From positions 1-64,000 of the forward strand of contig NZ_JAOPHT010000018.1 of assembly GCF_025515305.1 (NCBI RefSeq): a DNA stretch of 64,000 nucleotides, in the 5' to 3' direction. How positions within the stretch are numbered: position 1 is the first letter of the stretch; every line of letters begins with the position of its first letter. The notes under the pieces are model-generated. The model did no database searches, was not told the origin of the DNA, and saw only the letters and a list, made by a program, of their open reading frames with translations. Shown one piece after another: positions 1 through 64,000 of the stretch. Origin of the DNA: Roseicyclus sediminis. GTDB taxonomy: Bacteria > Pseudomonadota > Alphaproteobacteria > Rhodobacterales > Rhodobacteraceae. The translations under genes were made by a program, and so were the position numbers.

Positions 1-177
1 GTCCAAACACGGGCGGGAGGGATTCATAGCGGCACCACTTTGCGCCGAGTACTTTCAGGTCTTGGGTGATCCAATGTCAGATTCGTCCGCACACCGGCCA
101 TAATTGCGTTTTCCATTAGCGTCCGCTTTCGGTCGAAGCTGACGCTGTTGCGGCGTACTATTTGTCGGTCCAGAGCT

Positions 178-205
178 GAGCCCGCCAGACTGATCTGACG
201 GGCTC
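178..205 (-). terminator. Stem-loop after the helicase gene
   Basis: A 12-base arm, a 4-base loop and a 12-base arm pair with one mismatch (outer stem GAGCCCG/CGGGCTC). It lies about 25 bases past the stop of the minus-strand helicase gene, so it could end that operon. There is no clear T-run on the minus-strand side, so it is at best a weak intrinsic terminator. The rest of 1-177 shows nothing I recognise. Confidence 0.4.
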
Positions 206-229
206 TGCATGGGCAAATCGATTGCGCAT

Positions 230-2023
230 CTATATGCGCTCGATCCGGTACCTGTTGCCTTCGTGATCTTTGACGACGACGAGTTTCATCGTGACACCGT
301 CGATTTCGATCGGGCGACCTTCGATCGACTTGAGCTTCTTCGCAACGCGGTGGGCGTTCACGACATCGTTAGCGAACGGGCGACCGCTGGCCTCTTCTAA
401 GGCGGACCTCAGGACAGCAGGGTCTGGTTCGTGGTCTGAACGTGATTGCCCGGGAAACCTGTCCTTGCACAGCTTTACGACGGAGGCCGCCGTAAACTCG
501 CTCTCGATACCGCCGCGGGTGCCCTCCAGATATTTCGCCATCATCGCCAGGAAATCCGCCGCCCCCTGCGCTTCTTCATCGAACTGATCGTTGGCTCGGA
601 AGATCTCCTCGAAGTCGACGCCGGCCACCAGCTCGACCGGGTGACCGATCAACGACCACCAATCCTTGAAGCGGGTCTTGAGCTTGTTTGGCTTGGCCCT
701 AACGAGCATCAGTATGGTGTATAGGCGCCGTAGGATCTCGACACGGTGCGCTTTCGTCCAGGCGAACGGATCTTCGTGGACAAACTCCCGGTTCTCAGGA
801 TCGGGTCGGTTCGTCGACAGGTGCGCGACGAGGGAGCGCGAGGCCATGTCCCCCTTGGGACTGATGTTATTGCCGGTGAAGGTGATGATGGTGGCTGTCG
901 GAACTGTCTCTGAGCGGCTTTCGCCCAGCACGCGATCCGTGAGCTCGGCAGAGGTCAGCGCACGTTCGATAGTGGAACTGCTGATGGCCGAGCCGCGCGG
1001 GATGTTGTCATGCACGACCATCGGCGCACCCTCCCGAAGGTAAGAAAAGACCGCTTTGCGTTGTTCCTCCTCTTCGAATGACCAAGACGCGGCCGACGCC
1101 ATCGAACCTACAATCGCCGTCGAGACCATGTTGAGGGCCGTGGTCTTGCCACTCCCTCGCTGAGCCGCTGCGACGAAGAAAGCTGGGCGCTCCGGCAGCA
1201 GGTGTCGCTCGATGACAGTGAGGCCTAATGCGATCAGGATAGCGAGGCCCTCGGCGTCCGTCGCCACATCGCAGAGCCAATTCTCGGCTAGCCAGGTGTA
1301 GGCCTCCTGTGCATCCGCGAGTGACACTGGGCCAATCTGGCAAACGGCATCATCTAGTATGGGATCCACCTCGAAGATGAGACCCAGGTCCCGATCGAGG
1401 CGCCGGCCGGTCTTGAGTTGGGGGCCGGGCAGCACTATCGGCAGCGTGGCGATACCCCTAACGCGGGGCAGCACAGACCCTTCCCAATTGGCGTATGCCC
1501 GAAGAAATGGGAGCTGCAGTCGTACTGCCGCTAGACCGTCAACGTTGTCATCTTGATCGACGGGAGCGAACCTCACGTGATCCTCTAGGATCAGCGTGGC
1601 TTCCGCTTCATCAGCGACCTTGATGGTGGCCACTGGTGGTGCCGGTAGTGGCTCTTCCTCTTCTGCTACAAGCTGATGGAGTTCACTGATCGGCCGGCGT
1701 GTGACCATCGCCATACGATGGTCGAGGGTGCGGAACGGCGGCACGGCCACATCGACGGTCGCCAGCTCTTCGTCCAGCCGATGGAGTGTCGGTGTGAACT
1801 CTGCTTTGCTCGCTGGAGCCGGTATCACCGGCCGCCGGTCGCGGCGCCGGTGTCGCCCACCTTCTCGCCGTCGGCGCGCGTCAGCGTGGTCCCGAGCTGT
1901 AGCCAGGCGTTCGCGGAGCTCTCCAATAGGGACGCCAAGGACTTGCCTGGCCTCCCACAACAACTCGCGCTCTTCCCCTGGTTCTAGGGTGGCTGTGGCC
2001 AATGCATTTACGAAGTTTTCCAT
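230..2023 (-). CDS. P-loop replicative helicase/ATPase of an integrated element
   Basis: A 597-residue protein with a Walker A motif (QRGSGKTT) near residue 290 and the conserved downstream blocks VVHDN, LTSAELTDRVLG and FTGNN. This pattern matches the C-terminal helicase half of the primase-helicase at 43203-45947 in the same window. The N-terminal 150 residues are charged and probably not catalytic. The start ATG at 2023 was chosen because it follows the primase stop by one base, so the two are co-translated; an upstream in-frame start would run into the primase gene. Role inferred: unwinding for replication of the integrated element. Family (D5/SF3-like or other AAA+) is not certain. Confidence 0.75.
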   Translation of the reverse strand: MENFVNALATATLEPGEERELLWEARQVLGVPIGELRERLATARDHADARRRREGGRHRRRDRRPVIPAPASKAEFTPTLHRLDEELATVDVAVPPFRTLDHRMAMVTRRPISELHQLVAEEEEPLPAPPVATIKVADEAEATLILEDHVRFAPVDQDDNVDGLAAVRLQLPFLRAYANWEGSVLPRVRGIATLPIVLPGPQLKTGRRLDRDLGLIFEVDPILDDAVCQIGPVSLADAQEAYTWLAENWLCDVATDAEGLAILIALGLTVIERHLLPERPAFFVAAAQRGSGKTTALNMVSTAIVGSMASAASWSFEEEEQRKAVFSYLREGAPMVVHDNIPRGSAISSSTIERALTSAELTDRVLGESRSETVPTATIITFTGNNISPKGDMASRSLVAHLSTNRPDPENREFVHEDPFAWTKAHRVEILRRLYTILMLVRAKPNKLKTRFKDWWSLIGHPVELVAGVDFEEIFRANDQFDEEAQGAADFLAMMAKYLEGTRGGIESEFTAASVVKLCKDRFPGQSRSDHEPDPAVLRSALEEASGRPFANDVVNAHRVAKKLKSIEGRPIEIDGVTMKLVVVKDHEGNRYRIERI

Positions 2024-2024
2024 G

Positions 2025-3293
2025 TCAATTGTCCCTGAGTGCTTGCAGGAGGGCCCGGAGTGTCCCCGCGTCATGGATTAGGTCATAGCGAGCGCCGCCA
2101 TGGGCAAAGCTTTTGATCCAGAGCGAACCGTCATCCCTGCGGTAGACCTTGGCCTTGTTGCGGCCGTACGAGACGCCTTCCAGCGGATCAGCGAGGGCTT
2201 CCCCTACGTAACGATCCGGGTTCAGCAGGACGTCTGCCACATTGACATCACCGAGGTCGCGATCGTCAAACTGCAGTGGATGCAGTGGCAAAAGCTCGCC
2301 CCTGTGGCGCCGGGAGATCTGGTCTCTTGCGACAGGAAGCTCTAGTCCGGTCTTGTCGGCCAACTCCCGCGCAAGGCGGTCGTCGGCTCGCTCACGCAGC
2401 TCATCCGCCGCTGGTCGTAGCAGCTGTTTCTGCTCTTGCACGATTGCCTGGAACCGCGCCCATTCACGGGCGCTCAGATCCGGCAGCGCGGTCCGCGTAT
2501 CAACCACGATACCCTCTGACACAACGGGACGACGCGGCTCAGCAGACTGCTCCAGAGGCGGCACGAGTACTGGCGGACCTTCGAACACCAGCCGTTCTGG
2601 TGATCCGACTGATTGGTCCACAATGGAGCGTTCGAGCATCTGCCCAACACTTCCGAGCCGGATCCAACCCAAGCCAGCCAGCGATAGCCTCTGGTGTAGT
2701 ACTTCCGTGGCACGTGGGATATCAGCGGCATCTTGAACGGCGACATAGATGTGCTCGCCTCCTGAGCCTTCGTAATTCTCGCCTGTCTCTGCGTTCCGCA
2801 AGCCCGCAGAGGTCGAGGCGCGTTGAAGACAACCGGCCTCGGCAAGTTCAGGGACGACCTGACAGATGAGGCTCCAAGCACCGCCGGCTTCGGTGATGCG
2901 TTCGCGGATATCATCTGGCATGCCCTTCTGATCGAAGTCGATCAGAAGAAGGCCCGGCTGTCCCTCGACGAAGCGGATGTGGTCCTTTGATCGCGCGATC
3001 TGATCGGGTGCTCCCGTGAGAGCCTCTTTGACAACCACTTCCAGGATCTTGCCGTCTTCGGTATTTAGGATTTGTCCGAGGGCTAGAGCTTGTTCGCTTT
3101 CTAGGCCCGAGATCAGGTTGCCCAGACCCAGCAAACCCTCGACCATGACATTGCAGGCATATCCGGCCGACATCTTGCAGTCTGATGCGTCCGAGATTGG
3201 TCGGCCGTCGTCACACAGTGAAATCGACTTGCTGAGTGGCCCACCCAACTTGTTGAACACGGCCAGGCGGAAGGTTGTATCATCACTCCGCAT
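2025..3293 (-). CDS. AEP-type primase of an integrated element
   Basis: A 422-residue protein that aligns by eye with the N-terminal half of the fused primase-helicase at 43203-45947. Shared elements are the opening block around residues 8-40 (LAVFNKLGGPLSKSISL), an acidic DxD-like motif (LLIDFDQKG), GGEHIYV, a hydrophobic block RLVFEG, and a C-terminal SFAHGG near residue 398. DxD, xHx and hydrophobic-acid blocks in this order fit archaeo-eukaryotic primases. The start at 3293 overlaps the end of the AlpA-like gene by 11 bases; a longer reading frame exists upstream but covers the AlpA gene in another frame. With the next gene it forms a split primase-helicase pair. Confidence 0.7.
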   Translation of the reverse strand: MRSDDTTFRLAVFNKLGGPLSKSISLCDDGRPISDASDCKMSAGYACNVMVEGLLGLGNLISGLESEQALALGQILNTEDGKILEVVVKEALTGAPDQIARSKDHIRFVEGQPGLLLIDFDQKGMPDDIRERITEAGGAWSLICQVVPELAEAGCLQRASTSAGLRNAETGENYEGSGGEHIYVAVQDAADIPRATEVLHQRLSLAGLGWIRLGSVGQMLERSIVDQSVGSPERLVFEGPPVLVPPLEQSAEPRRPVVSEGIVVDTRTALPDLSAREWARFQAIVQEQKQLLRPAADELRERADDRLARELADKTGLELPVARDQISRRHRGELLPLHPLQFDDRDLGDVNVADVLLNPDRYVGEALADPLEGVSYGRNKAKVYRRDDGSLWIKSFAHGGARYDLIHDAGTLRALLQALRDN

Positions 3294-3462
3294 CGGCCAG
3301 CTCCTCGATAAAGGCGTCGACTTCATCCTCTCGCCAATAGAGCCGACCCCCGATCTTTTTCGGCTGCGGGAGGCGGGACAACGATACATCGCGGTAGATG
3401 CTGGTACGGCCGCGGCCGCCCAGGCGGCGGCTAAGCTCATTTAGGGTTATCAAGCGCGTCAT
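3283..3462 (-). CDS. AlpA-family small DNA-binding regulator
   Basis: A 59-residue protein (MTRLITLNELSRRLGG...) missed by length cut-offs. It has the AlpA/excisionase layout: a short helix-turn-helix with TSIYRD as recognition helix, then PKKIGGRLYWREDEVDAFI, the usual wing and C-terminal helix. AlpA proteins activate integrase or act as excisionase in P4-like satellites. It sits between the integrase/165-aa pair and the primase and overlaps the primase start, so it is part of the element operon. The second element has an equivalent at 46332-46529. Confidence 0.8.
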   Translation of the reverse strand: MTRLITLNELSRRLGGRGRTSIYRDVSLSRLPQPKKIGGRLYWREDEVDAFIEELADAE

Positions 3463-3549
3463 TTGGTGCTCCGTGGTTATTCAACTGGAGCAAGGTTTAG
3501 GGGAAGGGCGCCCACACGTAGCCAACATGAACTCAGCGAAATTTGCGAG

Positions 3550-4047
3550 TTACTGTTGGTCTTTCCACTCCCACCACATCCTTTCCATGTCCGACATCTC
3601 AGGTAAGCGCTTCATTTCTTTTTGTTTCTTCGAGCGGCGCCGATAATTGTGAAAGGTTTCTGGATCCAGACCCCTTTCCGTAGCCACTTCATCAGCAATC
3701 TCATTCGATTTTCCCGGCGGCCTTCCCGCATGCTCAAACCGTTTTTTGTAAACAAATTCAGCCAGCTTAAGCCCTACCGCACGCCCCACTCGCCGCATCG
3801 CACCTCCGTATGGGTTACCTGGCGGTCTTGTGGGCGGCAACTCCCCCGCCATCCACGCTGCGATTGCATCAATTGTGTAATACGAAGGTGGCCTACCTCG
3901 CCTTAGGTAATCGGCAAGTTGTTTGCATTCGCCTTCGACCGCGCGGAAGACTTCGACTGGGGGGCGGTCCAGAGGATCGTAGTCAGGCTGGTCTTCCGAC
4001 AATTGCGGTATTGCTTCTTCGCTATCGTTATCTTGTGGCATGGTCAT
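3550..4047 (-). CDS. Element protein of unknown function
   Basis: A 165-residue, charged, soluble protein with an acidic N-terminus and a basic, proline-rich middle. Near residue 115 it has GRPPGKSNEIADEVATERG followed by TFHNYRRRSKK, which could be a helix-turn-helix. The start overlaps the integrase stop by 20 bases, so it is co-translated with it. I do not recognise the family; a DNA-binding accessory protein of the element is a guess from context. Confidence 0.6.
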   Translation of the reverse strand: MTMPQDNDSEEAIPQLSEDQPDYDPLDRPPVEVFRAVEGECKQLADYLRRGRPPSYYTIDAIAAWMAGELPPTRPPGNPYGGAMRRVGRAVGLKLAEFVYKKRFEHAGRPPGKSNEIADEVATERGLDPETFHNYRRRSKKQKEMKRLPEMSDMERMWWEWKDQQ

Positions 4048-5209
4048 CTCGCTCTTTTCCTCCTTTGACGTGCGAACCCCACCGCTCCATCAAATCCCGC
4101 CGCTGCTCCAGATAGTCCGTACGCCGGTAAGCCCGCTCTACGCTGCCGCCGACAATGTGAGCAAGGCAAGTCTCTGCCACCTCCCGCGGAACGTCGGTCT
4201 CTTCTGCACACCAAGTCCTGAAGCTCGACCTGAACCCATGTGGCCGCGCCTCCAGTCCCTGGCGTTCCATGAAACGGGACATCGTGGCGTCCGAGATCAC
4301 GCCCTCGCGCACGTTGGGAAAGAGAAAGCCGTCGCGCTCGAAGGCGCGGGCTGTCTGGATCACGCCTTGGGCCTCTTTGCTCAGGGGAATGCGGTGTTCC
4401 TTGCCCCCCTTCATACGCGCGCCCGGGATCGTCCAGACGTCGCCGTCGATCTCGTCGACATGGCAGAGGCGAACCTCGCTGGACCGAGTTGCTGTCAGGA
4501 TCAGGAGCCGCAGAGCGAGGTGGGTGATCGTGCCCTCGTTCAGGCTTTGGTAGAAGGCGGGCACGTCGCGCCAGTGCATGGCCGGGACATGTCGTGGCTG
4601 GTGCCGCGACTTGCCGAGCAGTGCCTTCGCCTTCTCCGTGACTTGGACATCGACATCCAGCCCCATCGCCGCCGCATGACGGACGACGATGCCAAGCCGG
4701 TTCAGAGCCTTCTTTGCCGTATCCGCCTTGCTGTGCCAGATCGGGGCCAGGGCGTTCTTCACGTCTCTCTGGTCCAGCTCCTCGATCGGAACGCGTCCGA
4801 GCTTCGGAAGAACGTGCAACTCTAGGGGCGAGAACCATCTGCCAGCCTTCCCGTCGCCCTTGAGCTGCGCCTTGCGCGCCTCGAAGGCTTCCACCGCGAC
4901 GGCGGCCAAGGTGTGGTCGGCCTTCTCAGCCTCTCGGCGCTGCCGCTGGCGCTCCTTGATCGGATCCTTGCCTTGCCGGGCGACAGAGCGCCACTCCGCT
5001 GCCGTCTCTCGCGCTTCCTTGAGGGACACATCACGCAGAGCGCCGAGACCCATCTCTCGCCTGCGCCCGTGGACGGTCACGCGCAGGAACCACTGCGCAC
5101 CTCCATCGTCACGCTTGTGTAGCCAGAGGCCGCCGCCATCGGCATACTTCCCGGGCGCGCAGCTCTTCACCTGCGCTGCGGATAGCTTGTTCAATGCCCT
5201 CGTCGACAT
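4028..5209 (-). CDS. P4-type tyrosine integrase
   Basis: A 393-residue site-specific recombinase that integrates the element. The N-terminus has the DUF4102 arm-binding domain (KYADGGGLWLHK). The catalytic half shows TATRSSEVR (first Arg), HGFRSSFRTW (His-x-x-Arg), a later His (AHIVGG) and the nucleophile Tyr in ERAYRRTDYL. Length is normal for the P4/phage family. The ATG at 5209 gives the usual MSTRALNKLSA beginning; an in-frame start at 5227 is possible but runs into an inverted repeat. It is the first gene of the minus-strand element operon and marks the element's end next to xylB. Confidence 0.92.
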   Translation of the reverse strand: MSTRALNKLSAAQVKSCAPGKYADGGGLWLHKRDDGGAQWFLRVTVHGRRREMGLGALRDVSLKEARETAAEWRSVARQGKDPIKERQRQRREAEKADHTLAAVAVEAFEARKAQLKGDGKAGRWFSPLELHVLPKLGRVPIEELDQRDVKNALAPIWHSKADTAKKALNRLGIVVRHAAAMGLDVDVQVTEKAKALLGKSRHQPRHVPAMHWRDVPAFYQSLNEGTITHLALRLLILTATRSSEVRLCHVDEIDGDVWTIPGARMKGGKEHRIPLSKEAQGVIQTARAFERDGFLFPNVREGVISDATMSRFMERQGLEARPHGFRSSFRTWCAEETDVPREVAETCLAHIVGGSVERAYRRTDYLEQRRDLMERWGSHVKGGKERDDHATR

Positions 5210-5226
5210 GTCCACCCTCCAGTCCA

Positions 5227-5251
5227 CCCCAAGATATGGTATGCCTTGGGG
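5227..5251. promoter_or_regulatory. Inverted repeat upstream of integrase
   Basis: CCCCAAG and CTTGGGG arms flank 11 bases just upstream of the integrase start. It could be a regulator or integrase binding site, or a hairpin in the integrase leader. Only the symmetry is seen. Confidence 0.35.
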
Positions 5252-5363
5252 CAGAATGGAACAGGGTGAAACGGAGAGATCGCTCTAAGCGTCTGTTCTT
5301 AATTGCTATTGAGACGGCGTGGAACGACTTGGTTCAAGTCTTCAACGCCCCCCTGCGGCACCA

Positions 5364-5530
5364 TCATTCGTTTTCAGCGTCCTCCTCACCGATCTTGCGC
5401 AAAAAGCCGAGGTTGCCGATCAACTTCGCCATGCGCCCGCCCATAACGAGACGATCGGGATCGCAGTGGCTTAAGGCGAACTCGTGTGCCGTCTCCGGTC
5501 CCTCATGGGCAAGCGGCGGGACGCCCTGAA
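5364..5530 (-). pseudogene. C-terminal remnant of an unidentified gene
   Basis: Between integrase and xylB a minus-strand frame of about 55 codons encodes a protein-like sequence ending HCDPDRLVMGGRMAKLIG, then NLGFLRKIGEEDAENE and a TGA stop. It has no good start codon and begins right at the xylB stop. It looks like the tail of a chromosomal gene whose front was lost when the element inserted or a deletion joined it to xylB. I cannot name the family. The rest of 5252-5538 shows nothing else; no convincing tRNA or att core was found. Confidence 0.35.
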
Positions 5531-5538
5531 GCAGGCGG

Positions 5539-6978
5539 TCATGTCAGTCCGCTGATGGCGGATTGCGCGGCGCGGTAGCGGCCATGGGCCTCCGTGAAGG
5601 CCTCGGCGAGCCCCCGGTCGGGCTCGATCACGCGGGCGGTGGGCGGTGGGCGCGCGATCTCTGCCCCCACCCCTTCGGCCGCCATGAGACCGAGCCGGGC
5701 CGCGCCGAAAGCTGCTCCGAAATCGCCCGCGCGCGGAAGGATCAGCGTGCACTCCAGCGCCGTGGCAATGACCGAGAGCCAGTAATCCGAACGCGCGCCG
5801 CCGCCCGTGGCCGTCAGGTCCTCGATCGCAGTCCCGGTGGCGGCCAGCGCGTCGCGGCAGTCGCGCAGCGCGAAGGCCACGCCCTCCAGCACCGCACGGG
5901 TGGCCGCGGCCCGGTCGGTGGCATGTCCGAGCCCCAGGAACGCACCGCGGATCGACGCATCGTTGAGCGGCGTCCGCTCGCCACCCAGATATGGCAGGAA
6001 CAGCGTTCGGCCGGGGGCCTCCAGCGTCCCGAGCTCGGCGGTCAGGGTCGCGGCATCGGCACCGACGAGACCCGCATACCAGTTCAGCGCGTCGGTTGCG
6101 GCCAGGATGACGCCCATCTGGTGCCAAGTCCCGGGCAGCGCGTGGCAGAAAGTGTGGACGGCGGTCCCGGGATCGGGCCGATAACCATCGTTCGCGGCGA
6201 AAAGCACGCCCGAGGTCCCCAGGCTGACGAAGCCGCGCCCCGCCACCACCGCGCCCATTCCGACACCGGTCGCCGCGTTGTCGCCGCCACCGCCCGCAAC
6301 GGGCGTGCCTCGCGGCAGGCCGAACCGGTCCGCCAGCCCGTCGCGGAGCGTGCCGGATACCGCCGAGCCTTCCACGAGGCGCGGCATCTGGCCGACCGTC
6401 AGGCCCGTAGCCTCCAGAAGCCCTGGATCCCAGGCCCGCGCGCCGGTGTCGAGCCAGCTCGTTCCCGCCGCGTCCGACATCTCGGCCACGTGTTCCCCCG
6501 TCAGCCAGAGGCGCACGTAGTCCTTGGGCAGGAGGACCATCGCCACCTTGTCGAACGTCTCCGGCTCATGCGCCCGGACCCAGGCGAGCTTGGGCGCGGT
6601 GAAGCCCGGGAAGACGATGTTGCCCGAGACGGCGCGGAACCGCGGATCGGCATCCATGGCCGCGGCCTCGGAATGGGCGCGGGTGTCGTTCCACAGGATG
6701 CAGGGCCTGAGTGGCCTGTCATCGGCGCCGAGCAGCGTCGCGCCATGCATCTGGCCCGACAGCCCGATACCGCGCACGCCCGCCAGCGCCCCTTGCCCCG
6801 CGAGCGCCGCCAGAACGCGTTCGGTCGCCGCGATCCAGTCACCGGGATCCTGCTCGGACCAGCCCGCATCCGGCCGCGACACCGACAGCGGCGCCGACGC
6901 CTCCGCCACCGGCTCCTGCCCTTCGCCGATGACCAGCGCCTTCACGCCCGATGTGCCGAGATCGATCCCGAGATACAT
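5539..6978 (-). CDS. xylB: Xylulokinase
   Basis: A 479-residue FGGY-family kinase that phosphorylates D-xylulose to xylulose 5-phosphate in the cytoplasm. The N-terminus has the ATPase-fold phosphate loop GIDLGTSGVKAL, then the xylulokinase-type GLSGQMHG and ILWNDTRAH. The C-terminal ATP-binding domain has GVAFALRDC and TGGGARSDYW. Length is normal. The ATG at 6978 is preceded by a purine-rich ribosome site. No xylose isomerase or xylitol dehydrogenase is adjacent, so the sugar route is not shown here. Confidence 0.9.
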   Translation of the reverse strand: MYLGIDLGTSGVKALVIGEGQEPVAEASAPLSVSRPDAGWSEQDPGDWIAATERVLAALAGQGALAGVRGIGLSGQMHGATLLGADDRPLRPCILWNDTRAHSEAAAMDADPRFRAVSGNIVFPGFTAPKLAWVRAHEPETFDKVAMVLLPKDYVRLWLTGEHVAEMSDAAGTSWLDTGARAWDPGLLEATGLTVGQMPRLVEGSAVSGTLRDGLADRFGLPRGTPVAGGGGDNAATGVGMGAVVAGRGFVSLGTSGVLFAANDGYRPDPGTAVHTFCHALPGTWHQMGVILAATDALNWYAGLVGADAATLTAELGTLEAPGRTLFLPYLGGERTPLNDASIRGAFLGLGHATDRAAATRAVLEGVAFALRDCRDALAATGTAIEDLTATGGGARSDYWLSVIATALECTLILPRAGDFGAAFGAARLGLMAAEGVGAEIARPPPTARVIEPDRGLAEAFTEAHGRYRAAQSAISGLT

Positions 6979-7113
6979 GTCTCCCCCCGCCGGTTCTTCA
7001 CGGCCTCACCCGGCGCGCCGCCACTCCTGCGGTCCGGGCGGCGTTTCTCGCCTTGTTATAGCGGACCTCTCCGCGAATGTAGACTGGCCGGGGCGACACA
7101 AGCCAGACACCGG

Positions 7114-7224
7114 CGACAGAACCCTTGTCACCCGCGTGGCGGAAGGGGACCGAGAGGCGCTTGCGGCCTGCTCCCCCGCCCATCATCGCCGTCTCTGCCG
7201 TTTCATCCTTTGTGACTTGATCGA
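7114..7224 (+). pseudogene. Possible ECF sigma factor N-terminal remnant
   Basis: In the 415-base gap between xylB and the hydrolase, one plus-strand frame reads DRTLVTRVAEGDREALAA and then AHHRRLCRFIL. This resembles region 2.1 of ECF sigma factors. It has no start, no continuation to region 2.4 or 4, and soon meets a changed context, so if real it is a relic. Nothing else is recognisable in 6979-7393. Confidence 0.25.
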
Positions 7225-7393
7225 TCAGCAGACGGCGTGCGGCCACAGCGAATTCGGCCCGACGCGGGTTGTGCGCGAGACCGCGCCCAAGCCGCGCGAC
7301 ATGGCGCACCCCGTGCCTGCCCCGCCCGGACCAACCGCTGGCGCATCGCCGTCGGCGGCGCGGAGAATGAGGCGGCCCTTTTCCCTTTCCGGT

Positions 7394-8089
7394 TCAGTCC
7401 GCAAGCCAGCGCGCCAGCGCCGCCGTCGTCTCCTCGGGTCGCTCCAGCGTGGGCATGTGTCCCGCACCCTCGACAATCACGAGGTCCGATCCGGGGATCA
7501 GGGCGTGCATCAATTCGTGCCGCTCCACCGGGCAGAGCCGGTCCTCCCGGCCACAAAGGATCAGCGCGGACACCGAGACGCCGCGCAACGTGTCCTGCTG
7601 GTCGGGGCGGTCGCGGAGCGCGATCGACTGCCGCTCGAAGACCTCCGGCCCGAGGTCGAGCGCCATGGCCATGCAAAGATCGAGGATCGCGGCGCGGTCG
7701 GGCGTGTCGGCGATGTAGTTCGGCTTCAGCTCGTCGCGCATGATCCGGGCGAGATGGCCCGCGCGGACGGCCTCGATCTGCGGGCCGCGCCGGGCCCGCA
7801 CCGCCGGCAGTTCGGCGCGCGGATTGGTGTCGAGAAGCGCCAGGCGCGCAACGCGATCCGGGGCGCGGCGGATGACCTCCATCGCCACGATGCCGCCCAT
7901 GGAAAGCCCTGCAAGGGCAAAGTGTTGCGGGGCGTTCTTCAACACGTCTTCTGCAAGCCCCCCGATATCGGAGGCGCCGGTGATGTCGCCAACCGTGACC
8001 TCCCGAGCGCCGGAGAAGGCCACGATCTGCGGACCGAAGAGCCGGGCATCGCACATCATGCCCGGCAGGAGGACGAGCGGCAGGCTCAT
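7394..8089 (-). CDS. Alpha/beta-hydrolase
   Basis: A 231-residue alpha/beta-hydrolase fold protein. It has the oxyanion region LLPGMMCDARLF, the nucleophile elbow GLSMGG (Ser), the acid in LCGREDRLCP and the catalytic His in GAGHMPTLERPEE. The ATG at 8089 overlaps the stop of the MetE-like gene by an ATGA, so it is the last gene of that operon. Ester or amide hydrolysis of a small molecule is inferred from the fold; the substrate is unknown. Confidence 0.85.
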   Translation of the reverse strand: MSLPLVLLPGMMCDARLFGPQIVAFSGAREVTVGDITGASDIGGLAEDVLKNAPQHFALAGLSMGGIVAMEVIRRAPDRVARLALLDTNPRAELPAVRARRGPQIEAVRAGHLARIMRDELKPNYIADTPDRAAILDLCMAMALDLGPEVFERQSIALRDRPDQQDTLRGVSVSALILCGREDRLCPVERHELMHALIPGSDLVIVEGAGHMPTLERPEETTAALARWLAD

Positions 8090-9207
8090 GCCACGCGGGC
8101 GGCACCCTCGCCCAGTGCCGCGAGCTTCGCATAGGCGATCTCGGGGTCGACCGCGCCGAAGCCCGCGAAGGTGCCGAAGCCGCAATCGCTGCCCGCGATC
8201 ACGCGATCGGCGCCCACGATGTCGACGAACCGCTGAAGGCGCTGCGCCACGAGGTCCGGGTGCTCGACGAAGTTCGTGGTCGTGTCCACGACACCGGGAA
8301 CCAGCACCTTGTCATCGGGGATGTCGGCCTTTCGGTCGCGGAACACGGCCCATTCGTGGCCGTGGCGGGGGTTCGACGTCTCGAACAGGACGTAGCGCGC
8401 CTTCACCGACATGAGCGTGTCGAACATCTTCGCCATGGGAATGTCGCAGACATGCGGCCCCTCGTAGTTGCCCCAGCAGATATGAACGCGGACACGGTCC
8501 GCGGGCACATCCGACAGCGCGTGGTTCAGCGCTTCGACATGGGAGGCGGCGACCTTCACGAATTCCTCGTCCGAGAGATCGGTGAACAGCATGTGGCGCG
8601 ACAACGCGAGGTCCGGGCAGTCGAGTTGAAGGTCGAGGCCGGCCGCGACGATGGTCTCGTATTCCGCCTTCATCGCGTCGGCGAGCGCGGCGAGATAGGC
8701 TTCGCGGCTGGGGTAGTACGCATTTTGCAGGAAGAGGCTGATGACCCCCGGGCTGGCGGCGTTCATGAAGCCCCGCTCGACCCCGTGGGCGGCCATCGCG
8801 GCTTGCAGATTCGCGATATCCTTCCCCAGTTCGCCCTGCCCCCTGGATTTCACCTCGCCGACGCACATGGGGCGCGCATATTTCGGCGTCCCACCCGAAT
8901 TCGCCAGCCTTTCCAGGAAGCTCGGAAAAAGCTTCAGGTCCGCAGGCGCGTTCCTCGGGCTGTCGCCGTCGAAGCCCGTGTACCGATCCTTGACGTAGGT
9001 GGCATACGAAATCTTCGATGTTTCCCCATCGGAAACGATGTCGACTCCAGCCTCTTTCTGTTTCCGCACGGTCTCGTCCACGGCGCGGGTCATCGCAGCG
9101 TCGAAGGCTGCTTCGTCATAGGGTTCCTTGCGCTCGCGGGCGAAGATGAAGTCGACGACCTCCTGCGTCCGGGGGAGCGATCCGACATGGGTGGTGAGGA
9201 CGGGCAT
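8086..9207 (-). CDS. MetE-like (cobalamin-independent methionine synthase family) protein
   Basis: A 373-residue single-domain member of the MetE C-terminal/UROD-like barrel family. It opens with TTHVGSLPRT and has the zinc-ligand regions VHICWGNYEG (His) and AGSDCGFGT (Cys). Full MetE is about twice as long, so this is a short homologue, typically a methyltransferase or a paralogue acting on other thiols or metabolites. It lies in a catabolic operon, between the secreted protein and the hydrolase, so a demethylation or methyl-transfer step on the imported substrate is possible (inference). A GGAG site precedes the ATG. Confidence 0.85.
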   Translation of the reverse strand: MPVLTTHVGSLPRTQEVVDFIFARERKEPYDEAAFDAAMTRAVDETVRKQKEAGVDIVSDGETSKISYATYVKDRYTGFDGDSPRNAPADLKLFPSFLERLANSGGTPKYARPMCVGEVKSRGQGELGKDIANLQAAMAAHGVERGFMNAASPGVISLFLQNAYYPSREAYLAALADAMKAEYETIVAAGLDLQLDCPDLALSRHMLFTDLSDEEFVKVAASHVEALNHALSDVPADRVRVHICWGNYEGPHVCDIPMAKMFDTLMSVKARYVLFETSNPRHGHEWAVFRDRKADIPDDKVLVPGVVDTTTNFVEHPDLVAQRLQRFVDIVGADRVIAGSDCGFGTFAGFGAVDPEIAYAKLAALGEGAARVA

Positions 9208-9216
9208 GGGGGTCTC

Positions 9217-10281
9217 CTATTGCGAAAACTGGGCGCCGTTCCAGAAGAAGGGGCTGTCGCAGGCGCCATCGGAACAGATGAATTGCGTCCCCGACAGGAG
9301 CAGGCCGGTGCGGCCCTGTCGGTCTTGGACGATGTCGAGGCCTATGCCGAGGAATTCCTGGGGGGCGGCGTATCCGCGCGAAGAGACGAACACGTCGATC
9401 CGGCAGTTGGCGGCCCCGCAGAAGGCGCGCCCCGTCATCGCGCCATGGCACTCCACGCCGCTCCAGTTGAGCACGTAGTCCTGCAGGCCGTCGCCATCGA
9501 GATCGGCGGACTGCACATGGTTCGGGTCCGAATACCACGCCCCCTGGCAAAGCGAACTCAGGTGTGCGTCGCCCTGTGCCGGCGGAACCGCGGGAAGCGG
9601 CAGGAGGGGTGCGAGGACGTAGCCCTCGGGCAGGCGCTGTCCGCGGATGGGCGCATGGCCCGGCGAACCCTGCGGCACCACAGTCGCCGAATGCCCCGGC
9701 GGTGCAACCATGGGCGCGAGGGGGCTCAGGGCCGCGGGCACCGGGTATCCCGCGACCTGCCACCCGGCGATGCAGTGACCGAAGGCGGCCGACAGGGCGA
9801 TGGACAGGCCGTCGACGGGATACTCGTAGGCCGTGCCCCGCCCGGGATCGAAAACGAAACGCCCTGCGGCAAGCGTCGCGGCAAAGAGCGCGTCTTCCAT
9901 CGGCAGCGTGACGTGCCAGCTCCAGTCGAGTTCGTCCCAGCCGAGCGGCGGCAGGCCGAAGGTCGTCGCGTCGATGGTGGCGCGCGCGGCCAGAAGGTCG
10001 GAATTGTCGGCATAGGGATCGAGGAGCGCGTCGCCGACCGCAACGATCGCCGTGTAGGGTATGCCGGTCCTCAGCGCCTCGTGTTCACCGGTCTCGATGA
10101 GGGCGCGACCGCCCCGGGACGGTGCGGTACACAGGAAGGCGAGCGAGCCCTGAGGCGCGAAGGCGCGCGCCGAGATCAGCGCGCCGCTGTCGCCGAGCTC
10201 GGCCTGCCACGTCTGCGCCACGGCGCCCGTCGCCGGCGAACACGCGAGCACGGCGGCGGAAAGGATAGATTTCATCGTCAT
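9217..10281 (-). CDS. Secreted protein with FG-GAP-like calcium motif
   Basis: A 354-residue protein with a Sec signal peptide (MTMKSILSAAVLACSPATG, cleavage near AVAQ). The mature part is Cys-containing and has no enzyme signature. Near residue 265 it has ADLDGDGLQDYV, the DxDxDGxxD calcium loop of FG-GAP/VCBS-like repeats. The start at 10281 was chosen for its GGAGG ribosome site; the longer frame starts at a GTG that lies on that site. Probably periplasmic. Function unknown. Confidence 0.65.
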   Translation of the reverse strand: MTMKSILSAAVLACSPATGAVAQTWQAELGDSGALISARAFAPQGSLAFLCTAPSRGGRALIETGEHEALRTGIPYTAIVAVGDALLDPYADNSDLLAARATIDATTFGLPPLGWDELDWSWHVTLPMEDALFAATLAAGRFVFDPGRGTAYEYPVDGLSIALSAAFGHCIAGWQVAGYPVPAALSPLAPMVAPPGHSATVVPQGSPGHAPIRGQRLPEGYVLAPLLPLPAVPPAQGDAHLSSLCQGAWYSDPNHVQSADLDGDGLQDYVLNWSGVECHGAMTGRAFCGAANCRIDVFVSSRGYAAPQEFLGIGLDIVQDRQGRTGLLLSGTQFICSDGACDSPFFWNGAQFSQ

Positions 10282-10311
10282 CGCGCGCCTCCTGTTCACG
10301 GGCGTCCTCCC

Positions 10312-11346
10312 CTAGTCCCGCGGCAAGGTGCGGGCAAGGAAGTCCCGCCAGTTGCGGTGGCAGATGCGGTCGATCAGATCGGCGCCGAACCCGGCGGCTT
10401 CCATCCCGGCCACGAGCACCTGAAGCTCCGCCGCGGAGCCGAGCCCCTCGGGCATCGGCGCGCCGTCGAAATCCGAGCCGAGGCCGACATGGGCCTCGCC
10501 CGCGGTCTCGACCATGTGCGCGAGATGCCGGACCGCATGGTCCAGCGCGCCGGCGGCCGCGCGCCTCCCGTCGGGATTGAGGAACATTGTGCCGAAGTTG
10601 AGGCCGGCCATGCCGCCGCTCTCGCCGATGGCCCGAAGCTGTGCGTCGGTGAGGTTGCGCGCGCTCATCGAGATGGCGCAGGCGTTGGAGTGGGTGGCGA
10701 CGAGCGGTAGCCCCTCCTCGCCGATGTCCCAGAAACCGCGCATCGTGATGTGGCTGCAATCGACGACCATCCCGAGGTCGCGGCAGGAGCGGACGAGGGC
10801 GCGTCCCGCTTGCGTCAGGCCGGGGCCGGTGTCGCCGTCCGATCCGGTCCGGAACGGCACGCCATGGGCGAAGGCATTGGGGCGCGACCAGACCGGCCCG
10901 AGCGAGCGAAGCCCTGCGTCGAAGAGCGTCTCGAGACCTTCCCCCTCGGGGCCGAGGCAATCGGCGCCTTCGAGGTGCAGGACGCAGGCGAGCGCCCCGC
11001 CGGTGTCCTTGCCGACCTCGCCGCGCGTGCGGATCATGGCGAGAAGACCCGCCGCCTCCAGCGCCTGCGCGATCTCGATCTGCCTGGCGATCGGGTGCGA
11101 GGCCACCTCGCGGGGGAGCGCGCCCGGAACGGGGACGTCATAGGGCGGATGGTCGAAGACCGTGAAATCGAGCGGAACGTCCGGCGTGGGCGAGAAAAGC
11201 GCAAAGAAACCGCCCTCCATCCCGCCCGCGCGCGCCTTTGGCAGGTCGAGATGCCCCGCGCCGCCATCGCGGAAGATCGCCACCGGGTCGTCAGCCTTCG
11301 ACAGGCGCAGGAGCGCGTCGTTGTGCCCGTCGAAGACCGCGATCAT
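10312..11346 (-). CDS. Membrane dipeptidase (peptidase M19)
   Basis: A 344-residue zinc dipeptidase of the renal dipeptidase family. Metal ligands show as DGHNDALL near the N-terminus, DCSHITMRG and VATHSNACA in the middle, and GLGSDFDG near residue 300. Bacterial members cleave dipeptides, often with D-residues. The ATG overlaps the bicupin stop (ATGA), so the two are translationally coupled. Confidence 0.9.
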   Translation of the reverse strand: MIAVFDGHNDALLRLSKADDPVAIFRDGGAGHLDLPKARAGGMEGGFFALFSPTPDVPLDFTVFDHPPYDVPVPGALPREVASHPIARQIEIAQALEAAGLLAMIRTRGEVGKDTGGALACVLHLEGADCLGPEGEGLETLFDAGLRSLGPVWSRPNAFAHGVPFRTGSDGDTGPGLTQAGRALVRSCRDLGMVVDCSHITMRGFWDIGEEGLPLVATHSNACAISMSARNLTDAQLRAIGESGGMAGLNFGTMFLNPDGRRAAAGALDHAVRHLAHMVETAGEAHVGLGSDFDGAPMPEGLGSAAELQVLVAGMEAAGFGADLIDRICHRNWRDFLARTLPRD

Positions 11347-12314
11347 GCCGCGGGCTTCCAGGTCGAGCCAGGCCGGTCGTCGGTACCCACGACGTGATAG
11401 AGCGCGGCCTCGCCCGTCATCGCGGGCACGGCCGAATGCGCGAGGTTGTCCGGCACGCTCATCGTGTCGCCGGGCGCAAGCACGGTCTCGCCGCCGGGCC
11501 AGGTCACGCGCCAGTGGCCCCGCACGGGCATGAGGACGCTCGGCCTGTCATGGGAATGGGGCGTCTGGGTGGCGCTCGACCGTGTGACGAGCTGCACCTC
11601 GAAGCCAGGCCTGTCTCGCAGGACGCCCTCCTTGCCGATCACGGTGACGGGGGTCCTGTCGGCCAGCGCCACGAGATCCCAGTAGCGGGCGACGTAGCCC
11701 GGCACGACGTCGGCGGCGGCGGGCTCGGGGAAGGCCGTCAGTTCCTCCTCGGACAGGAGGGGCATGGGCTTCACGCCCTCGGGCAGGTGTTCGCCCTTCT
11801 TGGTGTCGTAGAGCTTGCCCTTCTCGGAAAGGACGAGGCCATGGGTCTGCGCGTCCTCGATCACCTGCGGCGCCCAGATCACGCCGCCACCCGCATCGTC
11901 GCCGCCGAGGATGGCCATGATCATCCCGTAATCGGTGCCGATGTTCTCGAAGCCCCGGAAGATGCCGGTGGGAATGTTGAAGATGTCCCCCTCCTCCAGA
12001 ACGACCGAACCCGCGTTGCCCCAGCGACCCCAGAAGAAGCGCCAGCGCCCGGACAGGACGAAGAAGACCTCCGCCGTGCGGTGGGAATGGAGCGAGTTGC
12101 GGCAGAAGGGCGGCTGACCGGCCGCGCCGATGTTGAAGCCGTGGGGGATGTTGATGTGGACATGCTGGTCGGCGGCCTCGGAGACGCCGCCACCGATGAT
12201 GGTGAAGTTCTCCTTGCGGTCCGAGCCCGGCGTATGGGCGTCGATGAAGGCGGTGCGGCAGGGGCGAAGCTCGCCGTAGCGGACGATGCGGGCTTCCATC
12301 TCTTGCGGTGTCAT
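11343..12314 (-). CDS. Bicupin protein
   Basis: A 323-residue protein with two cupin domains. The first (around residues 70-150) has HSHRTAEVFFVLSGRWRF and EGDIFNIPTG. The second (around residues 235-310) has HSHDRPSVLMPVRGHWRV, APGDTMSVPDNLAHS. Both keep metal-binding His pairs, so a metal-dependent dioxygenase (gentisate-dioxygenase-like) or isomerase is possible. The start ATG at 12314 gives MTPQEMEARIV; the longer frame upstream is not protein-like. A 138-base gap separates it from the SnoaL gene upstream. Confidence 0.75.
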   Translation of the reverse strand: MTPQEMEARIVRYGELRPCRTAFIDAHTPGSDRKENFTIIGGGVSEAADQHVHINIPHGFNIGAAGQPPFCRNSLHSHRTAEVFFVLSGRWRFFWGRWGNAGSVVLEEGDIFNIPTGIFRGFENIGTDYGMIMAILGGDDAGGGVIWAPQVIEDAQTHGLVLSEKGKLYDTKKGEHLPEGVKPMPLLSEEELTAFPEPAAADVVPGYVARYWDLVALADRTPVTVIGKEGVLRDRPGFEVQLVTRSSATQTPHSHDRPSVLMPVRGHWRVTWPGGETVLAPGDTMSVPDNLAHSAVPAMTGEAALYHVVGTDDRPGSTWKPAA

Positions 12315-12452
12315 GGGCGGGGTCCTCGGGTGGTCCGGCTGGGGGCAGGCCCGTTGCAACGTGCGTCTCCACGCGATTTCGAAATCGCGCGGGCAAGGGT
12401 CTTGCAGGACCCTCGCGGCGGCGGTCGGTGGGGACGCGGGCAGCGCATGTCC

Positions 12453-13421
12453 CTAGCTCCCCGCCAGAAGGATCTGCTTCCAGACGGCGGTCTCGTCGAA
12501 GAGCGTGTAGTCGCGCCTCAGGCCCCAGGGCCCGAATTCCGCGTGGGTGATGCCGAGGACGTAGACCATGGCGCCCGTCGGCGCGCCGAATGCGCCCCAG
12601 CCCTCGTGCCGGCCCCAGAGGCTCCAGCGGACGGCGGCGCGGGGCGGCATCAACTCGTCCTCGCGGCCGATGACATGGTGCAGAGTGAACTCGGCGTTCG
12701 GGAATGCGGCGCGGAGGCCCATCCAGAACCGGTCTGCGGCCTCGTGGCCATGCGCCGTGATCCCGCCCGCATAGCCGAGATGGCAGGCGCGGTCGTATTC
12801 GCCGGGGATCGCGCTCATGTCGGCCGACATGATCCGGCTCAGGATCTCGGACAGGCGCTCGCCCCAGGGGCTGTCGTTGCCGGTGCCCGTGTAGGGGCCG
12901 GGGCGGTCGGTCTCGGGGCTGAGCGGCTTCACGCAGGCGCCGGGCCCGCCCTCTCGGGCGATGAGGTCGGCGGCGTAGTCGCGCGGCTCCCACCCCAGCT
13001 GCCGGACGATGGCGCCCTGGTCGCGGATCAGCCACTCGTCGTCGATGACGTTGTCCTTGGCGTGGCAGTCGGCGAGGATGCGATAGGTCAGCCGCTTGCC
13101 CGTCGCGCGGCCGTAGACGCCGTCGCCCGCATGGGTCGCCATCGACAGGATGCGGTGCGACGACAGCATGCCGGCCTCGGGATCGCCCGACCAGATCACG
13201 TCCTCGCCCAGAAGCACGCGGTCGGGAAACTCGTGCAGCGTCGCCATCGTGGCGCCGATCACGCCGGTGTTGCCGACGACCACGGAACCCGGCGCGCGCA
13301 CAACGATATCGGGGGCGTAGTAGTCATGCAGCGTGTGAATGCCCCGGTCTTCCCAGATCTCGCGGGTGATCCCGATGATGTAGTCGGGGAAGTCGCGGAA
13401 TTTCGGGTCGAAACCCTTCAT
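12453..13421 (-). CDS. Double NTF2/SnoaL-like protein
   Basis: A 322-residue protein related to SnoaL-type polyketide cyclases and ester cyclases: GITREIWEDRGIHTLHDYYAPDI in the first half, and AECTL-like FTLHHVIGREDELM followed by VRWSLWGRHEGWGAFG in the second. Two NTF2 folds in one chain. The ATG at 13421 overlaps the LacI stop (ATGA). Two other double-NTF2 proteins lie in the same gene cluster. The substrate is unknown; small-molecule isomerase/hydratase activity is a family inference. Confidence 0.75.
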   Translation of the reverse strand: MKGFDPKFRDFPDYIIGITREIWEDRGIHTLHDYYAPDIVVRAPGSVVVGNTGVIGATMATLHEFPDRVLLGEDVIWSGDPEAGMLSSHRILSMATHAGDGVYGRATGKRLTYRILADCHAKDNVIDDEWLIRDQGAIVRQLGWEPRDYAADLIAREGGPGACVKPLSPETDRPGPYTGTGNDSPWGERLSEILSRIMSADMSAIPGEYDRACHLGYAGGITAHGHEAADRFWMGLRAAFPNAEFTLHHVIGREDELMPPRAAVRWSLWGRHEGWGAFGAPTGAMVYVLGITHAEFGPWGLRRDYTLFDETAVWKQILLAGS

Positions 13422-14440
13422 GTGATGTCCCATCCTTCAGGTATGCGCGCCGAGCCGCGCAGGATCAGCGAGCCTGCGATCTCGATCTTCTGCGGCAGCC
13501 GGGCGGGGTCCTCGATCTGCCCCAGGAGCGTCTCGACGGTCGCCTCGACCATGCGGTTGACGGGCTGACGCAACGTGGTGAGGTCATAGCTTTCCCAAGC
13601 CGCCATCGGCACGTCGTCATAGCCCACGACCGAGACGTCGCCCGGCACGCTCAGCCCGAGCGCGCCGCGCAGCGTGTCGAGAACGGCGAAGGCCATGTGG
13701 TCGTTGCCCACGAAGATCGCGTCGGGCGGATCGGACCTTTCCATCAGCGCGTGCGTGGCCTCGATGGCCGGTTCGCGGTGATACATCCCGTCGATGACGG
13801 CGAGCGGTTCGCGGCCGGCGGCGGCCATCCCCTCGAGAAAGCCCCGCATCCGGTCGCGCCCGGTCGAGGCGCCCTGCCAGCCCGCGATATGGGCGATGCG
13901 TTCATGCCCCCCGGCGATCAGGAACTCCGCCACCTTGCGCCCGCCCTCGACATTGGCCGAGGTGATCGACGAAAGCCCCGCACCGTCCTGCCCGCGGTTG
14001 AACATGACGAGCGGAATGCCCATCGCGGCGCAACGCTCGGTCAGGTCAGAGCTGATGGCGACCGAGGCGGTCACGATCCCGTCGACCTGGTATGTCATCA
14101 GGTCCTGCATCACGCTCTCGATGCCTTCGGTCGAGTTGCCGGCCATGATGAGAAGGATGTGGTACCCCCGCGCCTGCAGCGCCGCGCTCATCCGTTCGAT
14201 GGCCAGCGGGTAGAACTGGTTGTCGAGATAGGCGACGACGAGGCCGATCATCCGGCTTTTCCCGGTGATCATGGCGCGGGCGAGCGAGTTGGGCCTGTAG
14301 CCCAGCCGGTCCGCCGCCGCGCGCACCTTCTTGATCGTCGCAGCCGAGGCCGAGGCGCCCGAGAAGACACGGCTGACCGCCGACTGGCTGACGCCCGCCA
14401 GCCTCGCCACGTCCAGTGAGGTGACACGCGCGTCGCTCAT
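13418..14440 (-). CDS. LacI-family transcriptional regulator
   Basis: A 340-residue repressor. The N-terminal helix-turn-helix reads TSLDVARLAGVSQSAVSRVFSG with hinge region near residue 50, followed by a periplasmic-binding-protein-like sensor domain (MIGLVVAYLDNQFYPLAIERM ... FVGNDHMAFAVLD, DVSVVGYDDVPMA). It is embedded in the minus operon with ATGA overlaps on both sides, so it is co-expressed with the enzymes. Likely targets are the two LacI-type palindromes at 18010 and 18135 in the divergent promoter region, giving autoregulation and control of both operons (inference). Confidence 0.92.
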   Translation of the reverse strand: MSDARVTSLDVARLAGVSQSAVSRVFSGASASAATIKKVRAAADRLGYRPNSLARAMITGKSRMIGLVVAYLDNQFYPLAIERMSAALQARGYHILLIMAGNSTEGIESVMQDLMTYQVDGIVTASVAISSDLTERCAAMGIPLVMFNRGQDGAGLSSITSANVEGGRKVAEFLIAGGHERIAHIAGWQGASTGRDRMRGFLEGMAAAGREPLAVIDGMYHREPAIEATHALMERSDPPDAIFVGNDHMAFAVLDTLRGALGLSVPGDVSVVGYDDVPMAAWESYDLTTLRQPVNRMVEATVETLLGQIEDPARLPQKIEIAGSLILRGSARIPEGWDIT

Positions 14441-15429
14441 GCCGCCTCCTCCATGCGGGCCAGGACATCGAGGCCAATCTGGCGGCAGAAGTCGAGAAGG
14501 TCCACCAACACCCAGTTCTCGCGGATGAGGCCGTCCTCCACGCGCCAGAAGTCTAGCGACCGCAGCGTGACCTCGCGTCCCGTGGGTGCGAGCCCGAGGA
14601 AACCGCCGCCGGCATGGGTGAGGCGCATGTTGGGCCATCCCGTCTCGGCCACGTAGTCGCCTTCGGCGATCCAGTGGGACATGAGGTCCCCCATCGCGTC
14701 GAGCTTGCGGTCGGGGAAGGCACGCAGGAACGGGATCTGGTGATGCGCCCGGAACCCCGCGATGCCGCGCGCCGTGCCGATGCCGGCCGGACCGTACCAG
14801 TTGACGCGCGGGTGCCAGTGATGCTCCAGCCGCATCACGCCGGGGTCGGGATCGGCGGGATGGCGGCAGAGATCGGTCAGCATGTCGATGACGCGCGTCA
14901 TCGCCGCGCCGCCATGCCCCGAGACGCTCAGCCCGTCACCCGTCATCGGCCCCGGCGTGGCGAGAAACGCGCCAAGCTGGGGCGCGAGGGGCCAGGCGCG
15001 GGCCTGCATCATCACTTCGGGGATGTCCCAGATCGCCTGCATCTCGGCGACGCGGCCCGCCTCGATGCGGAAGAACTCGTGATAGCGCATATGCGTGAGG
15101 CGTCCTGTCGGCGGGATGCCGAGGAAGGGCGCGGCGAAGGTGCCCATGTAATTGCCCATGCATCCGATCCAGTCCGCGCCCTCGGGCGTGGTGCCGGCGA
15201 CCACGATCATGTCGCGGCGCTCGAGGTCCGGCATGGCGGCGAGGAGCGGCAGGATGGCCGCCTGCAGAAGTGCCTCCGGCCCGACGAGATCGCCGAAAGG
15301 ATGGCAGAGCCGGATCGCGGCGTCGGGGGCGAAGTGAGCCGCAGTTGCGGTCTGTGCGGCCTCCGGCGTCGCCGTCGCCATCGCATGGCTCCACGGGGCG
15401 AAAAGGGATTTCAGCGCTTCGGGTGTCAT
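14437..15429 (-). CDS. Double NTF2/SnoaL-like protein
   Basis: A 330-residue protein whose C-terminal half (ETGWPNMRLTHAGGGFLGL ... RENWVLVDLLDFCRQIGLD, LLARME-type ending) is clearly homologous to the plus-strand gene at 21566-22597. Both halves fit the NTF2/SnoaL fold. ATGA overlaps join it to the GMC oxidoreductase upstream and LacI downstream; the longer frame upstream overlaps the GMC gene and is not real. Substrate unknown. Confidence 0.75.
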   Translation of the reverse strand: MTPEALKSLFAPWSHAMATATPEAAQTATAAHFAPDAAIRLCHPFGDLVGPEALLQAAILPLLAAMPDLERRDMIVVAGTTPEGADWIGCMGNYMGTFAAPFLGIPPTGRLTHMRYHEFFRIEAGRVAEMQAIWDIPEVMMQARAWPLAPQLGAFLATPGPMTGDGLSVSGHGGAAMTRVIDMLTDLCRHPADPDPGVMRLEHHWHPRVNWYGPAGIGTARGIAGFRAHHQIPFLRAFPDRKLDAMGDLMSHWIAEGDYVAETGWPNMRLTHAGGGFLGLAPTGREVTLRSLDFWRVEDGLIRENWVLVDLLDFCRQIGLDVLARMEEAA

Positions 15430-16937
15430 GCGGCCTCCGCGATCAGGCGGCCCGCGCGATGGCCGATCATCATGGACGGCGCGTTGGTGTTGGCCGAGGT
15501 GACGGCGGGCATGACACTCGCGTCCGCGACCCAGAGGCCATCCACCCCGCGCAGCCGAAGGCCGGGCGTCACGGGTGCGCTTCCGTCCTGCCCCATCCGC
15601 AGCGTGCCGACGGGGTGATAGGCGGTGCCGGCCGTGGCGCGGATATGGGCGCGCGCCTCCTCCTCGGTCGCCACGGCAGGGCCGGGCGAGATCTCGGGCG
15701 CGCGGTGGGACCCGAGGTCGGCCCCGGCCAGGAGCGCCCTGAGCCGCAGCCAGCCGGCCGTCAGCGTGTCGAGGTCGCTTTCGTCCCGGAAGAGCCCGAG
15801 GTCGATTTCCAGCCCCTGCCGCGACAGCCTCAGCGCCCCGCGCGAGGCCGGACGGCAAAGACAGACATCCGCGAAATATCCCTGTTTCAGCGCGTGTTTC
15901 CGCCCGTCATGGGGCAGGCGGAAGGGGATGAAGTGGCTCTGGACGTCCGGCGGCGCGGCATCCCCCCGCGCGTTGAAGAAACCGCCGCCCTCGACGGTGG
16001 GCGAGGCGAGGATGCCGCGCCCCGAAAGCGCCCATTGCAGCGGCGCCATCGCCCAGCGCGGCCAGAGCGCGGGCGCAAGCCCATAGCCCGATCCCGGCCC
16101 CTCGTAGTGCAGCCCCGCGCCCGGATGGTCGTGCAGGTTGGCACCGATGCCCGGCAGGTCGGCGACGGGGTCGATGCCGGCGTCGCGCAGGTCCCCGGCC
16201 GGCCCGAAGCCCGAGGCCAGCAAAAGCGCGGGCGACCCGATGGCACCGGCGCACAGGACGACGCCGCAGCGGGCCGAAAGCTCGGTTCCATCGGCCAGAA
16301 CGACGCCGCCGATCCGGTCTCCCGAGCAACGCAGGCGCGCGACCTCGGCCCCGGTCCGCACGGTCACGCCCAGCGCCTGCGCCGGCCGCAGGAAAGCATC
16401 GGCCGCCGAGCGCCGCCGCCCATCGGAGAGGTTGAAGGCGAAGACCCCTGCGCTTTCGCGGTCGGGATGGGGAATGGCGTCGGGGTCGTTGTCCGGGAAC
16501 AGGCCCGACAGCGCCTCGGTCAGGGCATGGGCACCGCGAAGCCGCGTCGGTTTCAGGAGGTCTTCCACCTCGTCGAAGGCGGGGGCCACGTCGGCCCAGG
16601 ACCAGCCGGGGACCCTCCAACCGTCGAAATCCGCCGCCCTGCCCCGGAACCAGACCATCGAGTTGATCGAGCTCGAACCGCCCAGCATGCGCCCGCGCGG
16701 AATGGCGAGGGTCCGTCCTCCCAGACCCGACTGCGGCGCCGAGCGATAGCACCAGTCACGCCGCCGATCACCGAGCATCCAGACGAGGCCGAAGGGCATC
16801 TTCACGAGCGCCGTCCGGTCCGAAGGCCCTGCCTCCAGCACGAGGACCGCGCCCGCCCCGTGCCGCGCGAGACCATGGGCCACCGCGCAGCCGGCAGACC
16901 CGGCGCCGATGACGATGTAATCCCAGGCGGAGGCCAT
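15426..16937 (-). CDS. GMC-family FAD oxidoreductase
   Basis: A 503-residue glucose-methanol-choline oxidoreductase that oxidises an alcohol group using FAD. The FAD-binding GxGxxG is in IVIGAGSAGCAVAHGLAR at the N-terminus. GMC signature 1 is GGSSSINSMVWFRG near residue 85, signature 2 is GAIGSPALLLASG near residue 225, and the catalytic His region is YHPVGTLRMG near the C-terminus. Second gene of the operon, 3 bases after the ABC ATPase, so it probably acts on what the transporter imports. Confidence 0.9.
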   Translation of the reverse strand: MASAWDYIVIGAGSAGCAVAHGLARHGAGAVLVLEAGPSDRTALVKMPFGLVWMLGDRRRDWCYRSAPQSGLGGRTLAIPRGRMLGGSSSINSMVWFRGRAADFDGWRVPGWSWADVAPAFDEVEDLLKPTRLRGAHALTEALSGLFPDNDPDAIPHPDRESAGVFAFNLSDGRRRSAADAFLRPAQALGVTVRTGAEVARLRCSGDRIGGVVLADGTELSARCGVVLCAGAIGSPALLLASGFGPAGDLRDAGIDPVADLPGIGANLHDHPGAGLHYEGPGSGYGLAPALWPRWAMAPLQWALSGRGILASPTVEGGGFFNARGDAAPPDVQSHFIPFRLPHDGRKHALKQGYFADVCLCRPASRGALRLSRQGLEIDLGLFRDESDLDTLTAGWLRLRALLAGADLGSHRAPEISPGPAVATEEEARAHIRATAGTAYHPVGTLRMGQDGSAPVTPGLRLRGVDGLWVADASVMPAVTSANTNAPSMMIGHRAGRLIAEAA

Positions 16938-16940
16938 GGC

Positions 16941-17981
16941 TCAGAGCCGCGCCCCCGTCGCCGCGTCGAAGACATGGCAGATCGAGGCGGGGATGTGCGC
17001 GGTGAACGGATCGTCGATCTCGGCCCGGAAATCCTTGGGCGCCTTGACCGAGACAAGCTCGTGCCCGAGGCGCACCGTCACCATGGTCGAGTCGCCCAGA
17101 AGCTCCAGCGTGTAGATCGGCGCGCTGAGTTCGGCCCCGCCCTCCAGCATCGCGTCCTCGGCGCGGAAACCCAGCACCGACTTGCCGTCGCGCGCCGAAA
17201 GCCCCTCGATCCGGATGCCGCGCCCCTCGAAGACGCCGCCCTTCATCTCGCCCTCGACGAGGTTCATCGCCGGGCTTCCGATGAAGCTCGCCACGAAGGT
17301 GTTGGCGGGGTTGTCGTAGATGTCGGTGGGCGTGCCCACCTGCTGCACCACGCCCTTGTTCATCACGACGACCCGGTCGGCGAGCGTCATCGCCTCGATC
17401 TGGTCATGGGTGACGTAGATCGTGGTGACCTTGAGCTCGTGGGACAGGTTCTTGATCTGCGCCCGGGTCGAGACGCGGAGTTTGGCGTCGAGGTTCGACA
17501 GCGGTTCGTCCATCAGGAAGACGTTCGGCTGGCGCACGATGGCGCGCGCGAGCGCAACGCGCTGCCGCTGGCCGCCCGAAAGCTCGGCGGGGCGGCGGTG
17601 AAGGAAATCCGTCAACTCCACCATCTTTGCCGCGCGCATCACCCGTTCCTTGTGGGTGGCGGGGTCGATCTTGCGCACCTTCAGGGGGAAACGGATGTTC
17701 TCGTAGACGTCGAGGTTGGGGTAGAGCGCGTAGCTCTGGAACACCATGGCTACGTCACGATCCTTGGGATCGAGGTCGTTGATCCGCTTGCCGTCGATCA
17801 GGATCTCGCCGCCGGTGATCTCCTCCAGCCCCGCGATCATCCGCATCGTCGTGGTCTTGCCGCAGCCCGAGGGCCCGAGCAGCACGAGGAACTCGCGATC
17901 GGCAATGGTGAGGTTGAAATTCTCCACGCCGACGAAGCTGCCCCAGCGCTTGGAGAGGTTCCTGAGCTGTATCTCGGCCAT
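16941..17981 (-). CDS. Sugar-type ABC transporter ATP-binding protein (UgpC/MalK-like)
   Basis: A 346-residue ATPase. Walker A LLGPSGCGKTTT, Q-loop VFQSYALYP, signature LSGGQRQR, Walker B VFLMDEPLSNLDA and switch His in VTHDQ, followed by a TOBE/MalK regulatory domain. The ATG at 17981 has a GGGGAGGG ribosome site; the longer upstream frame crosses the promoter. It is divergent from the binding protein and permeases at 18266-21495, with which it very likely forms one importer. Confidence 0.92.
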   Translation of the reverse strand: MAEIQLRNLSKRWGSFVGVENFNLTIADREFLVLLGPSGCGKTTTMRMIAGLEEITGGEILIDGKRINDLDPKDRDVAMVFQSYALYPNLDVYENIRFPLKVRKIDPATHKERVMRAAKMVELTDFLHRRPAELSGGQRQRVALARAIVRQPNVFLMDEPLSNLDAKLRVSTRAQIKNLSHELKVTTIYVTHDQIEAMTLADRVVVMNKGVVQQVGTPTDIYDNPANTFVASFIGSPAMNLVEGEMKGGVFEGRGIRIEGLSARDGKSVLGFRAEDAMLEGGAELSAPIYTLELLGDSTMVTVRLGHELVSVKAPKDFRAEIDDPFTAHIPASICHVFDAATGARL

Positions 17982-18009
17982 GGCGAAGAGCCCTCCCCGG
18001 GGCTTCGGA

Positions 18010-18025
18010 TTGCATACGTTTTCAT
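18010..18025. promoter_or_regulatory. LacI-type operator, copy 1
   Basis: TTGCATACGTTTTCAT, an imperfect palindrome around a central ACGT as in LacI/PurR-type operators. It lies 29 bases upstream of the ABC ATPase start. Its reverse complement recurs at 18135-18150. Confidence 0.6.
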
Positions 18026-18134
18026 CAACGCTAGCGCCGAATCCAAAAACCGCGCAAGCCTTATTTTCCGTATGGTTCAGCCGATGGCGAGGCCGCGGAA
18101 AAACCTTGCCAGACCGGGGCGCCATGGCTCAGGA

Positions 18135-18150
18135 TTGAAAACGTATGCAA
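18135..18150. promoter_or_regulatory. LacI-type operator, copy 2
   Basis: TTGAAAACGTATGCAA, the inverted copy of the 18010 site (15 of 16 bases match). It lies about 115 bases upstream of the solute-binding protein. With copy 1 it brackets the divergent promoter region, which suits repression by looping or independent control of both operons. Confidence 0.6.
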
Positions 18151-18265
18151 GCCTGGGCGCGATTCGCACCGGCCGAGGCGGGCGTGAACAAGAATACAAC
18201 GGGGCAGGCATGACCCGCGGCCGGAGGCCGGGGCGCGCCAGCCAAGAAACAGGGAGCTGACAGCA

Positions 18266-19504
18266 ATGCGTTTCACCCCGATGACGACCCTCACCGCGGT
18301 CGCCACGATCATGACAGCCGGCACCGCGATGGCCGATTGCGGCATAGAGAGCGGCCGTGTCGCGATCCTCTCGAACGACTTCCCCGCGCTGCACGCGATG
18401 GCCGAGGGCGCGGCGGAATGCGCATCCGGAACCGTCGAGGTCACCGCGAACCAGACGACCGAGCACCGCGACCTGCAGGTCGCCGCGCTGACGGCGAACC
18501 CGGCGGAGTATACCGCGGCGATCGTCGCCAACTCCTCGATCGTGCCGCTTCTGAACGAGGGCCTTATCCGGCCGCTCGACGACCTGATCGCGCAGTATGC
18601 GCCCGACCTGCCGATGACCAACCGCATCACGATCGACGGACAGGTCATGGCGGTGGCCTTCATGGCCAACGCGCAGCACCTCTTCCTGCGCTCGGACATC
18701 CTGGAGCAGGTGGGCGCCGAGCAGCCGACGACCTACGAGGAAGTGCTCGAGGTGCTGGCCGCCGTCCGCGAGGCCGGGATCATGGAGCATCCCTGGGCGA
18801 TGAACACCGGCTCCGGCTGGAATCTCGGCGAGGAATTCGTCAACATGTACATGGGCTTCGGCGGGGACCTGTTCGAGCCCGGCACCGCGATGCCCGCGAT
18901 CAACAACGAGACCGGTCTCGCCACGCTCCAGATGCTGGCGGCGCTGAACGAATACGCCAACCCCGACTTCCTGACCTTCGACTCCAACGCCACGCAGGCG
19001 CTGTGGGAGTCAGGCGAACTGGCCGCGGCCTACATGTGGGGCTCGCGCGGGGGCGGCATCCTCGATGACGAGAACTCCACGCCCGAGATCACCGGCGCGA
19101 CCGTCCTGACCGCGGCCCCGACCGTGGGCGGCGGCGACATCCCGGCCTCGACGCTCTGGTGGGACGGGTTCACCATCGCGGCCAACATCTCCGACGAGGA
19201 CGCGGCGGCGACCTTCCAGGCGCTGATGCACGGCCTGCGGCCCGAGGTGATCTCGGCCAACAACGACGCGGCGGTCTGGCTGATGCCGGGCTATACCCCC
19301 GGCGCGCCGGCAGCCGGTGTCGCGGCGACCGCGCAGGCGGGCACCCGGCCCTACCCGATGCTGCCCTATGTCGGCCTGATGCACACCGCGCTCGGCAATG
19401 AGCTGGCGCAGTTCCTGCAGGGCGAGGAAAGCGCCGAACAGGCGCTGGCCGATGTCGAGGCCGCCTACACGGCCGCGGCCCGCGAACAGGGCTTCCTGCA
19501 GTAA
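18266..19504 (+). CDS. ABC transporter extracellular solute-binding protein
   Basis: A 412-residue family 1 (sugar-type) binding protein. The signal peptide ends near GTAMA/DCG. The mature part has the family pattern GEVTVTANQT-like region, AAIVANSSIVPLLNEGLIRPLDD and a conserved SGELAAAYMWGSRG ligand-cleft region. A GGGAG ribosome site precedes the ATG. First gene of the plus-strand operon under the LacI-type operators. Ligand not predictable; carbohydrate-like from family. Confidence 0.9.
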   Translation: MRFTPMTTLTAVATIMTAGTAMADCGIESGRVAILSNDFPALHAMAEGAAECASGTVEVTANQTTEHRDLQVAALTANPAEYTAAIVANSSIVPLLNEGLIRPLDDLIAQYAPDLPMTNRITIDGQVMAVAFMANAQHLFLRSDILEQVGAEQPTTYEEVLEVLAAVREAGIMEHPWAMNTGSGWNLGEEFVNMYMGFGGDLFEPGTAMPAINNETGLATLQMLAALNEYANPDFLTFDSNATQALWESGELAAAYMWGSRGGGILDDENSTPEITGATVLTAAPTVGGGDIPASTLWWDGFTIAANISDEDAAATFQALMHGLRPEVISANNDAAVWLMPGYTPGAPAAGVAATAQAGTRPYPMLPYVGLMHTALGNELAQFLQGEESAEQALADVEAAYTAAAREQGFLQ

Positions 19505-19586
19505 CGACCGCCCCGGGCGCGGCGGACCTCTCCCGCCGCCGCGCCCAGACCTCCGCCCCGCCAGACCCGGCAGCCGCGAGGCCCCA

Positions 19587-20615
19587 ATGCCCCATCGCAC
19601 CTTCATCTGGTTCATCCTGCCCTCGCTTGCCGCGATGATCCTGTTCATCGCGCTGCCGATCGTGTCCGTCCTGGTCCAGTCGCTGCATGTCGAGCACGAA
19701 CAGGTGCTCGTGACGGTGGAGAACTGCGGCCCCTTCGGCTGCACCGAGGAAACGCGCGTCGACCGCGAGGCGACGGCGGAACTGCGCGAGGCGCAGCCGC
19801 TCGGCCGGTTCAACGGGTTCGGGACCTATCTCGACCGCGGCCACCTCGCGACGCAGGAACTGGCCGCCGCGTGGGAAAGCTCGGAAAGCCTCGGCGCCTT
19901 CTGGGGGCAGGTCATGAACCTGCCCTTCTACCGCGCGCTCGTCTTCACGCTGGCCTACACGTTCATCGTCACGCCCTTGGTGCTGATCCTCGGGCTCGCC
20001 ATCGCGCTTGGCGTGAACGGCCTGCCGCGGATGCTGCGGGGCCCGACGATCTTCTTCTCGCTCCTGCCGATGATCGTGACGCCGCTGATCGGGTCGCTCG
20101 TGCTGTTCTGGATGATTGACGCGGACGGCGTGATCGGAGCGACGCTCCAGATCCTGTTCGACGACCCCGACCTGTCGCTCAAGGCCTCGCCGACGCTGAC
20201 CTGGATCACGCTGTTCATCTACGGGGTCTGGTCCTCGGCCCCCTTCGCCTTCATCGTCTTCTACGCCGGCCTCCAGACCGTGCCCGAGGAAACGCTCGAG
20301 GCCGCGATGATCGATGGCGCAAGCCGCTGGGAGCGCATCCGATACGTCGTCATCCCGCACCTGATGCCGCTGGCCGTCTTCATCACGCTGATGCAGTTGA
20401 TGGACAACTTCCGCGTCTTCGAGCCGATCGTCGGCTTCCAGGCGCAGGCGAGCGCGACCTCGCTCAGCTACCTCATCTATTCGAGCCTGCGCGGCGACAC
20501 GCAGCAATTCGGCTCGGCCGCGGCGACCTCGATGCTGACCATCCTCGGGGTGTCCATCCTGCTGGCGCCGGTGCTGATCCGCACCTGGCGCGACTTCAAC
20601 CGCAAGAGGGCTTAG
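19587..20615 (+). CDS. ABC transporter permease 1 (MalF/UgpA type)
   Basis: A 342-residue inner-membrane permease. A first membrane helix (FIWFILPSLAAMILFIALP) is followed by an unusually long loop of about 90 residues with two Cys (NCGPFGC) before the next helix. The EAA cytoplasmic loop is EAAMIDGASRWERIRYVVIP. The start at 19587 avoids reading back into the binding-protein gene. Pairs with the next permease. Confidence 0.9.
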   Translation: MPHRTFIWFILPSLAAMILFIALPIVSVLVQSLHVEHEQVLVTVENCGPFGCTEETRVDREATAELREAQPLGRFNGFGTYLDRGHLATQELAAAWESSESLGAFWGQVMNLPFYRALVFTLAYTFIVTPLVLILGLAIALGVNGLPRMLRGPTIFFSLLPMIVTPLIGSLVLFWMIDADGVIGATLQILFDDPDLSLKASPTLTWITLFIYGVWSSAPFAFIVFYAGLQTVPEETLEAAMIDGASRWERIRYVVIPHLMPLAVFITLMQLMDNFRVFEPIVGFQAQASATSLSYLIYSSLRGDTQQFGSAAATSMLTILGVSILLAPVLIRTWRDFNRKRA

Positions 20616-20619
20616 GGAC

Positions 20620-21495
20620 ATGGCCGCGCATCGCAAATCGACCGCGCTGGTCGTCGTCTCGACGGCGCTTGTCGCACTCTGGGTGATCCTGGCGGCGTTT
20701 CCGTTCCTCTGGACCCTCTGGGGCTCGTTCAAGGTTCAGGGCGACTTCTTCTCGCGCTCGGACTGGATGAACGCGATCACCGGGCCGCTCACGCAGGAGC
20801 AGACCGGCGGCGCCTTCACCGGGCGCGGCTACTGGGGCGCCTGGATCGAGAGCGGGTTCTGGCGGAACGTGATGAACACAGGGATCGTGGTGGTCTGCAC
20901 CGTCATCATCTCGCTGACGCTCGGCACGCTTGGCGGCTACGCGCTGGCGCGCTCGGGGTTCCGTTATGCCTTCTGGCTCCTCATGATCGCGCTGGTGTTC
21001 CGGGCGATGCCGCACATCACGCTGGTGTCGGGCTACCTCCTGCCGTTCTTCCAGTGGAACCTATGGGGGCATCTGCCGACCGCGATCATCGTGCTGGTGG
21101 CGATCAACCAGCCCTTCACCCTGTGGATGCTGCACTCCTTCTTCCTGAACATCCCCAAGGACCTCGACGAAAGCGCGATGGTCGACGGCTGCACCCGGTT
21201 CCAGGCGTTCCGGCACGTCATCATGCCGGTGATGTGGCCGGGGGTCATCACGACGGGCCTGTTCAGCTTCCTGCTGGCCTACAACGACTTCGCGGTGACG
21301 GCGATGCTGCTGTCCTCGGAGAACCAGACGATGGTGCCGCGGATCGCGTCCTTCCTGGGCTCGGTCCAGCAGGAAGGGAACGTCATGTTCGCCGTCGCCG
21401 CCGTTGTCTCGGCCACCGCGCCGCTCTTCGTGCTGATCCTGTTCTTCCAGCGCCAGATCGTCAGCGGCCTGACCGCGGGGGCGGTCAAGGGGTGA
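20620..21495 (+). CDS. ABC transporter permease 2 (MalG/UgpE type)
   Basis: A 291-residue inner-membrane permease with about six helices and the EAA-type loop DESAMVDGCTRFQAFRHVIMP. It starts 4 bases after permease 1. With 18266, 19587 and the ATPase at 16941 it completes one importer. Confidence 0.9.
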   Translation: MAAHRKSTALVVVSTALVALWVILAAFPFLWTLWGSFKVQGDFFSRSDWMNAITGPLTQEQTGGAFTGRGYWGAWIESGFWRNVMNTGIVVVCTVIISLTLGTLGGYALARSGFRYAFWLLMIALVFRAMPHITLVSGYLLPFFQWNLWGHLPTAIIVLVAINQPFTLWMLHSFFLNIPKDLDESAMVDGCTRFQAFRHVIMPVMWPGVITTGLFSFLLAYNDFAVTAMLLSSENQTMVPRIASFLGSVQQEGNVMFAVAAVVSATAPLFVLILFFQRQIVSGLTAGAVKG

Positions 21496-21565
21496 GCGGC
21501 GGCGTTCGGACCGGCCGCGCGCCCCTCCCTTGACCGGCACGCTTTCGAGGCAGAGACACCACCCC

Positions 21566-22597
21566 ATGAACATCCAGTCCCCGGACGCCACCATGACCGA
21601 CTTCCAGGCGGAAAAGGCGCTTGTCCGCGCCCACCATGCCGCCCTTTCCGCCGCCACGCCCGAGACCGTCGCCGCGGCCCTTGCAGCCCACACGAGCGCC
21701 GACTGGCACTGGCGCGGCATGTGCCCCTTCGACGAGCGTCGGGGGGCCGCGGCGGTGGCCGAGGTCTTCTGGGCACCGCTGCTGGCGGCTCTGACCTCGA
21801 TGCAGCGGCGGGAGGACATCTTCTTCGCCGGCCTGAACGAGATCGACGGATTCTCCGGGCGCTGGGTGGTGTCGATGGGCCACCTCATGGGCCTGTTCGA
21901 CGCGCCCTGGCTGGGGATCCGCCCGACCCGGAAACTGGCGATGCTGCGCTACGCGGAGTTCCACCGGGTCGCGGACGGCCGGATCGTGGAGACCGCGCAG
22001 TTCGTCGACATCCCGCACCTCATGGTCCAGGCCGGACAGAACCCCTTCGGCCCCGCAACCGCCCAGCATCTCGTCCAGCCCGGCCCCCGGACACACGATG
22101 GCCTGCTCGACGATCCGCAACCGGCGGAAGACGGGGTGGCGACGCTCTCCGCGATCAACGCCATGATCGGCGATCTGGGGACCTGGAGCCTGGGCCTTCC
22201 GCTGGAGGAGGAGCTTCGCCGCACTTGGGTCGAGGACATGCTGTGGTGGGGGCCCGAGGGGATCGGCGCCACTTACACGATCCCGCGCTATGCGAAACAG
22301 CATTCAGGCCCCTTCCGCGCGGCCTTCACCGACCGGACGCGCACGGGCCACATCGCGCGGCTGGCCGAGGGGCATTACGGCGGCTTCTTCGGCTGGCCCA
22401 ACTTCACCGCACGGCACAAGGGCGGCTTCATGGGCCTGCCGGGCACCGACCGCCCGGCCGAATTCCGCGTGGTCGACATCTACCGGCGCGAGGGCGACAA
22501 GCTGGCCGAGAACTGGGTGTTCATCGACATTCTGCATTTCTACCGCAGCCAGGGGGTCGACCTTCTGGCGAGGATGGAGGCGATCAACGGCGGCTGA
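21566..22597 (+). CDS. Double NTF2/SnoaL-like protein
   Basis: A 343-residue paralogue of the protein at 14437-15429 (shared GWPNF, GGFMGL, ENWVFIDILHFYRSQGVDLL and LARME blocks). Two NTF2-type halves: HTSADWHWRGMCPFDERRG in the first and MLWWGPEGIGATYTIPRYAKQ in the second. Last gene of the plus-strand operon. Its end overlaps by 14 bases the end of the convergent permease gene at 22584. Substrate unknown, but its place with the importer ties it to the imported compound. Confidence 0.78.
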   Translation: MNIQSPDATMTDFQAEKALVRAHHAALSAATPETVAAALAAHTSADWHWRGMCPFDERRGAAAVAEVFWAPLLAALTSMQRREDIFFAGLNEIDGFSGRWVVSMGHLMGLFDAPWLGIRPTRKLAMLRYAEFHRVADGRIVETAQFVDIPHLMVQAGQNPFGPATAQHLVQPGPRTHDGLLDDPQPAEDGVATLSAINAMIGDLGTWSLGLPLEEELRRTWVEDMLWWGPEGIGATYTIPRYAKQHSGPFRAAFTDRTRTGHIARLAEGHYGGFFGWPNFTARHKGGFMGLPGTDRPAEFRVVDIYRREGDKLAENWVFIDILHFYRSQGVDLLARMEAINGG

Positions 22598-23540
22598 AGA
22601 CGCCGAGACGCCCGGAGGCGACGGCGAGGATGATGATGGTGCCCACCAGCACCTCGCGGATGTAGCTGTCGACGTTCATCTGCGTCAGCCCGTTGTCGAG
22701 CAGGCCCAACAGCAGCACGCCGAGAAGCGTTCCGAGGACGCGCGGTTCCCCCTCCTCGCTCATGGTCATGCCGAGGAAGACGCAGGCGATGGCGTCGAGC
22801 ATCAGCCCGTCACCCTGGGTCGGGTTGGCCGAGGCCACGCGGGAGGCGTACATCAGCCCCGCGATGGCCGCGCCCAGCCCGGTGAAACAGAAAGCCAGAA
22901 GCCTCAGCTTCACGACGCGGGTGCCCGCAAGCCGCGCGGCCTCGATATTGCCGCCGATGGCATAGAGCCGGCGGCCATAGGGCGTCTGTTCCAGCACGAC
23001 CCAGATGACGGCGAGAACGGCGACGGCAACCAGCGTCAGCGCGGGGATGCGGAGGTCGCCCGCCTCCAGCGCGGAGCGTGCGAAGCCGGAAAAGGAGGCC
23101 GGGATATCGCGCCCGAAGATCGTCCGCCCGTCCGAGACGACGAAGGCAAGGCCGCCGAAGACGGTCATCGTGCCGAGCGTCGCGACGAAGGGCAGGATGC
23201 CGAGGACGCTGACCAGAACCCCGTTCAGAAGGCCGGCCAGCACACCCGCGCCCAGCGCCGCCGCGATGGCGAGGCCCACGGGCCAGCCCGCGACGAAAAG
23301 GGTCGCGGCGACCACCCCGGCAAGCGACGCCATGGCGCCCACGGAAAGGTCGAAATCGCCCATGGCCATGACCACGGTCATGGTGAAGGCGACGACCGCG
23401 AGCATGGAGACCTGCTGCGTCACGTTGAGGAGGTTGCGCGCGGTCAGGAACGTGTCGGGCAGGTTCAGCGCGAAGAAGACCACCATCGCGGCGAAGCCCA
23501 GAAGCGTGCCGTAGCGGCGCAGATGGGAGGCAAGTGTCAT
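22584..23540 (-). CDS. Ribose-type ABC transporter permease (RbsC-like)
   Basis: A 318-residue hydrophobic permease of the branched-chain/ribose (BPD_transp_2) family with MAMGDFDLSVGAMASLAG and GLLNGVLVSVLGILPFVATLGT, both typical for RbsC/AraH. An ATGA overlap couples it to the ATPase gene upstream. Last gene of a four-gene minus operon with binding protein, ATPase and probably the FGGY kinase. Confidence 0.9.
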   Translation of the reverse strand: MTLASHLRRYGTLLGFAAMVVFFALNLPDTFLTARNLLNVTQQVSMLAVVAFTMTVVMAMGDFDLSVGAMASLAGVVAATLFVAGWPVGLAIAAALGAGVLAGLLNGVLVSVLGILPFVATLGTMTVFGGLAFVVSDGRTIFGRDIPASFSGFARSALEAGDLRIPALTLVAVAVLAVIWVVLEQTPYGRRLYAIGGNIEAARLAGTRVVKLRLLAFCFTGLGAAIAGLMYASRVASANPTQGDGLMLDAIACVFLGMTMSEEGEPRVLGTLLGVLLLGLLDNGLTQMNVDSYIREVLVGTIIILAVASGRLGVFSRR

Positions 23541-25051
23541 GCTGCGGCCTCAACGGACGCATCGCCGTAGATCATGGCGAGAAGACGCGCGGGGCCGAGG
23601 CCCTGCGCCGGCACGATCCCCGCCTGCCGCCCGGCCCGCAGGATCAGGATACGGTCGGAAAGGCCGATGAGTTCCGGCAGGTCGCTGGAGGCCATGACGA
23701 CCGCCGTCCCCTGCCCGCTCAGGGTTCTGATCATGCCGTAGATGTCGGCCCGCGCGCCCACGTCGACGCCGCGCGTGGGCTCGTCGAGAAGCGCCAGGCG
23801 CGGGGCACCCGCGATCGCCCGGGCGAAGACCACCTTCTGCTGGTTGCCGCCGGACAGGGTGCCTGCGCTCTGGCCGATGCTTTCGCATTTCAGCCGCACC
23901 TCGCGGCCGCGCGCCTCGGCCTCCGCGCGTTCGGCACGGGGACGGGACCAGAGGCCCGCCAGCGAAAGGCGGGACAGGTGCGGAAGAACCACGTTGTGCG
24001 ATATGGCGCGCGACAGCATCAGCCCCTCGCGCCGACGCTCTCGCGGGACATAGGCAATGCCGCTCAGCCATGCGTCGGCTGCGGAACGGGGGCCGGCGCG
24101 CCCCTCGTGGCGGACGGTGCCCGAGCACGGCATGTCGCCGAGGATCGCGCGCAGGATCTCGGACTGGCCGGAGCCTTCGAGGCCCGCAAGCCCGATGATC
24201 TCGCCGGGGCGGAGGGTGAAACTCACGCCGCTCGCAGGACCGGCGGCGAGGTCCCGCACGTCCAGCACCGCGCCCTGCCCCGGCTCCGTCTGCCGGGCCG
24301 GATAGGCGTCGGCCACGTCGCGCCCCGTCATCGCGGCGATGATCCCCTCCTTGGAGGTCTGGGACATGGCACAGCTCAGCGCCACGGCCCCGTCCCGCAG
24401 CACCGTCACGCGGTCGGCGATTTCCACCACCTCGCCCATCCGGTGGGAGACATAGAGGATCGCGGCCCCCCGCGCCTGCAACTCGCGGATCACGGCGAAC
24501 AGGCGCTCGGCCTCGGCGTGTGTCAGGGCGGCGGTGGGCTCGTCCATCACGAAAACGGACGGCGCGGTGTCGTCGGCGGCCACCAGCCCGGCCAGGACCG
24601 TCAGCATCCGGTCACCGGTCGACAGGCTGCCCGCGCGCGCGCCGGGATCGATATGGGTGGCACCGAAGCGGGCCAGCGCCTCGCCCGCGCGCTGCTTCAT
24701 CGCGCGCCAGTCGACGGCGAAGCCGAGGCGGCGTGGCGTGCGGCGGGACAGAAGGATGTTCTCGGCCACGCTGAGCGACGGGACGATGTTCAGCTCCTGG
24801 TGGACGAAGCGCAGGCCGAGGGCCGCCGCGTCATCGGGCGTGACCAGACGATGCTCGGCCCCGTCGACCGTCAGGCGCATGGCGTCGGCGGGAACGATGC
24901 CCGCCAGAACCTTGATCAGCGTGGACTTGCCCGCCCCGTTCTCGCCCATGAGCGCATGGACCTCGCCCGCCCGCAGGCCGAGGTCCACGCCGCGCAGCAC
25001 ACGGGCCGGGCCATAGCTCTTGTCGAGGCCGGAGATCTTCAGTTCGCGCAT
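23537..25051 (-). CDS. Ribose-type ABC transporter ATP-binding protein (RbsA-like)
   Basis: A 504-residue protein with two ATPase domains. The N-terminal one is complete: Walker A GENGAGKSTL, signature LSTGDR-type, Walker B FVMDEPTAALT, switch VSHRM. The C-terminal one has the degenerate Walker A region GLEGSGQSE and a full signature LSGGNQQK with LLDEPTRGVDVG, as in RbsA/XylG. Substrate inferred as a monosaccharide or polyol. Confidence 0.92.
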   Translation of the reverse strand: MRELKISGLDKSYGPARVLRGVDLGLRAGEVHALMGENGAGKSTLIKVLAGIVPADAMRLTVDGAEHRLVTPDDAAALGLRFVHQELNIVPSLSVAENILLSRRTPRRLGFAVDWRAMKQRAGEALARFGATHIDPGARAGSLSTGDRMLTVLAGLVAADDTAPSVFVMDEPTAALTHAEAERLFAVIRELQARGAAILYVSHRMGEVVEIADRVTVLRDGAVALSCAMSQTSKEGIIAAMTGRDVADAYPARQTEPGQGAVLDVRDLAAGPASGVSFTLRPGEIIGLAGLEGSGQSEILRAILGDMPCSGTVRHEGRAGPRSAADAWLSGIAYVPRERRREGLMLSRAISHNVVLPHLSRLSLAGLWSRPRAERAEAEARGREVRLKCESIGQSAGTLSGGNQQKVVFARAIAGAPRLALLDEPTRGVDVGARADIYGMIRTLSGQGTAVVMASSDLPELIGLSDRILILRAGRQAGIVPAQGLGPARLLAMIYGDASVEAAA

Positions 25052-25112
25052 GGCGCCCCATGGAAAGGGGCAGCCGCTTCGGGCTGCCCCAGGTTTCGGT
25101 CCGGGTTCTCGG

Positions 25113-26027
25113 TCAATCGGCCACGTTGGCCGAGGTGATGAGGCGGGTCGGCACGTAGGTGACGGGCGCGGTGATCGTCTCGCCCGAGACGAGGCGCGCG
25201 ACGGCCTCGGCCGCGGCCGCCCCGATCCCCTCGAAGTCCTGCGCCATGGAGGCCTCGAAGTTGCCGCCGGCCGCGATCGCGTCGCGCGCCTGCGGGTTTG
25301 CGTCCATGCCGACGATCACGATGCCTTCACCCGCGCGCCCTGCATCCTCGACCGCCTGCAGCGCGCCGAGCGCCGGCTGGTCCCATGCGGCCCACACGGC
25401 GGAGATGCTGCCGGGCTCGGGGTTCGCGGCCAGAAGCGCCTCCATCTGTGCCCGGCTGTCGGCGATGCCGCCGTCCTGCACGTCGGGGGTCACGCGGGCG
25501 ATCACCTCGATGTCCGGCGTGTTGGCGAAGATCGCGTCTGCGATGACGCCGCGGATCTGCACCGGCGGGAAGGGGTCGAAGACGAACATCACCACGTTGC
25601 CCTGCCCGTTCAGGCGGTTGACGACATAGGCCGCGGTCTCGGCGGCCATGGCGTACCCGTTCGAGGTGACGTTGGTGGCGACATAGGGGGACATGCCCGC
25701 ATCCATGCCGACCACCGGGATACCGGCGTCGGCGGCCATGGCGAGGCCGGCCTCGACCTGCGCGGGGTCGACGTTGATGACGATGGCATCCACGTTCTGG
25801 GTGACGGCGTCCTCGATCCGGCTGATGACGGCGGCGATGTCGCCCGCCGTGTCGATGACGTTGACCTCCCAGCCGCGCCCCTCGGCGGCGGCCTCGAAGC
25901 CGTCGATGTAGAACTGGGTGCCCGGCTGCGCGAGATAGGGGGTGATGACGGCCACCCTTTCCTGCGCGGTGGCGGCGGTTGCCAGCACCATGGAAGCGGC
26001 GCCGATCAGAATGCTCTTGACGTTCAT
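25113..26027 (-). CDS. Ribose-type ABC periplasmic binding protein
   Basis: A 304-residue type I periplasmic binding protein with a signal peptide cleaved near ATAATAQ. It has the RbsB-family blocks YIDGFEAAAEGRGWEV, DAIVINVDPAQVEAGLAMA, IPVVGMDAG and GMDANPQARDAI. Ligand unknown; the kinase next door suggests a sugar or polyol. Confidence 0.9.
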   Translation of the reverse strand: MNVKSILIGAASMVLATAATAQERVAVITPYLAQPGTQFYIDGFEAAAEGRGWEVNVIDTAGDIAAVISRIEDAVTQNVDAIVINVDPAQVEAGLAMAADAGIPVVGMDAGMSPYVATNVTSNGYAMAAETAAYVVNRLNGQGNVVMFVFDPFPPVQIRGVIADAIFANTPDIEVIARVTPDVQDGGIADSRAQMEALLAANPEPGSISAVWAAWDQPALGALQAVEDAGRAGEGIVIVGMDANPQARDAIAAGGNFEASMAQDFEGIGAAAAEAVARLVSGETITAPVTYVPTRLITSANVAD

Positions 26028-26090
26028 GGGGTTCCCTCCTTCGGACCTGTTGCGCGGACATTGCCCCGGCCTTGAAGCGGGAGCAAGCGC

Positions 26091-27557
26091 CTAGCCCATG
26101 GCGGCCAGCGCGTGGTTGGTCGCCCGCGCGGCCTCGTAGGCGGGGCGGTAGAGCGCGTAGAGCGCCTCGGCCCGCGCCGCGCCCCGGGGATCGGGCTCGT
26201 AGGTCCGGTCGAAGGAGACGGCATGGGCGAGCGCGGTGTCGAGATCGGGCTGAAGGCCGGCGGCGACGGACGCGAGCGCGGCGGCGCCGAGCGCGCCCGG
26301 ATCACGGGCCGAAAGGCGTTGCAGACCTCGCCCCAGGACATCGGACCGGATCTGGTTCCAGGTGTCCGAGGCAAAGCCCCCGCCGCCGCACTGGAGAAGC
26401 CGCGCGTGGGTGCCGGAGGATGCGTCGAGTGCCGCGAAGGCCAGCCGCACCGACATCGCCACGCCCTCCAGCACCGCGCGCGCCATCTCGGCCCGGCCCA
26501 TGCCTGCGTCCAGGCCAAGGAAGGTCCCACGCGCGGAGGCGTCCCAGATCGGCGCCCGCTCGCCCGACAGATGCGGCAGGAACAGCAGACCCGGCCCCTC
26601 GGGCGCAAGCGCCGCGACCTCCGCCATCAGAGTATCGGGGTCGGTGTCGAAGAGCCGGCAGAGCCAGGCGAGCGATGCGCCGCCCGATTGTGTCGGCGCG
26701 GCATGGAGCGTCAGGCCCATGTGCGGCGGAAAGACCAGCGCGCCCTCGGCGGGGTGGACCTTCGAGGAGATCACGCCCGGGATCTCGCTGGTGCCCGAGA
26801 GATACATCGCATCGCCCTCGGCCTTCACCCCGACCCCGAACATCGAGGCCCAGGCGTCCATGAGGCCGGTCGCGACGGGCACCGGGCGGTCCGCGCCCGG
26901 CAGCGTCGTCGTTCCGGCGACGGAGGCCGGGTCGCGCAGTTCGGGCAGGCGGGCGGCGGCCCCCTCGATCCGGGCGAAGAGGTCCGCGACGAAGCGGCCG
27001 TCCTGCCCGACCGCGCCGATCTGGCTGACGGGGTCGGAGACATGGGCGCCGGTCAGCTGCCCGATGACCCAGTCCTTCGGCAGCAGGACGCGGGCGGTCG
27101 CGGCCCAGACCTCGGGCTTCGCCTCCTCCATCCAGGCCATGCGGGCGGCCATGTGGCTGGCGTCGACGCCCATGGGCGCGCCGAACCAGGCGAGACGCTC
27201 CTGTTGCGTGATCGTGGCGTCGAGCGCGGCGGCGGCGGCACGGGCACGCGTGTCGGCCCAGGTGATCGCGGGATGCATCGGCCGGCCGCTGTCATCCGCG
27301 AAGACATGGGTGTTGACCTGCGAGGTGATGCCGATGGCGGCAATGGCGGGCGCGAGCCCTTCGGCCGCGATCCCTGCGAAGGCGTCACCGAGACAGGCCA
27401 TCCAGTCGGCCGGGTCCTGCTCGACGAAGGCGCCGGCGCGGCGGGTGGGATAGGCACGGGCAAAGCGGTGACGCTCGGCCCCTTCCATGTCGTAGACCAC
27501 CGCCTTGACCGCCGTGGTTCCGATATCGATCCCGAGGATCAGCGCCTGCGTCGCCAT
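26091..27557 (-). CDS. FGGY-family carbohydrate kinase
   Basis: A 488-residue sugar kinase paralogous to xylB at 5539. N-terminal GIDIGTTAVKAVVYD, then AITWADTRARA; C-terminal GGGGFASDTWNQIRSDV. It lacks the xylulokinase GQMHG block (here GITSQVNTH), so the substrate is probably not xylulose. It leads the ribose-type transporter operon, 63 bases before the binding protein, and likely phosphorylates the imported sugar. Confidence 0.85.
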   Translation of the reverse strand: MATQALILGIDIGTTAVKAVVYDMEGAERHRFARAYPTRRAGAFVEQDPADWMACLGDAFAGIAAEGLAPAIAAIGITSQVNTHVFADDSGRPMHPAITWADTRARAAAAALDATITQQERLAWFGAPMGVDASHMAARMAWMEEAKPEVWAATARVLLPKDWVIGQLTGAHVSDPVSQIGAVGQDGRFVADLFARIEGAAARLPELRDPASVAGTTTLPGADRPVPVATGLMDAWASMFGVGVKAEGDAMYLSGTSEIPGVISSKVHPAEGALVFPPHMGLTLHAAPTQSGGASLAWLCRLFDTDPDTLMAEVAALAPEGPGLLFLPHLSGERAPIWDASARGTFLGLDAGMGRAEMARAVLEGVAMSVRLAFAALDASSGTHARLLQCGGGGFASDTWNQIRSDVLGRGLQRLSARDPGALGAAALASVAAGLQPDLDTALAHAVSFDRTYEPDPRGAARAEALYALYRPAYEAARATNHALAAMG

Positions 27558-27649
27558 GGGGTCTCATCCTTCCGTTCCGGCGCGAAGCCTGGCCTCGGCG
27601 CCCGGCTGCCGCCAGATCCCGATCGCGGCCTGTTCGAGTTATCCACATC

Positions 27650-27679
27650 ATGAAAATACATGAAGTTATTGTATTTCAT
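27650..27679. promoter_or_regulatory. AT-rich inverted repeat upstream of FGGY kinase operon
   Basis: ATGAAAATACA and TGTATTTCAT arms (one extra A) surround 9 bases, in an AT-rich patch unlike the surrounding DNA. It lies about 95 bases upstream of the kinase start, where a promoter is expected, and just past the YcaQ stop. An operator is likelier than a terminator. Confidence 0.45.
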
Positions 27680-27682
27680 ATA

Positions 27683-28930
27683 TTATGATCGATTGTCCAC
27701 AAACGGCATTTCACCAGAATCACCCGCCTCCCTGAGCCAGTCCGGTGCATACTCGATCCGGGCGCACCCCGCGAAACGCGCCGCGCGCTCGATCTCGGAG
27801 GTGAGGCGCGCGATCCGGCCCTTGCCCATGCGTACGCCGCGCTCGGGCCAGAAGGCGCGGACATCGAGGACCTCACGGCCCGCCCGCGCGGCCATGTCGA
27901 CCCGGCCCGCGAGGCGGTCGCCCTCCATCACCGGGAACACGTAGTAGCCATAGCGCCGCTGCGCCTCGGGGACGAAGATCTCGATCCGGTAGTGGAAGCC
28001 GAACAGCCGCTCGGCCCGCTTGCGGTCGCGCAGCGCGGGGTCGAAGGGACTGAGCACCCGCATCCGGGCGGGCGGTTCAGGGAGGTCCGACAGGGTATCA
28101 AGCGTCTCGGGCCACATGACGGAGCGGCGCAGCTGTCCATCGGCGCCCTCGAGACCGGCCTCGACAACCCTGCCCCCGTCCAGTGCACCGGCGACCCAAT
28201 CCTTTGCCTCGGCCGGCGTGACAAGGTCGAAGAAAGCGGCAAGTTCGCCGCTGGTGGCGAAACCCAGCCGGTCGAGCGCGGCGGCGCAGGCCCAGTCGAC
28301 GGTTTCCTCCGGGTCGGGATGGTGCGCGTTCAGGGCCTCGGGCGGGATCACGCGGTGCGAAAGGTCGTAGAGCTTGCGGAACCCCTCGCGCCGCGTGACG
28401 GCCAGTTCACCCGAGCGCCAGAGGTATTCGAGCGCGGTCTTGGACGGGTGCCAGTCCCACCAGCCGGTCGATTTCGTCGGACGTTCGCCCGAGAAGTCGC
28501 CGCTGGACACGGGCCCCTCCGCGTCGACATGGGCGAGGATGCGGTCAAGCTCGCCGTGGAAGGCGTCCCCGTGCCAGTTCTTCCAGCGGCCATGAAGCCG
28601 CTCCCGGTCACGCGCGAAGCGCAGGCGCCAGTGCGGGTAGAAGGTGACCGGGATGATCGAGGCGTCGTGGGTCCAGTGCTCGAAGGTGCCGCGTGCGCGG
28701 TCGTTCAGCCAGCGCAGGCTTGCGGGGCGATAAGCCGGACGGCGCGACCAGAGGATCAGGTCATGGGCGCGCGCGAGCGTGTTGACGCTGTCGACCTGCA
28801 CAAAGCCCAGGCGTTCCACGAGATCGCCGAGCGCCTGCCCCGTGGCCGGGCCTGCGGGCGGTTCGGCCAACGCGTGGCGGTCGAGGAACAGGCGCCGCGC
28901 GACGGCGTTGGGAACGACGGGCAGGCTCAT
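27683..28930 (-). CDS. YcaQ-type DNA interstrand crosslink glycosylase
   Basis: A 415-residue HTH_42-family protein. The catalytic QxD motif appears as FVQVDSVN near residue 46, followed by AHDLILWSR, and the winged-helix-rich C-terminal half contains VLSPFDPALRDRKRAERLFGF, the family hallmark. YcaQ removes alkylated purines and unhooks crosslinks. Monocistronic as far as seen. Length is normal. Confidence 0.85.
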   Translation of the reverse strand: MSLPVVPNAVARRLFLDRHALAEPPAGPATGQALGDLVERLGFVQVDSVNTLARAHDLILWSRRPAYRPASLRWLNDRARGTFEHWTHDASIIPVTFYPHWRLRFARDRERLHGRWKNWHGDAFHGELDRILAHVDAEGPVSSGDFSGERPTKSTGWWDWHPSKTALEYLWRSGELAVTRREGFRKLYDLSHRVIPPEALNAHHPDPEETVDWACAAALDRLGFATSGELAAFFDLVTPAEAKDWVAGALDGGRVVEAGLEGADGQLRRSVMWPETLDTLSDLPEPPARMRVLSPFDPALRDRKRAERLFGFHYRIEIFVPEAQRRYGYYVFPVMEGDRLAGRVDMAARAGREVLDVRAFWPERGVRMGKGRIARLTSEIERAARFAGCARIEYAPDWLREAGDSGEMPFVDNRS

Positions 28931-28996
28931 CGCTCGCGCCGGTTCTGGCCGGAAAGCCCCTCGTTTGCGCCCGATCCCGCGAATGGTCGCATCGTC

Positions 28997-30889
28997 TCAA
29001 TGCGCCCGCCATTCCCAGGGCCGGGTAAACTCGCCCAGGACCTTGCGCACCTCTTCTTCCTCGACGTCGCCCATGCGCTTCAGCTCGGCGACGAGGCCCA
29101 GTTTCTTGTCCTCGTGCACCGCGGCCACGCGGGCCGGCAGGCCCGCCTCCTCCAGCGCGGCGTTGTAGACGCGCGTGATGGCGCGTTTCCTGAGATCGGG
29201 CTTGAACACCTTGCCGACGGCGGTCTTGGGCAATTCGTCGAGGATTTCCAGATGCTTGGGGATCGCCGCGCGCTCGTGGATATGCTCCTTGCACCAATCC
29301 ATGAGCTCGTCCGTCGTCACCTGCGCACCGCTCACGAGTTCCACGTAGACGCACGGAAGTTCGCCGGCGAAGGCGTCGGGCTGGCCGATGGCGCCGGCCA
29401 TCGCGACGGCGGTGTGACCGGCCAGCGCCTCCTCGATCTCGGCGGGGTCGATGTTGTGGCCGCCCCGGATGATCAGGTCCTTGGCGCGGCCCGTGATCCA
29501 GAGATAGCCGTCGCCGTCGATGCGGCCCAGATCGCCCGTCCGCAGCCATCGGCCGAAATGGTAGAGATCCTGGTTCTTGGCACCCTCGGTATAGGTGCCG
29601 CCCTCCAGGACACCGGGATTGTCGACGCAGATCTCGCCAACCTCGTCCACGTCGCAATCGATGGGGCCGGATGGCGTCTGCTTCAGGATGCGCACCCGGC
29701 AATGGGGGAAGGGAATGCCGACCGAGCCGATCTTCTTCTCCCCGTCGACGGGGTTGCAGGAGACGAGGCAGGTCGCCTCCGTCAGGCCGTAACCCTCGAT
29801 CAGTTTCACGCCGGTCGCCTTCTCGAAGCGGTGGAACAGCTCCACCGGCAGCGGCGCGGAGCCGGAGAAGGCCGTTTTCACCGTCGAGACATCGGCATCC
29901 ACAGGCCGCTGCATCATCGCGGCGATGGCGGTAGGCACGGTGATGATGAAGGTCACCTGCCAGCGTTCGACCAGCTTCCAGAAATTGTCGAACACGCCCT
30001 CGCCCCGGTAGCCCTGCGGCGTCGGCAGGATCATGTGTCCGCCCGAGGCGACCATGGCCATCAGGATCACGTGGCAGGCGAAGACGTGAAAGAGCGGCAG
30101 GGGACAGATCACGTTGTCCGTTTCGGTGAACAGGAGCGTATGGCCCACCCAGCCGTTGTAGATCATGCCCGAATAGGTGTGCTGCGCGACCTTGGGCATG
30201 CCGGTGGTGCCGCCGGTGTGGAAATAGGCCGCGACGCGGTCGGTCTTTCCGTCCCCGAAGGTCAGGCGGTCGCGCGGGTGCTTCGCCACCTCCTTGTCCC
30301 AGTCGACCACGCGGGCGCGGTGGCCTGTCGGGTTCTTGGGCCGGATGAAGGGAACGATGAACTTCTTCAGCCCCGTGAGATAGCGAAGAAGATCGACCTC
30401 CAGCACAACCTGCACGTTCGGCGCGTTGCGCACCGCCTCCGCCATCTTCTGGGCCACGTCGGTCTTCGGGAATTCCTTGAGCGTGACGACGACCTTCGCG
30501 TTCGTCTCCCGCAGGATCGCGGCGATCTGCTCGGGCTCCAGCAGCGGGTTGATCGGGTTCACGATCCCCGCCACCGCGCCGCCCAGGATCGTCACCGCCG
30601 TCTCGGTGCAGTTCGGCAGGACGAAGGCGACGGTGTCCGTCTCGGTCACGCCCAGCGCGCGGAACATGTTCGCGGCCTGCGTGACGCGGGCGTGAAGCTC
30701 GGTCCAGGTCAGCGTCTCGGCCTTGTCCCTCGGCCCGGAAAACATCTGGAACGTCAGGGCGTTCCGGGGCCCGTGGCGCGCGGCCGTGTCACTCAGCAAC
30801 TCGTAGAGCGTTGTCGCGGGCAGGCTTTGGGGCCAGGGCATGTCCGCCTCGATCCCGGCCACGTCCTCGCGATTGGCGAATCTCACCAT
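28997..30889 (-). CDS. Acyl-CoA synthetase (AMP-binding)
   Basis: A 630-residue ANL-superfamily ligase that activates a carboxylic acid as acyl-AMP then acyl-CoA. The P-loop motif is FHTGGTTGMPKVAQHTYSG, motif A5 is EGYGLTEATC, the hinge is LRTGDLGRIDGDGYLWITGR and the C-terminal catalytic Lys region is PKTAVGKVFKPDLRKRA. The start ATG at 30889 gives MVRFANREDV and is preceded by a GGAGG-type site. Probable medium/long-chain fatty acid substrate (inference). Confidence 0.9.
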   Translation of the reverse strand: MVRFANREDVAGIEADMPWPQSLPATTLYELLSDTAARHGPRNALTFQMFSGPRDKAETLTWTELHARVTQAANMFRALGVTETDTVAFVLPNCTETAVTILGGAVAGIVNPINPLLEPEQIAAILRETNAKVVVTLKEFPKTDVAQKMAEAVRNAPNVQVVLEVDLLRYLTGLKKFIVPFIRPKNPTGHRARVVDWDKEVAKHPRDRLTFGDGKTDRVAAYFHTGGTTGMPKVAQHTYSGMIYNGWVGHTLLFTETDNVICPLPLFHVFACHVILMAMVASGGHMILPTPQGYRGEGVFDNFWKLVERWQVTFIITVPTAIAAMMQRPVDADVSTVKTAFSGSAPLPVELFHRFEKATGVKLIEGYGLTEATCLVSCNPVDGEKKIGSVGIPFPHCRVRILKQTPSGPIDCDVDEVGEICVDNPGVLEGGTYTEGAKNQDLYHFGRWLRTGDLGRIDGDGYLWITGRAKDLIIRGGHNIDPAEIEEALAGHTAVAMAGAIGQPDAFAGELPCVYVELVSGAQVTTDELMDWCKEHIHERAAIPKHLEILDELPKTAVGKVFKPDLRKRAITRVYNAALEEAGLPARVAAVHEDKKLGLVAELKRMGDVEEEEVRKVLGEFTRPWEWRAH

Positions 30890-30992
30890 GCCGTCCTCCC
30901 TTCGGTGCACCCGCCGCCCGCTTGTTTCCCCCGGGCGTCCGGGTGCGCCCAGCATGTGGGCAAGCGACGCGCCGCGCAAGCGATACGCGTGG

Positions 30993-32834
30993 TCACTCGG
31001 CGGCGAGGCCCTCGGTGAACTGGAGCCGCGCGAGCCGGGCATAAAGGCCGCCCTCCGCCACGAGGCTGTCATGGGTGCCCTCGGCCACGATGCGCCCGCC
31101 CTCGAAGACGAGGATGCGGTCGGCCTGCTTCACGGTAGCGAGCCTGTGGGCCACGATCAGCGTCGTGCGCTCCTCCGAGAGGCGGGCCACGGCGTCCTGC
31201 ACGAGGCGTTCGCTCTCGGCATCGAGCGCGCTCGTCGCTTCGTCCAGCAGCAGGATCGGCGCATCCCGCAGGATGGCGCGGGCGATGGCGATACGCTGTT
31301 TCTGCCCGCCCGAAAGCATGAGGCCCCGCTCGCCCACGTAGGTGTCGTACCCCTGCGGCAGCTCCACGAGGAAGTCGTGGGCGGCGGCGGCGCGGGCGGC
31401 GGCCTCGACCTCGGCATCCGTGGCGTCGGGCCGGCCGAAGCGGATGTTCTCGCGCGCGGAGGCGGCGAAGATCACCGGGTCCTGCGGCACCAGCGCCATC
31501 GCCGAGCGGAAGGTCTCGCGCCGCATCTCGGTCAGCGGAACGCCGTCGAGCGTGATGCGTCCCGACCCCGGATCGTAGAAGCGCAGCAGAAGCTGGAAGA
31601 CGGTCGACTTGCCCGCACCGGACGGGCCGACAAGGGCCACGGTCTCACCCGGCCGGATCGTGAAGCTGACGCCGCCGAGGGCATGGCTTTCGGGCCGCGT
31701 CGGATAGTGGAAGACCACGTCCTCGAAGGCGATGGACCCGCGCCCGCCCTGCGTCAAGGCGCGCCCCTCGGCCGGATCCTCGACCGTGTCCTTGGTATTG
31801 AGAAGCTCGACCAGCCGCTCGGTGGCGCCGCTCGCGCGCTGCAGCTCGCCCCAGATCTCGCTCAGGGCGCCGACCGAGCCGCCGACCATGATCGCGTAGA
31901 TCAGGAACTGGATCAGCTCGCCCACCGACATCGCCTCGGCCCGCACGTCGCGCGCGCCGATCCAGAGGACGCCGACGATCCCCGTGAACACCAGCGAGAT
32001 GACGATGATCGTCATGATCGCGCGGGTGGCGATGCGCTTCCTCGCGCTGTCGAAGCTGCGCTCGGTCACCGCGTCGAACTGCGCCGCCGAGGGCTTTTCA
32101 TGGGTGAAGGCCTGCACGGTCTGCACCGACAGGAGCGCCTCGGAGGCGTTCCCCGAGCTTTCCGCGATCCAGTCCTGGCTCTCGCGGCTGAGGACACGCA
32201 GTCGGCGGCCGAGCAGCACGATGGGCACGATGACCAGCGGCACGATCAGAAGGACCGCGCCCGAAAGCTTGGCCGAGGTGAAGAACATGAGGACGAGGCC
32301 GCCCAGCAGGATCAGGAGGTTGCGCAGCGCGATCGACACCGACGAGGAGATGACGCTGAGCAGGAGCGTCGTGTCGGTGGTGATCCGGCTCAGGACCTCG
32401 CCGGTCATGATGCGCTCGAAGAAGGCCGGGCTCATCCCGATCATGCGGTCGAACACGGCCTTGCGGATGTCGGCCACCACCCGCTCGCCCAGCCGGGTCA
32501 CGAGATAGAAGCGCAGCGCGGCGCCGCCGGCGAAGATGATCGCGACCACGACCAGTGCGAGGAAATACTTGTCGAGCAACTCGACGCTGCTGGTCTCGAA
32601 CCCGTCGACCACGCGGCGCACCGCCAGCGGGATGGTGAGCGAAACGAACGCCGTCAGAACGAGCGCGCCGAAGGCCGCCGCCAGCAGTCCCTTGTACGGC
32701 GCGAGGAAGGGGCCAAGCGCCTTCAGGCTGCCGATGCGGCGCGATTTCTCGCGCTGCTCGGCCGCGCTGGCGGGCGCGGGCGCGGGCAGCGATGCGCCCG
32801 ATCTCGGTGTCGTCGGTGGCCCGGAAGCTGCCAT
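30993..32834 (-). CDS. ABC exporter, fused membrane and ATPase domains (MsbA-like)
   Basis: A 613-residue half-transporter: six-helix ABC_membrane domain (about 40-320), then ATPase with Walker A GPSGAGKST, signature LSGGQKQR, Walker B ILLLDEATSALD and VAHRLAT. Likely works as a homodimer exporting lipid or a drug. Start at 32834 is chosen over 32933 since the upstream stretch is low-complexity and lies near the tRNA copies. Confidence 0.88.
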   Translation of the reverse strand: MAASGPPTTPRSGASLPAPAPASAAEQREKSRRIGSLKALGPFLAPYKGLLAAAFGALVLTAFVSLTIPLAVRRVVDGFETSSVELLDKYFLALVVVAIIFAGGAALRFYLVTRLGERVVADIRKAVFDRMIGMSPAFFERIMTGEVLSRITTDTTLLLSVISSSVSIALRNLLILLGGLVLMFFTSAKLSGAVLLIVPLVIVPIVLLGRRLRVLSRESQDWIAESSGNASEALLSVQTVQAFTHEKPSAAQFDAVTERSFDSARKRIATRAIMTIIVISLVFTGIVGVLWIGARDVRAEAMSVGELIQFLIYAIMVGGSVGALSEIWGELQRASGATERLVELLNTKDTVEDPAEGRALTQGGRGSIAFEDVVFHYPTRPESHALGGVSFTIRPGETVALVGPSGAGKSTVFQLLLRFYDPGSGRITLDGVPLTEMRRETFRSAMALVPQDPVIFAASARENIRFGRPDATDAEVEAAARAAAAHDFLVELPQGYDTYVGERGLMLSGGQKQRIAIARAILRDAPILLLDEATSALDAESERLVQDAVARLSEERTTLIVAHRLATVKQADRILVFEGGRIVAEGTHDSLVAEGGLYARLARLQFTEGLAAE

Positions 32835-32953
32835 GTCCTGTCGCGTCTCTTTCCGTTGCAACCGTAGCGATAGCCTCAGGGGACCGATGGCACAAGGCGA
32901 GGCGGATGCCAAAGGCATCGGACGCGATGTCACGGGGGGATCGGGAAAGAGGC

Positions 32954-33003
32954 TGGAGCGGGCGGCGGGAATCGAACCATCACCAGGAGCCTGGAAGGCT
33001 CAT
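32954..33003 (-). pseudogene. Decayed tRNA-Gly copy (3' half)
   Basis: On the minus strand it ends GGTTCGATTCCCGC, then CGCCCGCTCCA, and keeps CCTTCCA of the Gly anticodon loop at the same offset as the real gene. The T stem is damaged and the 5' half is absent. Its TGG (CCA) end lies exactly 137 bases from that of the next copy. Confidence 0.6.
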
Positions 33004-33090
33004 GTCCAAATCCGTGATTTTTCCCCTAAGTCAAACCACCAGACGGACTAACCACCTCAATCTACGGGCCATTTTTCGGTCGGGGCTTAT

Positions 33091-33159
33091 TGGAGCGGGC
33101 GACGGGAATCGAACCCGTATCTCTTGCTTGGAAGGCTATGGCTACAAGCCCTTAAACTG
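33091..33159 (-). pseudogene. Decayed tRNA-Gly copy (3' two-thirds)
   Basis: The minus strand keeps a perfect T stem-loop (ACGGGTTCGATTCCCGT), the CCA end, the TCC anticodon loop and a GTAGCC of the D arm. The anticodon stem is mispaired and no matching 5' acceptor strand exists, so it should not fold as tRNA. Its CCA end is exactly 137 bases from that of the intact tRNA. Confidence 0.65.
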
Positions 33160-33227
33160 AATATTTTTCAATAATATAGGCGATAAAAAAGCGCAATATT
33201 GTAGGTAATCTGTCGGAGGCGTCGTGC

Positions 33228-33301
33228 TGGAGCGGGTGGCGGGAATCGAACCCGCGCGTTCAGCTTGGAAGGCTGACAGGCTACCATTACATCACACCCG
33301 C
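33228..33301 (-). tRNA. tRNA-Gly (TCC anticodon)
   Basis: Full cloverleaf on the minus strand: acceptor GCGGGTG pairing with CACCCGC, D arm with GGTAG, anticodon stem GTCAG-type with loop CTTCCAA giving TCC, T arm GCGGGTTCGATTCCCGC, discriminator T and encoded CCA. It marks the border of the core chromosome and the right-hand island; tRNA genes like this are common integration sites. Confidence 0.93.
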
Positions 33302-33876
33302 ACAGCGTGCCCAGCTAGCGTATACGTCGAAGACGGTCAAGTGAACGCTCGCTGAGCCAGAACCGCCATCGAGTGCCGGCGCCAACACCAAAACACCAAA
33401 TGCCAGCACTCCCTGCTGGATTACAGAACGCTGGCACCCGAGGTAGCGCAGTCGCCGGCCTGTCCAACCGCAGCTCCGAAACCCGTCATGCGCAAAGATT
33501 GAAGCCGGTTCACTTCATCGGGGCAAGCCATTCAATGGCGGCCCTCAGCTGACACTCGGGTCCAGTTGGACAACTTCCAGATGCCGCCATTCGGCCCCTC
33601 TTCCGTTCATCAGCCCATCCGTGCCTGACGTGAACCGTGACCTATAGGCCCATAGCCGTAGGCACCGGCGGGTGCTTTTCGCAGCATCACCTTGCGTGCT
33701 GCGCCCTCACATTGGCAGAGCGGTCACGGCGCAAACCTGCAAACCGGTACATTCAGGTTGAAAAGGAGTAGATGGGCCTGCAACTTGGCGTCGAGACCAT
33801 TGTACCCCTCGCAGCGTGTAGAGGCGCCCGTGCCAATAGTGTGGATCAACAGTAGAATAGTGAGTTTTTCGCGGGA
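33302..33876. other. Non-coding stretch between tRNA-Gly and defence genes
   Basis: About 575 bases with no frame that looks like protein and no clear RNA gene. It probably contains the promoter for the SIR2-HerA operon near its right end, where the DNA is AT-richer (TAGAATAGTGAG). Confidence 0.4.
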
Positions 33877-33882
33877 GTGCCC

Positions 33883-35190
33883 TTGAGCTACTGGACCAAT
33901 CAACCACCGTCCGCAAACAACCTACGGCTGTTTCAGTCCGATGGGACGTGGCTCGCCTGGGATGATCGCGAGGAAGACGGAAAGACCCGCCGGGGAGCAA
34001 AAGGACAGGTCGAAGAACGACTGCTGTCGGCGCTGAATGCGACCAACTTGATGGCCCTACTTGGTTCGGGCGCATCTTTTGCGGCTAAGAACGCGGACGG
34101 GAAGCAAGCCCCTGGGATGGGTGATCTCTGGGACGATGCCCGACAGAAGGTTGGGGAGGCAGATTTCGACAAGGTTGTAGCCAAGGTTTGGGGCGCAACC
34201 GACAAGAAGGACATCGAGTCGCTTCTCAGTCTCTGCAAGATGACGGTCGAGCTGCAAGCCGCCCGTGGGGCAGACATTAGCCAAGATGCATCTGACGGCG
34301 AGCAGCTTGACCTGCCATCCTTCATCCAAAAAGCCGAACAGGCGATATTGGATCGCGTCGACTTTGTTTCAGAAAAGACCGACCTTATCTCCCACAAGGA
34401 GTTCTTGCGGCGCCTCGCCCGCCGAAGTGCCGAGAAGGCGCGGGTGAAGCTCTTCACGACGAACTACGACCGCTGCATCGAGGAAGCTGCCGTCGCCCGT
34501 AACCTCGCCCTTATCGACGGCTTTTCTCACTCTGCGGTCCAACGGTTTAACCGCGACCACTTTCAGCAGGACATCGTGCGGCGATCCGCCAGCAGCACGC
34601 GCGCAGACTACGTTGATGGCGTTTTTCACCTCTACAAGCTGCACGGCTCGATGGACTGGCGGCGGCGCAAGGCCGATGGCGTGGTCATACGCCGCCTTGG
34701 TCACGACGAGAACCATGAGCCAGTACTGATCTATCCGCGCTCATCGAAATATCAGGAGGCGTTCGCGCCGCCCTACCTCGACATGTTCGCGGCTTGGCAG
34801 GCGGCATTGCGAGACCCCGACACCACATTGATCGTCAGCGGTTTCGGATTTGCCGACGATCACATTAGCGCTCCGATCTGGTCCGCGCTTGAGTCGAACC
34901 TCTCAATCCGTCTAGTGCTTTGCGATCCCTGCTTCGTGCCGGTCGGCAAACTTAACGTGAGCGTGGTCGACACTCAAGATCACGTCATCTCACAGACCGA
35001 GGATACGTTGCGCGCATACCAGCAACGCATTTTGAGCCTGGTAAAGGAGGGCGATAGCCGGGTCATGGTCCTCAACGGCCGTTTCAGCGACTTGGCCCTC
35101 GCATTGCCCGAGATCATGGGTGAGACCGACCGGCAGCGGCTGGAGGCACGGCTCGAACGCATCCGGGGGCAGGACCATGTCGACGGATGA
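33883..35190 (+). CDS. SIR2-domain antiphage effector (SIR2-HerA system)
   Basis: A 435-residue protein with a SIR2-like NADase/deacetylase fold: nucleotide loop ALLGSGASFA near residue 60, FTTNYDRCIEEAA (conserved Asn) near 195 and the catalytic His region YKLHGSMDW near 255, then VSGFGFADDHI. In SIR2-HerA defence the SIR2 protein depletes NAD and acts with a HerA hexamer. It overlaps the HerA gene by 14 bases. Start: TTG at 33883 sits 5 bases after GGGAG; the GTG at 33877 lies on that site and is less likely. Confidence 0.85.
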   Translation: MSYWTNQPPSANNLRLFQSDGTWLAWDDREEDGKTRRGAKGQVEERLLSALNATNLMALLGSGASFAAKNADGKQAPGMGDLWDDARQKVGEADFDKVVAKVWGATDKKDIESLLSLCKMTVELQAARGADISQDASDGEQLDLPSFIQKAEQAILDRVDFVSEKTDLISHKEFLRRLARRSAEKARVKLFTTNYDRCIEEAAVARNLALIDGFSHSAVQRFNRDHFQQDIVRRSASSTRADYVDGVFHLYKLHGSMDWRRRKADGVVIRRLGHDENHEPVLIYPRSSKYQEAFAPPYLDMFAAWQAALRDPDTTLIVSGFGFADDHISAPIWSALESNLSIRLVLCDPCFVPVGKLNVSVVDTQDHVISQTEDTLRAYQQRILSLVKEGDSRVMVLNGRFSDLALALPEIMGETDRQRLEARLERIRGQDHVDG

Positions 35191-36985
35191 GCGCTCGGCG
35201 TTGATTGACGGGGAGAAGCGCCTTGGTACCGTGACCAAAGTTAGCGCTTCCGGGATCGAACTGAACCTGCCACAAGCCCTCGCCGCGGCCGGTCGGCGTG
35301 GCATCGCGCGTGGTACGGTGGGCGACTTCGTCTTCATCGACTGCGACCGGGCAGTCATCCTCGGGCGCATTGTCGAGGTAAGTGTCCCAGACCGAAACCG
35401 TCCCGCGCTGGAGCGGCAGATCGAGCGTGAGCCGAACGTAGAGCCGGTCGGCAGAGTTCAACTGCTCGCCACCATTCAAAAGATCCAAAAGCTTGCACTC
35501 GGGGCCGTCTCGCCCACTCAGGCGGTCGCAAGGGGCGTTCTAGAGACTCCACGCGTTGGCGATGGTGTTTTTGAAGCTAGCGGCTCGGCGCTTTCACAAT
35601 CGATCCAGACTGCGTTGTTCGATGGTGTTTTCGTCCCAAATGACGGATCGCCGATCGCCGTGTCCCTCGGTCGAATATCTGGCATCGACGACGCCGAAAT
35701 AGCGTTGCCGCCGGAAAAGCTGTTCGGCCGCCATTGTGGCATATTCGGCGCGACCGGCGGCGGGAAGAGCTGGACGTTGGCAAAGCTCGTCTCCGAAGTC
35801 GCTCGGCTGGGCGGCAAGGCCATCGTATTTGACCCGACCGGCGAGTTCTCGGGCAAGCTGCCCGGTGCGGTTGAGTACGTCTTCACGCGGGCCGAAGATG
35901 ACCAGACGCTGGTCAGGTTTCCTTCTGAAAGGATGACCGAGTTGTCGCTCTTCGCGCTCCTGCGCCCCACCGGTCAAAGCCAAGGACCGACCATGCGCGA
36001 GGCCATTAGGAGCTTAAGGTTGGCACGCGCGTTGGCGACCGACCAGCAAATGCAAGCACAGGACATCGCTCAAGGCAGGCAATACTCCGACCAATCATTC
36101 GGGACTGTCAGGGTCGAACAGGCGGGCACGATCCGCAAGACCGGCCAGAAGATCGCTGAATTCAACAGGGCTACAGAGCGCTACGCCACCGAAATCGCGA
36201 GCGAAAACTGCAACTTTGATATCCATCGGTTGACCGATCAGATCGCGAATGAGTGCATCTGGCCGGATGATCGCAACGACCGGTCAAAATTCGGCGGGCC
36301 GAACGACTCTACGTTGGGATACTGCAACACGCTGATCGTGCGCATGCGTGGAATGCTGGTGTCCTCAGAGCTGCGATGCCTGTTCGGGAACGAGGGCGAA
36401 GATATTTGCGCCCTCCTCGATGGCTTCCTGAACGACTCGCAACAACGGGTATGCCAGATCTCGTTCAAGAATGTCAGTTTCAACCACAACGCCCGCGAAC
36501 TGCTTCTGAACACAATAGGCGAGTATCTCCTCGGCCTCGCCCGTGCCGACCGCTTCCGGACGCAGCCTGTCATCTGCTTCCTCGATGAGGCACATCAGTT
36601 CATGGGTCGTTCTGTCGGGGATGAGTTCAACAGCGTCTCGCTCGATGCGTTCGGCCTGATCGCCAAAGAGGGCCGGAAGTACGGTCTGACGACTGTTCTC
36701 GCCACACAGCGCCCCCGCGACGTTCCGCAGGACGTGCTGAGTCAGCTTGGTACGTTGTTTGTCCATCGGCTTACGAATGAGCGCGACCGCGAGACAATCG
36801 AGCGGGCCTGCGGTGATCTGGACAGGTCCGCTGCTGCATTTATCCCGTCGTTGAGCCAAGGCGAGGCAATTGTCTTAGGGCCAGATCTTCCCGCACCGCT
36901 TCCGATCCAAATTACTCCGCCGGATAAAGCTGCACAGCCAACCTCGCGCGGTCCGGATTATCAACGCACCTGGAGGCAAATCTGA
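35177..36985 (+). CDS. HerA-like ATPase (SIR2-HerA system)
   Basis: A 602-residue HerA/FtsK-family ATPase. N-terminal HAS-barrel region (GTVTKVSASGIELNL), Walker A FGATGGGKSWT near residue 193, Walker B ICFLDEAHQF near 468, then VLATQRPRDVP and a sensor LFVHRLTNERDRETIERA typical of HerA. It forms hexamers that associate with SIR2 in known antiviral complexes and can act as nuclease/helicase partner. The long frame beginning upstream at 35120 overlaps SIR2 and is not the true start. Confidence 0.88.
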   Translation: MSTDERSALIDGEKRLGTVTKVSASGIELNLPQALAAAGRRGIARGTVGDFVFIDCDRAVILGRIVEVSVPDRNRPALERQIEREPNVEPVGRVQLLATIQKIQKLALGAVSPTQAVARGVLETPRVGDGVFEASGSALSQSIQTALFDGVFVPNDGSPIAVSLGRISGIDDAEIALPPEKLFGRHCGIFGATGGGKSWTLAKLVSEVARLGGKAIVFDPTGEFSGKLPGAVEYVFTRAEDDQTLVRFPSERMTELSLFALLRPTGQSQGPTMREAIRSLRLARALATDQQMQAQDIAQGRQYSDQSFGTVRVEQAGTIRKTGQKIAEFNRATERYATEIASENCNFDIHRLTDQIANECIWPDDRNDRSKFGGPNDSTLGYCNTLIVRMRGMLVSSELRCLFGNEGEDICALLDGFLNDSQQRVCQISFKNVSFNHNARELLLNTIGEYLLGLARADRFRTQPVICFLDEAHQFMGRSVGDEFNSVSLDAFGLIAKEGRKYGLTTVLATQRPRDVPQDVLSQLGTLFVHRLTNERDRETIERACGDLDRSAAAFIPSLSQGEAIVLGPDLPAPLPIQITPPDKAAQPTSRGPDYQRTWRQI

Positions 36986-37186
36986 TCGAGTTCACCTTAC
37001 TGGCGTCGCGCGGAACGACTTTAACCCGTACGCCTGCGTCCAGCCGCAAAGGACGGGCCGAAGCGACGCTCACTGAGCAAACCGCTGCCTTTCTACTTCA
37101 TCAAGCTAGTCATTCGCGAAGATGTTCTGCAATCTCTTGCGATCGAATGAAGGGTGTTCAGGATACGTCGGGCGGGTATCAACTTT

Positions 37187-38560
37187 ATGGCGAACATCAC
37201 GGGCACGAAGATGACACTCATCAACCTCCGTCACCAGCGGGCCGTTGGTCAAGGCTTCTTCCATACTGCCGAATTGCAGTCGGAGGACGGTCGGAATCTC
37301 CGATACGTCTACGATTGCGGAGCAATGAAGAAGTATGAGACGGCGCGCAACGCCTGTGTCGACGCGTATCTGCGAGATGTTGGCGCGAATGCTGTCTTGG
37401 ACATATTGTTCATTTCCCATATCCACTTCGACCACATCAGTGGAATCGAACGTCTGTTGGATAAAGCGAACGGACTAGCGGTAGATACCATCGTTATGCC
37501 GCTCATCAACGTCGTAGACCGCCTGTTTGCGTATGCGCGAGCTGCTAACGACGACCCCGTCTCGATCAGTGATCCGTTCTTTCGCGAACTGGTCGTGAAC
37601 CCCGTGAATGCACTGGGACGGTTGGGGCCACGGCAAATTCTGTTTGTCAGACGCGGATCGCCAGATGGTGGGGCGCCGGGCTCTAGAGTTGAGGATGATG
37701 ACGATCCGGATGGGCCGCGGGATATTCCTCGCGTTTGGGGAGGCGAACGCGATGGAGGCCTGTACTGGAAACTGATCGGTCGAGGCACAGGATACGAATA
37801 TCAGCAGCCGTTTACCGACTCGGACGGCACTGAGGCGGTCACACACGTCGCCGTGGTTGACGACACTCTGGCAATGGCGACGGCCGGTGGGGAAAGCTGC
37901 CCTGAGTGGGTGCTGTCCCCATTTGTTGATCCAACCATCAAGTCGAAAAAGGACCGGTTCCTGAGTGAGCTGGCCTTAGCTCGAAGAATGCCCGTTTCGG
38001 ATTTGAAGTCTTGGCTTGCGGATGAAGCAAATATTGTAGAACTACTGCTAACGGGTCTGCCCGACCTTACTGCAGCGTATGAAACTGTCGCGAGCGATTT
38101 CAATCTGACCTCACTATGTCTCTACTCGGGGCCCAAGACTAACGAGGGCGCAACAGAAGCAGTGTACCAAGCCCGCCTCGGTTCGTATTTTCTAGGACCA
38201 ACACTGCGCCAAGAAATTGGATGGATCGCCACAGGCGATGCTGCGCTGAGTACAAAGATACGTGCCAAGATTTTTTTAAAGCACTACGGTGGCCATATAG
38301 AGAGTGTCGGCACTTTGACTGTTCCACACCATGGATCGGATCATAATCACAATTCAGAATTAATTATGAAGATTGACGCATTTGTCCATGTCGTGGCTGC
38401 TGACACTTATTCGAAGTGGAGGCATCCGGGGAGTAAGATTATGCAATGTGTTGCTTCAATCGGTCGCTTCCTCTCGGTTGTAACGAGCAACACGAAATCG
38501 GAAGTCGAGGAGGCCGCTTTCGTCAGATGCTCGGCGAAAAAGAAGCCAACGACAGAATAG
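37187..38560 (+). CDS. Metallo-beta-lactamase-fold hydrolase
   Basis: A 457-residue MBL-fold protein. Metal motif 1 is ISHIHFDHISGIERL near residue 85; a later motif VPHHGSDHNHNSEL near 395 resembles ComEC/stand-alone MBL domains of conflict systems. Between them is a long 200-residue insert with acidic runs. Starts at 37154 (GTG), 37187 and 37211 are all possible; none has a strong ribosome site. It follows SIR2-HerA on the same strand after a 200-base gap, so it may be an added defence component or a separate gene. Noticeably lower GC than the core. Confidence 0.7.
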   Translation: MANITGTKMTLINLRHQRAVGQGFFHTAELQSEDGRNLRYVYDCGAMKKYETARNACVDAYLRDVGANAVLDILFISHIHFDHISGIERLLDKANGLAVDTIVMPLINVVDRLFAYARAANDDPVSISDPFFRELVVNPVNALGRLGPRQILFVRRGSPDGGAPGSRVEDDDDPDGPRDIPRVWGGERDGGLYWKLIGRGTGYEYQQPFTDSDGTEAVTHVAVVDDTLAMATAGGESCPEWVLSPFVDPTIKSKKDRFLSELALARRMPVSDLKSWLADEANIVELLLTGLPDLTAAYETVASDFNLTSLCLYSGPKTNEGATEAVYQARLGSYFLGPTLRQEIGWIATGDAALSTKIRAKIFLKHYGGHIESVGTLTVPHHGSDHNHNSELIMKIDAFVHVVAADTYSKWRHPGSKIMQCVASIGRFLSVVTSNTKSEVEEAAFVRCSAKKKPTTE

Positions 38561-38723
38561 GGTCTTCCATTGTTGGTTTTCACTCTGCGCAGGGCTTCAA
38601 TGCTGCAGGCAAGCCCTCGAGGGGCAATGTCTGCTTCCAGTGCTTTTCTTTAGTTCTCTAGCGCGACTGCGCATGGCGGCTCTCCGCCCTTCCCAGGCAT
38701 CCGCCAGATGTCGCATAATCCGC

Positions 38724-38805
38724 TGACCTGCTCCCCTGAAACCTCCCCATTCTGAGGTTAGTCTTGACCTGCTCCCCTGAAACCTCCCCATTCTGAGGTT
38801 AGTCT
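38724..38805. repeat. Two perfect 41-bp tandem copies of an IS end
   Basis: TGACCTGCTCCCCTGAAACC begins each copy; they run head to tail with no gap and no difference over 41 bases. The second copy lies 24 bases before the IS3 OrfA start and so is the left terminal region of that IS. The first is an extra end in the same orientation. Confidence 0.85.
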
Positions 38806-38829
38806 GTTCCTCGACAGAGGAGACGGACG

Positions 38830-39096
38830 ATGAAGCGCAGCAGGTTCAGCGAAGAACAGATCATTGGCATTCTGAAGGAGCACCAGGCCGGGCTGAGCGC
38901 GGCGGAGCTCTGCCGGAAGCACGGGGTGAGCGAGCCGACGTTCTACAAGTGGCGCTCGAAGTATGGCGGCATGGAGGTGTCGGACGCGAAGCGGCTGAAG
39001 GCGCTCGAGGAGGAGAACGCCAAGCTGAAGAAGCTTCTGGCGGAGTCGATGCTGGACGTGTCGACGCTGCGCGAGATGCTTGGAAAAAACTTCTGA
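38830..39096 (+). CDS. IS3-family transposase OrfA
   Basis: An 88-residue DNA-binding protein: helix-turn-helix FSEEQIIGILKEHQAGLSAA and ELCRKHGVSEPTFYKWRSKY, then a leucine-zipper-like KALEEENAKLKKLLAES. Intact. Near its end A6 followed by C (39084-39090) fits a -1 frameshift window leading into OrfB. It forms the transposase together with OrfB, which is truncated here. Confidence 0.92.
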   Translation: MKRSRFSEEQIIGILKEHQAGLSAAELCRKHGVSEPTFYKWRSKYGGMEVSDAKRLKALEEENAKLKKLLAESMLDVSTLREMLGKNF

Positions 39097-39374
39097 GGCC
39101 CAGTTCGAGGAGATCTGCCGTGAACTGGGCCATCACCGAGAAGGGCTATTCCCAAAGGCGCGCATGCCGGCTCGTCGGGATCGATCCGTGTGTCTATCGG
39201 TATCGTTCGACGCGGGGCGATGACGGGCCACTTCGACGACGCCTGCGCGAACTGTCGTCCGAGCGACGGCGGTTCGGATACCGCCGCCTGCACATACTGC
39301 TCCGCCGCGAAGGCTGGGAGGTGAACTGGAAGAAGCTCTACCGCATCTACCGCGAGGAACGGCTGCTCGAGGTG
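39085..39374 (+). pseudogene. IS3-family transposase OrfB, N-terminal remnant
   Basis: In the -1 frame relative to OrfA the reading continues LLRPSSRRSAVNWAITEKGY, SQRRACRLVGIDPCVYRYRS and RRRFGYRRLHILLRREGWEV, all hallmarks of IS407-group OrfB. It stops matching at ERLLEV, before the DDE integrase core. The reading frame does not end there but runs on into the DUF3883 tail. Confidence 0.85.
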
Positions 39375-39572
39375 AAGACCACCAATGGCGGCGAGCGCAC
39401 ACCGTCTTTCGTCTCGCCAAACGAGCTGGCCGTGGCCGAACATTACCGAGATTGCTGGCGCCTTGTCCGGGTTTGGAATCTTGCCCGCGATCTGAGGGCA
39501 TTCGAACTGCGGCCACCCCTCGATAACCACGTCGCGCTGACGCCGACGAGTTTTCGAGCTAGCTTCGTCTGA
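39369..39572 (+). pseudogene. DUF3883 C-terminal remnant fused to OrfB
   Basis: The frame continues EVKTTNGGERTPSFVSPNEL, then HYRDCWRLVRVWNLARDLRA and ends FELRPPL..TSFRASFV. This is the tail pattern of DUF3883, a PD-(D/E)XK-like domain found in restriction and other defence proteins; EVK would be its E-x-K motif. The front of the gene is gone. It points at the glycosylase/methyltransferase pair next door. Confidence 0.6.
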
Positions 39573-39615
39573 AAGCATGCCCGCCCGGCAGATTTGGCCG
39601 CGCCCCCAAACTCCT

Positions 39616-40299
39616 CTATTGGGCGGCGCACTTCTTCCACCAGTTGCAGCGCCCTCTCCACTCGCAGGCCGAGCATAGGGGTTGGGGCGCCTTGCAAACC
39701 TTCGCTGCGTAATCGAGCGTCGCCCAGTTGACCCGCGCTGGATCCTCGCTCTCGACGAGCCAATGACAGGCCTCCTGCAACCATGGATCATACCGGATAT
39801 CCGCGAGGCGCCGGGGGCGGAGATAGCGCTCGATGACGCGTGCCATGTTCACGTCAACGAGCGGCCTGGCCTGCCCGTGTTGGAAGAGCAAAATGGCGTT
39901 CGCGACGTACTGGCCAACGGCTGGCACCTTCGACAGTTCTCGCTCATCGTCCGGAAAGACCCCGCCATTTTCGTCAGCATAAGTCGCGAGTGCCTTTATC
40001 GAGACTGCGCGACGCCTCCATAGACCAATGGGCCGGATCGTGTCCTCGAGTTCATCGGGGCTTGCCGCGGCGAGTGCGCCCCACGTGGGGAACTTACCAA
40101 AAAAAGACTCGTATAGACCGGATACGGTTTCAGCCCGGGTGCGCTGGAGCAGAACCTCGACGCAGATCCTCTCGTAGGTTGACGCTTGACCTGATCGCCA
40201 GGGGAAATCGCGACCCTCACGCGCGTACCAATCGAGTAGGCGGCGTCTGAGACGCGTGATCCTGGACTTCTCGCCCCGAGTGAGCCGTTCTTGCGTCAT
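39616..40299 (-). CDS. Mig-like T/G mismatch DNA glycosylase
   Basis: A 227-residue HhH-GPD glycosylase with a 4Fe-4S cluster. The hairpin reads VPAVGQYVANAILLFQHG and the catalytic Asp lies in LVDVNMARVIERYL near residue 149. Where MutY has Ser and EndoIII has Lys, this protein has Tyr (near residue 131), as in the thymine glycosylase Mig.MthI. The cluster Cys are spaced C-x6-C-x2-C-x5-C at the C-terminus. It lies divergent to a 5-methylcytosine methyltransferase, where it would repair T/G mismatches from deaminated 5-methylcytosine. The ATG at 40299 has a GAGG site; the longer frame upstream is spurious. Confidence 0.85.
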   Translation of the reverse strand: MTQERLTRGEKSRITRLRRRLLDWYAREGRDFPWRSGQASTYERICVEVLLQRTRAETVSGLYESFFGKFPTWGALAAASPDELEDTIRPIGLWRRRAVSIKALATYADENGGVFPDDERELSKVPAVGQYVANAILLFQHGQARPLVDVNMARVIERYLRPRRLADIRYDPWLQEACHWLVESEDPARVNWATLDYAAKVCKAPQPLCSACEWRGRCNWWKKCAAQ

Positions 40300-40555
40300 C
40301 CTGACCTCGGGCAAAGCTTGCAGAGGTTTCCTTATCTCGCAGCCCCAGCCCCGACGAAACCATGAAAGGCTCGCGAACGGCAAAGATCGACCAGAGCTTC
40401 TACAAGTTGAAGGGACGATCTCTTGGCGCACTCTATCTTGTGGAAAGCGCCGTGAATTCGTTTGCCTTGGAGTCGTCGCCGTGGTCGAATAACTTTGGGG
40501 TCGGCCTCTTTGGTCAGCACCGTTCGCGAGCAGTTGAGAAGGCAGGAAAAGGCCC

Positions 40556-42022
40556 ATGACTTCGTCCCTGGCATGCATCGACCTGTTCGCGGGCTGCGGC
40601 GGCCTTTCCCTCGGCCTTAAGCGGGCCGGCTTCGAGGTTAAGCTAGCAGTCGAAAAGTCCCCCATGGCTGCCGAGACCTACTACCACAACTTCGTTGAAC
40701 CGATCTGCGACCCTGCCAAGTGGAACGACCACCTCGGGCTGTCGACGCTGGAACAGGCCCATAGGGGCTTAGTCGTCGATGCCCTGGAGGAGGTCCTCGG
40801 ATCGGAAGAGCTCCTGCGGGAATTGAGGGCTGCCGGCATCGACCTCGTCGCGGGAGGCCCTCCTTGCCAGGGTTTCTCGCTGGCGGGGCGCCGCAATCCG
40901 GGTGACATTCGCAACGAGCTGCCCTGGCAATTCCTCGAATTCGTTGAACGCGTCGAGCCGAAGGCCGTTATCATCGAGAACGTCGCGGGCATGCGGCACG
41001 ACTTCAGGAAACACGGTGCGAGGTCACCCTTCGAGGACCTTAGGATTGCGCTTTCACGTACTGGGCCGGGCTACGCTGTTCAGCCGATGGCGCTCAACGC
41101 CATGCATTTCGGGGTCCCACAACACCGACCGCGGGTGTTTCTCGTCGGCCTCCGACGAGACCTCGCGGATGCGGAAGGCGTGCGGGTCACGACGGACACC
41201 TGGCTCTCCCAGAACGAAACACCCCATGAGCCGCAAGTCCCCAGCCGCCCTGCCCTTGCCCCCAGCCGAACCCACTTCGGCACAGGCCATCGACAGCACC
41301 TCACGGTCAAGGACGCGATCTCCGATCTTGGGAACGAGGGATATCTCTTTGACCAGCCATTGACGGATTACGCACGGGAAATGAGGACGAACGAGCCATT
41401 GCTGAAGAGCGAGGATGACAAGCTCGAAAACACCCCAAGCCTGCATAACCACGTGCTCCGCTCACATTCGGACCTAGTGAGGCGAAGGTTCGAGTTCTAC
41501 CAGTTCTTGCGCGATGCCCGGATCGATACGCGGCTCCTATCCCTGCCTTTGAGAACAGATGTATTTGACGCCGAGCGGCGAGAGATGATCCACGATGCGA
41601 TCAAGGGGCTAGAGTTCCCGCTTATGTTGGAAAATGGCAAGACCATTGCCAGAAGCAAGGGCGCGCTCGTTCGCCTCGTGAACCGCCTCGCGACGAAGAA
41701 GCACAGCCAGCGAGCTCTCTCTCTCGACAGCCCTGCGCCAACCGTCGTCAGCCTACCCGATGACTACGTGCACCCGACGGAAGCGCGCACGCTAACGGTG
41801 CGGGAGATGGCCAGGTTCCAGTCGTTTCCCGATGCATTCGAGTTCAGGGCCAAAGAGACAACCGGTGGTACGAAACGGCGCACGGAGGTGCCGCAGTACA
41901 CGCAAGTTGGCAACGCCGTACCCCCGAAACTCGCCGAGGCGCTCGGCCGGAGGCTGGCTTCAATCATCTCGACTGCTCGCTTTGAAGAGCACCGCGGAAA
42001 AGGTGATGCTGCGGTAGCTTAA
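40556..42022 (+). CDS. DNA (cytosine-5) methyltransferase
   Basis: A 488-residue C5-methyltransferase. Motif I DLFAGCGGLSLGLKRAG, motif IV GGPPCQGFSLAGRRN with the catalytic Cys near residue 104, motif VI IIENVAGM, motif VIII FGVPQHRPRVFLVG, then a target-recognition region of about 200 residues, and motifs IX-X (LTVREMARFQSFP, QVGNAVPPKLAEALG). Complete. Target sequence cannot be read from the protein. The neighbouring glycosylase and DUF3883 remnant suggest a former restriction-modification unit. Confidence 0.95.
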   Translation: MTSSLACIDLFAGCGGLSLGLKRAGFEVKLAVEKSPMAAETYYHNFVEPICDPAKWNDHLGLSTLEQAHRGLVVDALEEVLGSEELLRELRAAGIDLVAGGPPCQGFSLAGRRNPGDIRNELPWQFLEFVERVEPKAVIIENVAGMRHDFRKHGARSPFEDLRIALSRTGPGYAVQPMALNAMHFGVPQHRPRVFLVGLRRDLADAEGVRVTTDTWLSQNETPHEPQVPSRPALAPSRTHFGTGHRQHLTVKDAISDLGNEGYLFDQPLTDYAREMRTNEPLLKSEDDKLENTPSLHNHVLRSHSDLVRRRFEFYQFLRDARIDTRLLSLPLRTDVFDAERREMIHDAIKGLEFPLMLENGKTIARSKGALVRLVNRLATKKHSQRALSLDSPAPTVVSLPDDYVHPTEARTLTVREMARFQSFPDAFEFRAKETTGGTKRRTEVPQYTQVGNAVPPKLAEALGRRLASIISTARFEEHRGKGDAAVA

Positions 42023-42099
42023 ACGCATTTGTTGCGCGGTCCTGCCTTCCACTTGTGCAAGACACAGGGGACCGGAATAGCCGTCAGAACCCAACCAGC

Positions 42100-42435
42100 C
42101 TAACGCCGTGCGAGGCGCGAGCGCCCAGATTGTAGAAGCGCGACGAGGTCGGCTGAGACCTGCTTCTCTGTGCTCACGCTCTCTCGTCGCGGCAGTAGGA
42201 AGGGAAGGACGGTTTTTGCAGCGGCAATCCTGGCCAACAGCGGCTGCGTGGGATCGTGTGCGACACGCTCCAACTCGAGAAGCAGCGAATGGCCCCGCTT
42301 GTGAACGGCCGCCTCGAGAAGCTGGTTTTCATCCACGTCGAGAACCTCGGCGACGGCTTGGCGCGCGAGCGTCGCCTTGTTTTTCGAGCCGCGCGGTCTG
42401 CCCGCACCTGGTCGTTTTCCACCGTGACCAGCCAT
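42100..42435 (-). CDS. Small phage-like protein (DUF5681-type N-terminus)
   Basis: A 111-residue basic protein opening with GGKRPGAGRPRGSKNK, the usual start of DUF5681 and small terminase-like proteins from mobile elements. The rest is helical (RQAVAEVLDVDENQLLEAAV ... RIAAAKTVLPFLL). It is the last gene of the second satellite-like element. Role in packaging or regulation is a family-level guess. Confidence 0.7.
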   Translation of the reverse strand: MAGHGGKRPGAGRPRGSKNKATLARQAVAEVLDVDENQLLEAAVHKRGHSLLLELERVAHDPTQPLLARIAAAKTVLPFLLPRRESVSTEKQVSADLVALLQSGRSRLARR

Positions 42436-42674
42436 ATCGTAGTCTGTCTCCCAGCCCCTGTGGTTTATCGATTGGATATCAAGTACGTATAGCCGCCAAG
42501 CCTCATAAAGACCAACCTGGTCAGAGTGTTAGCACGATCGACCACGCATTTGAATCATTGATTCTTTGGCAGCCATTTTCAAGGTGGCCCTGCCTCAGCT
42601 GTTGAGGGGGCTTGCGGAATATGCGGGGGGTGCGTAGGGCAAATCTCCCTTCATGAATATCCGCGATGCAATCG

Positions 42675-43175
42675 TTATTCACCAAGTGTGGTATCCGCCT
42701 CCCTTTTCCTCCGTACCCTCCGCACCCTCAGCGTTGGCTTGTGAATCGAGAGGCGATCCGGCACGTAAACTGGCAAACCGTTTCGGATTTCGCCTGAATT
42801 GCGAATAGAGCCTTTAGCCTCGAGGCGATCGTAGGCCCCCTGCGTCCATTGGCGTGCTCGTTCCCTAAGGAAGGAACCAGGCGCGTCCTGTCCAAGGTGA
42901 TTTGGCGAAACATCTCCTCTGTATGCCAAGAACACATCGGTTATGAATGCTGGGCTGACCCCGAGCTCTTGGCTGATTTCACGAATGGATTGCGTGGAAA
43001 GTGCTCTTTCAGGGTGCCTCTGTTGCGCGGCTCTTATCGACGACAAGACAATTCCAAACAATGGATGGTCGCAAATCCGTCGCCTACGCTGCTCTTCATT
43101 GAACCGTTCCTCGTCTGTCATCACGGTCATGAGTGTACGTCTCGCCATATTTTTGAAACGTGTACGTCTCGTCAT
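42675..43175 (-). CDS. Element protein with possible HTH
   Basis: A 166-residue charged protein. A helix-turn-helix-like stretch STQSIREISQELGVSPAFIT lies near residue 65. The C-terminus is very basic (LRVRRVRRKRE). It follows the primase-helicase by 27 bases. No family recognised. Confidence 0.55.
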   Translation of the reverse strand: MTRRTRFKNMARRTLMTVMTDEERFNEEQRRRRICDHPLFGIVLSSIRAAQQRHPERALSTQSIREISQELGVSPAFITDVFLAYRGDVSPNHLGQDAPGSFLRERARQWTQGAYDRLEAKGSIRNSGEIRNGLPVYVPDRLSIHKPTLRVRRVRRKREADTTLGE

Positions 43176-43202
43176 TGTTTTTCTCCACTTCTATGAATGG
43201 CA

Positions 43203-45947
43203 TCAGCTCTTTTCCTCTACCCACCACACGCTCTTCTTGGTGTGACCATCCTTCCGGGTGCGCAACACGAGGCCACCGGCGACCCTGTCCTTGCGGTAAC
43301 TCAGGGCCTTGCCAATCGTCGATGCAGAGCGAGTGGTTTGCTCGTTGATCGCAACAAGGGCTTCCCACAACGCGTGGGCAGTACCCGGGCCTTTGACACC
43401 CGGCTCTTGGCGAACCGACTGGTAGACATCGGCAGCGAGAAACTCCCGTTCACCGTACCGCTCACGAAGCGCGACGAGGAGGTCCGTGTGGAGTTCCAGG
43501 TCGGGATCGTGTTCCAGCGCGCGTGATACTGCTTCAAGCGGGTCGGCGAACGAACCCTGTCCGATATCATCGGCGATCCAGCACACGGTGTTCCTCACGA
43601 GGTCACTCCACCCCTCGAACGATGCCATGCGACCGACGAGTTTTTCAGCGTCGCTTGAGAGGCAGCCCCGCAGGACCGTGAGCGCAGCGGCGATCAATTC
43701 CACGCGGTGCTCGCGCACGTGAACCAAGGGGTCTAGGTCGAAACTCCTCTTGAAGGGCTGGTCCGTCCTCGGGTCGATACGACAAACCAGTATCCGGCGC
43801 ACCAAGTCTCCCTGCAGGGTGAGGTTGTTGCCCGTGAACATGAAGAGCGACTTGTTCGGGACCGTGATGACCTCGGAACGGCCCAGCACGCGGTCCGTGA
43901 ACTTCTCGCTCGTGAGGGCGGCCGCCAGCGAGGCAGAGTCGAAGGTGCCTAGGACGTTGTCCCACACCATAGCCTTGGCGCCAGTCCTGAGGAAGGACAT
44001 GAGCCGTTTTCGCACTTCCTCGTCGTCGCGTCCGCTCGCGTGGGGGTAAACGACTGGATCGTGGTCCCCGGAGAGAACGGCAACGCACTGCGCGAGCAAC
44101 GTCTTGCCGCTGCCCTGCACTGGAGCGTCGAAACCGAAGCCGGGGCATGTCGGCAGGATGCCCCGCACCGCGGCCGAGAGCAGGGCGGCAAGGAAGATGC
44201 CACGGTCTAGCGGCTCCACGAAAGGGAAATCCTCGAAGGGCTTCATCAGGGTAGCCAACGCCTTCTCCACCTCGCGCGCGGAGGGTGATATCGGGATCGC
44301 AACCTCGGGATCGTCGGGGGCGCGGTGGTAGTACAGCTTGGTTTCGGCGTCGTATCCCGGCGCGTCGAGGATCGTGCCATCCGGCCGCAGCGAGGGAGCC
44401 GTTATCACTGCGTCGAGCGACTTGAGGCCACGAATTCGGCCAAGCGAAATGATGCGCTTCACTAGGTTCGCAGGAGGGTCCCTATGGATGAGGTTCCCGC
44501 GTGCATCAAAACCCTGGTACTGGATTATGCCACCGAGTTTCTGCTCTAGGCGGTACTGTTCGAGAGGATGCAAATGGCCATCGATCAGCCATGCAAGCTC
44601 GTCGCCGAAATCGTAGAAGGCAGGATGGTGTCGAAGGACGTCTAGCGTCTGGTTTACGGCCTTGTCGAGCTCGCCCTTCAGGATCGTGATGAACACTTGG
44701 CCGCGTTCGAGGAAGTACGTGACGCCACCGTGCGCGAAGCTGTGTAGAGTTTTCTTGGTGCCGCCCAGGAATAGTCTTCCGACAATACGTCCGCCGTCAT
44801 AGCCGGGCTCGAAGGCGTCGCGGGTCTTGGCGCCGTTATACTTCGCCGGGGCATCAAGCACCTCACCGACGGTTACCTTACTCACCTCGCCGTCAACCTC
44901 CACCTCGAGGACGAAATCGCCGGGGAGACGCCGCGTGTCCAGGGCACGCCTCACGCTCTTCTTCGCTGCCTCAACCGCGTCGTCGTCGGCACCTGGTCCA
45001 GCGATTTCGCGGGCTCGCTCACCGACATATGCTTCGCGCACCGTGGATGCCTCCTCCTGCCTCCCAACGCGCGCCCTGCCCTGTAGGGACTCGAGGAGGT
45101 CCCGCTCGTGAGCGTTGAGGTCGGGAAGCGCCTTCGACGTGTCCACGCGATCGCTGCCGCCCGGATGTAACCGTGGCCTGCCCCGGTCTTGGAGAAGCGG
45201 CTCTTCGCAATGCGCACCACCCGCGAAATCGAGGCGATTCGCCTGCCAAACACCCGCGTCAGCCAGCGTCCGGAGCAGCATCGTTCCGGACTTGCTGACC
45301 TTGACGTAGCCGTGGCCAGCGAGCCAGAGGCGGTCGAAAAGGACTTGCCCTGCCCTCAGGATGTCGCTGCCGTCTTCAACCATGATGTAGAGCCGCTGCC
45401 CGCGTAGGCGCGACACCCATTCACCGGTGTCCCGGTTCTTGATCCACGAGGAGGACGAGGCCCATGACAGGATGTCGACCTGTGCCAAGCCGGGCACGGC
45501 CGACCTGATCGCGGCCACTAGCGCATCGGTCGAGAGGGCCTCGCCCCCCTCCTCCGGGTCGTAGTCGATCATCATGATCGCAGGGCCGTCGGGCCAGGAA
45601 AACGTGTCGAGCGTCCTGGCGGCCGTGTCCGCCGGCTGGCCCTGCCGCTCCCAACTCGATTTCGTGGTCAGCTCGAGCGGCGACGTCTCGGCGATGCCGT
45701 AGATGAGTGCCTGCGATGTCGACAGCCCCTCGAGGATCGCCGAAAAATCGCGTAACGACAGGACCTCCCGATGCTCGGCGAGCCCGGCAGACATTTGGCC
45801 GCCGGGCTCCATACGGAGAGTGCCATCCATAAGTTGAATGCGCTTCGAGATAGTCCCTGGCCGCTTCGTGGTGACAACAGTCAAACGTCCGGACTGGACT
45901 TGGTCGGGGCTATCTTGGAGATCTGTCATGGTCAAAGATCTCGCCAT
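43203..45947 (-). CDS. Fused AEP primase-helicase of the second element
   Basis: A 914-residue protein (908 if the ATG at 45929 is used, which avoids overlap with the gene before). N-terminal half: IMMIDYDPEEGG acidic motif, RGQRLYIMV, NRLDFAGG and the SFAHGGVTYFL block near residue 405. C-terminal half: Walker A DAPVQGSGKTLL near 614, AMVWDNVLG near 660, LTSEKFTDRVLG and FTGNN. Both halves match the separate primase (2025-3293) and helicase (230-2023) of the left element, so this is the same replication module in fused form. Role: replication initiation of the element (inference). Confidence 0.78.
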   Translation of the reverse strand: MARSLTMTDLQDSPDQVQSGRLTVVTTKRPGTISKRIQLMDGTLRMEPGGQMSAGLAEHREVLSLRDFSAILEGLSTSQALIYGIAETSPLELTTKSSWERQGQPADTAARTLDTFSWPDGPAIMMIDYDPEEGGEALSTDALVAAIRSAVPGLAQVDILSWASSSSWIKNRDTGEWVSRLRGQRLYIMVEDGSDILRAGQVLFDRLWLAGHGYVKVSKSGTMLLRTLADAGVWQANRLDFAGGAHCEEPLLQDRGRPRLHPGGSDRVDTSKALPDLNAHERDLLESLQGRARVGRQEEASTVREAYVGERAREIAGPGADDDAVEAAKKSVRRALDTRRLPGDFVLEVEVDGEVSKVTVGEVLDAPAKYNGAKTRDAFEPGYDGGRIVGRLFLGGTKKTLHSFAHGGVTYFLERGQVFITILKGELDKAVNQTLDVLRHHPAFYDFGDELAWLIDGHLHPLEQYRLEQKLGGIIQYQGFDARGNLIHRDPPANLVKRIISLGRIRGLKSLDAVITAPSLRPDGTILDAPGYDAETKLYYHRAPDDPEVAIPISPSAREVEKALATLMKPFEDFPFVEPLDRGIFLAALLSAAVRGILPTCPGFGFDAPVQGSGKTLLAQCVAVLSGDHDPVVYPHASGRDDEEVRKRLMSFLRTGAKAMVWDNVLGTFDSASLAAALTSEKFTDRVLGRSEVITVPNKSLFMFTGNNLTLQGDLVRRILVCRIDPRTDQPFKRSFDLDPLVHVREHRVELIAAALTVLRGCLSSDAEKLVGRMASFEGWSDLVRNTVCWIADDIGQGSFADPLEAVSRALEHDPDLELHTDLLVALRERYGEREFLAADVYQSVRQEPGVKGPGTAHALWEALVAINEQTTRSASTIGKALSYRKDRVAGGLVLRTRKDGHTKKSVWWVEEKS

Positions 45948-46339
45948 GAAGGGCGTAGACGGCCAGTATGGGGGCTTCTCAGACGGCCCTGATCACTGAA
46001 GAAACCAGTCGGCACCAGACCCAAGCGCTCCAGCTCCCACTTGAACACGTCCTTGCTCACGACGCCGTTTGGGTCCCAAGCGGCATGGAGTTTCCAGATC
46101 ATGATCGTAATCTCTTGAAAAAGGTCCAATGCCTCTTCCACGATATGCCCGACATCTCGACGCTTGCGCTCGTTGAGTTGGTCAAATGCTCTCCAGCACG
46201 CCATGAGCCGCATGAGCATTCGCTCGTACCCCTGGACCTCGCTGATTACCGGGTTTTCAACCCCCGTAGAGATGCACCCATTCTCCAGCGAAGCGCTTGC
46301 AACGAGATCGGCTAGGAGGCTGCGCTTTTGATTATCCAT
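45932..46339 (-). CDS. Element protein of unknown function
   Basis: A 135-residue helical protein (YERMLMRLMACWRAFDQLNE, RRDVGHIVEEALDLFQEIT). It starts inside the AlpA-like gene (8-base overlap) and ends at the primase-helicase start, so it is part of that operon. The longer frame upstream overlaps the AlpA-like gene and is not used. Family not recognised. Confidence 0.6.
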   Translation of the reverse strand: MDNQKRSLLADLVASASLENGCISTGVENPVISEVQGYERMLMRLMACWRAFDQLNERKRRDVGHIVEEALDLFQEITIMIWKLHAAWDPNGVVSKDVFKWELERLGLVPTGFFSDQGRLRSPHTGRLRPSWRDL

Positions 46340-46529
46340 GGCGAGCACCCTCGCCGTGTTGTTCAACCCAGGCTTTGACTTCGCCAAGCTCGTAGACGAC
46401 GCAACGCGCGCCGAGTTTGTAATAGCGAGGTCCCTCACCGAGCATGCGCAGCTTGTTAAGCCATGATGCAGAAACACCGAGGTGTTTCGCGACTTCCGGT
46501 GTCGAAAAGTATGTCTTCTCAACTCGCAT
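46332..46529 (-). CDS. AlpA/excisionase-type small DNA-binding protein
   Basis: A 65-residue HTH_17-type protein: YFSTPEVAKHLGVSASWLNK as helix-turn-helix, then the wing YKLGARCVVYELGEVKAWVE. It occupies the same place before the primase as the AlpA-like gene at 3283 in the left element. Probable activator of element genes or excisionase. Confidence 0.82.
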   Translation of the reverse strand: MRVEKTYFSTPEVAKHLGVSASWLNKLRMLGEGPRYYKLGARCVVYELGEVKAWVEQHGEGARHG

Positions 46530-46619
46530 CAGTGTTTTCCCTTCTTGGCATGTGCCTTGATGGGAATCGTTTTGATGCCGTGAAAAACCCGTAGAAACCC
46601 TGCCTCCCGACCTTCGGAA

Positions 46620-47183
46620 TTATTTCTTTCTTGGACGACCGCGTTTAGCCTTCTGAAGGTCCTCAATTGCGGCGATGGCAGGAAGGACTTCGCCTTCCAG
46701 CGCCGATATCAAGGCTTCCGCGGAAGTCTGCTCGGCGGCCCATTGGAAAAATCGCGCAAGGCCTGCTTTCGACGGGTGACGCTTCACGTCGAAGTAGTAG
46801 GTCCTGATGGCGTCGGGCTTGCCAAGCTCCGGCTTGATACCTGAAAGCACGGCGCTTGCCTGATCCGGAGACACCCCATGCTTCCGCACGAGGTACTCGA
46901 TGTTGAACAAGATCTCGACCAAGCGATCGCCGTCGGCCCTGGGTTCCACGTATTGGAAGCCCGGGACGTGGTCGGCCATTAGTTCGAAAGCGAGCTTTCG
47001 CCACGCGACGGGGTCGGCAGGGTTAACCGAGTAGAGATCGAAGAGCAGTCCAATGCGCTCTTGAACTGCCGCATCATGCGCCGTCTTCCGATCACCATGA
47101 TCCTCGTCGAGCACGGTCGGAAAAGGCGGCAGTGGCTTGTTGAGCTCGCCCTCGTAGACACGTCGTGCTTTCTTCTTGCTCAT
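46620..47183 (-). CDS. Element protein of unknown function
   Basis: A 187-residue soluble protein ending in a basic tail KAKRGRPRKK, which could bind DNA. It has AERIGLLFDLYSVNPADPVA-like and GKPDAIRTYYFDVKRHPSKA segments but no known motif. Good ribosome site context and clean frame support a real gene. Upstream of the AlpA-like gene on the same strand. Confidence 0.6.
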   Translation of the reverse strand: MSKKKARRVYEGELNKPLPPFPTVLDEDHGDRKTAHDAAVQERIGLLFDLYSVNPADPVAWRKLAFELMADHVPGFQYVEPRADGDRLVEILFNIEYLVRKHGVSPDQASAVLSGIKPELGKPDAIRTYYFDVKRHPSKAGLARFFQWAAEQTSAEALISALEGEVLPAIAAIEDLQKAKRGRPRKK

Positions 47184-47235
47184 ACTTGTCCGCCCATAAG
47201 ACGGAGACCTTCATCGGTCGGGTGCCGCAGCTCTC

Positions 47236-47502
47236 TCATTTCTCTGCCCTATCGAGGCGCTCGACGATCTCCTCCAGCCGCTTCACGCGCTCGGAGAGCG
47301 TCGGCCGCTTACGGTCGTCCGGATGACCGATGTGAGAGCCAAGGGGCAGCTCGTCTTCCCAGAAACCGGTATCGCGGAGGTACTGCTCGACGGCCCCCGC
47401 TATGACGCCATTCCTGTTCTCGCCGGGGTGGGCGTCGAGGTAGCGCTGGAGCGCGTCCATCCTGCGAGCGCCGAGCCTGACAGAAATCGGCTTGTCATCC
47501 AT
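47236..47502 (-). CDS. Small ribbon-helix-helix-like regulator
   Basis: An 88-residue protein. The N-terminus KPISVRLGARRMDALQRYLD followed by NRNGVIAGAVEQYL has the strand-helix-helix pattern of RHH/CopG regulators; the C-terminus LSERVKRLEEIVERLDRAEK is a coiled coil. Probably a repressor of the element or of the divergent plus-strand genes. The start at 47502 is preferred over 47526. Confidence 0.6.
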   Translation of the reverse strand: MDDKPISVRLGARRMDALQRYLDAHPGENRNGVIAGAVEQYLRDTGFWEDELPLGSHIGHPDDRKRPTLSERVKRLEEIVERLDRAEK

Positions 47503-47645
47503 GTTTTTGCCTCCGTGTGACACCATGTAACACGACGTGAAAAAATGTGCTACTCAGTACTTGTAATACGTGTCACGTAACACTACCTCTATCGTGAGGC
47601 AGGGAAACAGCCTCGCTCCAAAAACATGGTTGGCAAGGAGAGCGC

Positions 47646-47948
47646 ATGGGCCAGGTATGGCGAGGCGCTTGGGGTCCTTGGACGCGGCATGACGGCAAGT
47701 GCATGCCGGTGCCGAAGGGCACCATCGTCGAGGTATTTTCACGGGAAGACCCCAAGAACGCGAAAAACGGGGTCGTACAAAGGATCGGCGTCGCGGGCAT
47801 TGACCTCGTCCGCTCCTGGTACTGGACGCCGGAGACACGGTCGACGCAAAGGTCCCTTCCGATCGACCGCTACCGCGTGATGCGTCCCCGAACCGACGGC
47901 CAGGCAGTGGCCACTCCAGCGAGCACTCGCGTCCCCGAACCAGCCTGA
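47646..47948 (+). CDS. Hypothetical protein, cargo
   Basis: A 100-residue protein with strong AAGGAG ribosome site. The first 75 residues (VPKGTIVEVFSREDPKNAKN, GVVQRIGVAGIDLVRSWYWT) look like a small beta-rich domain; the tail is Pro/Thr-rich. It starts a plus-strand run with the phosphoesterase and membrane protein. No family recognised. Confidence 0.55.
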   Translation: MGQVWRGAWGPWTRHDGKCMPVPKGTIVEVFSREDPKNAKNGVVQRIGVAGIDLVRSWYWTPETRSTQRSLPIDRYRVMRPRTDGQAVATPASTRVPEPA

Positions 47949-47990
47949 TCATTGCAACGATGCACGCAGACACCAACACAAGGAGACTAG

Positions 47991-48947
47991 ATGTACGACA
48001 TCATCCCTGACATCCACGGCCAGGCAGAGAAGCTGAAGCACCGGCTCGCAAGCCTAGGCTACCACGACACCGGCGGCGCATGGCGCCAACCAACGGTGAC
48101 CCGCACCGCTGTCTTCCTCGGTGACTTCATCGATCGAGGCCCCGAGAACGCCGAGGTGATCGATATCGTCCGACGCATGGTCGACGCCGGTTCCGCTCGC
48201 GCTGTCATGGGTAACCACGAGCTCAACGCGATCCGCTACCACACCGAACACCCTGAAAGCGGTGAGCCTCTGCGCGCTCGGTCAGAAAAGAACACCAAGC
48301 AACACCGGACCTTTCTCGAAGAGTACCCAGTCGGAGCATCGAAGACGCGTGACGTCATCGATTGGATGCGATCGCTACCACTGTTCCTAGAGACCGATGA
48401 ATTCCGCGCCGTCCACGCCTGCTGGGACGAAAGCCACGTCTGCGAGATCAAGACGTCGGCCGGTGACGGTATTCTCCACGAGGAGCTACACGTCGAGGTC
48501 GCAGACCCGCGGCACTTACTTCACGACGCCGTGGAGACGACGACAAAGGGACCGGAGTTTCCGCTCCCGAAAGGGTACGGTTTCCATGACAAGGATGGGG
48601 TCAAGCGCGACTACATCCGTGCCAAGTGGTGGTCTGCCAAGCCAAGGACGTGGCACGACATCGCGATGTCCGTGCCGGAGCCGAACGAGCTCCCTCCAGG
48701 CGAGCCACCGGCAGGGATCGTGGAGCGGAGCTACCCGGCCAACGCGAAGCCGGTGTTCTTCGGGCACTACTGGTTGACGGGGCGCCCGGTCATACAAGCG
48801 GCGAACGCGCTCTGCCTTGACTACTCGGCTGGCAGGGAAGGTCCGCTTGTTTCTTACCTCTTTATGCCCGGAGACAAGGAACTCCGGCTGGAGAGGATCA
48901 CAGTTGGTGGTCAGGGTGGCTCCGGTCCGCGCGGAGCATGGGCATGA
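47991..48947 (+). CDS. Calcineurin-like metallophosphoesterase
   Basis: A 318-residue protein of the Ser/Thr phosphatase-like superfamily. Metal motifs: PDIHGQAEKL, FLGDFIDRGPEN, VMGNHELNA, then a His-containing RAVHACWDE and GHYWLTG near the C-terminus. The long insert after GNHE differs from lambda-type protein phosphatases. AAGGAG ribosome site. Substrate may be a phosphoprotein, nucleotide or RNA cap (ApaH-like group); unknown here. Confidence 0.85.
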   Translation: MYDIIPDIHGQAEKLKHRLASLGYHDTGGAWRQPTVTRTAVFLGDFIDRGPENAEVIDIVRRMVDAGSARAVMGNHELNAIRYHTEHPESGEPLRARSEKNTKQHRTFLEEYPVGASKTRDVIDWMRSLPLFLETDEFRAVHACWDESHVCEIKTSAGDGILHEELHVEVADPRHLLHDAVETTTKGPEFPLPKGYGFHDKDGVKRDYIRAKWWSAKPRTWHDIAMSVPEPNELPPGEPPAGIVERSYPANAKPVFFGHYWLTGRPVIQAANALCLDYSAGREGPLVSYLFMPGDKELRLERITVGGQGGSGPRGAWA

Positions 48948-49408
48948 ACCGCATCCCCCACCCTATCACGCTCGCACAGGAATACCTCTCGACGGCTGGA
49001 CTACACGTCGCCCCCTATTGGGACGAACCGTTATCGAAAGCGCAAAGAGAGGCACTCCAAGTCGCCGAGACGAGTATAAGGGAAGCTGAGCTCGCAACCG
49101 AAGCGCGCATCGGCCCCTACCCGTCCGATCCTATGAGGTTTCCTTCCGCGTTTTTCTGGTGGCTTGCCTTCATGTTGCTTCCGGCTGCCGTACTCGTGGC
49201 ACCAATCTTTCTTATCGGGCCGCACGGGCTTGTCATCGTGCTTGCCATCGCAGCTGGTCTAGGAACCTACCCTGCGATCGCGTTCGTCAAGATGCGCTGG
49301 GACGAGACGCTGCAGGAAAGGTGGTACAGGGAGCAACAGCGGCAATTCGAGCAGCTTTGGAGTGCTGTCCTCGAGGCGGCGGACGCAGCGACTTATCCTG
49401 CCAGCTAG
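48944..49408 (+). CDS. Small membrane protein, two helices
   Basis: A 154-residue protein coupled to the phosphoesterase by ATGA. Two adjacent hydrophobic helices (FFWWLAFMLLPAAVLVAPIF and LVIVLAIAAGLGTYPAIAFV) follow a polar N-terminus; the C-terminus is charged and helical. Probably anchors at the inner membrane and acts with the phosphoesterase. No family recognised. Confidence 0.6.
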   Translation: MNRIPHPITLAQEYLSTAGLHVAPYWDEPLSKAQREALQVAETSIREAELATEARIGPYPSDPMRFPSAFFWWLAFMLLPAAVLVAPIFLIGPHGLVIVLAIAAGLGTYPAIAFVKMRWDETLQERWYREQQRQFEQLWSAVLEAADAATYPAS

Positions 49409-49659
49409 ATCCTGGCCTGCACGGCGGGTTGAACCGAGAAAGAAGCAGAAGCTGTTCTGCCGTCGCCACTAAACAAGGAATGAACGCAGTCGCTTTGAGT
49501 GACGCCTTGCTCGTCACGAGTGAGAAGCAACAACAGATCGCAATCGAATTCCTCGGCTCCAAGGGGGATTTCGTGTTCCCCAGAATTACCATATGAATGA
49601 ACGGAGTGTGCTCGTAGTCTTGCTCGAGGTGGGTTTTTGCTTACCAACACGCCCTTTGC

Positions 49660-49899
49660 CTAGTAGTTGACCTCGGGGTCCCACCAAAGCTTCCGGCCAA
49701 AGTCTGACGGATGAATGGCTCTTCCACGCATGAGAGCTTTCCGCACCCAGTGAGCTCGCGTCGCGTGATCGTCCACGTAGCAAGCCAGCCCCTCAAGGCC
49801 GCGGTTCCCCCAGCGCTCTTGGTAGCGGGTTAGGTCTCTGCGTTCGTCAACCGACTCTGGAATATATGCTGCCCAGCTCGCCAAGTTATTTCCCCATGC
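49660..49899 (-). pseudogene. Remnant of a small unidentified gene
   Basis: Within the 518-base gap 49409-49926 a minus-strand frame reads like real protein (SAWGNNLASWAAYIPESVDE ... IHPSDFGRKLWWDPEVNY) but the similarity to protein extends upstream of any start codon and ends at a stop. It is probably a gene tail, or a short gene using the TTG at 49884. Rest of the gap: an IR GCAGAAGCTGTTCTGC at 49445, nothing else. Confidence 0.35.
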
Positions 49900-49926
49900 A
49901 GAGTCCTATCCCGCTTATCGGTAATG

Positions 49927-52900
49927 CTACTCGAAGAACTCGAAGTAAGGCTTGTCCCGCATAGACGTGCCGGACATTAGGTCCGGCTCGGTCTTGAATA
50001 TCGAGTGAAGCGGTTCGAGCTGCGGCACCTGCTCTGCAAGTGCAGCATTGTCACCAGTGAAGCCGATACCTTGTAGGTCCTTTGCGCTTATCCGGGGCAC
50101 CTTGTGGATGCACCAGGTCAAGAGCGGCTGCGACCAGTCAATACTGCTTTGCTTGAAGTGGGAGAGGTACTGCGATGACAGGACGACGCCCATCCCGAAC
50201 TGGCGCCCCTGCAACATCAGCTGATTAAGGACCTCGAAATCGTGCGCCATGATGTGATGTGCCTCGTCCACCAAAAGGAACGAGTCGATCAGCCGCCGCT
50301 GCACGCCATTGGCATCCTTGCGCAGCACCTTGGGCCGACTTGGCATGTACTCGGAAAAAAGCAGGTCTATCAGGAGAATGACCAGCACGCTCTGAACGTG
50401 GGCGCCAGCCTGCATGCCCTTGAGATCAACAACCACCGTGCGATCGAACAGCTCTTCGATCGTAAGGAGGTTCCCCCTGTCGGTCTCGAAAACCTCCAGA
50501 TCGACAAGGTCCGAAAGCGCAGATGTAACAGAGTCGGGTGTCGGAACTTGTTCGCGGTACATCTCGAGGATGTCGCTGACCAGGGGATACTCCCCGTCAC
50601 CAAAATACTCGTAGGCGCGCTGCACGCAATCGACCAAGCGCTGCCGCTGGACGGTGCCAATGCGGTTAACCTTATCGATGACGTCCGCGAAGAACCGCGC
50701 CCTCGCCTTGTATGCATTTTTCTTCGCATCCCTTGGAAGCGCAAAGAAGTTCAGCGGGATTGGTTCATCCCCAGGGGCCAAGAGCTTGCCGTTCACGCTC
50801 TCGAGGAACTCTTCGTCGATGTAGTCAGTCTTGTAGTCGAAGATGAATGCTTTTGGTGGCCGGCCACCATTGTCGTCTGCAGATTGCGAAAGCTGGTAGA
50901 CGAAAGAGCGCAGAAACTGGGTCTTACCGGTGCCAAGGTCTCCCAGGACACCCATGTTCAGCTGGTTCACCGCCGTGTTGCTGGGATCGAAGACGACCTT
51001 CTCGGACTTGGTTCCAGACGCGCGCGTCCCAACATGGATTTTTACTCCGTCGAGTGTCTCATCCTCCTGCTCCCGGGGCTTTTCCGGAGGTTTCTTAACG
51101 AAATCTCTTTCTGAGGGTCGCGAATGATCACCGGTGCCAACAAGTTGCGTCGGCACGTCAACAGACGGGTGCGAGCCGTCGCTACCAGTGCCTTGGTCTC
51201 CATTTGGATGCTCGGCGGACTGAACTCCTCTTTGGTCGCCTTGGTTCTCATTCTTCCCTTCTGTGTCGATAGCAGGATCGGTGCCAGGGCGGCTTTCATC
51301 GCAACGTCCGATCGCGTCTCGGTCGAGGGCCCTGGTGAAGGGTGCGTGGGCCTCGCTCGGCTCGTCGGCCACCAGAGCATTTCCATAATGGAGCGGGTTC
51401 AAAAGCACCTGCCAAGGATCAGCACCGTCCCCGACACGTTCTTCGATTGGCCTGCTTCCCAGCGATTGCCCGCCTGCTTGGAACCAGAAAAGCGTACCCG
51501 TCGAAGTATTCACGTCACAACGACCCTCTGCTACCGCGTTCAGAAAATCACGTTCCTTCTCGACCTCGCCACGCTGATCCTCGAGCCCTGTGACGGCGCG
51601 GATGGAGAGCGCCGCTTCCAACAACGATGCGACCGCATTGTTAAGCAAGACGTCGTCCCCATCGTTGACACGTGCCGCCAGGCTCGCCAGCAACTTCGAC
51701 GAATTCGCGAGCTGGCCTAGCGCTTCTTCTATTTGGCTTGATCGCGGCGAGGGGAAATTCCCGTCATCCGAACGCATTTTCACTTCCACGGGGTGCAGGA
51801 TCACGGCGTACGTCCCATCGTCATGCTTCCTGGCCCTCACGGCCAGAACGTCAGCCCTCCGCCTGTCGTCGGGTTTCCAATCTTCGCCGGCAATGGCCTC
51901 GAGAACGGGATGAATTGCATCCATCGGGAGAATGCAGCGAATGTCATCGTCGCTGTTCCGTTCTTCCCAGTCCTTGAGGGCCCTGAACGCGAGGAAGAAG
52001 CCTATCGCTCCCGAAGTCTGCGTGTGACCAATCGACAGCAGCGAAGATAACCCGATACCCCGCGTTCCAAGCTCCGTAAGGACCTGCTGCGCAGAAGACT
52101 TCGCGGTTTCCCCAAGTGCCTTGCGGCAATCGTCCTCCAACTCCTGCCGGAAGAAGTCATCGAGCCTTGAAATCGTGATGTAAGGACGTGCAGTTGCAAC
52201 GCTTGAACGAGACGTGTTCTCCAACCGCGCGAGAAAGGCCGGTCGCCATTCCCAGAGGACCAACTCCGAGCTGATCTGTCCGAGCTCCCTCGAAAGGTTC
52301 GCTGGATCCATGTGGGCATTGCCAGAGACAGTCCAACGCGCGGTGGACCCCGTTAGCGCGGGCACGCCTGCCAGCCGGCAGCTTACTCGGGGAAGGCTGT
52401 CGTGCGAAGCCAGCGTCTCGAGCTCGTGCAGGCAGTGACCGTAAAACCTCAGGTCTTGAAAGCTGTTCTCCGGCAAAACCGGGCAGTAGGCCGAGCGTTG
52501 GGTACCGGATCCTTCTCGCGACCAAACGATTTGCCGGTTAATCGGAAGGCGCGGCGCTGCGCCGTCCGGTTTCTCTTGCCCGGTTGACCCGACTTCAACT
52601 CGCACGAGGGGGGTTTCCAAGAACTGTACATCCAGATCCCCGGTGTCCGCAGTTGCCCACTCGATGTGCGGCGTACGCGCAGAACGGTCAGTTCCACGGC
52701 GAGCACTGGAGATCGTATCCTCGATCGACGCTATGACTGCCTCCGGTTCGGGAAGTTCACCAAGCCTATTCGGGCTGTCGTAGATCCTTACGCCGCCGGG
52801 CAAGCGTCCCATACCATCGGCCAATTCACGTCCAACGGCGTCGATCAATGCTTGGTCGAGCTCCGTGGCCCGCTCAACTTTGTCCGCCGCATGAAGTCCG

Positions 52901-55578
52901 ACGTTCAATTGGGTCACTAGCGGGTTTACCCGCAAGAAGTCCCTAAGAGCTGAAGCCACCCCGCCACGATCCAGCCCGGATGCAGCACCAAATGGAAAGC
53001 GACGACCTAGAATCGTGGGTATCGTACCGGTGCCGTTTCGGGTAGCGCGCCTTGCTGCCAGGAATGACCATGCCGAGAACACGCCGTTAAGCTTTGGATC
53101 GAGGGGAACGGAAAGCAGGTGCTCTTCTTCCACGGACGGCGCGATCAAGGGAAAGCCTAGCCCGTCAACGAAACGAAGCAGGTCATGCACCTCCCTGCTG
53201 CTCCGAGTGCTCAGCGCGTTTGCCGCGCTATTCTGCACCGACCACGACCAACCAAGGCGAAGCGGATGCAAAGGTGAAAGCAGGATACCTTCAAGGTCTC
53301 CGCCCGCAACGATCGGGATCGAGAACGGAAACGCGAGCAACATGCTGGGCTGGAATGCATGTGCCTGCCCGAGCAATTTTCCATACGCTTCCAAGTAGTT
53401 CTCGACTTTGCCCTTATCGAGCAACCTGAGGTCCAGTCGGCTCGGCCAAGCGGCCGGTCCACCACTAGCCCCGGCGATTTCTCCCAAGCCAAGCTCTTGG
53501 AACCCTCGCCAAAAATCTTGGACCTCATCCAAGTCCGCGATTCCGTCCTGCAGTCGCGGTGCACCTGGAACGGTGCCGGCGGCGAAATACCCCATCGAGG
53601 CGTCGAAGCTCGGCTCAACACTCCGGGTCTGCCTTTCCGCGGCGACGGCCAAGATCCCAAGCGACCCAGGGTGTGCGGGCGTCGCGGGGCCAAGCACGAA
53701 TTCGGATGCGAGCCATTTCTCCAGGTCGCAGCGAGGGTCTCGCTCCAACTCTTCCATGATCGATCCGTCGATATCGTTGGCGACTGCCTCGTTGGTGGCG
53801 CATGCGGTAAATGGAGAGAGGTGCTCTTCGGAAACCTCCGGCACCTGAATGTCCACTATGTGTCCGCCAAGGGTCAGTTGCAGATCCACATCGGCACGCA
53901 GAGGTTCGCTGCGACTGAGCGGGAGCTCCTCGTTGTGCACTTCCGTGATATCGGGTTGCCACTCCCTGTCGGCGCTGGAAAGCGTCAATGGAGCATCCAG
54001 ACCGGCTGATATTACTTCGAAGCTAGCCGTCGATTTGCCCAGCTTGAAAAGAGGCGTCTCGTCGCGCCCGATTTCAACCGGAACGATCTTGCCGTCGTTA
54101 ATCGAGTACTTGGTCGTACTGTGAGATAGCAGTCTGGCCTTCGCCGATTTTCCCCGGGGATGTTCAACCAACCAAGTGGAGCCCCTACCCGGGTGGGCGA
54201 TTACTAGTTGTATCGTGGCTTTTCCTCGCAAGACTTCACGAGCGCTGTCGGACTGGGGCGTTGCGGTGATCTTGCTAGGGTTCTCCCTCCAAGTTCCGCC
54301 GGGAAGACGTAGCTCGAGGTCAAATACCAAGAGTTTCTTATCGCCGCTGGGCTCTACGCGAACATTTTCTGCCACGAGGGCTCGCGGATTGCAGTCTACT
54401 TCGAAGCTAGGCGCGACGCCGTCAAATTGCGCGGAATACGGCAACTCGAACCCGAAAGTTCCCAGCCACTGCTTGTTCCCTCGATCGAAATCCGCGTCAC
54501 GGACCGCCAGCACGTGTACGCGATTGCTGGCATCAAGGCCGGGTACACATGGAAGAGGCACGAGACCATCCTCGTCGAGACGCCCCAGCAAGATGTCATC
54601 GCTGTCGACAACGGCTCCTGAAAAGAAGGCCGTCTCGCTCGTACTGGCCCAACCATCCAGCCAGTCATTGCTACCATGTCCGTGAAAACAGCACGCCAAC
54701 ACCGGGTGACGAAGGCGTGCGCGGGTCGCAGCCAAGTCTTCCCATTCCAATCGCGCCAAGGAATGTTCCGCGTCGGCCGCCAGCCGCTTCGCCTTCCGTT
54801 CGATGTCGCGAATGTCCTTGATCGCAGCCTCAGCCGAGTTGCTACTGCCCCACCTTTCGCCGATGATCTTGGCAAATTTCTTGCCAGAATTGGTACGAGA
54901 ATAAACACCGGCCGTTTGGTTGTCCGGAATCGGCAGACCTGCCGCTGCGTATACCGCGATCACCATCCGGTTGAGCCCGTGGGCGGATGGAAGTGCCTGG
55001 CCCACGGAGGTCAGCTTGGACAGCATCGTGTCGACGTGCCGCCACCAAGCATCGGTCCAGTTTACTTCGTCGTTTCCAACCGCGCGGTAGGCGTCCAGTA
55101 GGAACAAGAGAACGGTTTTGAGAATGCCGGCTAACCTTGAACGCTGAGCGTCGTTCGTGGCCAGGTCCGGACACAGCAACGCCACCTCTTCCAAAAGCGT
55201 GGCTGACTGGAGCTCGCCCTCGCCTTCTTCCAGTAGCCCAGATGGCAAGCTCCCGGGATTTGCCAGCCGGAAAGCCTCCAGTGACTTGAGCTCCTTGAAC
55301 TCGCCTTGCTGGTGGACAAGGAGCGCGTTCGCAGACTTGCCGTCTTCCCTCGTCCTTACCTTGATGGCTTCTTCAGGGGAAATTTCACCTTCCGACGGCG
55401 ATTGCCGCACCACGTGTGCGAATTGCGCTTCGCCACGAGTGGCGTTCGCAGATTTCGCCACTTCAGCGGCGACTTCGGGGTCAAGGCCCGCGGGCAGTTG
55501 CAGGCGCGTGAGCCCGGCGGACTTCGCCATTACCCGCCCCAAGGCTCTTGCCAACAAGTGATTTCGTGCTTCGCTCAT
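49927..55578 (-). CDS. DptH-like giant protein: PD-(D/E)XK candidate plus HerA-like ATPase
   Basis: An 1883-residue protein, last of a three-gene operon. The N-terminal ~1200 residues are mixed alpha/beta with no clear motif. Around 1240-1265, ADVLAVRARK followed by VILHPVEVKMR gives the Asp ... Glu-x-Lys spacing of a PD-(D/E)XK nuclease. A low-complexity linker (about 1390-1500) leads to the ATPase: Walker A GVLGDLGTGKTQFL near 1546, FDYKTDYID, Walker B FLLVDEAHHIM near 1772, and LSSQYLSHF, as in HerA/FtsK. Length, place and ATPase type fit DptH of phosphorothioation-dependent restriction. No dndA-E genes are nearby. Low GC relative to core. DNA translocation with cleavage is inferred. Confidence 0.65.
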   Translation of the reverse strand: MSEARNHLLARALGRVMAKSAGLTRLQLPAGLDPEVAAEVAKSANATRGEAQFAHVVRQSPSEGEISPEEAIKVRTREDGKSANALLVHQQGEFKELKSLEAFRLANPGSLPSGLLEEGEGELQSATLLEEVALLCPDLATNDAQRSRLAGILKTVLLFLLDAYRAVGNDEVNWTDAWWRHVDTMLSKLTSVGQALPSAHGLNRMVIAVYAAAGLPIPDNQTAGVYSRTNSGKKFAKIIGERWGSSNSAEAAIKDIRDIERKAKRLAADAEHSLARLEWEDLAATRARLRHPVLACCFHGHGSNDWLDGWASTSETAFFSGAVVDSDDILLGRLDEDGLVPLPCVPGLDASNRVHVLAVRDADFDRGNKQWLGTFGFELPYSAQFDGVAPSFEVDCNPRALVAENVRVEPSGDKKLLVFDLELRLPGGTWRENPSKITATPQSDSAREVLRGKATIQLVIAHPGRGSTWLVEHPRGKSAKARLLSHSTTKYSINDGKIVPVEIGRDETPLFKLGKSTASFEVISAGLDAPLTLSSADREWQPDITEVHNEELPLSRSEPLRADVDLQLTLGGHIVDIQVPEVSEEHLSPFTACATNEAVANDIDGSIMEELERDPRCDLEKWLASEFVLGPATPAHPGSLGILAVAAERQTRSVEPSFDASMGYFAAGTVPGAPRLQDGIADLDEVQDFWRGFQELGLGEIAGASGGPAAWPSRLDLRLLDKGKVENYLEAYGKLLGQAHAFQPSMLLAFPFSIPIVAGGDLEGILLSPLHPLRLGWSWSVQNSAANALSTRSSREVHDLLRFVDGLGFPLIAPSVEEEHLLSVPLDPKLNGVFSAWSFLAARRATRNGTGTIPTILGRRFPFGAASGLDRGGVASALRDFLRVNPLVTQLNVGLHAADKVERATELDQALIDAVGRELADGMGRLPGGVRIYDSPNRLGELPEPEAVIASIEDTISSARRGTDRSARTPHIEWATADTGDLDVQFLETPLVRVEVGSTGQEKPDGAAPRLPINRQIVWSREGSGTQRSAYCPVLPENSFQDLRFYGHCLHELETLASHDSLPRVSCRLAGVPALTGSTARWTVSGNAHMDPANLSRELGQISSELVLWEWRPAFLARLENTSRSSVATARPYITISRLDDFFRQELEDDCRKALGETAKSSAQQVLTELGTRGIGLSSLLSIGHTQTSGAIGFFLAFRALKDWEERNSDDDIRCILPMDAIHPVLEAIAGEDWKPDDRRRADVLAVRARKHDDGTYAVILHPVEVKMRSDDGNFPSPRSSQIEEALGQLANSSKLLASLAARVNDGDDVLLNNAVASLLEAALSIRAVTGLEDQRGEVEKERDFLNAVAEGRCDVNTSTGTLFWFQAGGQSLGSRPIEERVGDGADPWQVLLNPLHYGNALVADEPSEAHAPFTRALDRDAIGRCDESRPGTDPAIDTEGKNENQGDQRGVQSAEHPNGDQGTGSDGSHPSVDVPTQLVGTGDHSRPSERDFVKKPPEKPREQEDETLDGVKIHVGTRASGTKSEKVVFDPSNTAVNQLNMGVLGDLGTGKTQFLRSFVYQLSQSADDNGGRPPKAFIFDYKTDYIDEEFLESVNGKLLAPGDEPIPLNFFALPRDAKKNAYKARARFFADVIDKVNRIGTVQRQRLVDCVQRAYEYFGDGEYPLVSDILEMYREQVPTPDSVTSALSDLVDLEVFETDRGNLLTIEELFDRTVVVDLKGMQAGAHVQSVLVILLIDLLFSEYMPSRPKVLRKDANGVQRRLIDSFLLVDEAHHIMAHDFEVLNQLMLQGRQFGMGVVLSSQYLSHFKQSSIDWSQPLLTWCIHKVPRISAKDLQGIGFTGDNAALAEQVPQLEPLHSIFKTEPDLMSGTSMRDKPYFEFFE

Positions 55579-55596
55579 TTGATCCTTGGTAATGGT

Positions 55597-57129
55597 TTAG
55601 AATGATGCTTGGACTTCAATGGCCTCGTCGGCATCGTGGCTTCCACGAGCAAGACCGCTCGCCTCGAGACGGCGAATGATGGAAGGTATCGGTGGCTGCA
55701 GGCGAAGGCTCGCAAGGCTGTCGGCTATGTCAGCAACGCGTATCGGTTTGGAGGGTCCAGTAGACGCAAGCCCACCAAGCGCGACGAGCCACTCCTGTCC
55801 GGGATCAACAACGAAATATCGCCCTCGCCGGTTCAAGAGCGCATAGTGGTCTTGCGCCGAAGGCCCTTCCGACCGTTCACGCAACGAGTAAAGGATCGTT
55901 TCGTCGACGTTTTTCGCCGGCCTTAGGTCTCCAGCACCTTCCATCGCGGCAGCAATCTCCCGGACCGTTTTCTTTATGCCGCGCTCGTTTGCCCAAGCCC
56001 GAGCTACCTGCAGCCAAGAACCGAGGCCGTCCTGCTGGTCCTCGTGATCACTAGGAGAAGGGCAGTTCTCGCTCTGTATCCATCCTTCGAGTAGCTTGGC
56101 AGCGGCGGTGCCTTCGCGAGCGGCACCGCGAACCTGCTCGCGAACGCACCTGTCTGAAACTCGTGCAGTGTCGTCCCACCGGAGGAGGGGCTGACCATCT
56201 GCAAGTGCAGCTCGCAAAACAGCTTCTTCCGACCTTTCATCCCCGACTGACAATACCATTGTTCGAACGAGGTTCATCTCGAACAGGTACCCCATGCCAA
56301 GGCTTGTACGCAGAACGCTTGACGCCCAGTCCACCCAGCGCCGCCGCGGCATTCGAGCCGTCCATCCGTTCTCGCAAAGGTTCACCCAGCTCCTCGCAAA
56401 CCAGGTGTAGGGCGTATTCCTTCCGGCAAGCCACGCTGGCTGATTTCCTCCCGGGGCTGGGAAATCGCGCCCAAGTCCTTCCAGCGCTTTATCGCCTGCG
56501 ACTTGGACGTATGCAGGCGCCGCAGAACCAAGGATCGAGCTTAGCCACTTCGGATGGCCCTCCCCTTCGCGGGAGAGCGCGGAAACCAGCTGCTGCGCGG
56601 CCGAACCGCCACCACCGCCTAAGGCAAACATTCGTTCGAATATCGCCGCGTAGTTAGCCGGCCCCCGGGTTCTCAAAAGGCCCGAACTATCTTGAAGGAG
56701 CGCCGTGTAGAGATCGATAGGGACCGCCGCAAACGTCTTTGACTTCGTGGGTCGCAACGCGCGCAGATCGCGAACGAGGACCTGCGCGGCGTCACGGGCA
56801 TCATGCTCATTCGCGAAATCAAATTCGTCCCACAAGGCATCGACCAACCGTTCCCGCCGCTTGGTACCTTCAGCAGGCAAAGTGTAGCCGATGTCGAGAC
56901 GCGACCCGCCCTGGTCGTACCTATCGTACGCAACGGCTTGCCTAGCGGCTTCGCCGTCGTCCACGACAAGCTCGATCTTCGTACCCGTCGCCACTTGATC
57001 GACAAAACCCCAAACCAATGCCGATATGAGGGTTTCAGGCATGTTCGCGTATTGCGGACGATTGAGCCCTAGGAAGAGGCCCGACCCTTTTGACACGGCT
57101 GGCTGTCCAGCTCCGTCTGACCCTATCAT
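55597..57129 (-). CDS. DptG-like middle protein, unknown function
   Basis: A 510-residue soluble protein. I see no catalytic motif. The middle is helical, with an aromatic/Arg-rich stretch TARMPRRRWVDWASSVLRT; the last 80 residues (NRRGRYFVVDPGQEW, then SKPIRVADIADSLASLRLQP) look like a winged helix that could bind DNA. Its start overlaps the ATPase stop by ATGA, and the 1883-aa gene starts 18 bases after its stop, so all three are one unit. Position matches DptG. Confidence 0.6.
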   Translation of the reverse strand: MIGSDGAGQPAVSKGSGLFLGLNRPQYANMPETLISALVWGFVDQVATGTKIELVVDDGEAARQAVAYDRYDQGGSRLDIGYTLPAEGTKRRERLVDALWDEFDFANEHDARDAAQVLVRDLRALRPTKSKTFAAVPIDLYTALLQDSSGLLRTRGPANYAAIFERMFALGGGGGSAAQQLVSALSREGEGHPKWLSSILGSAAPAYVQVAGDKALEGLGRDFPAPGGNQPAWLAGRNTPYTWFARSWVNLCENGWTARMPRRRWVDWASSVLRTSLGMGYLFEMNLVRTMVLSVGDERSEEAVLRAALADGQPLLRWDDTARVSDRCVREQVRGAAREGTAAAKLLEGWIQSENCPSPSDHEDQQDGLGSWLQVARAWANERGIKKTVREIAAAMEGAGDLRPAKNVDETILYSLRERSEGPSAQDHYALLNRRGRYFVVDPGQEWLVALGGLASTGPSKPIRVADIADSLASLRLQPPIPSIIRRLEASGLARGSHDADEAIEVQASF

Positions 57130-59126
57130 GCAGTCAATCTCCTGCCATCGCTGGTGATGAACACGGCATCGCCCGAGCCCTTCGGGTCATGAAGTTTCAT
57201 CGAAAGGAGCCGAGCCCTCATCCTTTCGAGACGTGGCTCCACGTGGCGCAGCGAGTCTGTAAAACCGTTCCCTCGCTGTCTCGAAAGCGCCTCTCTCAGG
57301 AGATGAAAATCGAATGCCGTTTCCGCGTAATCATTGCTTCCGCGTTCCATGATCCGGACGACCATCTTCTCGCCGTTGGGAAGAACCTCGACCTCGAAGT
57401 CTTTGGGCCGAACCCTCATGGCCAAGTGCGGTTGGCTGAAGCCGGGGCTGTTTACCCGCGGCTTGAGTACGGGAAGCAAAGAAGACGAAGCGAACGCATG
57501 GTGGTCGTCCGTGCTGGGCAAAGCCACATCGCGGACCGCTTTCAAAATATCGTCCTTGATATGCTTTCCCGTGTTTAGGCGCAGACGTAGTTTCTGCCAC
57601 TCCGAGATAACCTGCGAGAAGGCTGGGCGGCCGGTTGAGACGCAGGCCAACCTCACGAGGTACTGGGCATACCACGCGAGCAACTCGGCACGATCAAAAT
57701 CGAATTGGCGCCGCGACATTGGATCGATCAGTGCAGCGATTGCGAGGTCCAACGCATCCTCAAGTGGGCTCCATGCTGCAACGAGGTTTGCGTCGAAAGA
57801 TCCGAGCTTTCCTTTCAACGGACGACCTTCTTTCACGTGGGAAACAAGCTCGAAAAGCTTTCTGCTTAACCCCGGATCCACGTCGAGCAAGGGGTCCGCG
57901 CGCATCATCGCCGAGACCGCGTCGTTCTCAGGCGTGCTTCCGGTCCAACGCTTGGCATCGAGCGGAAGACTGGCATGCAGGCCACCGAACATCGTGAGGT
58001 GCAGGCGAAGAGAGGCCAGCGAGACGAGCGAACGACATCTCTCCAGCTCATCCTTTGCGCCTTGCACTTCGTTGGCGCGTTCACGCACCCATGCCGCAAG
58101 TTCCCCTAGGGTACGACCACTGGTCGCCCCCACGACCGAAAGTACCGACAATCCCCAGAGGTCGCGGTAGGAGAAGTTGGAGCCCTCTATGAGTTCAGCT
58201 CCACGCAGGATCCGACACCAAGTATCGACGAGCGACGGTTCCTGTAGGTGGCGCACGTTTGCCAACACCGGGTCCAGCTCACCACCCGGCGGCCCGACAC
58301 CGATTTCCCGCGCGATGTTAGTGGCCAACTTGGACAGGGGCTGCTCGAATGCTGCGTGGCGAGCCTCTCGTTCTCGCCGATCTACGATCGGCGAGATCCT
58401 GTTTGGGAAACCCCCTTCATCACCGTCGCCAGAGAGTGGCTCAAGCAAGGAAAAGCTGTCCATGTAGACAGCCAGAAGCTCAAACCGATTGCCGGCCGGA
58501 GTCGTAACCTCGAACGACAGGTTCCCGGTCTGTGCACCCAGGGAAGGCACCAAGACCCACCCATCTTTCTCAACGTGTTCTCCGGCGTTCGCTTGAAAGG
58601 TACGAAGCAACAACTCTCCTGCAATGGCGTCAGCACCGGAGGCCTCGTCGATGGAAACGGCGTTGGTCTCCCCGATCAGCACGCCCCTGTTTACGCAAGC
58701 AAGCAGGTGTTCCGAGCTATCAAGGGCCGACGAAATCTCGCGTAGAAGCCCGCCCACGGACCGATCCTCGGTTGGGATGGTCGCATCGTTAATGATCCGT
58801 AGCGGCTGGCCGCTTGCTGTCTTGTAGAGGTAGCTACGTCGCGCGAAGGTTGTCGGCCTGTCGGTCTTAGTGGCTCCAGCTGCCTGAACGACGCGAGACG
58901 CCAAGAACGACTTCCCGTTGCCCGCACCACCTACGAGGAAGACCATGCAGCGCTTGCCGTCGCCATCCTTTCGGCAGCAAGCAGCAAGCTTTTCCACCGC
59001 CTCCAGCGAACCAGGCGCGGAAGGCCCATTGGGCCATTTGCCTTGCTCGTGAACTAGGCCAGGTGCGACTGCAACGTCCGCACCACCAAAGCCACGGTCA
59101 ATTATCCAATCTGGATAGCCATTCAT
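57126..59126 (-). CDS. DptF-like P-loop ATPase
   Basis: A 666-residue ATPase, first gene of the operon. Walker A VFLVGGAGNGKSFLA near residue 70; then RIINDAT, LLACVNRGVLIGE and FELLAVYMDSFSLLEP, an order that resembles DptF (NTPase of Dnd restriction) with Asn-Asp-Ala-Thr and (G/C)xNxGxL blocks. The rest is helical. The ATG at 59126 gives MNGYPDWIIDRGFGG and is preceded by GAGG; the longer frame has no protein character. Presumed sensor/loader of the restriction complex (inference). Confidence 0.62.
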   Translation of the reverse strand: MNGYPDWIIDRGFGGADVAVAPGLVHEQGKWPNGPSAPGSLEAVEKLAACCRKDGDGKRCMVFLVGGAGNGKSFLASRVVQAAGATKTDRPTTFARRSYLYKTASGQPLRIINDATIPTEDRSVGGLLREISSALDSSEHLLACVNRGVLIGETNAVSIDEASGADAIAGELLLRTFQANAGEHVEKDGWVLVPSLGAQTGNLSFEVTTPAGNRFELLAVYMDSFSLLEPLSGDGDEGGFPNRISPIVDRREREARHAAFEQPLSKLATNIAREIGVGPPGGELDPVLANVRHLQEPSLVDTWCRILRGAELIEGSNFSYRDLWGLSVLSVVGATSGRTLGELAAWVRERANEVQGAKDELERCRSLVSLASLRLHLTMFGGLHASLPLDAKRWTGSTPENDAVSAMMRADPLLDVDPGLSRKLFELVSHVKEGRPLKGKLGSFDANLVAAWSPLEDALDLAIAALIDPMSRRQFDFDRAELLAWYAQYLVRLACVSTGRPAFSQVISEWQKLRLRLNTGKHIKDDILKAVRDVALPSTDDHHAFASSSLLPVLKPRVNSPGFSQPHLAMRVRPKDFEVEVLPNGEKMVVRIMERGSNDYAETAFDFHLLREALSRQRGNGFTDSLRHVEPRLERMRARLLSMKLHDPKGSGDAVFITSDGRRLTA

Positions 59127-60172
59127 CTGTCGGCAACCTCGAGAAACTGCTCTTCCGGGCCGTCTATCGGCCTCTTGTGGCAAGACTTTGAAATCAGGAT
59201 CAAGCGGCCAGCCCACTGGGTCAAGACCACATGCCTAGGACGAAGGGTATCAAGGCACTCGGAGGGCGCAACCGGATAGCATGGGCTCGGATCTCGTGAT
59301 AGGAAACACCTAAGGGCTCGGGAGAAACTAGGGTCAGGACCCATAAACCAGCTTGAGGCTTCCTGAGCTGCGTGATTCAAGCTCCCAAACACAGTGGGGG
59401 CAGGCCAAGGCCAATCGATACCCGCCGCGCCTTGAGGTGCGCCCCTCTCTGCACTCTGTTCTTTTCCTGCATCACGGCCTTCTCTCGTCCAGTGTCAGAA
59501 CACGGATACAGCTTCAATCGGCGAAAAATGGGACGCAATGAATCGATGCTGGGTTGCCCGCGGCAGATGGACCCGCCAGCACCTGAAAACGCTCTGCATC
59601 CCCATAGCGGACCTTAAGAACAACCGCAGCGATCGACCGCTGTGAGCCCACAGGAGACATAGCTAGCCGCCGACGTTCGCGCGCGCAGCGCGTCATAGAC
59701 CAAGACCATCAACTGCGCCGCAGCAATAGAAGCGGCCGTTCAGGCAGAGTGCGGAGAGGTCTCGGGCACCGATGACCGAGATGCGGGCCAACGGGATGAA
59801 TGCACCCGTAGCATGGTCGGTCTTACAGATCACTGTCCCTCAGCTATCTCATCGCCGCATTGCAGCTCGGTTTTCCGGACACGGTCGTTCATGTGCCAAC
59901 TGCCGCAGTACTGCTTCTTGCCACACCCCGTCCCGGAACAACGCCTTGTCTGACGCACGGGATAGCGCAGGGGGTAAAAAATTGGAATCATGACATTAAA
60001 TCCCAAGAGATGGCAGGGAGCGACGCTGAGAGCTTTTCCAAGAAGCCCAAGGTTGTTGCCGTGCAACTCGCCACCACAGGCTGACCGCCTCAAGGTCATC
60101 AGGACGCCCGATTTTTACCATACCATCCTGCTGTGTTCCGCAGGTCGATCCACAAACCTGAGCTTGATCGTA
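59127..60172. other. Non-coding gap between DptFGH-like operon and sensor kinase
   Basis: About 1.05 kb between divergent genes. It must hold both promoters. No frame looks like conserved protein and I see no tRNA, repeat array or att core. A Cys-containing minus-strand frame around 59830-60000 is not convincing. Confidence 0.4.
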
Positions 60173-61960
60173 ATGCACTGCCTCAACGATCTTTCCACGG
60201 ATCAATTTTTCTTTTTGGCATCCGGCATAAGCCTTCTCGCAGCGATGGTGATGATCGCCACGGTTGCCACCCAGACTTTCAATGGAAAACTGTTCTACTC
60301 TCTGAGCTTTGTGGGTGTGATATGGACCTTGATGGCCGTCGGGTTGGAGGCGGCATCAACGGACGCTGTGTGCCAAATTGCGTGGGCTGCCGTCGCTTGG
60401 CCGGGAAATGCTCTTGTACCGATGGCGTGGTGTTTCTTTGTGTTCGCCTACGTCGGAAATGGAGTGAGGCTCAAAAGGCGATGGACCACCGGCGTACTTG
60501 TCACTCTCCCCGCAGTGGCGTTGTTCGCAGCTGCAACAAACCCGTGGCACAACCTCGTTTACTCGGCCGAAACGGCCGTTCCTGCGGGTAGTGACCGCGT
60601 TGCTTACGTCCATGGTCCCGGATTCCACGTAATTATCGGCGTACTCTACGCATTTGTATTCGCGACCCTTCTGCGACTTGGGGCCGCCTTCTTCCGCGCA
60701 AAAAGATCCGCCTGGCCGCTGCTTGCAGTGCTCGTCTTGGTAACGCTCACACCTCTTGTTGCGAATACCGCTTATGTCGGCTTCGGCCTAAAGATCCTTG
60801 GGATGGATCCAACCGCCTTCATGTTCACGCTCGGCGTGATTGCGTTCACGTGGCTACTCGTCACGAACAAGACGATCGATATGGCCACCGTGGGTCAGTC
60901 TATCCTCTTCGACACGATGAGCGAACCGGTCATCTTGATTGATCGGCGGCGGAACATCGTGCGCATGAACACGGCCGCGAAGCACAGCCAACTGATCCAG
61001 GGCGAAGGGCGCCTGGCGGACGTTGCAGTGAGACAGACAAGCACGTCGAATCCGTCGATCAATGGTGAGCACATGAGCGTAGGAGAGCGGGTCTTTGAAC
61101 CTCGTGTCGCAACGATTGAAAACCCGCTGGATCCAGCCGGTCCCTTTCTGGGGTGGAGCATTACCTTCGTCGACATCACCGAGCGCGTCTCCGCCAACGC
61201 CGCCTTGCAGGCAGCTCTGCAAAGGGCGGACGATGCGAACCGCATGAAGGACGAATTCATCTCCGTGATCAGCCACGAAATGCGCACGCCGCTTGCGTCA
61301 TTGAGAGGCGGCGTAACGCTCGCGCTCAGCGGTAAGCTGGGAGAGCTGAGCGAGCACGCACGATCGTCGCTGGAAATCGCACTTCGCAACGGAGTCCGCT
61401 TGTCTCGCCTCGTTGACAATCTCCTATTGGCGCAGAAGCTCGATGTGAACGCGCTCACGCTCAAGAAAGAACCCGTCGACCTTGGCATGGTGCTTGAAGA
61501 AAGCATTGAAGAAAACAGGATGTTCGCCGCCTCTCGACGTGTTTCCCTTGTTGTCGGAGAGATTGACGGGCCCAGCACGATTATGGGTGACGCTTTTGCC
61601 GTTCGACAGATCGTCGAAAACCTCATCTCCAACGCCATCAAGTTTTCGGACAAGAAAGGCGTGGTCGAATTGACGCTCCGCGTCTCGGATGGACGGGTAG
61701 GCCTTGCCGTCAGGGATACTGGTCGCGGAATTCCATATGGTATGGAAGAACAGGTCTTCGGTCGGTTTGGGCAGCTGGAAAACGGGAGCCAAGGGTCAAC
61801 CCAAGGTTCGGGACTGGGATTGTATATTGCAAGACGGCTGGCCCGCGAGATGGACGGAGACGTCTTGTACGAAAGCAGGGAGGGCGTTGGTACGACCTTC
61901 CACGTCGAATTCAGGCACGCAAATAGCCTGGAAATCGACTCCGAGCGGCTGGCGGGGTAG
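60173..61960 (+). CDS. 7TM sensor histidine kinase (HisKA_7TM, PAS)
   Basis: A 595-residue membrane kinase. Residues 10-225 form seven hydrophobic helices with the HisKA_7TM pattern (GNALVPMAWCFFVFAYVG, NPWHNLVY). A PAS domain follows (VGQSILFDTMSEPVILIDRR ... WSITFVDITER). The HisKA box is FISVISHEMRTPLASLRGG with His near 367, and the ATPase domain has NLISNAIKFSD, DTGRGIPYG and GSGLGLYIA. No response regulator is adjacent, so it is an orphan. The signal is unknown. Confidence 0.9.
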   Translation: MHCLNDLSTDQFFFLASGISLLAAMVMIATVATQTFNGKLFYSLSFVGVIWTLMAVGLEAASTDAVCQIAWAAVAWPGNALVPMAWCFFVFAYVGNGVRLKRRWTTGVLVTLPAVALFAAATNPWHNLVYSAETAVPAGSDRVAYVHGPGFHVIIGVLYAFVFATLLRLGAAFFRAKRSAWPLLAVLVLVTLTPLVANTAYVGFGLKILGMDPTAFMFTLGVIAFTWLLVTNKTIDMATVGQSILFDTMSEPVILIDRRRNIVRMNTAAKHSQLIQGEGRLADVAVRQTSTSNPSINGEHMSVGERVFEPRVATIENPLDPAGPFLGWSITFVDITERVSANAALQAALQRADDANRMKDEFISVISHEMRTPLASLRGGVTLALSGKLGELSEHARSSLEIALRNGVRLSRLVDNLLLAQKLDVNALTLKKEPVDLGMVLEESIEENRMFAASRRVSLVVGEIDGPSTIMGDAFAVRQIVENLISNAIKFSDKKGVVELTLRVSDGRVGLAVRDTGRGIPYGMEEQVFGRFGQLENGSQGSTQGSGLGLYIARRLAREMDGDVLYESREGVGTTFHVEFRHANSLEIDSERLAG

Positions 61961-62069
61961 ATCGCAGTACAACAACCTTCGCAAAAACCTGAGCCGGTAA
62001 GGCCAACGGTCAATTGGCGTCGGCAACGAATTGTCGGCACCCTTGGAAATCATGGGTTACTTATCAGAA

Positions 62070-62253
62070 CCAATGCCAACCGTATGGAACGCAATCCCTA
62101 CTGCGGACAAAGGCCGCACTAATCTACCGAAAGACGGAAAATCTGAGTGCGGTTCAGCTCCTGCTCGGTCACACCAAAGTGGACAGCACCGTCAGATATC
62201 TCGGCGTCGAACTCGATGACGCGCTGAGCATCGCCGAGAGGATCGACATCTGA
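62070..62253 (+). pseudogene. C-terminal remnant of a tyrosine integrase
   Basis: The frame YGTQSLLRTKAALIYRKTEN followed by LSAVQLLLGHTKVDSTVRYL and DDALSIAERIDI matches the end of a common tyrosine recombinase (normally YGTHSLRRTKA...). The His of the HxxR motif is changed to Gln, while the later His and the Tyr are kept. The front two-thirds is missing. Confidence 0.75.
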
Positions 62254-62390
62254 GACTTTGGCGGACGGCAGTACTCGTCCGCCAACTCTGACCGGTCGTT
62301 GTTCACATCTGGCTGCAGCGGCAGCATCGAGTCCAAGGCGGCCGTAGAGTGGATGTAGACTACGCCTGTGGCGGCTTCAAAGCGGCAAGA

Positions 62391-63389
62391 TCAATCAGCT
62401 AATGGATTGTCGCCGTTTCGCTCATAAGCCTTCGCAACCTCAGCCGCAGCCGATTGGCTTGCCGAAATCCTTCTACCGTAACGGGCTGGCATCTCCGGGG
62501 AACGCCATCGGCCTGCGACCATAATCGAACCAAGACTGCAACCTAGACGAAGCGCGTCTTGCACCCCACCAACTCTGGTACTGTGAGACGATACGTCGGC
62601 CCTCCCGAACCGCTTCTTGAAGATCCGTGAAACCGTTGATGGGTTCAGTGGCGTTCGAAGTCCGCCATCCTGTGATTTCGTGAAGATTGGGTCATCGAGG
62701 CCCAGACAGGCGCAATCGATCCATTGCAGCACGGCCCTACTGCCCAGAGGAGAAAGGTAGGCGTAGTCGCCCTCGCCGTAGGGGTCAGTTTTCGAACGCG
62801 CGACAAACAAGATACTTGATCCATCGTCCTGCCGGGAGAGGTCCCGTACGCGCAAGGCAACGAGTTCGGAAGCCCTGAGCCAGCTGTCGGATGCCGCGAG
62901 TATCAAGGCCTTGTCTCTCAATCCCTTTCGGCTGGTGCCAATCCGTTTGACGGTTTCCAGGACCTCTGCTTTTCCTAACGCTGCGGCCTGGCGCGACCTT
63001 GCGCCATACTTCCGCTTCACCGCCTTGAGCGACAGCTCTACTAGCCTGTGTCGACAGGGGGACGGTTGGAAATGGCTCCTGTGCAGTTCTGCTATCGCCC
63101 ACAAACGCGTCTCGATGGTGTTGGCGCTAAGCTTGCCACCAAGCGTCTCGACGTATTCTGCAACTATTTCAGGGGGAATAGGTGGCTCGGCACGATAGTC
63201 GTGACCCTCGCACCATGCCCGGAAGCTGGCCGTGATCTGCCGGTAGTTGCGCAGGGTTTCCGGGGCGTAGGCCTCTTCAGAACGTCTCTGATATTCCGCT
63301 ATCAGTTCCGCTCGCTTTCCAGATGCCATCCGCGCTAGTTCTGCGAGCGTTGCCGACCGCTCGGCTTCCCGGTCAAACACAGTGGTCAT
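62391..63389 (-). CDS. Tyrosine recombinase/integrase
   Basis: A 332-residue site-specific recombinase. SAM-like N-terminal domain (APETLRNYRQITASFRAWC), catalytic Arg in DSWLRASELVALRV, Lys in ARSKTDPYG, SSHSTRVGG (His-x-x-Arg), GRWRSPEMPARYGR with Trp in place of the third His and the nucleophile Tyr. Complete. Start at 63389; the frame goes on to a farther start that would overlap the operator region. Likely mobilises part of this island. Confidence 0.88.
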   Translation of the reverse strand: MTTVFDREAERSATLAELARMASGKRAELIAEYQRRSEEAYAPETLRNYRQITASFRAWCEGHDYRAEPPIPPEIVAEYVETLGGKLSANTIETRLWAIAELHRSHFQPSPCRHRLVELSLKAVKRKYGARSRQAAALGKAEVLETVKRIGTSRKGLRDKALILAASDSWLRASELVALRVRDLSRQDDGSSILFVARSKTDPYGEGDYAYLSPLGSRAVLQWIDCACLGLDDPIFTKSQDGGLRTPLNPSTVSRIFKKRFGRADVSSHSTRVGGVQDALRLGCSLGSIMVAGRWRSPEMPARYGRRISASQSAAAEVAKAYERNGDNPLAD

Positions 63390-63421
63390 TTTCTGTACCT
63401 CCGGCGCCCCCAAACTGCATG

Positions 63422-63436
63422 TTAACGAATTGTTAA
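63422..63436. promoter_or_regulatory. TTAAC/GTTAA inverted repeat in divergent promoter
   Basis: TTAACGAATTGTTAA lies between the divergent integrase (62391-63389) and the two-gene cassette (63483 on), where a shared operator is expected. Evidence is the symmetry and place only. Confidence 0.35.
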
Positions 63437-63482
63437 GGATTTGCCCCATTACTTCGTCGTCGCCGAACGAAGGGAGGTGCGG

Positions 63483-63665
63483 GTGTCAAAGAGAATCGAA
63501 GAAATGCGCATCGTGGCTCTTGAGGAGGCGCTCGTTGATTACGTCGTGAGGTACGGACCTACCTCGTTGGCCAATAAGGCCTTTCAGATTGCTTCGTCGC
63601 ATGACCGGAGGGATGATGACCCGGTCACAACTGGCGAACGGTCAGAAGGTTCCTCACCTGAATGA
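63483..63665 (+). CDS. Small protein preceding an integrase
   Basis: A 60-residue protein (VSKRIEEMRIVALEEALVDYV...) with an AGGGAGG ribosome site 6 bases before its GTG start; a TTG further upstream lacks one. Its stop overlaps the next start by ATGA. Charged and helical, perhaps a directionality factor. Family not recognised with certainty. Confidence 0.6.
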   Translation: MSKRIEEMRIVALEEALVDYVVRYGPTSLANKAFQIASSHDRRDDDPVTTGERSEGSSPE

Positions 63666-64000
63666 GAGCAGACTGGCGCCCCAATTTATCCGATCCAGAG
63701 GTCCAAGTGGCGTTGGCGCCACGGGAATCTCCCTACTTCAACTTGCTCTCGTACTGCCGCCATATCGGTTTGCAGGTACGCTCGAATGGCCGGTCCTACT
63801 GGGTCGGACGAGTTCGTCGAAAGGACGGCGGCTACATCTCTCGCAGGCTGCTTGATGCCTGGGTCGATGGCTTTCAGGAGAACACCTATGAAGAAGCCGT
63901 TCCGGTTGTAGAGAAGTGGTTTCGGAAACCTGACATTCAAGCACTTGCCAGCGATCCCTATCAGTTCGGGTCGCGTCGCGACCTAACCATATGTCCAATC
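63662..64000 (+). CDS. Integrase-like protein, 5' part, cut by window end
   Basis: An open frame of 113 codons running off the edge: MRADWRPNLSDPEVQVAL, then YFNLLSYCRHIGLQVRSNG and RSYWVGRVRRKDGGYISRRL, DPYQFGSRRDL. The arm-like beta region around SYWVGRVRRKDGGYISRRL is typical of the N-terminal part of tyrosine integrases of Roseobacter islands. The catalytic part lies beyond the window, so the call is tentative. Translationally coupled to the 60-aa gene. Confidence 0.55.
   Translation, partial: MRADWRPNLSDPEVQVALAPRESPYFNLLSYCRHIGLQVRSNGRSYWVGRVRRKDGGYISRRLLDAWVDGFQENTYEEAVPVVEKWFRKPDIQALASDPYQFGSRRDLTICPI

What the first reader, a model, noticed from the sequence alone, without database searches (positions are those of the whole stretch)
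49927..59126. Stand-alone DptFGH-like three-gene ATPase operon without DNA-phosphorothioation genes
Seen: a tight operon (ATGA overlap, 18-base gap) of a 666-aa P-loop ATPase, a 510-aa protein without motifs and an 1883-aa protein ending in a HerA-like ATPase. Known: DptF-DptG-DptH (DndFGH) have this order, these rough sizes and these ATPases, but need DndA-E modification to mark self DNA. None of dndA-E is in the window; the neighbours are a sensor kinase, integrase pieces, a satellite module and defence genes. Inference: a diverged restriction system that recognises self in another way, or a family new to defence catalogues.
Basis: partly seen in the sequence, partly recalled or inferred. 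Interest (0 to 1): 0.8.

Follow-up and report, generated by a model that had tools for sequence, protein, structure and literature searches.

The report
DndFGH-like restriction module with cytosine methylase
This is a three-gene bacterial DNA-restriction machine, related to one known to work with sulfur-marked DNA, that here appears to travel with a cytosine methylase and a matching DNA-repair enzyme, so the host probably marks its own DNA with methyl groups instead of sulfur.

Summary
The operon is real: F (666 aa), G (510 aa), H (1883 aa). H ends in a DptH-type HerA ATPase (E 4e-48 to PDB 7es4). Profile comparison with decoys supports homology of the H middle (with a P-x-EVK nuclease motif) to DptH and of the F P-loop half to DptF; G and the H N-terminus are undetectable. 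No dndC was found in the genome. Stand-alone DndFGH is already proposed in print (PMC10853773).

Ten of ten loci holding F, G and H also hold a C5 cytosine methylase, 7-539 bp away in nine; in the window 7.9 kb with a primase gene lies between. It is this genome's only C5 methylase. Eight of ten carry a gene for a T:G-mismatch enzyme: vsr in four, a MutY/MIG-like glycosylase in four (one a remnant). Five dptFGH comparison loci gave no C5 methylase hit. In one pair of loci FGH is 73-79% identical but the methylases differ.

Most likely a DndFGH-type machine whose self mark is 5-methylcytosine: a new variant of a known kind. Function is inferred, not tested.

The parts
57126..59126 (-). F: DndF-like P-loop protein, 666 aa (Walker A GGAGNGKS at 66, NDAT at 113, CVNRGVL at 144)
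   Evidence: N-half homologous to DptF, hhalign 38.3 against best of 20 shuffled decoys 17.7
55597..57129 (-). G: 510-aa protein in the DndG position, no detectable known domain
49927..55578 (-). H: DndH-like restriction/translocase protein, 1883 aa
51778..51861 (-). PD-(D/E)xK-like nuclease motif of H (residues 1240-1267, RRAD...PVEVK)
   Evidence: found in 10 of 10 loci of the clade; in 5 of 5 DptH compared; hhalign of this region 33.5 against best decoy 16.9
49930..51081 (-). HerA/FtsK-type ATPase domain of H (residues 1500-1883)
40556..42022 (+). C5 cytosine DNA methylase (PF00145; PPCQGFS and ENVAG motifs), the conserved partner and predicted self-marking enzyme; the only PF00145 gene found in the genome
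39616..40299 (-). MutY/MIG-like HhH-GPD glycosylase, divergent from the methylase; predicted T:G repair at deaminated 5mC (start at MTQERL is my reading; the longest ORF runs to 40665)
   Evidence: two other, weaker matches elsewhere in the genome
42023..49926 (.). 7.9-kb stretch between methylase and operon that the nine other loci lack; holds a phage/satellite-type primase-polymerase (43203-45947), a metallophosphoesterase (47991-48947) and small ORFs

Best explanation
The operon encodes a diverged DndFGH-type restriction machine, and its modification partner is the C5 cytosine methylase at 40556-42022. The methylase puts 5-methylcytosine in host DNA (inferred). The FGH complex loads on DNA: F binds a nucleotide, G and the H middle contact DNA, and the HerA motor of H translocates and feeds the DNA to the PD-(D/E)xK nuclease of H when the expected 5mC state is missing (inferred from domains and from DndFGH/SspFGH). 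Because 5mC deaminates to T, most loci also keep an enzyme that starts repair of T:G mismatches, either Vsr or a MIG/MutY-like glycosylase (genes shown, function inferred from family). Shown: gene content, linkage, motifs, homology of F (N-half) and H (middle and ATPase) to DptF and DptH, no dndC found in the genome. Not shown: any activity, the target motif, or how FGH reads the mark.
For: Ten of ten loci with all of F, G and H carry a C5 methylase: window, G162, Roseibium album, G1093, G331, S. fredii pSfreGR64a, R. leguminosarum pRL31b4, Shinella pZ25, Pseudoalteromonas HL-AS1, one IMG/VR contig. By the measure (between coding ends, stop codons left out, start codons chosen by me) the distance is 7-539 bp in nine and 7911 bp in the window; in four the methylase is the first gene on the same strand, 7-36 bp before F (with the annotated F start it is about 86 bp in S. 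fredii). A plasmid search with the window methylase (4455 records, best 25 listed) and one with window H (14 records) share S. fredii (rank 2 in the first list) and R. leguminosarum (rank 10), with the two matches 8-9 kb apart. Chance: C5 methylases number 78 matches in 61 genomes of the family (my sum of the column) and 1 in this genome, so by a rough estimate one within 10 kb is expected in about 1 locus of 150. Methylase catalytic motifs are present in 10 of 10. Vsr follows H in 4 loci plus a partial fifth; a MIG/MutY-like gene sits beside the methylase in 3 and as a remnant in a fourth. G331 and Pseudoalteromonas have F/G/H 75/79/73% identical but methylases 38% identical, at opposite ends of the operon: the methylase was exchanged and the presence of one was kept. 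Controls: of five dptFGH loci, three gave dndBCDE, one dndBCD at its end (L038), one shows only an annotated dndE at its edge (L025); none gave a C5 methylase hit, and none of the ten clade stretches gave a dndB-E hit.
Against: No activity is tested. In the G331/Pseudoalteromonas pair the methylase target-recognition regions cannot be aligned while the H middle stays 68-90% identical, so FGH does not look tuned to one methylase motif; a simple site-matched R-M scheme is therefore doubtful unless both methylases hit the same site. G and the H N-terminus show no detectable homology to DptG or DptH, nor does the C-half of F to DptF. Ten loci are few and fall in three lineages, so not all are independent. 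In the window the pair is no longer adjacent, so it is not certain that it still works together. G331 and Pseudoalteromonas have neither vsr nor the glycosylase in view, and the G162 glycosylase is a fragment. Both structure predictions gave unusable models (mean pLDDT 37.5 and 35.1). Absence of dnd genes in relatives was tested only in the fetched stretches.
Confidence: 0.72

Rival explanations
1. FGH is a stand-alone counter-invader system that needs no modification mark and senses invaders through nucleotides, proteins or DNA features (model of PMC10853773); the methylase is only a neighbour in a defence island.
For: Published model for DndFGH (sections read). The H middle does not follow the exchange of methylase. 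In the window other defence genes also lie nearby.
Against: A C5 methylase in 10 of 10 loci, 7-539 bp away in nine, against about 1.3 per genome; kept through exchange and change of side; T:G repair genes in the same short array in most loci.
Confidence: 0.17
2. The methylase and glycosylase (or Vsr) protect the element or host from other restriction systems, or act as a solitary epigenetic unit, and FGH co-travels as cargo of the same mobile islands.
For: Four loci are on plasmids, one on an IMG/VR contig, and the window has a phage-type primase gene between the parts.
Against: Co-directional first-gene position 7-36 bp before F in four loci suggests one transcript; methylases of two different groups sit with the same FGH type.
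Confidence: 0.07
3. FGH attacks 5mC-containing DNA (type IV-like) and the methylase is not its partner.
For: None direct.
Against: A linked active-looking methylase would make the host a target (motifs intact in 10 of 10).
Confidence: 0.03

Closest known systems
DndFGH / DptFGH (with DndABCDE phosphorothioation)
   Same: Order F-G-H, sizes, P-loop F, H with a P-x-EVK nuclease motif (5 of 5 DptH compared) and HerA ATPase in the same order, SPxHP motif in 3 of 5; homology of F N-half, H middle and ATPase
   Different: No dndB-E hit in any clade stretch and a C5 methylase instead; G, F C-half and H N-terminus not detectably related; F and G without DndF/DndG hits in PADLOC
SspFGH (with SspBCD)
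   Same: Three-gene FGH logic; window F weakly hits SspF (0.0018; 3 of 9 F members hit it, best 2.3e-6). SspFGH damages DNA lacking the mark, including the host's own (PMC8092258, passages read)
   Different: SspFGH uses single-stranded PT marks; SspB could not be properly tested here and SspD was not searched
MADS (methylation-associated defence system; PADLOC models mad1-8)
   Same: An FGH-like HerA protein with base methylation as the mark; window H hits mad8 at 8e-11
   Different: MADS-like locus L018 has an N6-type methylase plus specificity protein; here it is a single-chain C5 methylase and no specificity subunit was seen. The MADS paper itself was not read (recalled; one search listed two other papers)
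CXC-ABC-ATPase/DndE systems with cytosine methylases (PMC10853773, abstract and passages)
   Same: Cytosine methylation replacing PT in a Dnd-type setting
   Different: Those are built on DndD/CXC-DndE, not on DndFGH
C5 methylase plus repair enzyme pairs (Dcm-Vsr, M.MthTI-MIG; recalled)
   Same: Methylase beside a T:G repair enzyme
   Different: Here the pair is joined to an FGH restriction operon

Membership tests
DndFGH/DptFGH restriction module | Three adjacent genes in order F-G-H, G about 450-500 aa and H about 1700 aa | tested here: met
   666/510/1883 aa, overlap of 4 bases and gap of 18 bp
DndFGH/DptFGH restriction module | H with a C-terminal HerA/FtsK ATPase of DndH type | tested here: met
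   PADLOC DndH 4.9e-63, PDB 7es4 4.2e-48, hhalign 466 against best decoy 23
DndFGH/DptFGH restriction module | H with a REase domain before the ATPase | tested here: met
   P-x-EVK motif in 10 of 10 clade H and 5 of 5 DptH; hhalign of the region 33.5 against best decoy 16.9, of H 700-1440 43.3 against 21.7. Fold not confirmed: model mostly under pLDDT 50
DndFGH/DptFGH restriction module | H N-terminal inactive SNF2 P-loop, HTH and beta-sandwich domains | tested here: inconclusive
   hhalign 15.2, decoys up to 17.4
DndFGH/DptFGH restriction module | F a P-loop kinase with Asn in Walker B and a conserved acidic motif after strand 2 (as described in PMC10853773) | tested here: met
   All three patterns in 10 of 10 clade F. 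In four DptF compared the P-loop and DAT patterns were found in 4 of 4, the Asn pattern in 1 of 4. N-half hhalign 38.3 against best decoy 17.7
DndFGH/DptFGH restriction module | F C-terminal alpha+beta domain | tested here: inconclusive
   hhalign 17.8, decoys up to 17.3
DndFGH/DptFGH restriction module | G a triple winged-helix protein related to DptG | tested here: inconclusive
   hhalign 16.1, decoys up to 19.4; model pLDDT 37.5 unusable; of nine G members one hits JetA (6.5e-4) and one PDC-S70 (0.015) in PADLOC
DndABCDE-DndFGH phosphorothioation R-M system | PT-modification genes dndBCDE present | tested here: not met
   No dndC match in the genome; no dndB-E tblastn hit in any of the ten clade stretches
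SspABCD-SspFGH | SspB (DUF4007) and SspD present | tested here: inconclusive
   PF13182 no hit in the genome, but it rang in no control either; SspD not searched
C5 methylase-based R-M system | A C5 methylase with catalytic motifs genetically linked to the restriction genes | tested here: met
   10 of 10 loci
C5 methylase-based R-M system | The mark protects host DNA from the linked nuclease | not testable with these tools
   needs an experiment

The most novel reading that the evidence does not exclude
FGH is a restriction chassis that can be re-keyed: phosphorothioate, and here 5-methylcytosine from exchangeable C5 methylases, serve as the mark for related FGH machines. Because one FGH type kept its DNA-contacting parts when its methylase was exchanged for one with an unrelated recognition region, the machine may read the presence or density of 5mC rather than a methylase-matched site, unlike ordinary type II R-M.
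Probability: 0.33. Interest if true: 0.85.

Novelty: new variant of a known kind. Interest (0 to 1): 0.68.

Why it matters
PMC10853773 argues that DndFGH lacks an inbuilt modification module and proposes several sensing routes for how it finds invaders (sections read). A DndFGH-type clade with its own C5 methylase makes the question of self-recognition testable in a compact system: remove or exchange one methylase and ask what FGH cuts. It would also mean that related FGH machines accept chemically unrelated marks (sulfur in the backbone, methyl on a base). In four loci the methylase, F, G, H and vsr lie in one array of about 11 kb, small enough to clone. A 2021 survey counted dndFGH only within 30 ORFs of the dnd modification genes (PMC8569181, passages), so it would have passed over such loci.

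Tried and rejected
Structure prediction of G and of H 560-1440 with three-row alignments gave mean pLDDT 37.5 and 35.1; the models were not used and no fold search was run. Single-sequence BLAST found only the ATPase shared with DptH, so profile comparison with reversed and column-shuffled decoys was used (clade alignments of all 10 loci; DptH from 4 of 5 comparison loci, DptG from 3, DptF from 3 plus the Priestia F). The scan of genome contigs used two short peptide patterns and gave one relative; it is not exhaustive. A plasmid search with G alone found nothing.

Hits set aside from the count of ten. No F and G seen: L017, L026, L029, L030, L032 (one large gene or a truncated view, ATPase only), L045 (71-residue fragment), L046 (HerA alone at a contig end). 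Other systems: L018 (MADS-like), L033 (Priestia dptF-dptG-H beside Dam and AlwI), L025, L027, L028, L031, L038 (dptFGH comparison loci). L037 is a partial member whose record starts inside G, so its methylase place is not visible. The third phage hit, MT835906, was not fetched. CP002245 is a second record of the S. fredii plasmid; L050 is the same contig as L036. The 13 plasmids behind the 14 records thus fall into 4 clade members, 4 dptFGH loci, 4 without F and G in view, and Priestia. In L023 the H N-terminus may be a separate ORF; L019 F has an N-terminal extension. Alignment A4 held 8 of the 10 H proteins; A8 and A9 held 9 of the 10 G and F; the matrices hold all 10.

Considered and rejected: ordinary Dnd restriction (no dndC); chance neighbourhood (base rate); direct repeats as ends of the 7.9-kb insert (only an 11-base match); copies of the tRNA-Gly ends as island ends in the window (none).
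Full report
F (57126-59126), G (55597-57129) and H (49927-55578) are intact on the - strand, with a 4-base overlap and an 18-base gap. H residues 1500-1880 match DndH models (4.9e-63) and the solved DptH ATPase 7es4 (4.2e-48). F hits SspF only weakly (0.0018) and G has no significant hit. The genome, 4.14 Mb and 99.99% complete, has no dndC match (the model passed its cut-off in none of the 14 controls, so there was no positive control). The stretch from 33.7 kb on is poorer in G+C (57-61% in the parts measured) than the first 33 kb of the window (67.7%).

Relatives changed the picture. In genome G162 of the same family the operon (H 47, G 52, F 42% identical) is followed, tail to tail, by a C5 cytosine methylase 59% identical to the one at window 40556-42022. 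The one relative found in the GTDB contigs, Roseibium album CECT 5095, has F-G-H, the convergent methylase and a divergent HhH-GPD glycosylase gene. G1093 has the same five genes. A plasmid search with the window methylase (4455 records, 25 listed) and another with window H (14 records) share two rhizobial plasmids. There, and in Shinella and one IMG/VR contig, the order is methylase-F-G-H-vsr. G331 has methylase-F-G-H and Pseudoalteromonas HL-AS1 F-G-H-methylase.

Count: 10 of 10 loci that hold F, G and H hold a C5 methylase, at 7-539 bp in nine by the measure; none of the ten stretches gave a hit to dndB, C, D or E. Of five dptFGH comparison loci, three gave dndBCDE (L027, L028, L031), one dndBCD at its end (L038) and one shows only an annotated dndE at the edge of the stretch (L025); none gave a C5 methylase hit. 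The methylase is the only PF00145 match of the genome; in 61 genomes of the family there are 78 matches and 26 genomes have none (78 is my sum of the column). From this I estimate roughly 1 chance in 150 per locus of a C5 methylase within 10 kb; the ten loci are related, so these chances cannot simply be multiplied.

The repair genes point to what the mark is. Vsr acts on T:G mismatches left by 5mC deamination beside Dcm, and MIG of Methanothermobacter does so beside M.MthTI (both recalled). Four loci have vsr directly after H, with a fifth, partial one (L037). The glycosylase is present in the window, Roseibium and G1093, and as a 92-residue match in G162, with ORFs that look to me like transposases (not searched) about 1 kb away. 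The window protein matches MutY N-domains (4e-30) and MIG 1kea (3e-26), is too short for a MutY C-terminal domain, and is additional to two weaker matches elsewhere in the genome. Two unrelated enzymes for the same lesion in the same array suggest that 5mC is really made there. G331 and Pseudoalteromonas have neither in view.

Exchange of the methylase is the most telling comparison. G331 and Pseudoalteromonas are 75, 79 and 73% identical in F, G and H, but their methylases are 38% identical, sit at opposite ends of the operon, and cannot be aligned in the recognition region; the G331 methylase is closer (48-51%) to the window group, the Pseudoalteromonas one (45-46%) to the vsr group. So a methylase was replaced and the presence of one was kept. 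The same comparison speaks against a simple site-matched R-M scheme, because the H middle stays 68-90% identical along its length.

Membership was tested with profile comparison and decoys. Homologous to DptH or DptF: H 700-1440 (score 43.3, best of 20 column shuffles 21.7), the nuclease region (33.5 against 16.9), the ATPase (466 against 23) and the F N-half (38.3 against 17.7). Not detectable: H N-terminus (15.2 against 17.4), F C-half (17.8 against 17.3), G (16.1 against 19.4). The nuclease motif occurs in 10 of 10 clade H and 5 of 5 DptH, SPxHP in 10 of 10 and 3 of 5. I therefore call F and H diverged DndF and DndH; G is unproven. Two structure predictions gave unusable models.

Literature. 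Rakesh, Aravind and Krishnan (PMC10853773; abstract, the DndF, DndG, DndH and capture-system sections and the first part of the implications section read, with passages) already argue that DndFGH is decoupled from DndABCDE and stands alone without an inbuilt modification module; in what I read they report cytosine methylases only with the CXC-ABC-ATPase/DndE systems. A later paper of related authors describes another HerA-based capture system (PMC12839542, passages). SspFGH damages DNA lacking the PT mark, the host's own included (PMC8092258, passages). Searches for DptH with cytosine methyltransferase and Vsr (0 papers), for 'phosphorothioation-dependent restriction' with cytosine methyl (0), for DndFGH with 5-methylcytosine (13 papers, titles and abstract starts seen) and for HerA, Vsr and related words (5 papers, listing seen) showed no report of a C5-methylase-linked DndFGH in titles or abstract starts; full texts were opened only where named here. 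The library holds only open-licence papers and supplements were not available.

Verdict. A DndFGH-type restriction operon whose modification partner is most likely a C5 methylase, with T:G repair as an accessory: a new variant of a known kind. The clade is rare: whole-genome searches found it in 2 of 292, 2 of 398 (where two further genomes matched by the ATPase only), 1 of 385, 1 of 78 and 2 of 394 genomes (where two further matches were not members). Each draw except that of 78 includes the window's own genome, the draws overlap, and whether G162 was drawn cannot be seen, so these figures are lower bounds.

Noticed in passing
window 33877-36985: SIR2-like protein plus HerA ATPase pair (PADLOC SIR2 5e-81, HerA 7e-149), a separate defence module beside a tRNA-Gly (33228-33301).
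   Followed up: partly
window 37154-38560 and L015:7865-9196: Metallo-beta-lactamase-like, LmuA-like protein near the system in the window; a gene with a like PADLOC hit directly follows H in G331. Could be an accessory effector.
   Followed up: partly
L018 (G321), 818-11533: mad7/SspG-like gene, N6-type methylase, type I-like specificity protein and a 1755-aa DndH-like protein without the P-x-EVK pattern: a MADS-like relative in which methylation is again the likely mark.
   Followed up: partly
L033 (Priestia megaterium plasmid), 3621-17104: dptF-dptG-H with no dndB-E hit in view, next to a Dam methylase and an AlwI-family endonuclease; its H lacks the P-x-EVK pattern.
   Followed up: partly
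L026:14330-17341 and L030:14159-17095 (Vibrio plasmids): Proteins of about 1000 aa annotated as UvrD-helicase or DUF87 domain, ending in a DptH-type HerA domain, beside mobI in conjugation regions; possibly a source of captured HerA domains.
   Followed up: no
window 43203-45947: 914-aa protein with PHROG DNA primase and DNA polymerase/primase matches, in the stretch between methylase and operon.
   Followed up: partly
L023:4964-6705 (Pseudoalteromonas HL-AS1): Class I SAM methyltransferase and HNH endonuclease genes just upstream of F, besides the C5 methylase downstream of H.
   Followed up: no
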